IMG/VR virus record: IMGVR_UViG_3300002144_000211
Location: 1 to 29,089 of that record
Strand: one strand, 5' to 3'
DNA length: 29,089 nt
Source of the DNA: a virus
Made by a program: the position numbers and the translations under genes. Shown one piece after another: positions 1-29,089 of the stretch. The first letter of the stretch is position 1, and every line of letters starts with the position of its first letter. The notes beneath the pieces were generated by a model that ran no database searches, had not been told where the DNA came from, and saw only the letters and a program-made list of their open reading frames with translations.

Positions 1-539
1 ATGCCTCTATCAAGTGCCATTTTAACACCTTCACGAAACCCAGCACGCCATGCTTGTTGCGGTGTAGCATTATTGTAGATGTCACTAAATGTGCCATTCA
101 TTTGAATATATTCAGTGTTCCAACAAAAGTCTACTTGAGCATGTACATTATCAGGATCTGCGTTTTCATGTGTACGCATGTCTAATACATATTGTTTAGG
201 CCAGCACTTGAGTCCGCCATTGCCATACATAAGATTGTTAATTTGATTACAAGCAGTCCAGCTAATAACCTTGTTGTTTAAATCAACATGTTCTTCAAAG
301 TTCATTGTTTGCTGTAAAAAGTTATCACGAATTCTGTTATCGCCGTCAACAGTAATAAATCGATCAGTTTCGCTGATTTTTGCGCAGGCTTTATGAGCGC
401 TGTCGCTGCCTTTAACTCCGTGTACACGTTTTGCCCAAGGAACCTTTTTACACAAGTCAGCATAATTTTGTTCTGCGTTTGGTTCATCGTAGCTGAGATA
501 AATAATATCACAGTCTACTACTCTAAATGTTTTACTCAT
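1..539 (-). CDS. Possible GT-A-like glycosyltransferase, 3' end outside window
   Basis: This reading frame starts at the ATG ending at 539 and runs off the left edge with about 179 codons visible and no stop. The start is supported by a GAGG ribosome-binding site six bases upstream. The visible protein opens with a strand-like segment (FRVVDCDIIYLSYDEP) and has a V-D-G-D-N motif at residues 64-68 that resembles the metal/nucleotide-sugar DxD motif of GT-A-fold glycosyltransferases. A second recognisable block is GNGGLKCWPK. Proteins of this look occur in marine T4-like phages, usually without an assigned function. It overlaps the preceding gene by 8 bases and is the last visible gene of a coupled operon with two other glycosyltransferase-like genes, which supports the sugar-transfer idea. 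The function is inferred from one short motif and the context; a different nucleotide-binding role is possible. Confidence 0.75.
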   Translation of the reverse strand, partial: MSKTFRVVDCDIIYLSYDEPNAEQNYADLCKKVPWAKRVHGVKGSDSAHKACAKISETDRFITVDGDNRIRDNFLQQTMNFEEHVDLNNKVISWTACNQINNLMYGNGGLKCWPKQYVLDMRTHENADPDNVHAQVDFCWNTEYIQMNGTFSDIYNNATPQQAWRAGFREGVKMALDRG

Positions 540-1089
540 TTATAACCTCATGAAGATATGTTGAAAACTTACGTGTAGTATATATTGAGATTGGAGATAA
601 GTCAAACTCAAACTTGTATTCAAACGGAATAGAATAAGTTTCGTCAAACTTTAACATTCTATACAAAATGTTTGGATCATATTTTTTTGTAATACTATAC
701 GACTGTGCTATTACGTTTGTATTAATTTTATCATTTTCTAATTTTTGTAAAAATTGTTTGTCAACAACTAATCTCCAGCACTTGCTTTTCATATCTTGTA
801 CAATAGTAAGTTCTCGATCTGTATCAACCTTACTTGGAATTTCGTGAAGAAACGAACCAAGCATCTGGTCGTTATTAGATTGAACTACTGACTTTAACTT
901 GTATGCTTTATCTAAGAAATCATATTCAACACGATAGTTTATTAGAAGTTCCGACCCTTCAATAAGACCCTTTACATTTTCAAACTCTACATTTATTGCG
1001 TCAAAACGATCATCTTTTTCTTTAGAGATTTTTTCTATTTGCCCAGAATCATTGTAATGTACATATCTGCTACTGTTAACTTTAAACAT
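532..1089 (-). CDS. Conserved-looking phage protein of unknown function (185 aa)
   Basis: I do not recognise this protein. It starts at an ATG with an AGGA ribosome-binding site six bases upstream, lies one base after the stop of the upstream glycosyltransferase-like gene, and overlaps the next gene by 8 bases, so it belongs to the same translationally coupled operon. The sequence is soluble, with no signal peptide or membrane segment. It is rich in charged and aromatic residues with alternating strand-like stretches (for example RYVHYNDSGQIEKIS near the N-terminus and FEYKFEFDLSPISIYTT near the C-terminus), suggesting a mostly beta protein. The product is probably a partner of the neighbouring glycosyltransferase-like enzymes, but that is inferred only from operon position. 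Confidence 0.8.
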   Translation of the reverse strand: MFKVNSSRYVHYNDSGQIEKISKEKDDRFDAINVEFENVKGLIEGSELLINYRVEYDFLDKAYKLKSVVQSNNDQMLGSFLHEIPSKVDTDRELTIVQDMKSKCWRLVVDKQFLQKLENDKINTNVIAQSYSITKKYDPNILYRMLKFDETYSIPFEYKFEFDLSPISIYTTRKFSTYLHEVINE

Positions 1090-1090
1090 A

Positions 1091-1936
1091 TTAAATTCCT
1101 AAATGTTTTTCGTAAATTTTTAAAATCCGTTGATTAACAAAATCTTTTTCAGTATAATGAAAAATTCCGTTTTGCGTATAGTTGCCTATTTTTAATGTTA
1201 AGTCTTCGCTAAAATAAACACCAACTCTGTTTTGCCATCTGTCAGTAAAGTTTTGACTCCAATTTTGTATCTTGGGTTTCATATGTACAAAACTTGGATA
1301 CTTTACATTAGGGTTAGTAATAAGATTTTCGCAATCCATTATTTTAGCAGTAATAGCAGCACTGAGATCTATGCTACATGTTTTTTGATAAATTTTTCCG
1401 CCGGCATGAGTTTTGTAGAATTGTTGCCAGTTATTTGTAATCATTTCAAGCCATTTATAAAACTCATGCGGTAGTTCTGTTTTTTTAAACCAATGTACTC
1501 CGGAATATAAGTTTGGAAGATTAAACTTTGTAAATGCTTTACGATAATAATCGCTAGTTACTAGCTCACCTCTATATGTATAAACGTTACTTGTAAAGAA
1601 AAGATCGTAGTTGCGTAAAAAGTCAAACCACGCACCAATATCTTGTAATATTAACATGTCGGTATCTATTACAAGTGTTTCGTCATAAGGAATAGCATGA
1701 TATATTTTCCAACGATTGTGTATCTTCCAATCTTCATCTGCTGCATGATCTCCCCAAGGAATCTCTACAATATGATCAAACAACTGCTTGTACTTTGTAG
1801 GAACAGGATCATTTGTAATAAGACAAATACTAGCGGTGTTATTAGTAGCACGTATGCTCATGGCTGCTAAACATGATTGTGTTACATAATCAAAATCGCT
1901 ATTTTGAGCAAGCATTGTAAAGTTATTAGTTGTCAA
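1091..1936 (-). CDS. GT-A/GT8-like glycosyltransferase (281 aa), TTG start
   Basis: The protein has the layout of a GT8-like GT-A glycosyltransferase. It has an N-terminal strand/helix with FDYV, a central ETLVIDTDMLI segment whose D91-T92-D93 fits the DxD metal-sugar-nucleotide motif, an NLYSGVHWF segment resembling the N-SGV motif of that family, and a C-terminal histidine segment (GIFHYTEKD). There is no membrane segment, so it should act in the cytoplasm. The likely start is TTG at 1936, preceded by a GGAGAG ribosome-binding site about five bases away. The first ATG, at codon 8 (1915), has no such site. It overlaps the preceding gene by 11 bases and is a divergent paralogue of it (both carry DETLV-[IM]-DTD). 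Family membership is fairly secure from the motifs; donor and acceptor sugars are unknown. Confidence 0.85.
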   Translation of the reverse strand: MTTNNFTMLAQNSDFDYVTQSCLAAMSIRATNNTASICLITNDPVPTKYKQLFDHIVEIPWGDHAADEDWKIHNRWKIYHAIPYDETLVIDTDMLILQDIGAWFDFLRNYDLFFTSNVYTYRGELVTSDYYRKAFTKFNLPNLYSGVHWFKKTELPHEFYKWLEMITNNWQQFYKTHAGGKIYQKTCSIDLSAAITAKIMDCENLITNPNVKYPSFVHMKPKIQNWSQNFTDRWQNRVGVYFSEDLTLKIGNYTQNGIFHYTEKDFVNQRILKIYEKHLGI

Positions 1937-2765
1937 TTGCTCTCTCCAAACTAAATTTATTCATTATATGTACATTACTACCTTTTATTTTTACCCCTAA
2001 ATATTCTCCAAGTCGATTTGGTTTCTCGACTAATACAGATATTTCATCATCCGTTATATTATGTAATACATCTTTGTCAGTGGTATAAAACTTCTTACCT
2101 GGCAATGTTCCAGCAAAGTTACCCGACTGGTACCCGTTCATAATATGTACAGCAATACTAAAAGCAAAGTCGTTTCTAAAAACAGTTGTACTAAACTGAT
2201 AGATACTACGATAATGAAGATAGTTATCTCTAATATGATTTATTAAATCAAAGAATATTTTATTTTGTTCAGTCTTTCTAAAGAAGAAAACCGTTGCCCA
2301 ATAAAACTTCACACTAGTATCGCTGATAAATTCAAACTCAGGCGCCGATTGTATTGCGCCAACATGGATAGCATTTGTGTACAACAATAAATCCTTTTGT
2401 TGTACAAAACAATTTAATAAAATATCATTACTAATGATATAGTCAGTGTCCATTACAAGTGTTTCATCGTACGGTGTTAATTCATACGCAGTAGCTCTAT
2501 TACCATTTTGAAAGGACAATACTCTATGAGAAAGGGTACCATCATAGTATCTCTTATTTGAATATTGATTAATTACAGTATTGGTTACAATAATTTTATC
2601 AAACGCATCAAGATATTGTGGAAACTTATTTTTAATATCAACGTCAGTGACAATGCTTGTGGGCAAGTTCATGTACTTGCGAATACGTAAAGCAAGGTAA
2701 TACGCTTGCTTTACATAGTTAATCATTCCATTGTTGCTGGCAAAAAGTACAACGCCTTGACTCAT
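1926..2765 (-). CDS. GT-A-like glycosyltransferase paralogue (279 aa)
   Basis: This is a paralogue of the adjacent downstream gene and also looks like a GT-A-fold glycosyltransferase. The segment PYDETLVMDTDYII places a DxD motif at D106-T107-D108. The N-terminus (VVLFASNNGMINYVKQAYYLALRI) has the form of the nucleotide-binding strand-loop-helix, and the C-terminus has a conserved-looking VHIMNKFSL segment. It has no membrane helix or signal peptide. Its ATG overlaps the stop of the preceding gene as ATGA, and its own ribosome-binding site is weak, so it is probably translated by coupling. The middle and C-terminal parts differ strongly from its neighbour, so the two may use different acceptors. 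Substrates cannot be read from the sequence. A non-catalytic sugar-binding role is a less likely alternative. Confidence 0.85.
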   Translation of the reverse strand: MSQGVVLFASNNGMINYVKQAYYLALRIRKYMNLPTSIVTDVDIKNKFPQYLDAFDKIIVTNTVINQYSNKRYYDGTLSHRVLSFQNGNRATAYELTPYDETLVMDTDYIISNDILLNCFVQQKDLLLYTNAIHVGAIQSAPEFEFISDTSVKFYWATVFFFRKTEQNKIFFDLINHIRDNYLHYRSIYQFSTTVFRNDFAFSIAVHIMNGYQSGNFAGTLPGKKFYTTDKDVLHNITDDEISVLVEKPNRLGEYLGVKIKGSNVHIMNKFSLERAIDN

Positions 2766-3109
2766 AAATTCATTATACTTTCAACTGAACGATTACTTTT
2801 AAGTTTGTTATATTCAGTAAGATACTTATTAGATGCCGAAAAGTATTTGTTAAGCAATTCAGAAGAATATTTTTCTAAATCTGTAATTTCAATTGGAATG
2901 TCGTTGTCATCAATTAAAATAATATCAATTTGTCCCATTGATAATAGATTTTGACAAAAGCTAATAAGCTGTTGTGTAACTGTAAACTGTCCGCCGTTAT
3001 GATAATAAACAAGATTTTCTTGGTATTGTTCTTTTAGTAAGCGTTTCTGATTGTTTAATGTAAACATATAGTTACTAATATCTAGTGCTTTTTCTAAGCG
3101 TTCGTCCAT
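2762..3109 (-). CDS. Small helical protein of unknown function (115 aa), first gene of operon
   Basis: The function is not recognised. The protein begins MDERLEKALDISNYMF, is largely helical by composition, and ends in a charged, coiled-coil-like stretch (YFSASNKYLTEYNKLKSNRS). A short strand-rich segment (IDIILIDDNDIPIEI) lies in the middle. I recall proteins with a similar tail from marine T4-like phages, but cannot assign a role. The ATG has a strong AGGAGA ribosome-binding site five bases away and lies about 16 bases downstream of the start site expected from a near-consensus sigma70 promoter. The stop overlaps the next start (ATGA), so this gene leads the glycosyltransferase-like operon. 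It could be an adaptor or regulatory partner of those enzymes, which is speculation. Confidence 0.85.
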   Translation of the reverse strand: MDERLEKALDISNYMFTLNNQKRLLKEQYQENLVYYHNGGQFTVTQQLISFCQNLLSMGQIDIILIDDNDIPIEITDLEKYSSELLNKYFSASNKYLTEYNKLKSNRSVESIMNL

Positions 3110-3118
3110 GGAGATCTC

Positions 3119-3143
3119 CTGTTATTACACTAGTATATAACAG
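3119..3143. promoter_or_regulatory. Possible operator: 7-bp inverted repeat over -10 box and start site
   Basis: The perfect inverted repeat CTGTTAT/ATAACAG (arms 3119-3125 and 3137-3143, 11-base spacer) straddles the -10 box and the predicted start site of the operon promoter. Only one arm would lie in the transcript, so an RNA hairpin is unlikely and a DNA site for a dimeric regulator is the simpler reading. A chance repeat in AT-rich DNA is possible. Confidence 0.4.
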
Positions 3144-3160
3144 ATTTTTTATATTGTCAA
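3132..3160 (-). promoter_or_regulatory. Sigma70-type promoter for the glycosyltransferase-like operon
   Basis: On the minus strand there is a perfect -35 box TTGACA (3155-3160), a 17-base spacer and a -10 box TATACT (3132-3137), differing from the TATAAT consensus at one position. Transcription would start near 3125 and give a leader of about 16 bases carrying AGGAGA before the ATG ending at 3109. It differs from the TATAAATA-type boxes in front of the virion genes, so it is probably read by unmodified host polymerase, meaning early or middle expression. Confidence 0.8.
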
Positions 3161-3173
3161 TGGAAGTTTGAAA

Positions 3174-4283
3174 TTATTGTAAAGCAGCGTTAATTGAGCC
3201 AACTGGCGGAACTTGACTAATAGCATTATAAGTTGTGCTAGAGATTACAAAATCACTTGACGGTGTATATGTGCGGACGTTGCTAATTACTGTACCAGTT
3301 ACGCCTTCGTCAATTGCGCCAGGAAGATAATTTTCGACCTGTCCGCCGGTTCCTGTATCACCGTCATCAAATTCTATTTGAAAAATTAATTGTGTAGCAG
3401 TAGCAAATGCGTTGTTAGTACTTGCTTTAACTCTATAATAGTTGTTGGCATAAATGCTTGTTACAGGTACACTACCTGTATTACCACCTGATACTCCACC
3501 GCCTTGTTTTTCAAAAATAACAGTAGTAGGAGAGGTTCCGGTACTAATAGTTGCTATCAAACTGCCAGTTCCGGTTCCTGGGCTAACTGATTCTGTACGC
3601 CAATTTCCATTTTTACGTCCAAAACGTATAGTACCCATTGCTGCTAATATGCGAGCCCAGTCCCAATCTTTAGTATTAGCAGTACCGCTTGTACCGCTTG
3701 ATAAGTTAGCATCAAAACGTATTTCGCCGCCTGCTGTTAAAAAGTATAAAAAGTTATTATGTGTACCAAAGTCTACAGTCACTCTGTGTATAATTGTAGA
3801 AGGAAGATTACTAGCACTGCCCCAAGCATTAGTTCGTGTACTACTACAACTAGTAGCACCCGATGTTCTTAAAAGGTCAGTATCAAAACTACTACTTGGA
3901 AACTCAGTAGTAGCAAGATTAAATGCTAATAAAGCATTTGCCATAGTAGTAAAATCTGTAATATCTTGATAATCAACAGAGTCAGTTTGAGCAGCAAAGT
4001 CAGCCGGAACAACTGTTGTATTAACAGATCCAAACTGATGAACATACCCGGATTGTATATCTAGAAATAAATCAAACATTTGTTGTTGTGTAACGCTGTC
4101 ACTTACACCAACAGCGCCGCCGCCTGTAACGATACTACTTGAAAAACTCTTACCATATCCTGATGTAGTAGTACTAGTAGTAAGACCATGCTGTGTCCAT
4201 ACGGCAAAATTTCCAACTCTTGCGGCAATAGATTGTCTAATATTATTATATTCTAATGCTGTAATTGGATCTAAAGCTGGCAT
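3174..4283 (-). CDS. Virion fibre/appendage-like protein (369 aa), paralogue of upstream gene
   Basis: This Ser/Thr/Gly-rich beta-type protein looks like a phage appendage component. It is a paralogue of the adjacent 300-aa protein. Both begin with a short helical segment containing YNNI(R/Q)xxIAA, followed by a region ending in a (Y)VH(Q/I)(F/Y)G block, and both share an AGGEIRF block followed by LSS/LNAGTS and an AMGT(I/V)RFG block. The start ATG has an AGGA ribosome-binding site about seven bases away, downstream of a perfect sigma70 promoter. Glycine/threonine runs (for example TTSTTTSGYGKS near residue 40 and EKQGGGVSGGNTG near residue 260) fit flexible fibre linkers. There is no enzyme motif. 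It could be a tail-fibre accessory, a head decoration or a secreted surface protein; a virion role is favoured by the neighbouring fibre genes. Confidence 0.85.
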   Translation of the reverse strand: MPALDPITALEYNNIRQSIAARVGNFAVWTQHGLTTSTTTSGYGKSFSSSIVTGGGAVGVSDSVTQQQMFDLFLDIQSGYVHQFGSVNTTVVPADFAAQTDSVDYQDITDFTTMANALLAFNLATTEFPSSSFDTDLLRTSGATSCSSTRTNAWGSASNLPSTIIHRVTVDFGTHNNFLYFLTAGGEIRFDANLSSGTSGTANTKDWDWARILAAMGTIRFGRKNGNWRTESVSPGTGTGSLIATISTGTSPTTVIFEKQGGGVSGGNTGSVPVTSIYANNYYRVKASTNNAFATATQLIFQIEFDDGDTGTGGQVENYLPGAIDEGVTGTVISNVRTYTPSSDFVISSTTYNAISQVPPVGSINAALQ

Positions 4284-4305
4284 ATATCTTTCCTAGTTTA
4301 ACTGT

Positions 4306-4334
4306 ATTATATTATACTTACTTATTAGTGTCAA
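4306..4334 (-). promoter_or_regulatory. Perfect-consensus sigma70 promoter upstream of the 369-aa gene
   Basis: On the minus strand, TTGACA (4329-4334), exactly 17 bases, then TATAAT (4306-4311) match the sigma70 consensus at all twelve positions. The -35 box contains the TGA stop codon (4331-4333) of the preceding gene. An overlapping second TATAAT (4311-4316) would have only a 12-base spacer. The start would fall near 4299, leaving a leader with AGGAAAG before the ATG ending at 4283. Confidence 0.8.
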
Positions 4335-5233
4335 CTGATATCTGATATCTTTTGATACGCAGGCGACGGATTAGAAACATATATACCAGTTGCTCTATAC
4401 TGATTAACCGAACTTACCATTTCACCGTTAACTCTTTCATCAGCGCCGCCGATGCCGTTTGCGTCATCCTGGAATCTAACTTGAAATCTAATTTTACTGT
4501 CATTGTCTAATTTTGCTTTAATCACATACGAATTGTCAGTGTATGTAGCACTACCAGTTTTAGTAAACACAGTTTGATATGTTGTTGTTAAATCTAAGTT
4601 TCCAAGTGTACTAGTAATACTTCCGTTAGTTGTTGATGTATAACCAAATCTCACTGTACCCATAGCAGATAACATTGCTACCCAGTTTACAGTTTTAGCA
4701 TAGTTTGGATCGGCAGGATTACTAGTTCCGGCATTTAATACTGCTGAAAATCTTATTTCTCCGCCAGCATTAAAAAATCCACGTCTTGCGTTTGGAGTTG
4801 AAAAGGTAACTGTAAATTCATGTGTTAAGAATTGCGGATCAGCTGAACCACCCCAAAGGTATCCTTGAGGTCTAGTACTATTAATACCAGATGCTTCTAA
4901 GTCAGCATAATCAGCATCAACAGTAAAACGATTTGTTTCCAAGTCAACAATTAACGTTTCGTAGGCAGCAAATAAGTCTTCGTTAATGTCTGCTGCTACT
5001 ATTACAATAGCAATAGTACTAGGCAATACACCATATATATGAACATACACATCTCTAAAATCAGCAAATAATTTATTCATGTCACCTGCTTCTACTTCGC
5101 GTGTTCCAACAATAACAGCACTACTAGCTACAGTTTCATTATAACCTTTGTCACCACTACCAGACCCAAGCAACGCAGCAATGCGTCCTTGTATATTGTT
5201 GTATCTAGCAGCAGAAATTATTTGATTTACCAT
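4331..5233 (-). CDS. Virion fibre/appendage-like protein (300 aa)
   Basis: This is the shorter paralogue of the gene that follows it in the transcript. The N-terminus carries ARYNNIQGRIAALLG and, after a glycine-rich linker, MNKLFADFRDVYVHIYG. The centre contains FFNAGGEIRFSAVLNAGTS and MLSAMGTVRFGY, which match blocks in the 369-aa protein. It is probably a mostly beta, oligomeric virion protein. It lies behind a TATAAATA late box that overlaps the stop of the preceding fibre gene, with AGGA seven bases before the ATG, so late expression is expected. It was identified by paralogy and context rather than a named domain; I do not know its exact place in the particle. Confidence 0.85.
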   Translation of the reverse strand: MVNQIISAARYNNIQGRIAALLGSGSGDKGYNETVASSAVIVGTREVEAGDMNKLFADFRDVYVHIYGVLPSTIAIVIVAADINEDLFAAYETLIVDLETNRFTVDADYADLEASGINSTRPQGYLWGGSADPQFLTHEFTVTFSTPNARRGFFNAGGEIRFSAVLNAGTSNPADPNYAKTVNWVAMLSAMGTVRFGYTSTTNGSITSTLGNLDLTTTYQTVFTKTGSATYTDNSYVIKAKLDNDSKIRFQVRFQDDANGIGGADERVNGEMVSSVNQYRATGIYVSNPSPAYQKISDIS

Positions 5234-5256
5234 GACATTATCCTATTATATGCTAC

Positions 5257-5264
5257 TATTTATA
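5257..5264 (-). promoter_or_regulatory. T4-like late promoter box TATAAATA
   Basis: An exact T4 late consensus TATAAATA on the minus strand, 23 bases upstream of the ATG of the 300-aa gene. It contains the TAA stop (5260-5262) of the 514-aa fibre gene. In T4 this box is read by the phage sigma factor gp55 with its co-activators; I infer the same here. Confidence 0.7.
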
Positions 5265-6804
5265 CTTTTAAGACGCATTCAACTAACTTCTCGTCTAAGC
5301 TACCATTTGTTTCTAACGCAATACCTACTAATGCTCTTGTTGCTATAGTTGATGCTACACCATTCTCCCATGCGTACACCAATTGGCCTTTGTTTACAAC
5401 GCCTGATACTCTTACCGGAACACGACCTTTAAGGCCAATGTATTGTCCATCAATTTCACTATTCATCATAAACGCAGGTTCTAAACTAATAACTCCAATA
5501 CACAAATCCGAACTACTTGCCGGTTTTGCTTCTGCGTCTAAGGTGTCACCTGCTACTGTCATACATGTTCCAACAGCGTGTTCTTCCGCAGTTGTATATT
5601 TTTCAGCAAGATCGGCATAACGTGCTTTAGTAGCAGTACCATTAAATAAGGTTGCTGTTAAGTTACCACTACTGTCGCGGGCGGCAATAGTATTTGCTGT
5701 AGCAGTTGTAGCAGCAGATCGACCGGTGCCGCTTACAGTAACTAATCCAGCTTGTGATGCTATACCACTAAACGTATCAGCATGTACAGTTGCCCATTTC
5801 AACGCAGATGTACCTAAATTATAAAGCGAGTTTGCTGATGGTATAATACCAGCATTTGTTGCGTCACTATTTTTTATACTAGCAATGTGTGTAGCAGCGC
5901 CTGCTGATCTAGCAGCAGCAAATTGTATTTCATTTCCTTGTACGTTACCAAGATAGCCTACTGTGCCACCAGTAACTTTAAGTTGTAAATCATTTGAGTT
6001 ACCAATTGTTAAACCGTTGTCATTTGCTCTAACAGCAACAACAGTAGCGCCACCATCTGCTGCTTCAGTTAGAGTTATTACTCTGCTACCGTCGATTGAC
6101 AAATATGCGCCAGCACTTACGCCATTAAGTTTTAACGCATCGCTTGCTGTACCCCATATTACTGGTGATCCTACGCCGCCTGCGCCAGTTGTTACACCAG
6201 TAGTAGAATTAGTATCTACTAATGTGATACCCTTTTTAATTTTTGTAAAGCCAGTTAAGGTAGGCACACTTGCTGCCTGTGTCGCATTTAATGTAAATTC
6301 AGCATTACTAATAATGTAAAGTGGAGTGTCGTTGATAAGAGCAATAATTATACTTTTACTACTTGACGCATCATCAACTACTGTAGATGAAAGCATTTGA
6401 GTAGTACCGTCGCCTGCTGATTGAGGACCAACAAGAATAAATTCACCAGTAGCAGTTTTAGCATATAACTGGTTAGCAGTAGTATTGTACCACAAGTCGC
6501 CTTCGTTTAACCCTACTGGTTCTGTAGCTGCGACTTCAGCACCGCCGGCATTTTTCCAAGCACTGCCTGTATAAAATTTCAATTTGTTTGTACCAGCGTC
6601 AAACCATACTTGGCCACTAAGTGCCTTTGTAGGAGCGGATGTTCCAGCAAAGTGTTCTAACAAATGAAGCATATTTTCATTTTGTGCTTCGCCGTATCCA
6701 TTGTAGTTTTTACCAACAAGTTTAATGTCAGTTGTTTGATCAAGTGTACCATCTTCAACAGTAACTAATTGTGTACCGTTAAATCTATTAATAATGTATG
6801 CCAT
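5260..6804 (-). CDS. Tail fibre-like protein with C-terminal YADLAEKY module (514 aa)
   Basis: This is the third of three tandem fibre-like paralogues. Residues 1 to about 220 match the other two: an opening MAYIINRFNGT, a GKNYNGYGE segment, a helical LLEHFAG segment, GQVWFDAGTNKLKFYTG, then ILVGP. The middle is a Gly/Ala/Thr-rich beta region typical of trimeric fibres. The C-terminus from about residue 393 carries YADLAEKYTTAEEHAVGT and later LKGRVPVRVSG. I recognise this module from the ends of many phage tail fibres, and it resembles intramolecular-chaperone-type C-terminal domains, though I see no proven cleavage site. The start has a GAGGAG site five bases away and a late box upstream. 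It probably forms part of the host-contact apparatus. Confidence 0.88.
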   Translation of the reverse strand: MAYIINRFNGTQLVTVEDGTLDQTTDIKLVGKNYNGYGEAQNENMLHLLEHFAGTSAPTKALSGQVWFDAGTNKLKFYTGSAWKNAGGAEVAATEPVGLNEGDLWYNTTANQLYAKTATGEFILVGPQSAGDGTTQMLSSTVVDDASSSKSIIIALINDTPLYIISNAEFTLNATQAASVPTLTGFTKIKKGITLVDTNSTTGVTTGAGGVGSPVIWGTASDALKLNGVSAGAYLSIDGSRVITLTEAADGGATVVAVRANDNGLTIGNSNDLQLKVTGGTVGYLGNVQGNEIQFAAARSAGAATHIASIKNSDATNAGIIPSANSLYNLGTSALKWATVHADTFSGIASQAGLVTVSGTGRSAATTATANTIAARDSSGNLTATLFNGTATKARYADLAEKYTTAEEHAVGTCMTVAGDTLDAEAKPASSSDLCIGVISLEPAFMMNSEIDGQYIGLKGRVPVRVSGVVNKGQLVYAWENGVASTIATRALVGIALETNGSLDEKLVECVLKV

Positions 6805-6826
6805 TTTTGCTCCTCGTGCTTACTAG

Positions 6827-6834
6827 TATTTATC
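6827..6834 (-). promoter_or_regulatory. T4-like late promoter box GATAAATA
   Basis: GATAAATA on the minus strand, one mismatch from T4 TATAAATA. It sits directly after the TAA stop (6835-6837) of the 616-aa fibre gene and 22 bases before the ATG of the 514-aa gene. The extended string TAAGATAAATAC is shared in form with the other late boxes of this window. Confidence 0.6.
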
Positions 6835-8685
6835 TTAAACCGCAGATGCTGTGGTTGACTGCCATGTCCAAAGTCCGGCAACAACTTTGAATATTATTAT
6901 ACTACGTGCTACAGTTAAAGTAACACTTACGCCGGTAGGATCACTTATTGATAAGTCTACTAACACACTTTGGTTTTGAACACCAGCACTATCAACTGCA
7001 ACAAAACTTTTATTAAGTCCTGCGTTAACCGTAATAATACCTGTTGTAGCAGTTGTACTACTACCATAAATTTTAGCAACTGTACCATTAGCAGGCGTTA
7101 CTGGAAATAACTCATCTAATATTGTTTGAACGTTGCCTTGTAGTGTTACGCCAGTGCCAAGTCCAGTAATATCAATCCCAAATACTTTTTCTAATGCGCC
7201 TATTTCGTCATCAACATAGCCTTTTGTTGCTACAACTTGATCGTTGTCTTCTGTTAGTAATGGATTATCTACTACTGCTCTAGCACTAACTGGAGTCTTA
7301 ACATTGGTAATTTTATGTTGAGTTACTAACGAAATATCACCACTGGTTTGTATCTCCCAGCCACCTAAGTCAACTGTAAGTCTGTTGTTATTGAAATTAA
7401 ATTTGTCTACTGTTAATTCAGTTAACGTACCTACATTTGTTAAACTACTATTAACAACTGTACTGCCTAGTGTATTTCTATTTAGAAGAATAACGCCGTC
7501 AATACCAAACCATCCTAATGGTTCTTCTATATCTATATTTGTACTACTTGTCCACGCATTAGTAGCTTGTTTCCAAGTCCACGCTTTATCGTCGCCAGCA
7601 ACACGAACAATTATACCAGCATCATCTGCTGCTGCTTCTGTTAGAAGTGTACTATCACTTGTAACACCAAGTTCAATTTGTTTATCTTCAACTCTAAGTG
7701 TAGCAACATCAAGACTTGTAGTAGCACCTTCAACTAACAAGTTTCCAGTTATACGCATATCACCTGTTAAATCAAGCGAGTAAGCAGGTGATGCGTTAAA
7801 CATTCCTATTCTTTTAGCACTAGCATCAAACGTCATTGCGTTATATGTGCCTGCGCCGTCTCTCATATTAATAAACAGATCGCTATTGGTTAGGTTGTTT
7901 TGTATAGTAGAGGTTGTACCGCTTATTCTAATTGTTAAATCGCTATCGTCTCCAATAACAATCCCGCCATCGTTTTTAAAGTTGATTATGCCAGTGGTTG
8001 TGTCCGAGCCTGTAGCACTTAAGAAACTGTCTTTAGTATAAGTGTTACCAAGTTCATCTTCAATACGTAATGCTCTATCAGCAATCCCATTCCAACGATA
8101 GCCACTGTATACGCTGCTAATATTAAATCCTACTAATAAACTAGTAAAACCAGTAATTGCCGGGAAAGGAGTAAATGCTGCTTTAGAATGTATACCTACT
8201 AAACTACCACCAATATAATATTTAGAAATTATTTTATTTTGACCGGTTGTATCTTTTATAGTTTCAATAACATCGCCGGTAACAAGTTGAGTTTTTGTAT
8301 ATTTAGGACCAACTAATACTGTACCTGTTCCGTTGTAAAAAAACAGTTGATCTGTTGTTCCGTTAATAAAGACATCACCTTCAATTAAATTTGATGGTTG
8401 CGATGACGCATATATAGTACTGTCAGTACTTCTAAAAGTAGTACCGTCATAAATTTTCAATCTAGCTGATGCTGTATCATACCATAGTTGTCCTCTTAAT
8501 GGATTACTAGGTGGAGCAGTATTACTAAATGTTTCTAATAATTTTATAAAATTCTCATTTATAAACTCACCAAACCCTTGATAATTTTTTCCAATCAATG
8601 TAAGATTAGTTGCGGTAGTGTTTATTTTACCATCAACTAGATCTACTAACAATGACCCGTCTGTTTTGTTTAGTTTATAACTCAT
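6835..8685 (-). CDS. Tail fibre-like structural protein (616 aa)
   Basis: This is the middle of three tandem fibre-like paralogues. The N-terminal ~220 residues match its neighbours (MSYKLNKTDGSLLVDLVDG, GKNYQGFGEF, LLETFSN, LRGQLWYDT, VLVGPKY, WNGIADRAL). The centre holds a fibre-type repeat region with LTGDMRITGNLLVEG and TLRVEDKQIELG, a combination I recall from marine T4-like phage fibres. It is followed by a DDAGIIVRVAGDDKAWTW block and a short beta C-terminus. It has no collar domain, protease motif or signal peptide. Its ATG overlaps the stop of the preceding gene (TAATG) with GGAG seven bases upstream, so the two fibres are probably made by coupled translation. Likely a trimeric tail or baseplate fibre; its receptor is unknown. 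Confidence 0.88.
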   Translation of the reverse strand: MSYKLNKTDGSLLVDLVDGKINTTATNLTLIGKNYQGFGEFINENFIKLLETFSNTAPPSNPLRGQLWYDTASARLKIYDGTTFRSTDSTIYASSQPSNLIEGDVFINGTTDQLFFYNGTGTVLVGPKYTKTQLVTGDVIETIKDTTGQNKIISKYYIGGSLVGIHSKAAFTPFPAITGFTSLLVGFNISSVYSGYRWNGIADRALRIEDELGNTYTKDSFLSATGSDTTTGIINFKNDGGIVIGDDSDLTIRISGTTSTIQNNLTNSDLFINMRDGAGTYNAMTFDASAKRIGMFNASPAYSLDLTGDMRITGNLLVEGATTSLDVATLRVEDKQIELGVTSDSTLLTEAAADDAGIIVRVAGDDKAWTWKQATNAWTSSTNIDIEEPLGWFGIDGVILLNRNTLGSTVVNSSLTNVGTLTELTVDKFNFNNNRLTVDLGGWEIQTSGDISLVTQHKITNVKTPVSARAVVDNPLLTEDNDQVVATKGYVDDEIGALEKVFGIDITGLGTGVTLQGNVQTILDELFPVTPANGTVAKIYGSSTTATTGIITVNAGLNKSFVAVDSAGVQNQSVLVDLSISDPTGVSVTLTVARSIIIFKVVAGLWTWQSTTASAV

Positions 8686-10700
8686 TAGACTACTCCGTGA
8701 TAGATGATAAAGTTAATAGCAGCAAATGGATTTGTAATATCTACTGCGTCATTAGCTGCTCCGTCAAGGATGCCGCCTGTTCTGGACAATCTAGTACCTG
8801 TACCTGCTGTATCTCCAGAACCTGCTGTAACTTCGGCTCCTGTAGCAGTTGCCGTTGTAGTAGCATAAAACTGTTCGTTTGCGCTACTTTTTAAATCGTG
8901 CTCGTGTTCTGGTAAGTTATCAAGTGTAAGTGTTATGTCTTCACTACCTGATACACCGCCCATTACGCCAGCAGCAGCCTTTGATATTCTATTTGCGCCG
9001 CCGGGTAGTCCTAAACCTACCGGCATACGACCTCTATAATCTGGTATTCTAAACAGCGTAGCCGGATCACTCGGTGTACCCCAATACCATGTTGTAGCAT
9101 CTAAAGCGTCATACCCTAATAGTACTGCTAATGTGTTATATGTAGATAATGCTATTTCGTCACCGTCGCATATAAACCATCCAGTTGGTGCTGTAAAGCC
9201 TGGCCACATCATTATTGAGCCAATTTGGATTGTAGGAACAGTTGATATGATTTGCGCTGTTGTTGCTTTATACAATACGCCGGATCTGTTAACTAAAAAC
9301 TCATCTGTGCTTTGTACTGTAGCAACACTACTTTTGTCATTAACAAAAGCAGGATTTAACGTGGATGTAAATGTTTTTGTGCTGCCGCCCGTTTGTCCAT
9401 CAAAACTAAATCCGCCACTACTGATGTCTCCAGTAATTTGAAATGTAGTTGCTGTGTTAAGTTTAGCAGCAGAAGCAGAAGTTCCACTAATATTACCTGT
9501 AACGTTACCAGTAAGGTCTCCTGTTATTCTGTTAGCATACAAGCTATCATACGGATACACCGAACTACCAATACTTCTTATACCTGCTACATCTGGTAAA
9601 ATATTTTGTGCTTGTAGTTGTCCTAATATGTTAGCACTCGAGCCAACCCAAAGTTGTTTAGCAACTCCTAGTCCACCTTTAATAATAGCACTGCCAGTAC
9701 TTGGTCCTGCGCTGTCTGTAGTCGAATTAACTGTTACTGTGCCACTTGAAATAATGTTTCCAGTAACGTCTAGTGCTTCAGCAGGGTTTAGTTTGTTAAT
9801 TCCTACTTTGCCATCGTTTGCTACTCTCATAGCAGTCAATGCTACGCCGCTGTTTGAAACTCTAAAATCTAATGAGCCGGTTCCTACTTGGTCAAGCACA
9901 CTAGTAGTGCCTTCGCTTATAATCGATAATGTAGTCGGAACTCCTATTTCGATGCCAGAGTTATTTCTAATCTGTATAGGATAGTTTGTTAGGTTAGTTT
10001 CGTCTTTACGCATAAAGACATTACCTGCTACAACAGCACCACTAACTACTACATTTTCTGCTCTGTCCGCTACACCGTTTATTCTTGCGGCAGTTCCGCT
10101 TACGTTTGGACTCAAATTTAATCCAATCTTAATTGTGTTACCGCTATTCCAGCCGCCAATTGATGCTTTAAGATTAAACTGCGCCGACGATAAGATACTT
10201 ACTGGAATGTTATTTGAATAGTTTACAATAACCAATCTATTAACGTCGCTTGTATCAACTAAAGTTTCAGCCAATGCGCCGGTTTTTATGCCGTCACTGT
10301 ATGTAGGTCCTACTAATATCCAGCCGCTGCCGCTGTAAAGATATAGTTGTGTATTAGTTGTATCAACCCAAAGATCGCCTACAACACTGTTGGTACTGTC
10401 TGGTTCAAACGTAGATTTTTTTAGGCCGCCTGCTGCGACCCAATTTGTGCCATCGTATATTTTAAGTTGATTAACACCAGCTGTAGTATCGTACCATAAC
10501 TGACCTTCTACTGGATTACTAGGCGGATTTACATCAGCAAAGTTTTCCATTAAATGTAAAAAATTTGTTAATACGCTCGAACCATAATCCTGAAGGTTTC
10601 TACCAGGAAGTAACAAGCTAGTTTCTGTATTAATTGCGTTGTCTTCTACTGTAATGGTACCTTTGTTAGTATCATCGGTAAACGGAATCTCGTATGCCAT
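8685..10700 (-). CDS. Tail fibre protein with phage tail-collar domain (671 aa)
   Basis: This is the first of three fibre-like paralogues, sharing the N-terminal ~220-residue unit (GRNLQDYGS, LLxFxN-type helix LHLMENFAD, EGQLWYDTTAG, ILVGPTY, RINGVADRAE). The middle contains fibre repeats (VGINKLNPAEALDVTGNI, SGTVTVNSTTD). Residues about 493-560 form a phage tail-collar domain: GSIMMWPGFTAPTGWFICDG, a short insert, then FRIPDYRGRMPVG. After it comes NLPEHEHDL with an H599-x-H601 motif, as in T4 fibre tips that bind metal ions, and a Gly/Thr-rich C-terminus ending INFIIYHGVV. The start is coupled to the stop of the 202-aa gene (TAATG) with a strong GGAGG site. It very likely contacts the host surface, as T4 gp12 does. 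Confidence 0.93.
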   Translation of the reverse strand: MAYEIPFTDDTNKGTITVEDNAINTETSLLLPGRNLQDYGSSVLTNFLHLMENFADVNPPSNPVEGQLWYDTTAGVNQLKIYDGTNWVAAGGLKKSTFEPDSTNSVVGDLWVDTTNTQLYLYSGSGWILVGPTYSDGIKTGALAETLVDTSDVNRLVIVNYSNNIPVSILSSAQFNLKASIGGWNSGNTIKIGLNLSPNVSGTAARINGVADRAENVVVSGAVVAGNVFMRKDETNLTNYPIQIRNNSGIEIGVPTTLSIISEGTTSVLDQVGTGSLDFRVSNSGVALTAMRVANDGKVGINKLNPAEALDVTGNIISSGTVTVNSTTDSAGPSTGSAIIKGGLGVAKQLWVGSSANILGQLQAQNILPDVAGIRSIGSSVYPYDSLYANRITGDLTGNVTGNISGTSASAAKLNTATTFQITGDISSGGFSFDGQTGGSTKTFTSTLNPAFVNDKSSVATVQSTDEFLVNRSGVLYKATTAQIISTVPTIQIGSIMMWPGFTAPTGWFICDGDEIALSTYNTLAVLLGYDALDATTWYWGTPSDPATLFRIPDYRGRMPVGLGLPGGANRISKAAAGVMGGVSGSEDITLTLDNLPEHEHDLKSSANEQFYATTTATATGAEVTAGSGDTAGTGTRLSRTGGILDGAANDAVDITNPFAAINFIIYHGVV

Positions 10701-11308
10701 TATACGTTACCTCCGCTAAGACTTTGTACTCTTACAGTGTAATCAATTTGTATTAATCTGTTTAATGACTTTTGTACTGGGTGGAAAATAACATGTGTTA
10801 GCAGTCTACCTGTTCCGGTTGAACTATAACCTTTTAGTCCTAGTTCATCAAAAACAAATTGCTGTTCAGTATCGCTGGCTGTATCAAACGCATCTTGTCC
10901 ATCGGGTTCGCCGTAATCTAATAAACAACTTACAACGATGTCGGTATAGTTTGTACCGCTGATGTGTCTAGTTTCGGTCTTATTTCTAGTAGGATCAACA
11001 TTGTTTACACTACGATCGTCAACAACTTTAGTATAAGTTTGATTATACAAACTAGCATTAGTACCAGTACTATTGGGTGTAAGGTAAGTAATAATCCCTG
11101 TAGGATCAACACTAGTACCGCCGTTACCAAATGCCATTTCGTAAATAAATCCTTGTCCGGCATTGCCTAGACTTTCAGCTAAACTAATGCTCATATTTTC
11201 ATAATGAATTGCGTTACGCTTGTTCACAATAACTTCCCCAGATTCTGGGTTAAATATTTTAATGTGTCCTTCTACGTGAACTCCGGTTAATTCGTCAGTT
11301 TTTTTCAT
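10700..11308 (-). CDS. Conserved T4-like marine phage structural protein (202 aa)
   Basis: The N-terminus (VHVEGHIKIFNPESGEVIVN, then NAIHYENMSISLAESLGN) and the following IYEMAFGNGGTSVD block are familiar from virion structural proteins of marine T4-like phages, where the gene lies between the baseplate and fibre genes. The C-terminus (HVIFHPVQKSLNRLIQIDYTVRV) is strand-rich. There is no membrane segment or enzyme motif. The start has a GAGGT site and lies 18 bases after a GATAAATA late box, which overlaps the stop of the giant upstream gene; its own stop overlaps the next ATG. Its position suggests a small connector between the baseplate wedge and the fibres, perhaps taking the place of T4 gp8 or gp9/gp10-type proteins. 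That assignment is inferred; membership of the conserved structural family is from memory. Confidence 0.82.
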   Translation of the reverse strand: MKKTDELTGVHVEGHIKIFNPESGEVIVNKRNAIHYENMSISLAESLGNAGQGFIYEMAFGNGGTSVDPTGIITYLTPNSTGTNASLYNQTYTKVVDDRSVNNVDPTRNKTETRHISGTNYTDIVVSCLLDYGEPDGQDAFDTASDTEQQFVFDELGLKGYSSTGTGRLLTHVIFHPVQKSLNRLIQIDYTVRVQSLSGGNV

Positions 11309-11326
11309 GTTACCTCACCTATACTG

Positions 11327-11334
11327 TATTTATC
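11327..11334 (-). promoter_or_regulatory. T4-like late promoter box GATAAATA
   Basis: GATAAATA on the minus strand, 18 bases before the ATG of the 202-aa gene, containing the TAA stop (11330-11332) of the 4559-aa gene. The downstream bases CAGTAT also follow the TAAATA box before gp25, suggesting a wider shared late-promoter context. Confidence 0.6.
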
Positions 11335-14300
11335 GCGCCAACGATATTGTTTTGTCCTTTATAAATCTTGCGATTTGATTGTTACTATCACTTATACTTT
11401 TGTTTAAATCATTCCAAGTTTTTCCAAGTTTTCTAACAATTTGTATTTTTATGTTATTTGCCGGAGTATCCGTTAATGATAAAATATTATCTTCGAGCGT
11501 AAATTCTTTTGGAAGAATAATATCACCATCGGTACTGTCTTGAGCTATTGTAATATCAAATGAAGCAAGTGTATGATTACGTAATCTTCTTCCTGCTACA
11601 AATACTTCAAACTCATTTATGCTTGTTGGTGTAAAGTCTAGCACAAAGTCGTTTGTACTACCGTCTCCTACAAACACAGTTGTATATGTTTCATCTTTAT
11701 AAGGAATTGTTTCTTCTGGGCCTTGTCCGGCTACAACTGTACCAACTGGATACTGTAATTTAGCGCCAGTGCCAAGTGTACTTCTGCGCAGTTGACGCAG
11801 TAAATTACCGTCCTTGGCATAGTACTCAATACGTTCTCCTTGTATAAAGACAATTCCCGGACTACCTGTATTTTTGTTTGGCTCGGTAATACCTGTAGCA
11901 TCAGCAAGAACAATACTTAAATCATAATAATTTAATGGCTGTGCTAACTGGTACTCGTTATCTTTATTTAGACGTTTGTAATGTGTTCTATTAAGCATGT
12001 CTTTAAAAATACGATAGCCGTATTTTGGAGAACTTACTGGAGCAGCAAAATGAATTACATCAATAGTATCGCCCGGACGAACTCTTTCAACAAGTTTAAT
12101 AGTATCCATTGTGCTTGTTAATTTATAATCAACATTAGCACTTAACAACGTACCATTTTTAATTATCCAAACATATTCAGAACCAAGTGTTGTACTACGT
12201 AACTTGATGTAGCCTCTTGACAACAAGTTTTTATCAAGATATTCTTGAGTTCCTTCAGGAGCATAAGATGTATAGAATACTACATCGTAACTTGTACGAT
12301 CAAATTGGTTAATATCGTGGTTACTAAACACATGTATTTTTACAGCATTAGTAGGAGCAATAGCAAATGTTAAATTATTACTTTCTATAGTATATACATC
12401 ATCAAGCACTACATTGCTACTGTCGTAAACAGAAACACTAGATCCATCATTTATTATAATGCTAGGAGTGTTGTCTGTTGTCATTAAGTTGTGTAATTCT
12501 CTTACATAACCGTCTAACACAACAGTTCTTTCGTCTTTAGTGGCATCACCTATTATTGTATCTCTTGAAGATGATTTTATAGTAGCTGTAATTACAGTAC
12601 TATCATCTGCTAGTTTGATTTGTATCTCAGTACCTGCTTGTAGTTCTTCTATTTGACTTACGTTTGACATTTTAAGAACTGTATCTACAAAATAATAATC
12701 AGCGTCTTTAATGATTATTACTTCCATTGTATCACCAGCAAGACCTACATTATTTTTTAATAGTTCAATACGTCCGTTAACTGGGTCCCACGAATAGTCA
12801 TCTTTAGTTATTTGTACTCCGTTGATATAGCACAATACATCGCTTTGAGTTATTTCTGTTATATCAGCAAACTGCCAAGATGCTATATCATACGCTCTGT
12901 CAACAGTCAACGTATAAAGTTCTCTGCGTCCTGGGTTTAAAATAATATTGCCAACTTGCGCTAGTATGTTATGACTAAATGGTTTACTAACATAAGGCAA
13001 CGTATCAAACGTGTGAACCTTGTTAATGCCATCAGCAATAAAAGTATTATCAATTAGAAGCTGACTATATTGATTAGTGTTGCCATTGTATATAGTGTAA
13101 GTAATTACGCTACCTGCTGCCGGAGCAGTAACAAATAATAATTCTGCTGTATTACTTGACGATTGTACTAATTCAACACTTGAGCTTACAATACCGTTCA
13201 CTGCTATAAACGCGGTTATCTCAGTATTATATGTAACATAAGTTTCAAATCCTATTTTATCTCCGTCGGCAATAAACTGATCGCTGTCTAGTATATCATT
13301 GCCGTTACTACTTATAAGTGTGATACTTAATTTTTGTCCTTCTACTAATAAAGAACTATCAGTAAATACTAACTTTTTATTAGCATAATCAATTTCATAA
13401 TTATCTTTTTCAAGTATGATATTATCTAACTTAACAATGGTACTAGTACTAGCTTGTGGCAAGTTACTAATATTCCACTCAACTGTTTCACCATCGGTAA
13501 TATAGTTGTGTACAGTAATAATACCCTGACCGTCGCTTACTCTATTGTATACTCTTAAATCAAGTGTATCGTATATTTGCCCTGGTACGTTTTCTTCAGG
13601 ACCTTTACTGTTTGTTTCAGTAACAAATCCATCGCCGTCAACTACAATATCGCCGCTGTTGATACCTTTAGCATTTGTATACAACAGGTTGCCGCCATCT
13701 AAAGAAACGTCATAACTAGTAGCATCTGGAGTAAAGCTACCATCGCTTGTAGATTTACGTATAATTATAACATCGTTTGCTCTTGTTTCGATAACGTCAT
13801 TATCAATGTAGAACGTGTTTGTAATACCATCGCCAGTAATACTTACCATAACAGCATTTGGATTAATTACAACACTACTTCCGTCGTAGCTAGGATCGTC
13901 TAATCTAACATTATTTTTATAGATGTTATAAACAACACCTGCTTCCAACGTAGTGCCAAGTTCAATAATTTGAGTACTGCCATCAAGTACAAAGATTAAG
14001 TCTTCGTATGTTGTGTCATATGTATCAAACGGTTCGGCACCAAAGCCTAAGCCATTAGCAACGTCAAACCCTCTGTTTGTATTAAAGGAGATTGTGTCAA
14101 CTTGTACACCGCCGTAATCAATGCCATCCATAAGTTGGCCAAGATCTTTGCCTAACATTCCTGTAGTTGGATTATACAGCCAGTTGATACGATCAACAGC
14201 ACTCATCATTTCTGCTGATTTTTTGTATTCAACAACAATAGCTTTTCCAGTAGCAGGTGCATTTGTAAATATTACCTGTCCTAGGTATCTTCTGTATCCT

Positions 14301-17300
14301 TTTGAAAGATCTAAATTATTAGTCACAGTGTATTCACTACTTAATAATTGTACACCAGCAACATATACTTTTACATTAGCACGTTTTGTATCTAATGGGA
14401 ATTTTAAATTAAATTCAGTTGTGCCGCTATTACCAGTAAACGTCTCTGTTTCAGATAATACTGTAAACAAATAATTTCCACTTGTTCTATCAAATTTAAT
14501 TAACATGTGTGTCGAACGTATTTTACTATTACCAATTATAGCAGATGCTCTAGCTATTGTTCCGTCTTCTGTTTGACTACCGTTGATTGAAATAGTAGGA
14601 GAACTTAAATATTTTGCTCCAACTGTATCTACTTCAATACTGTTAATTGAACTACCTACTAATGATGCGTATCCAATAAGTGTTGGGCCGCCGCCGCCGC
14701 TAACAGTTACAACAGGACTATCTGTATAACCAGTGCCTGCATCGGAAACTTTAAATTCAGTAATATCAAACCCAAGATTGTCTAACCAGTGTTTTTGAGG
14801 ATATGTAGTTGTGAATTGATTTGTTCCAACTAATACATTGTCAATGACTTTAATACTTTCACCAATAATCTTTTTAGCAACAGTATCATAACGTGGTGGT
14901 AAGTCAAAGTCAGTTACACTTGTTTGAGTAGGTTCATTTCTTTCGTACGCACTTACGTATTCTCTAACTTTAGTACTGTATGGTTTTACTTCATTGACGT
15001 AATCCTGATAATTTTCAAGATTGTCATTTTTGTATGTAATGCGTTGATCAAACTCGCCAACATTGTGCTTTGCTTTCACAAAGCTAGTTTTAAATACCCA
15101 ATCAACGTTGGTTTGTTCTGCCATAGTATATCTTATACTAGCAAAGAATAATTTATTCCACTCAACTTCTAGTTGATCTACAAATATATCATTACGTAAA
15201 GAATACATAATATTTTTAATTTCATCAACTGGCTCTCTGTCATACAATGCCGCATCGTAAACTTGATTGTCAAATCCACTTGAAGTATTATTATATAACA
15301 AGTTTGAAAGTTGTATAGTGCCGTTTTCTCTACCAATTGTTTCGTAGTTAACAGTATAATCAACTTCTGCTTGATTATCTATTTTCTTTAACAATAACCA
15401 ACCGCCCGAACCAATAGTGTCTATTTTTACAATTGACCCAATTTTATCATTTAGTCCAGCAAGAGCATAGCTTCCAGGAACAGAATAATTAATAGCAGTT
15501 GTAAGATCGTATCCAGTTGCGTACCAATCTTTATAAGTCCAATATAAACTAGTGTCGTACTTTTGTAAACTTACTCTGTACCATTCTTTTGTAGTAGTAT
15601 CATATGAGTACAATGACCAAAAGCCAGCCGCAGTACTATCGCTATTAACAAGCACACTAAAAGGTCTTACAGTTATTGTAGTATTACTACCATAATTTCT
15701 ACCTTGTTTTAATACTACAGCACCGGTTACCTGTCCAAGATTGTTAATATAAAGTTGTATCTTTGCGCCGGTTCCTGTACCGGTAATAGTAACAGTAGGT
15801 CCTAAGCGTTCAGTTGACGCCGTTGTGTATGCCGGGTCAGTGTAACCTCTACCAGGATTAGTAATAGTAACATTAGTTATTTTACCATCAACGATTGTCG
15901 GTAATAATGTTGCTTTAGTAATTCTAGCAACGCCAACAAATCTCAGTAAGTTTTCACTTTCGATTGTCACATCCCATTGTCTACTATATGTACTTGGAGC
16001 AGTATCTTTTGTAGATAGCGAACTGATATTAAAGTCATCAACAATCAAGTTACTTGATAGTACGTCATTGACTCTATCAACTACTTGTTTTAATGCTTCT
16101 ATTCTGTTAACAAACATGCTTTGATTTGGAGTATTTAGAACGCCATAACGTCTAGCAATACTAATAGAAGTATCCGGCAAAGGATTACTATTTTTATCGT
16201 ATCCTGCTAAACTATCAATCCATTTTTGTACAATGTCGTTATTAGGTTTACTCGAAGGTACGCCTTCGGTTAATAATTGATATTCGCTGTGAACGTTTGT
16301 GTCGTCTATTTCAATTATGTCATATTCAAAGTGTATTATAGTATCAGTATCTTTAATAAGACCTTTTACATTATGTAACGCAAATCTATCATTACCTAAC
16401 AACGAAACAAATCTATATCCCGAACCAGCAGGATCTTGAATAAGATTAATTACACTAGCACAACTTATTTTTCTGTTATCTGTATTTGGAATAATGCTTG
16501 GACTGCGTACCCAGAAATAATACTTTCTTGAGAATGTGCCCGAGACCGAATCGTAAACTTCTTTTCTTACATACGAAAGGTCGCTGTACTTACTAGTACC
16601 ACTTACACCTTCAGAAGCACCTTCTGTTGTTCCTGTAAGATCGTCCCACTCGCTTGGCAAGTAATCGCTTTCAACCCATTCATAAACATCAACACTAAAT
16701 CCCGGAATAACTTTGTTCCAGTTGTTTGATCTATACTCGGTGTTTCCTTGATACGGGTTATACCATTTTACTGTACTTAGATCCCACCATAGTTTTCCTA
16801 GATTTTCATTACCCCACGGTGATCCAGTTCCAGTATCAGTAGAACCAATGTTATAAACTGCCGGGTCGTAATACAACTTAAAAGTTATTTCTTGATCGGC
16901 TGTACCAGCAATTTTTCCTTGAATTGGATCAACATAATCTACGTAAGATATTAAATCGCTAGTATTTCTGTCATATAAGAACACACCGCGCATTTTACTA
17001 GTATCTACAAAATCAATACCTACACTATTACTCGTCCATGCTTTACTATTTCTAGCACTCATAAAGTCTATAATTAACCCAGTTTTAGTTTCAGAATAGG
17101 CAGTTCCGGGTGCTCCAACAATAAGATGATTGTTAGATAGAATAATATTTGGATTTCTAGCATCTTTTAAACTACGAGTGTAAAGCATTTTCTCAGCATA
17201 TACAAATACACCGTTGATGTTTTCAAACATGTATACTTGTCCAGTGTCTTCTAATGTATCAACAAATGCTGTTGCTTTATTATCAAATATTGTAGTGCCG

Positions 17301-20300
17301 TTATCCAATAGCATTGTTGATTCGACAATACTGTCAGTACTCATTACTGCTAAACGATTATTAGAAAAGTCTACTTGATATCCAAATAGCTCATTTTTAT
17401 TTCCAATAGGAGCATACAGTTCTTGTACTAATTCAAATGTTCTTTCACCTAACGGAACACTAGTATTGTATTTGTAAACATAAACTTTGCCATTGTCAAT
17501 TCCGGTGCTATCATTTAGTATTGCGCTGATTGCAATATAACTACCGTCATCACTGATAGCACTGCTATATCCAAATGCTTCTTCAAATATAGTTGGGTCT
17601 AAACTTTGTCTATATTCGTATCTTCCTTCGTTATTTTTTCTATATATAGAAACACGGTATTCTGTAGTATCGAGAAGTCCTGTTATGATCAGTACTTCGC
17701 CGTTTTTACTCATATCAAAACTTTTAGCAATATCACTAGCACTTCCTAATCCAGAACTATCACTGTCCTCATCAAGCACATCGCCAAAGTTTGGAATAAA
17801 TCCAACATAGTCTACATACTCACTTAATTGTTCCCACGGATTGTCTCCGGCATCGCCGGGTAGCACGCCACTACTAGCAAATACATTAGTTGTTGCTTTA
17901 TATAGATTACCAAATTGATACACAATTTCATTAGTCACATAGTTTAGTAATTCGTTAAAAGTTCCTCTGTAGCTTCTATCTCTTGTGTAGCGGAAGTAAT
18001 CGGTTGTAGTAACGTCAGATTCCATAAAGTAAAGTCTACCTGTTCCGGCAGCACTTCTAATATAAACTCTATAAAGATTTGAACTTGTAAATGCTGTTTT
18101 TACAGCAGTACCAAACTTGCCATTGTTTATAGGCATTGGACTAATGTTTGCGCTGATTTCTCTAAAGCTGTTGTTATTCTGTCTTTTAAAGATGTGTAAT
18201 ACACCTTGATTTGTTAAACCGCTTCCTACAGCATCGGCATCAACTGTAATAACATCAACCGCATCCCAGTCTTGATTCAGTGTGTTAATTGTACTATTGT
18301 CGCCTGTTACTGCAACTTTTGCTTTCCACAGTGTTCCTCTATCGCTAACAATGTCACCGGCACTATAACTGCCTAGTGGATCAATTTCGCCTTTGTAATA
18401 AGTTTTTACATTACTTGCTAAAGGGGCGCCAACAAATAGGTACTGTCCATCTCCTGTTAAACTTACACTTGTACCAAACCCAGCACCGGCGTCATATTGG
18501 TTTGCGTCAGGTGAAATTGTTTGTAATAATGTGTAATTGTTATTTTCACTTAATCTACTATAAATGTAAATGCCGCCGTTATCACCAAGCTCTGGTATAC
18601 CAACTGCCATAATAGTATTTGAATCGTTAACCGAAATTATTAAAGCATAATCACCATCAAGGCCGCCTTCTGGATTTACTATTTCTTGTTTTAGTGAAAA
18701 TACAGGATTATTATCAAATACTTCAAACTTGTTGTTGCCGTTGTTATCAACCCAAATTCTGTCAGCATTTTCAATGTCATATCTTTTAAGTTTATCGTTA
18801 ATTGCCGATACATTATTAAATCTTCTACTATCAAGTACTGATATAATACCTAGCGTACTATCACTATAATCTGTAGATGTACTAACAATTGGAGTATCTG
18901 TATAGAATTCAATAACATTTTTAGAAATTGATCTTGCTACCCAGAATCCGTTAACGTCATCGCTAAGGCCAGCAATGCCAACTATAGTTCCAACTGTAAA
19001 CGGAACGTTGTCATTAAATGTTGCTCTAAATCCAAGATCAGTTTTTTCAATAAGTTCTATTCTAACAGGTGATAATATGTGTTTGTAAACATCCCATGTT
19101 TGCTTATATTGAGGAACCCAAATGTATGTTCCAATGTCTAAAGTATTAATATCAATTGAAAGCACATCTGTTAATGTTTTAGAAATCATATTAATCTGAC
19201 TTAGTTTAACGTAGCCGCCTGTTTTACTAACTTCATCTGTAGTAAATGTAGTAGGAAACGGAGTATGTGTATAAATTTCAGGTTTTACATAAACTTTGTT
19301 TACCGGATACTGATATACAAGATCTGTTCTACTTTGATTTACAGAACTTACAAGTTCAACAATCTGTGGTTCGATTCTAAACTGTGTTTCGTTAAGCTGA
19401 TATTCAACTTCTTCAAAACTATCAGTAGCACCGTACTGTCCAGTACGAATTGCCCATTCTTCGTAGAACTCTAAACTGTCTTGGTTAGCACTTCCTAGCT
19501 TTTCAAATAGTTTTGTTAACGCATTATTAGTACCTTTGTCTTGTATAAATCCTTGGTAGAATTTGTACTGACTAACATCATCTTGAATAATGTTTTCAAG
19601 GTATTGACGCTTTTGATAACCAATTAAGTGTTGAGCTAAACGCTGTTGTTCACTGTCAAAGTTATCGGTATCTAAGTCATAAAAGTCTGCAAACTGATTT
19701 GCTTTATAATCCCAGTTTGCTTTTAAACTACTTACTGGACGTTCGGATAGCAAAGTCCAATCAGTATCATCAAACGATACTTTTCCAGTATGCTTAAATC
19801 TTGCGCTATAATAAAATTCTTTATATTTTACAAGATCGCCAATCGCATAATCTTTCCAATCTTTCCATTCAGTTACAACTGCTTGGTCATATATAAATCC
19901 AGGAATATTTAAACTGCCTGTCCAGCCATCAGTTCTATACCCTACAACTTTAATACGTTCTTGTCTGTAGCCCGGTTCGGGATCATAAATGGTATCATTG
20001 AATACTGTAATGTTATCAATAATAATAGCATGTTCTTTTTGTATTAAAGGAAGTTTAAGGAAGAAAATTCCGTCATTTGTATTTGCTGGTTCTAATGAAA
20101 ACTCATTAGCATTATCTCTGTAAACATTTACAAAAGAAGTATTAAACGATGTGCCGTCTGCTTTTAGTATAGGATAGTTATAAAAGCTGTTAAACACGTT
20201 ATCAACAATGTGATATGCTCTTTTAAATTTAATTTGATTTGCAGCTGGGCTTAAAGTAATGATACTGCTTACTGCCCAATTTTGTGTAGTCCAAAATAGG

Positions 20301-23300
20301 AACTCTTTAGAAATCAGTCTAAAGTTTTCAACCGCTTCGGTGTCTTTGTTAACGTATTCAAATTCAAATCCTAAACTTTTTAAATAGCTTTCATACCCTA
20401 GTAGGAAATCTACAACAGCCTGAGCATTAGTTAACACTGCGCCATAATTTAATCTGTTTACAACAGTTTCAAAGTTATTAGCAAATGTAGCGCCGACGCC
20501 GCCGACAATAGGAAGTGCCGAAAGTCTAGAATAATATTGAGGATCAAAAGAAGTTGAGGTTACATGATTTTGATTTACTCTATAATATGCTTGCTCATAT
20601 CTTATAATCTTTCCAGCAACTAATGTATTGTTTTCATTCCACTCAATAAAACTTTCACTAATTCCACCAACGTTTACAGTCGGATCACTGTTTGTTACTT
20701 TTACACTGTTATATAAAAAATAAGGATCTTCTTTATCGTATCCTGTTATTCTATAGCCGTTGCCAGTTTTTTCAACAATAACACCACTGTAACTTACTAC
20801 ATCTAACGCATTACTCGATCTTAAAATAATGTCATAGTTTTCATAAGGAACAAATACATTTCCTTTATTTAAAGGAGTACGGCTATCTAGTACTAAACGT
20901 AGTTTTTCTTTTTCAGCGAACCCGCCAAGTTTAAATCCTAGTTTGTTTTTAATGCCTTTTAGTGTAGTCATGTAATTAGAATAATTTGTAGTAACATTAC
21001 TTTTCATATAGTCAGCAACAAAGTTTATTAACCCTGCTGTAATGTAATATGTAGTATCTTGTTTTGTACCAGGAAACACTAAATCTTCTAAACGTAATCT
21101 TTTACCACTAGCACTATAAGAAATATTACCAGCAAGGTCTCTTGCTATTCTACTACGATCAAAATTAATACCCATTACTTGTGCTGGTCTTAATAGTAGC
21201 AACGCTGTTAGTAAAGAATACGGGTAATCGCTACTACGTCTCCATGCTGTTTCAGTAGGTGCTTCGTCGCCAAATTCAAACAAATCTCTGCTACTAACAA
21301 CATAGCTAAATCCTCTAGCATAACTGCTTTCTAACGGACTTAACAGTTGGCCAAATTCATTTGTGGGAATATGACCTGTTAACCCAGGACGAACGTATTT
21401 TTTGTCTCGTATTACTGCTTTACCTGGTTCTTTAATAGCACCTTGTTCAAGGTCTTGCCAAAGAATTAAGTTGTCGCTAGTATATGGAGCAGGACCGTAT
21501 ACCGATTCCCACCAAGAAGGCTTGCTACTAAATCCTAGCATTTCCCAAGGATGGGTATGCGGGCGATCGGTATCGTATGCTTGTTTGTAAACAGCACGCC
21601 AAAAACCGGGTAACGGGTTGCCAGTAGGAGAAGACGATCTACTATAATTGTAAGTAAACGAACTACCTTGACTTACTATACTATTAGTTGTATAGTCGGC
21701 ATCGCCAACTAGTTTTAACCAATCAACAAAATCAGTAATCATAATAGTGTCAACATCGTTTTTAGAAATGTTAGTATTTCTAAAATTACCTTCTACGTAT
21801 TCAGACAGGTCAAATATACTAGCATTGTATCTAACTTTTATATTGTTGTAAATTCGTTTTTCAAACTCTAATAATAATTGGTCTCTGTAATCATTATAAG
21901 CAACTGTTAAACTGCCATCGTGGCCTCTTATAACAGTTGTTGGTGTAGCATACGAAGTGTCTAAAAATATTTCAGGTTCGTATGCCGGAAATAACCCAAA
22001 CGAAGTTGGAGTAGGTGGAATAAAACTTGCTTCGGTATTTTCATATTCGTAAATTTCAATAACATTGTTGTTTTCTAACGTCGATGTAATATAAACAAAT
22101 CCAGTATCTGTAAATGTGTAATCGCGACTATATGTAAGCTGAGTGCCGTTTACATAAATGTTAACTGCTTTGTTTGTAACTGTATTAATATTAAACGGAG
22201 TCGTTAACGCATAATATTGTGTTCTATAATCGAGCACTGTATAAGTTAATACTTTAGCAGCGCCAAACGCTAACATGTCGCTGCTATAGAATGGCATACG
22301 AGCAGTTTTGTCTTTGTTTAATTCACCTAATACATGGTCAACATGTTGCTTTGTAAGACCGTCAAACCCTGTATCAGCTGACATTTGCAAAAATGCTCTT
22401 TTAAACTTACTATATTCTTTTTTAGCAAATCTCAATGATTTGATAATGTTTGAAACGTTATCTGTTAAATGATATAAAGGAAGATTGAGTGGACCACTAT
22501 GTTGAACAAACTTTCTACCAAACATAGCAACTTGACCTAAATCTCTTAGATTACCAATACCTGGCTGATAGCCAACATATGCTGGCATTTCTGCTACAAG
22601 ACTTTCTACGTGATCGTTAACTTGCCCTAACGTAAATTCCACTATATTGTTGTTTAACGGATTTCTTTCAAAGTTATGAGGTATCTCATAATATCCTACA
22701 GAATTTTTTGGTGTTTTACTATGTGCTTTAATAACCAATATATCAGCAAATTCAATATCTTTATTCATAACAATAAAACGAACACGGTTTTGATTAACAA
22801 AACTGTAATCTCTACCGCTTATCATTAGTTTGTTATTTAAAAAAACTCTAATATCTAGATCGGTTAATTCCGCACTATAGTCAAACATGTCTACAGGAAA
22901 ACTATTTGTTCTGTCATTTCCGGTAAACTTACGAATTACAAACTGCTGACTTTTAACATTAGCTTTAGTCCAACTGTTAACATATTCAAATCCTTCAACA
23001 TTATATTTTTTTAGAAATAATGTGTCACTTTTAATAGTAAGCACTTGGTTCAAATATTCGTAAGTATATGTATTATTCAATAAGTTAAAGTCAAAGACGA
23101 TATCGCCAACATTACTAATATTTTTATAACTTAACGGAAATCCTAATTCACTATCGTTGGCGCCAGTTCCGACTCTATAAGAAAATATTCTATTTCCAGT
23201 AAAGTTACTTGCTGGATATGAATTGTTATCGCTAATACTAACTCCATTAGTATCGTATAAGTTAAACAACGGGGCTTGATTTACTCCAGTTTTATCCTGA

Positions 23301-25009
23301 GCCAATTTCCATTCTGTTCCGTTATACCAGAACATTTTACCAGCATACTTGTTTCCTTGTTTTATTAAAATAGTTTCATCTAAAATAGGAGTTGTGTCGT
23401 CTGTTTCTATTAAACTAATTTGATATCTATTGTTATGAGTAATGTATTTTACAATAAATATTTTGCCATTTACAAAGCTGTCAGCGTCGGCTGTAAATAA
23501 AACTCTCATTCCATCTACTAAATCAATGCCATCAACGTTATAACCAGTACTACCTTCAATAGTACTAAACACATCTGGTGTAAAAGTATCAACTAGATCA
23601 ACATTTTCTTTTCTAGTTGTTCCATGGTTGTATAATCTTATATTTTCTTCAAACTCAATGATAGGACGTTTTGCTCTTGCTGTTTCGTCTATTTCAATGG
23701 GCTGGTTGTTAATTACTGCGCTTTGTTCAATAATACTTTTATGGAACCAACGATTGTAACGAGCCCATGCGTTTCTTGCACGGTCTTTTCTGTTCATTAC
23801 AATATAGTCTGTTGTTCCAGCAAAACTTAAAGCATCACTAAATGGAACACGATCAAACCCTTCTGTGTCAAAAGGTACTTTTGTATCTTGTGTAAAGATA
23901 GCCGGTACTTCTAAGTCGTTTGACGATACAAGTTTAATCTTATCTCCAACACCCTCGACATAGTAAAACCCGGCAGCATAACTAGCAGGAGTTACATTTC
24001 CTTGGAAGTAAACTTTCATGCCATTACTCAATGCCCAACCACTGCTTGTTGTGTAATATTTTTTATCTAATATTTCAACTTCAACGTCAATTTCACTAGC
24101 ATCTTCAATGTCATAAATTTGAAACGAGCCACTAGTATTAATATCATATTGACTAATATAATAAAGTGTATCAGGCGCATTCATCGGAACTGTAAATTCT
24201 AAAACGCCTTTTTGAATAAAACCAGCACCAACAAAGTCAGTTTGTGTTACAAGTGTTTCGTCAGTTGCGTGTGTTAACGTAATACCGTCTTCGTATAATG
24301 TTGTAATTATACTACTATCAGCATCAACTGCTGGCTGGAAAGCTCTACTAATAGCAATACTAATTGGATGGCCAATTGTATCAACTTCAAATTTATAAGT
24401 TTGTCCTCTGTATAGTTTTATATTTGGATTTCTTGTTTTTCCATTTGGAGTAAAAAGATAAGCAACGTTATCATCATCTGTTACTGTAGCAACTGTATAT
24501 GTGCTTACAATATTTGTACTTTGACCTCTTACTGGTACTTCTTGTGGACCATTTGGAAGCCAATAGTATTCACGGAAATTAGTAAATTTATCAAAATCAA
24601 TATGTGGGTTCCAAGCATAAAACTCTTGGCTGTTTAATAAACTATGATTGTCTACGTTACTACGAAATGATTTTAAAATACCAATGTAATCTAGGTAGTC
24701 TTTATCAAATGTAATATTGCCAATATTATCTGTTTTAACAGCAAATGTTTCTAGTTGATAGTCTTCTCTATCTTTTGTAACATCGGCTAGATAGTTGTCA
24801 TCAATAGCAACTGCCTTTGCTACTCTACTACCTACAAACGAATTAATTTTTTCAATAACACCAGGTGTAGTTAATTGATCAATTGTACTTGCCAAGAATT
24901 TTTTATTAGTATTAGTTCTAAAATATCTAGGTAATAATTCAGCACTTGTACGTACTACATTGTTACCCTGTGGCAAAGGATATTCGTTTTGATCATCGTT
25001 ATAAGCCAT
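11330..25009 (-). CDS. Giant multidomain baseplate/virion structural protein (4559 aa), gp7 position
   Basis: One uninterrupted frame encodes a protein of roughly 500 kDa that starts two bases after the gp6 stop, with AGGAAG nine bases upstream of the ATG. Residues about 20-165 (LLPRYFRTNTNKKFLASTID, INSFVGSR, FREYYWLPNGP) and blocks near 1150 (DTDRPHTHPWEMLGF), 3225-3370 (NVDWVFKTSFVKAKHNVG) and the C-terminus (GERIEYYAKDG, LRRSTLGTG) resemble giant structural proteins I recall from marine T4-like phages. Visible modules are: FVNG/GDG-type beta repeats at about 700-760, 936-1000 and repeatedly from 3520 to 4535; three W-Y-GD-V modules resembling carbohydrate-binding family 5/12 (about 1715-1757, 2205-2245, 2350-2395); an FG-GAP-like propeller at about 2115-2645; and GxGY repeats at 3040-3115 and 3419-3480. 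T4 gp7, the wedge initiator in this gene position, has about 1030 residues. Equivalence to gp7 is inferred from gene order only. Confidence 0.9.
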   Translation of the reverse strand: MAYNDDQNEYPLPQGNNVVRTSAELLPRYFRTNTNKKFLASTIDQLTTPGVIEKINSFVGSRVAKAVAIDDNYLADVTKDREDYQLETFAVKTDNIGNITFDKDYLDYIGILKSFRSNVDNHSLLNSQEFYAWNPHIDFDKFTNFREYYWLPNGPQEVPVRGQSTNIVSTYTVATVTDDDNVAYLFTPNGKTRNPNIKLYRGQTYKFEVDTIGHPISIAISRAFQPAVDADSSIITTLYEDGITLTHATDETLVTQTDFVGAGFIQKGVLEFTVPMNAPDTLYYISQYDINTSGSFQIYDIEDASEIDVEVEILDKKYYTTSSGWALSNGMKVYFQGNVTPASYAAGFYYVEGVGDKIKLVSSNDLEVPAIFTQDTKVPFDTEGFDRVPFSDALSFAGTTDYIVMNRKDRARNAWARYNRWFHKSIIEQSAVINNQPIEIDETARAKRPIIEFEENIRLYNHGTTRKENVDLVDTFTPDVFSTIEGSTGYNVDGIDLVDGMRVLFTADADSFVNGKIFIVKYITHNNRYQISLIETDDTTPILDETILIKQGNKYAGKMFWYNGTEWKLAQDKTGVNQAPLFNLYDTNGVSISDNNSYPASNFTGNRIFSYRVGTGANDSELGFPLSYKNISNVGDIVFDFNLLNNTYTYEYLNQVLTIKSDTLFLKKYNVEGFEYVNSWTKANVKSQQFVIRKFTGNDRTNSFPVDMFDYSAELTDLDIRVFLNNKLMISGRDYSFVNQNRVRFIVMNKDIEFADILVIKAHSKTPKNSVGYYEIPHNFERNPLNNNIVEFTLGQVNDHVESLVAEMPAYVGYQPGIGNLRDLGQVAMFGRKFVQHSGPLNLPLYHLTDNVSNIIKSLRFAKKEYSKFKRAFLQMSADTGFDGLTKQHVDHVLGELNKDKTARMPFYSSDMLAFGAAKVLTYTVLDYRTQYYALTTPFNINTVTNKAVNIYVNGTQLTYSRDYTFTDTGFVYITSTLENNNVIEIYEYENTEASFIPPTPTSFGLFPAYEPEIFLDTSYATPTTVIRGHDGSLTVAYNDYRDQLLLEFEKRIYNNIKVRYNASIFDLSEYVEGNFRNTNISKNDVDTIMITDFVDWLKLVGDADYTTNSIVSQGSSFTYNYSRSSSPTGNPLPGFWRAVYKQAYDTDRPHTHPWEMLGFSSKPSWWESVYGPAPYTSDNLILWQDLEQGAIKEPGKAVIRDKKYVRPGLTGHIPTNEFGQLLSPLESSYARGFSYVVSSRDLFEFGDEAPTETAWRRSSDYPYSLLTALLLLRPAQVMGINFDRSRIARDLAGNISYSASGKRLRLEDLVFPGTKQDTTYYITAGLINFVADYMKSNVTTNYSNYMTTLKGIKNKLGFKLGGFAEKEKLRLVLDSRTPLNKGNVFVPYENYDIILRSSNALDVVSYSGVIVEKTGNGYRITGYDKEDPYFLYNSVKVTNSDPTVNVGGISESFIEWNENNTLVAGKIIRYEQAYYRVNQNHVTSTSFDPQYYSRLSALPIVGGVGATFANNFETVVNRLNYGAVLTNAQAVVDFLLGYESYLKSLGFEFEYVNKDTEAVENFRLISKEFLFWTTQNWAVSSIITLSPAANQIKFKRAYHIVDNVFNSFYNYPILKADGTSFNTSFVNVYRDNANEFSLEPANTNDGIFFLKLPLIQKEHAIIIDNITVFNDTIYDPEPGYRQERIKVVGYRTDGWTGSLNIPGFIYDQAVVTEWKDWKDYAIGDLVKYKEFYYSARFKHTGKVSFDDTDWTLLSERPVSSLKANWDYKANQFADFYDLDTDNFDSEQQRLAQHLIGYQKRQYLENIIQDDVSQYKFYQGFIQDKGTNNALTKLFEKLGSANQDSLEFYEEWAIRTGQYGATDSFEEVEYQLNETQFRIEPQIVELVSSVNQSRTDLVYQYPVNKVYVKPEIYTHTPFPTTFTTDEVSKTGGYVKLSQINMISKTLTDVLSIDINTLDIGTYIWVPQYKQTWDVYKHILSPVRIELIEKTDLGFRATFNDNVPFTVGTIVGIAGLSDDVNGFWVARSISKNVIEFYTDTPIVSTSTDYSDSTLGIISVLDSRRFNNVSAINDKLKRYDIENADRIWVDNNGNNKFEVFDNNPVFSLKQEIVNPEGGLDGDYALIISVNDSNTIMAVGIPELGDNGGIYIYSRLSENNNYTLLQTISPDANQYDAGAGFGTSVSLTGDGQYLFVGAPLASNVKTYYKGEIDPLGSYSAGDIVSDRGTLWKAKVAVTGDNSTINTLNQDWDAVDVITVDADAVGSGLTNQGVLHIFKRQNNNSFREISANISPMPINNGKFGTAVKTAFTSSNLYRVYIRSAAGTGRLYFMESDVTTTDYFRYTRDRSYRGTFNELLNYVTNEIVYQFGNLYKATTNVFASSGVLPGDAGDNPWEQLSEYVDYVGFIPNFGDVLDEDSDSSGLGSASDIAKSFDMSKNGEVLIITGLLDTTEYRVSIYRKNNEGRYEYRQSLDPTIFEEAFGYSSAISDDGSYIAISAILNDSTGIDNGKVYVYKYNTSVPLGERTFELVQELYAPIGNKNELFGYQVDFSNNRLAVMSTDSIVESTMLLDNGTTIFDNKATAFVDTLEDTGQVYMFENINGVFVYAEKMLYTRSLKDARNPNIILSNNHLIVGAPGTAYSETKTGLIIDFMSARNSKAWTSNSVGIDFVDTSKMRGVFLYDRNTSDLISYVDYVDPIQGKIAGTADQEITFKLYYDPAVYNIGSTDTGTGSPWGNENLGKLWWDLSTVKWYNPYQGNTEYRSNNWNKVIPGFSVDVYEWVESDYLPSEWDDLTGTTEGASEGVSGTSKYSDLSYVRKEVYDSVSGTFSRKYYFWVRSPSIIPNTDNRKISCASVINLIQDPAGSGYRFVSLLGNDRFALHNVKGLIKDTDTIIHFEYDIIEIDDTNVHSEYQLLTEGVPSSKPNNDIVQKWIDSLAGYDKNSNPLPDTSISIARRYGVLNTPNQSMFVNRIEALKQVVDRVNDVLSSNLIVDDFNISSLSTKDTAPSTYSRQWDVTIESENLLRFVGVARITKATLLPTIVDGKITNVTITNPGRGYTDPAYTTASTERLGPTVTITGTGTGAKIQLYINNLGQVTGAVVLKQGRNYGSNTTITVRPFSVLVNSDSTAAGFWSLYSYDTTTKEWYRVSLQKYDTSLYWTYKDWYATGYDLTTAINYSVPGSYALAGLNDKIGSIVKIDTIGSGGWLLLKKIDNQAEVDYTVNYETIGRENGTIQLSNLLYNNTSSGFDNQVYDAALYDREPVDEIKNIMYSLRNDIFVDQLEVEWNKLFFASIRYTMAEQTNVDWVFKTSFVKAKHNVGEFDQRITYKNDNLENYQDYVNEVKPYSTKVREYVSAYERNEPTQTSVTDFDLPPRYDTVAKKIIGESIKVIDNVLVGTNQFTTTYPQKHWLDNLGFDITEFKVSDAGTGYTDSPVVTVSGGGGPTLIGYASLVGSSINSIEVDTVGAKYLSSPTISINGSQTEDGTIARASAIIGNSKIRSTHMLIKFDRTSGNYLFTVLSETETFTGNSGTTEFNLKFPLDTKRANVKVYVAGVQLLSSEYTVTNNLDLSKGYRRYLGQVIFTNAPATGKAIVVEYKKSAEMMSAVDRINWLYNPTTGMLGKDLGQLMDGIDYGGVQVDTISFNTNRGFDVANGLGFGAEPFDTYDTTYEDLIFVLDGSTQIIELGTTLEAGVVYNIYKNNVRLDDPSYDGSSVVINPNAVMVSITGDGITNTFYIDNDVIETRANDVIIIRKSTSDGSFTPDATSYDVSLDGGNLLYTNAKGINSGDIVVDGDGFVTETNSKGPEENVPGQIYDTLDLRVYNRVSDGQGIITVHNYITDGETVEWNISNLPQASTSTIVKLDNIILEKDNYEIDYANKKLVFTDSSLLVEGQKLSITLISSNGNDILDSDQFIADGDKIGFETYVTYNTEITAFIAVNGIVSSSVELVQSSSNTAELLFVTAPAAGSVITYTIYNGNTNQYSQLLIDNTFIADGINKVHTFDTLPYVSKPFSHNILAQVGNIILNPGRRELYTLTVDRAYDIASWQFADITEITQSDVLCYINGVQITKDDYSWDPVNGRIELLKNNVGLAGDTMEVIIIKDADYYFVDTVLKMSNVSQIEELQAGTEIQIKLADDSTVITATIKSSSRDTIIGDATKDERTVVLDGYVRELHNLMTTDNTPSIIINDGSSVSVYDSSNVVLDDVYTIESNNLTFAIAPTNAVKIHVFSNHDINQFDRTSYDVVFYTSYAPEGTQEYLDKNLLSRGYIKLRSTTLGSEYVWIIKNGTLLSANVDYKLTSTMDTIKLVERVRPGDTIDVIHFAAPVSSPKYGYRIFKDMLNRTHYKRLNKDNEYQLAQPLNYYDLSIVLADATGITEPNKNTGSPGIVFIQGERIEYYAKDGNLLRQLRRSTLGTGAKLQYPVGTVVAGQGPEETIPYKDETYTTVFVGDGSTNDFVLDFTPTSINEFEVFVAGRRLRNHTLASFDITIAQDSTDGDIILPKEFTLEDNILSLTDTPANNIKIQIVRKLGKTWNDLNKSISDSNNQIARFIKDKTISLAR

Positions 25010-25011
25010 GC

Positions 25012-28000
25012 TTAATTGCTTCCTGTAATAATAATTGAACTTGAGGTATTGCTACTTTGTACACCAGTATTTAATACGCTATCGTTTGTTACTACTAACC
25101 CAGTAGCTTTTAATCTACTAGCTGTAATAGCATCTATAATTTCGATATCGTCAACTGTTGCGCTGCTGATAAAGATTTCGTCATTTTCGCTTTTTATTTC
25201 GTACAAGCTACCAAAACTTTGTGCGTCACTTCTTGGCACTAACACAATGCTACTAATATCAGGTGATAGTTGAGTAACAATATAAGCTGCTAATTCACTA
25301 AAATAAAATGTTTCGCCAAAGTTCCAGTTTTCTAACGCAAAGAAAGTATTAATAGCATCAACTATTCTTGCTTTAACATCGTTGTCATTAACAACTCTGC
25401 CTGAATTTTTTACAATTTTAAATACGGCTTGTAAATCTGTATCACTTTTACTACCAAAAATTGGTTTATATTTTACTGGATGATATATAACTTCATCGCT
25501 AATACTCTTAATCTTTTTAATATCAGCACCGTAGTTTCTAAACAAGCTATCACTGCTTGGTGGTAGCGGTTTTGCTGAAGTTGAACCATTTAAATACAAT
25601 CTATATTCAGTATCGTATGCTTTAGTTAGCATGTATATATCAATAATATTACTGCTGCTTGGATCTATTCTACGATTTTCGTTAGCAGCATGACTGTAAC
25701 CAAAGCGTAGGTTATCTCTTCCTACGTATGCTTCGTAATCAGTTGTTAATACCCATGTAGCAGATGTACTGTTATATTTTTTAAAGATGTTTTTGTTAAC
25801 AATATAAACAACATCGCCGTTTACTATTTCACTAGTAGGAATACCGCCTTCGGCTGCTACAACTGTAATACTTTCAGCATCAGCATCGACATAGTTGTAT
25901 ACTTCGGTTCCGTTTCTGGTGTATTTTTTAGCAAAAACGTATTTGGTATTAGGCAATGTGATAGGATCAACTAATTTAGAAAATAGATCAGGATCGTCAA
26001 TTACACCATCATTGTCGCCATCATAAAAACTTATTTCTAGTTTTTTACTATCAACATAGCCATCGGCATCTCTATATTCTTTAGCAACTTGCCATGTCCA
26101 ATCTTGTGTAAATGGCGATACGCTGTCTGGTTGATTGTTATTACTTAATATACTAATTACGTCTTTTATAATTTTACCAGTTTTACTGTCATATATTACA
26201 TCTGCGCTATCATGATAAAACCGTATTTGGTCATTACTTTCAAATACATAACGGGTGCCGCGACTCGTAATTGTATATTTTTCGCCATCTGTTTCAAATA
26301 GCATTAGCCAACTACTGTCAAGTTGTTGGTTACTTGAATCGCCTTCTTTACCTAGACTAAATTCACTAGTACTATCTAGATTATTATTAATAATAACTTT
26401 CCATTGTCTTGAATTAGTATCGTATCTAATACCAAACGTCTTATAAGCAAATACTTGATCAACAATCTCTGTTAATACGTCACTAACTACGACTGTTACA
26501 AATGATGGTATTACTTCTACAACTTGACTTGTTTCTGGAATAAGGTCGTTAAACACAATAGGACCTAGTCCAGTTGTAACATCTACAACCGTACCATCTT
26601 CTGTTACACTTATTACCTTTGACCAGATATAAGATTTGTCACCTTTTGAGTTAGGTGTTCCAACAACTAGTTTGTTATACTTGTTATAATAAGATCCTGC
26701 TGGTGGACTAAATTTAATTAACGCACCTGGTTCTATAAATTTAAGAAGTCCTTCGGTGTACGAACTAACAGTAACAGGAATAGAATACTGATCAACAAAA
26801 TAACCAGTTGATCTATTAGTATCCTGTGTTGTACTAATCCATGTAACATTATTATCTACAATACCTAAGTTTCTGTTAAAGTTATCGTAATAAAAGTTTC
26901 TTGTTCTATCATTTTTAATAATAGAAAGAACAGTATTATTAATAACTGCTTCGATGTCTGTTCTTGTAGTAAATTCAAAGCTATTTAAATCGTTTAATTC
27001 TTCTTTATAAATGCTGCCGTCGTCGCCAAACATAAGAGTGTTACTATATTTTCCTGTAGCATCTCTTAAATCATAATAACGACTAATACCGCTACTAGTT
27101 CGGTTGATACTTTTTACTTTAATAATTTCTTGACTAATTCCAAGCGGACCGATATTATAATCTTCACCAGTAATTAAACGATTTTGTGTATAATATGTAC
27201 TAGGAGCATTACTCTTAATGCTGTCACTATCTTCTGAAGTAGTAGCATTATCAACTACTGTTTTTAATTCTAAAATTATATTAAGTGTTTCTTGTTTTCC
27301 GCTTTTACTACGATAAGGAACTTGAACGTTAATTCCGATCATGTCAGCTGGTGTGATTTTAAAACTTCTGTTTAAACTTGTTCTGTAATAAACTTTAAAT
27401 TTACCTTTTGGTAATTCGCCAAAAGTGCCATCACTAAAGATTAAACTAATTCTATCTTGTACACGACTTAATACACTGTATATGTTTCTAATACCATTAC
27501 TTACACTATTGTAAATAATGTTATTGCCTTCGACTGCGTCAACTTTAGTCCATAAGTCACTTTCGCTATTATTACTATCAAGTTTATAAAGCCAAACATC
27601 GCTATTATTAATGTTATCAGTATCAATATTTACAATAGTGTTTGGTGAAGGAGTATCAACTTCAAACGTATTTTCTGTTAATTTACCTTGACGGAAATGT
27701 ACAAAGAATCCAGTATTATTACTGCCAGAACCTTGGCCGTTATCTCTATAGAGGAACGCTAATTTGTTACCTGGTAGCGGCTCTTCTTCGTACACTACTT
27801 TATTATCATCGTCAATACCGGTACTAACAATTTCAAATAATGTAGTTGTGTTATTAATATTTTTACTAAATCCGTAAGTTGGTACGTTAGTATTAGTAGC
27901 ATTGAAACGATACTGCTCAGTAACAACGCCGTTAATAGTATCTTTTTTAATCGGGCGGCCAAACATATTATTAACTGGTAAAGAAGCGTTCATTATTTTA

Positions 28001-28470
28001 ATAAACTGTTCGTACCAATTAGCATTAGTACCGTCGTTCCAAATAATAGTTTGATTGCTTAAATTGGTATTATTACTATCAAATATATCTTCAGTTGTAC
28101 TAACACTTTCAATTTTTAACAACCCGTTTGCTGCGATATTACGCTTTGGATTGTAACTTACTAATCTAGCTAAACGGAGAACCGATTCTCTACGTTCTGC
28201 TAATTCAATAAAGTTCTCACGAGCGTTTAAATCTGAACGGAAAGCAAGGTTTTGACCTAAAAACGCAATAAGATCTATAAGCGCAAGATATTCACTCGAT
28301 TCAATATAATCATTAAAGTCTTCTGGGTAGTTTTCTCTAATATAATTGATCATTGTTCGGCGTAGATTGTCAAAGTCATAGCTTTGAAAATCTGCGTACT
28401 TGAAACTTTGATATACTGTTTTCCAGTCTTCTGCCAGAAGAAGTCTATTTTGTCTGTCTGTACTTGACAT
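25012..28470 (-). CDS. gp6: Baseplate wedge protein gp6-like, enlarged (1152 aa)
   Basis: Gene order (directly after gp25) and sequence mark this as the gp6 wedge protein, which forms the inner ring of the T4 baseplate. Residues 1-130 carry the typical start (EDWKTVYQSFKYADFQSYDF, MINYIRENYPEDFNDYIES, LIAFLGQNLAFRSDLNAREN, ARLVSYNP). The C-terminal ~200 residues contain the ring-forming domain with DLQAVFKIVKNSGRVVNDND, INTFFALENWNFGETFYFSE and an SSIVLVPR segment. T4 gp6 is about 660 residues; the extra length here lies mainly between about residues 570 and 950. Within it D817-G-D-N-D-G-V-I-D-D-P-D828 matches a calcium-binding EF-hand-type loop. The start has GAGG eleven bases away and a GGTAAATA late box upstream. 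Identity is secure; the role of the insert is unknown. Confidence 0.92.
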   Translation of the reverse strand: MSSTDRQNRLLLAEDWKTVYQSFKYADFQSYDFDNLRRTMINYIRENYPEDFNDYIESSEYLALIDLIAFLGQNLAFRSDLNARENFIELAERRESVLRLARLVSYNPKRNIAANGLLKIESVSTTEDIFDSNNTNLSNQTIIWNDGTNANWYEQFIKIMNASLPVNNMFGRPIKKDTINGVVTEQYRFNATNTNVPTYGFSKNINNTTTLFEIVSTGIDDDNKVVYEEEPLPGNKLAFLYRDNGQGSGSNNTGFFVHFRQGKLTENTFEVDTPSPNTIVNIDTDNINNSDVWLYKLDSNNSESDLWTKVDAVEGNNIIYNSVSNGIRNIYSVLSRVQDRISLIFSDGTFGELPKGKFKVYYRTSLNRSFKITPADMIGINVQVPYRSKSGKQETLNIILELKTVVDNATTSEDSDSIKSNAPSTYYTQNRLITGEDYNIGPLGISQEIIKVKSINRTSSGISRYYDLRDATGKYSNTLMFGDDGSIYKEELNDLNSFEFTTRTDIEAVINNTVLSIIKNDRTRNFYYDNFNRNLGIVDNNVTWISTTQDTNRSTGYFVDQYSIPVTVSSYTEGLLKFIEPGALIKFSPPAGSYYNKYNKLVVGTPNSKGDKSYIWSKVISVTEDGTVVDVTTGLGPIVFNDLIPETSQVVEVIPSFVTVVVSDVLTEIVDQVFAYKTFGIRYDTNSRQWKVIINNNLDSTSEFSLGKEGDSSNQQLDSSWLMLFETDGEKYTITSRGTRYVFESNDQIRFYHDSADVIYDSKTGKIIKDVISILSNNNQPDSVSPFTQDWTWQVAKEYRDADGYVDSKKLEISFYDGDNDGVIDDPDLFSKLVDPITLPNTKYVFAKKYTRNGTEVYNYVDADAESITVVAAEGGIPTSEIVNGDVVYIVNKNIFKKYNSTSATWVLTTDYEAYVGRDNLRFGYSHAANENRRIDPSSSNIIDIYMLTKAYDTEYRLYLNGSTSAKPLPPSSDSLFRNYGADIKKIKSISDEVIYHPVKYKPIFGSKSDTDLQAVFKIVKNSGRVVNDNDVKARIVDAINTFFALENWNFGETFYFSELAAYIVTQLSPDISSIVLVPRSDAQSFGSLYEIKSENDEIFISSATVDDIEIIDAITASRLKATGLVVTNDSVLNTGVQSSNTSSSIIITGSN

Positions 28471-28496
28471 AGTGAATTGATCCTCGCTTTATAGTA

Positions 28497-28504
28497 TATT
28501 TACC
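28497..28504 (-). promoter_or_regulatory. Late promoter-like box GGTAAATA upstream of gp6
   Basis: GGTAAATA on the minus strand in the 55-base gap between gp25 and gp6, 26 bases before the gp6 ATG. It shares the TAAATA core with the other late boxes. The following bases ACTATAAAG offer an alternative -10-like match, but no good -35 box is visible. Confidence 0.5.
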
Positions 28505-28525
28505 AGAATTAATAAAGTGCGTAGA

Positions 28526-28963
28526 TTAAATTAAGCTAGAATTTTGATCAAAACTTAGACGCATACTTTCACTAATACTGTAGTTTAGATAAGTTAAAGT
28601 ACACTCTATTTGTATGCCACTTTCGTAAGAATCTACTGTTACACTGTCAACTCTAACACGAGGATCGTAATTAACAATTTCTGTTACGTTGTTAATAATT
28701 GCTTCTTTTAAATCATCAGTAAGTGGATCAAATAATACATCCCAAATAATAGTTCCAAAGTTTGGATTTTCTAACTTTTCGCCCTGACGTATATGGAAGT
28801 GGTTTATAATATCTTGTTTAATAATATTAATATCATACAGATTAAAACTTGGTCTATTACCAACTGTGCTTATGCCGCGATAACGTTTACTTACAACTGG
28901 TTCATCAACAGACGAAGCACTAACTGTTACGGTTTTATAAAGAGTTTTTTCATTTGTAGCCAT
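28526..28963 (-). CDS. gp25: Baseplate wedge protein gp25 (145 aa)
   Basis: This is a GPW/gp25-family baseplate wedge protein, the sheath-assembly initiator element that binds gp6 and gp53 in T4 (T4 gp25 is 132 residues). The hallmark core is clear: LYDINIIKQDIINHFHIRQG, NPNFGTIIWDVLFDPLTD, then a helix and EIVNYDPRVRVDSVTV, occupying about residues 40-115. The C-terminal strands (IQIECTLTYLNYSISESMRL) complete the fold. The short N-terminal extension with LYKTVTVSASS resembles the gp25 proteins of marine T4-like phages and supports the ATG at 28963. Upstream, TAAGG lies ten bases before the ATG and a GGTAAATA box ends only four bases before it, leaving almost no leader if transcription starts there. 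It is more likely also read from an upstream promoter. Confidence 0.95.
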   Translation of the reverse strand: MATNEKTLYKTVTVSASSVDEPVVSKRYRGISTVGNRPSFNLYDINIIKQDIINHFHIRQGEKLENPNFGTIIWDVLFDPLTDDLKEAIINNVTEIVNYDPRVRVDSVTVDSYESGIQIECTLTYLNYSISESMRLSFDQNSSLI

Positions 28964-28967
28964 ACTG

Positions 28968-28975
28968 TATTTACC
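28968..28975 (-). promoter_or_regulatory. Late promoter-like box GGTAAATA just before gp25
   Basis: GGTAAATA on the minus strand, directly after the TAA stop (28976-28978) of the preceding gene and four bases before the gp25 ATG. The sequence matches the other late boxes, but a T4-type start site about six bases downstream would fall at the start codon, so it would give a leaderless message or drive only gp6 and later genes. Confidence 0.35.
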
Positions 28976-29089
28976 TTACACTGTTTTGCCGTTGAATACA
29001 CTTAGGAATTCATTGACTAATGTTAAGAATACTACCAACTTACCAGCAGTTGCTAACTCTGTATAATAATCTCTAGTATCAGGAGTAGA
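28976..29089 (-). CDS. C-terminal 37 codons of an unidentified gene upstream of gp25
   Basis: Reading from the right edge, an open frame of 37 codons ends at TAA (28976-28978). The visible residues begin STPDTRDYYTELATAGKL and end in a hydrophobic stretch (VVFLTLVNEFLSVFNGKTV), which would form an amphipathic or buried C-terminal helix. The position immediately before gp25 suggests another baseplate component (hub, spike-tip or wedge), as in other T4-like phages. The fragment is too short to name. The frame is supported by the late-box-plus-stop arrangement shared with other gene junctions here. Confidence 0.65.
   Translation of the reverse strand, partial: STPDTRDYYTELATAGKLVVFLTLVNEFLSVFNGKTV

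Follow-up and report, generated by a model that had tools for sequence, protein, structure and literature searches.

A 29-kb linear IMG/VR fragment from a marine virus (the window, i.e., the whole stretch of 29,089 nucleotides that was analyzed) encodes a giant protein directly after a gp6-like gene, at the place that gp7 occupies in T4. This locus raises the question of whether the giant is a gp7-class subunit of the tail baseplate wedge or owes its place to operon order only.

The Giant Open Reading Frame and Its Neighbors

A first-pass annotation of the window had described an uninterrupted 13.7-kb frame of 4559 residues lying between gp6 and small connector or fiber genes. Both statements proved correct. 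An open frame of 4559 codons would arise by chance with a probability of ~10^-149 (independent bases, the ORF's 34% GC), and no DNA tandem repeats were found as a source of its length, only scattered short chance-like matches. The giant starts 2 nt past the stop codon of the gp6-like gene, which is preceded by a gp25-like gene, and on its 3' side are a 202-aa gene and then three fiber-like genes (table 1).

Several observations were made on the genes downstream of the giant. The N-termini of three consecutive fiber-like genes (5260-10700, minus strand) match the same PHROGs (14394 and 15511), suggesting a common attachment module. The 514-aa protein among them has a sub-threshold match to Peptidase_G2 (autoproteolytic chaperone) close to its C-terminus. 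Proteins of 369 and 300 aa (3174-5233, minus strand) are similar by eye, both containing "GGEIRF" and "MGT.RFG" segments, and are probably paralogs.

Table 1. Features of the giant gene and of its neighborhood in the window
Feature	Position	Strand	Evidence
Giant 4559-aa structural protein (phrog_10938), gp7-position	11330..25009	-	ORF call; PHROG match; 13.7 kb; ATG start
gp6-like baseplate wedge subunit, 1152 aa	25012..28470	-	phrog_10646 and phrog_219 ("baseplate wedge subunit"); TIGR02243 partial match 3.6e-7, under its cut-off
gp25-like sheath-initiator/wedge subunit, 145 aa	28526..28963	-	PF04965 1.3e-8
202-aa conserved protein (phrog_11259), possible fiber adaptor	10700..11308	-	PHROG match; aligns with PA5oct, Phosso, SCTP-2, Vibrio phage 2.275, and Atu_ph07 proteins
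Conserved N-terminus, residues 1-150	24560..25009	-	Alignments
CBM5/12-like module 1, residues 1450-1500	20510..20662	-	PF02839 4.2e-8 (slice with both modules); internal repeat pair
CBM5/12-like module 2, residues 1712-1758	19736..19876	-	Internal repeat of module 1; chitin-binding domains are the model's best PDB matches, short
Strongly conserved block, residues 1757-1862, proposed gp7/gpI wedge-core helices	19424..19741	-	Conservation in 20 diverse members; profile scans and nulls; helices predicted, low confidence
KGT helix-turn-helix, residues 1809-1849	19463..19585	-	Top window versus gp7-core and P2 gpI profiles
FG-GAP (propeller-like) region, residues ~2100-2660, between two conserved blocks	17030..18712	-	PF14312 1.1e-11; limits approximate
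Second conserved block with KPYSTKVR motif, residues 3225-3370	14900..15337	-	Conservation
C-terminal region with fiber-like beta units, residues 3515-4559	11333..14467	-	Internal repeat units at 3523, 3725, 4049, and 4445

Distribution and Gene Order of the Giant Family

The giant is already of a catalogued kind and not unique: it belongs to phrog_10938 ("virion structural protein"; 1137 bits, E-value reported as 0), whose members include RaK2 ORF070w, CBB_236, 121Q gp582, PA5oct gp355, and Atu_ph07 gp180. These homologs of ~3300-4550 aa occupy the same gene place in their jumbo myophages, are homologous to the window protein across most conserved stretches, and are virion-associated in CBB and PA5oct. 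The window protein is longer than those of most isolates (3315-3857 aa), those of Atu_ph07 (4449 aa) and Phosso (4555 aa) being close to it, and its insertion between the two conserved blocks is larger than in the RaK2 and PA5oct types.

Analysis using tblastn detected the N-terminal third of the giant in 58 phage records, most of them from jumbo myophages. The matches included Agrobacterium Atu_ph07, Sinorhizobium Phosso, Pseudomonas PA5oct-like, Klebsiella RaK2-like, Escherichia 121Q-like, and Erwinia/Serratia/Pectobacterium CBB-like phages, Salicola SCTP-2, and Vibrio 2.275.O. A scan of IMG/VR yielded 164 matching stretches and later scans several hundred, with relatives at well over 100 loci; a PA5oct query gave no match in the viral contigs. 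Apart from an 1825-aa fragment of one split gene, distinct complete giant ORFs are 3315-4896 aa long when measured between stop codons. At one locus (L029, 9974-23943), the giant is found in two frames of 2842 and 1825 aa, possibly because of an assembly frameshift.

The gp25-gp6-giant order was observed in most phages examined (PA5oct, CBB, RaK2, Atu_ph07, 121Q, Phosso, and XacN1). Of 213 loci at which an ORF of at least 300 aa abuts the giant upstream (the loci partly overlap and are not 213 independent contigs), 212 have a gp6-like ORF there, with a median gap of 1 nt. SCTP-2 is an exception to this gene order, with no recognizable gp6 directly upstream of the giant. Its gp6 place (L088, 4624-13914) holds a 3096-aa ORF without a match to the gp6 family profile.

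Search for Separate gp7, gp8, gp9, and gp10 Proteins

In a 2010 comparison, gp7 was among the genes common to non-cyanophage T4-like phages (PMC3037559). The initial reading of the window had recognized no separate gp7, gp8, gp9, or gp10. For the first three this holds above Pfam cut-offs: PF23786 (gp7-like), PF09215, and PF07880 (gp8, gp9/10) gave no separate match in G000 and nine jumbo-phage records (PA5oct, CBB, Atu_ph07, RaK2, Phosso, SCTP-2, the partial genome of Vibrio 2.275, 121Q, and XacN1). PF23786 misses T4 gp7 itself and is a weak test for a separate gp7, and divergent proteins could escape. Two weak PF07880 matches (E = 0.001-0.003) came from short frames in SCTP-2 and Vibrio 2.275, and the T4 control was positive. 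No sign of a gp8, gp9, or gp10 fusion in the giant was found, as neither PF09215 nor PF07880 had a match in G000.

The statement on gp10 stands only in part. The Pfam gp9/10 model stays below its cut-off, but the 671-aa gene at 8685-10700 (minus strand) matches the Phage Tail Collar domain (1.1e-11) and, weakly, Gp10_C (0.006). For a PA5oct gene in the equivalent region, the depositor noted "T4-like gp10".

Domain Organization of the Giant

The giant had been described as a mosaic of a conserved N-terminus, conserved blocks near 1150 and 3225-3370, sugar-binding-like modules, a propeller, and serial beta repeats, and our analyses agree with this description: these segments are conserved, and CBM_5_12, FG-GAP_2, and scattered fiber-type beta units were found. 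In an alignment with nine isolate homologs, identity is highest in residues 1101-1200; residues 401-700, 1801-1900, 2701-2800, and 3201-3400 are conserved too. Few parts of the family are as strictly conserved as the block at 1757-1862, which contains invariant F, Y, K, G, and W residues. Further fiber-like beta units lie near residues 694 and 934, and Gly-rich modules at residues 3030-3115 and 3403-3495 resemble modules of the S-RIM14 protein discussed below.

The CBM_5_12 match scored 33.5 bits against a Pfam cut-off of 26.2, and in a Foldseek search, a model of this region matched chitin-binding domains over a short length (E ~0.05). Part of the giant may bind receptors, the basis for which is similarity to CBM5/12 and FG-GAP sequences only. 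The variable part of the giants is the interval between the KGT and KPY motifs, which are 901-2301 aa apart in relatives if two values of 99 (L066 and L218) are set aside.

Similarity to the gp7-Class Wedge Core

None of the gp7, gpI, and TssG models of Pfam, PHROGs, and NCBIfam (the last searched with residues 1490-1959) matched the giant directly. The T4-type gp7 domains PF21427, PF21428, and PF21456 (Gp7_5th, Gp7_6th, and Gp7_helical) matched T4 gp7 itself but not the giant. PF23786 also gave no match to the giant, pairwise hhalign of 400-aa slices against T4-only gp7 gave no clear signal, and phmmer and hmmsearch comparisons with PDB sequences gave no meaningful match. Because the T4-specific models and PF23786 had no match, a broad gp7-core profile was built from T4-type, X1/Mendera, OC, and cyanophage S-RIM14 proteins and 80 IMG/VR gp7-like proteins, together with a second profile of the P2 gpI family. 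In positive controls, the T4 gp7 family matched X1 (6.6e-8) and OC (1.8e-9), and X1 matched the S-RIM14 core (1e-7).

The family profile of the giant was cut into 81 overlapping windows of 165 aa, and both profiles were scanned over these. For each of the two, all three top-ranked windows contained residues ~1809-1849, around FYQGFIQDKGTNNALTKLF, with KGT aligned to KGT. The top score was 27.0 for the gp7 core (mean 13.2, sd 3.9) and 26.1 for P2 gpI (next distinct score 16.9). The maxima of 398 shuffled or reversed windows were 22.8 and 17.9 for the gp7 core and gpI, respectively, those of the gp6 window background 20.8 and 16.8, and no other tested protein of the window scored above 17.4 and 19.2. 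The KGT resemblance was first seen by eye, and the 81-window scan and the nulls came later as its test. The matches are short (19-38 columns), with single-pair E-values of ~0.001-0.002 that are unscaled to a database. The next-best gp7-core windows, residues ~1527-1549, match the gp7 N-terminal helix, and residues 1766-1796 are predicted, at low confidence, to form helices.

A profile match of the KPYSTKVR block to the gp7 HPAG/HPAGF motif failed. It is possible that this block is the second half of the wedge core, although the profiles do not support the HPAG similarity. The downstream 202-aa protein, which also follows the giant in PA5oct, Phosso, SCTP-2, Vibrio 2.275, and Atu_ph07 and is possibly a fiber adaptor, was ruled out as the true gpI by profile scores of 11.6-12.9.

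The short, weak KGT matches and the unmatched second motif would be expected if the resemblance were convergent and the giant had replaced gp7 in function while being unrelated to it by descent. We consider this improbable, as the same block, in an identical register, is selected by both the gp7-core and the P2 gpI family, and a gp7 core opened by insertions is found at the same gene position in S-RIM14. We favor the reading that the giant is a gp7-class subunit of the tail baseplate wedge, with a probability of roughly 0.7, based on its place after gp25-gp6, its virion family, and the KGT block found by two profiles. In this protein, a wedge core of the gp7/gpI/TssG type would have been opened by large insertions containing carbohydrate-binding-like modules, the FG-GAP region, and fiber-like beta units.

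Predicted Structures

AlphaFold models had a mean pLDDT of 62.7 for the KGT-to-KPY slice of 121Q and of 76.7 for residues 1490-1959 of the window protein, in which the KGT helices had values of ~57-65. Foldseek searches with these low- to medium-confidence models retrieved no gp7-like solved structure and no wedge protein; the matches were instead to giant phage proteins including that of Atu_ph07 (viral library) and to chitin-binding domains (PDB). Considering the short alignments, the failed HPAG match, and the lack of core-fold confirmation by AlphaFold and Foldseek, both the gp7 role of the giant and its homology to gp7/gpI/TssG are likely but not proven. The proposed equivalence to gp7 is partly supported, by gene place and by the KGT block in two gp7-equivalent profiles, but not by T4-specific gp7 models or solved gp7 structures.

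The lack of a direct match to database models of gp7 and of a confirmed fold, together with the fiber-like and carbohydrate-binding-like look of much of the chain, might also indicate a peripheral baseplate or fiber-scaffold (receptor-binding) protein whose position next to gp6 reflects nothing but operon order. The role of gp7 would then have been lost or be filled by an unrecognized protein elsewhere. This seems unlikely to us. Two gp7-equivalent profiles pick the KGT block above their nulls, the core is conserved, and the linkage to gp6 is strict. Moreover, PF23786 finds no other gp7-like gene in the nine jumbo-phage records (a weak test, see above), and the 202-aa and other downstream proteins match neither the gp7 nor the gpI profile.

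Comparison with Known Wedge Proteins

T4 gp7 (1032 aa; PDB 5iv5 and 5hx2) shares with the giant its place after gp6 and a KGI/KGT helix-turn-helix, and T4 has separate gp8, gp9, and gp10. In P2 gpI, the KGT helix is followed by an acidic/Trp strand, as in the giant (EWW vs. EEWA, by eye). P2 gpI has 176 aa and XM1 gp17 242 aa, and no insertion of giant size is present in P2 gpI (compared by profile), XM1 gp17, TssG, or the gp7-like part of Afp12/Alg12 (XM1, TssG, and Alg12 being compared from published descriptions alone).

The pairs gp6/gp7, gpJ/gpI, and TssF/TssG have been proposed to be equivalents (PMC6300606). In solved systems, a core bundle is formed in which a gp7-class subunit joins two chains of the gp6 class, while its inserts and C-terminal parts hold spikes or fibers (XM1 gp17, PMC10457771; AlgoCIS, PMC8894135; TssF2-TssG, PMC6300606). 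For example, tail spikes are bound by the inserts of the XM1 gp7 ortholog gp17 (PMC10457771), and the gp7-like part has been termed an evolutionary hotspot (PMC8894135).

Another parallel is the 6198-aa structural protein of S-RIM14 (RW030110_088), which, like the giant, directly follows gp25-gp6, has a KGT motif and large insertions, and contains Gly-rich modules in common with the giant (BLAST 1.7e-7). Unlike the window protein, it retains three ordered PF23786 pieces and a clear HPAGF motif, and S-RIM14 encodes gp8-like and gp9/10-like proteins in genes of their own. By hmmsearch, the profile of the window family as a whole did not retrieve the S-RIM14 protein. The KGT-to-HPAG distance is 171-585 aa in small gp7-like ORFs and ~2812 aa in S-RIM14. 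The S-RIM14 protein displays a gp7 core opened by insertions more clearly than the giant does. In the S-RIM14 locus (L105, 317-18913), the PF23786 pieces are in order and split by long insertions within one 6200-codon frame, annotated only as structural protein.

Presence of Homologs in Virions

The giant had been called a structural protein, a claim that would fail if it were absent from virions. Virion data for relatives speak for presence. CBB_236 was represented by 21 unique peptides (7.7% coverage) in virion mass spectrometry (PMC5259590), and PA5oct gp355 carries the depositor's note ESI-MS/MS. In phAPEC6, gp245 (381.9 kDa; 17 peptides, 7.6%), which is taken as a homolog by size and position rather than sequence comparison, is listed next after the "baseplate wedge" gp244 (PMC7247149).

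Filaments are present on CBB and phAPEC6 (PMC7247149 for the latter), and so long a chain could in principle belong to these hair-like whiskers or to other tail appendages and not to the baseplate. We regard this as very improbable. The gene is linked to wedge genes, and it is also present in PA5oct and Atu_ph07, for which no claim of filaments was found. The giant also yields fewer peptides per residue than the neighboring gp6 (21 vs. 13 for 3340 vs. 1154 aa in CBB; 17 vs. 21 for 382 vs. 131 kDa in phAPEC6), a low density that, while not quantitative, fits a low copy number.

Possible Function and Implications

If the giant is the gp7-class subunit, its KGT block would, by analogy with solved systems, build the wedge core by packing against two gp6-like chains. 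From the wedge, the C-terminal tail and the large inserts, with their carbohydrate-binding-like, FG-GAP, and fiber-like beta parts, would radiate as arms for host contact and fiber attachment. Upon host contact, the arms might move and, through the core, transmit this movement to the sheath and the gp25-like protein, in line with proposals made for the baseplates of T4 and eCIS.

In a wider context, the gp7/gpI core may have been opened in several marine and jumbo myophage lineages by insertions of ~900-2800 residues, so that a single chain of ~0.35-0.7 MDa is a wedge subunit that doubles as a host-contact arm. Expansion would then have recurred between the KGT helices and the closing motif, from 176 aa (P2-size) to more than 6000 aa; we see the chances of this scenario as about even. 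Members of the family are common in marine viral contigs and among jumbo phages that infect Gram-negative hosts, and most records describe them only as "hypothetical" or "virion structural protein". If the giant is gp7, an apparent gap in jumbo-phage baseplates would be closed, and the giant would be a place to look for host recognition built into the wedge itself. The KGT block (residues 1757-1862) offers structural biologists a specific target to place in maps.
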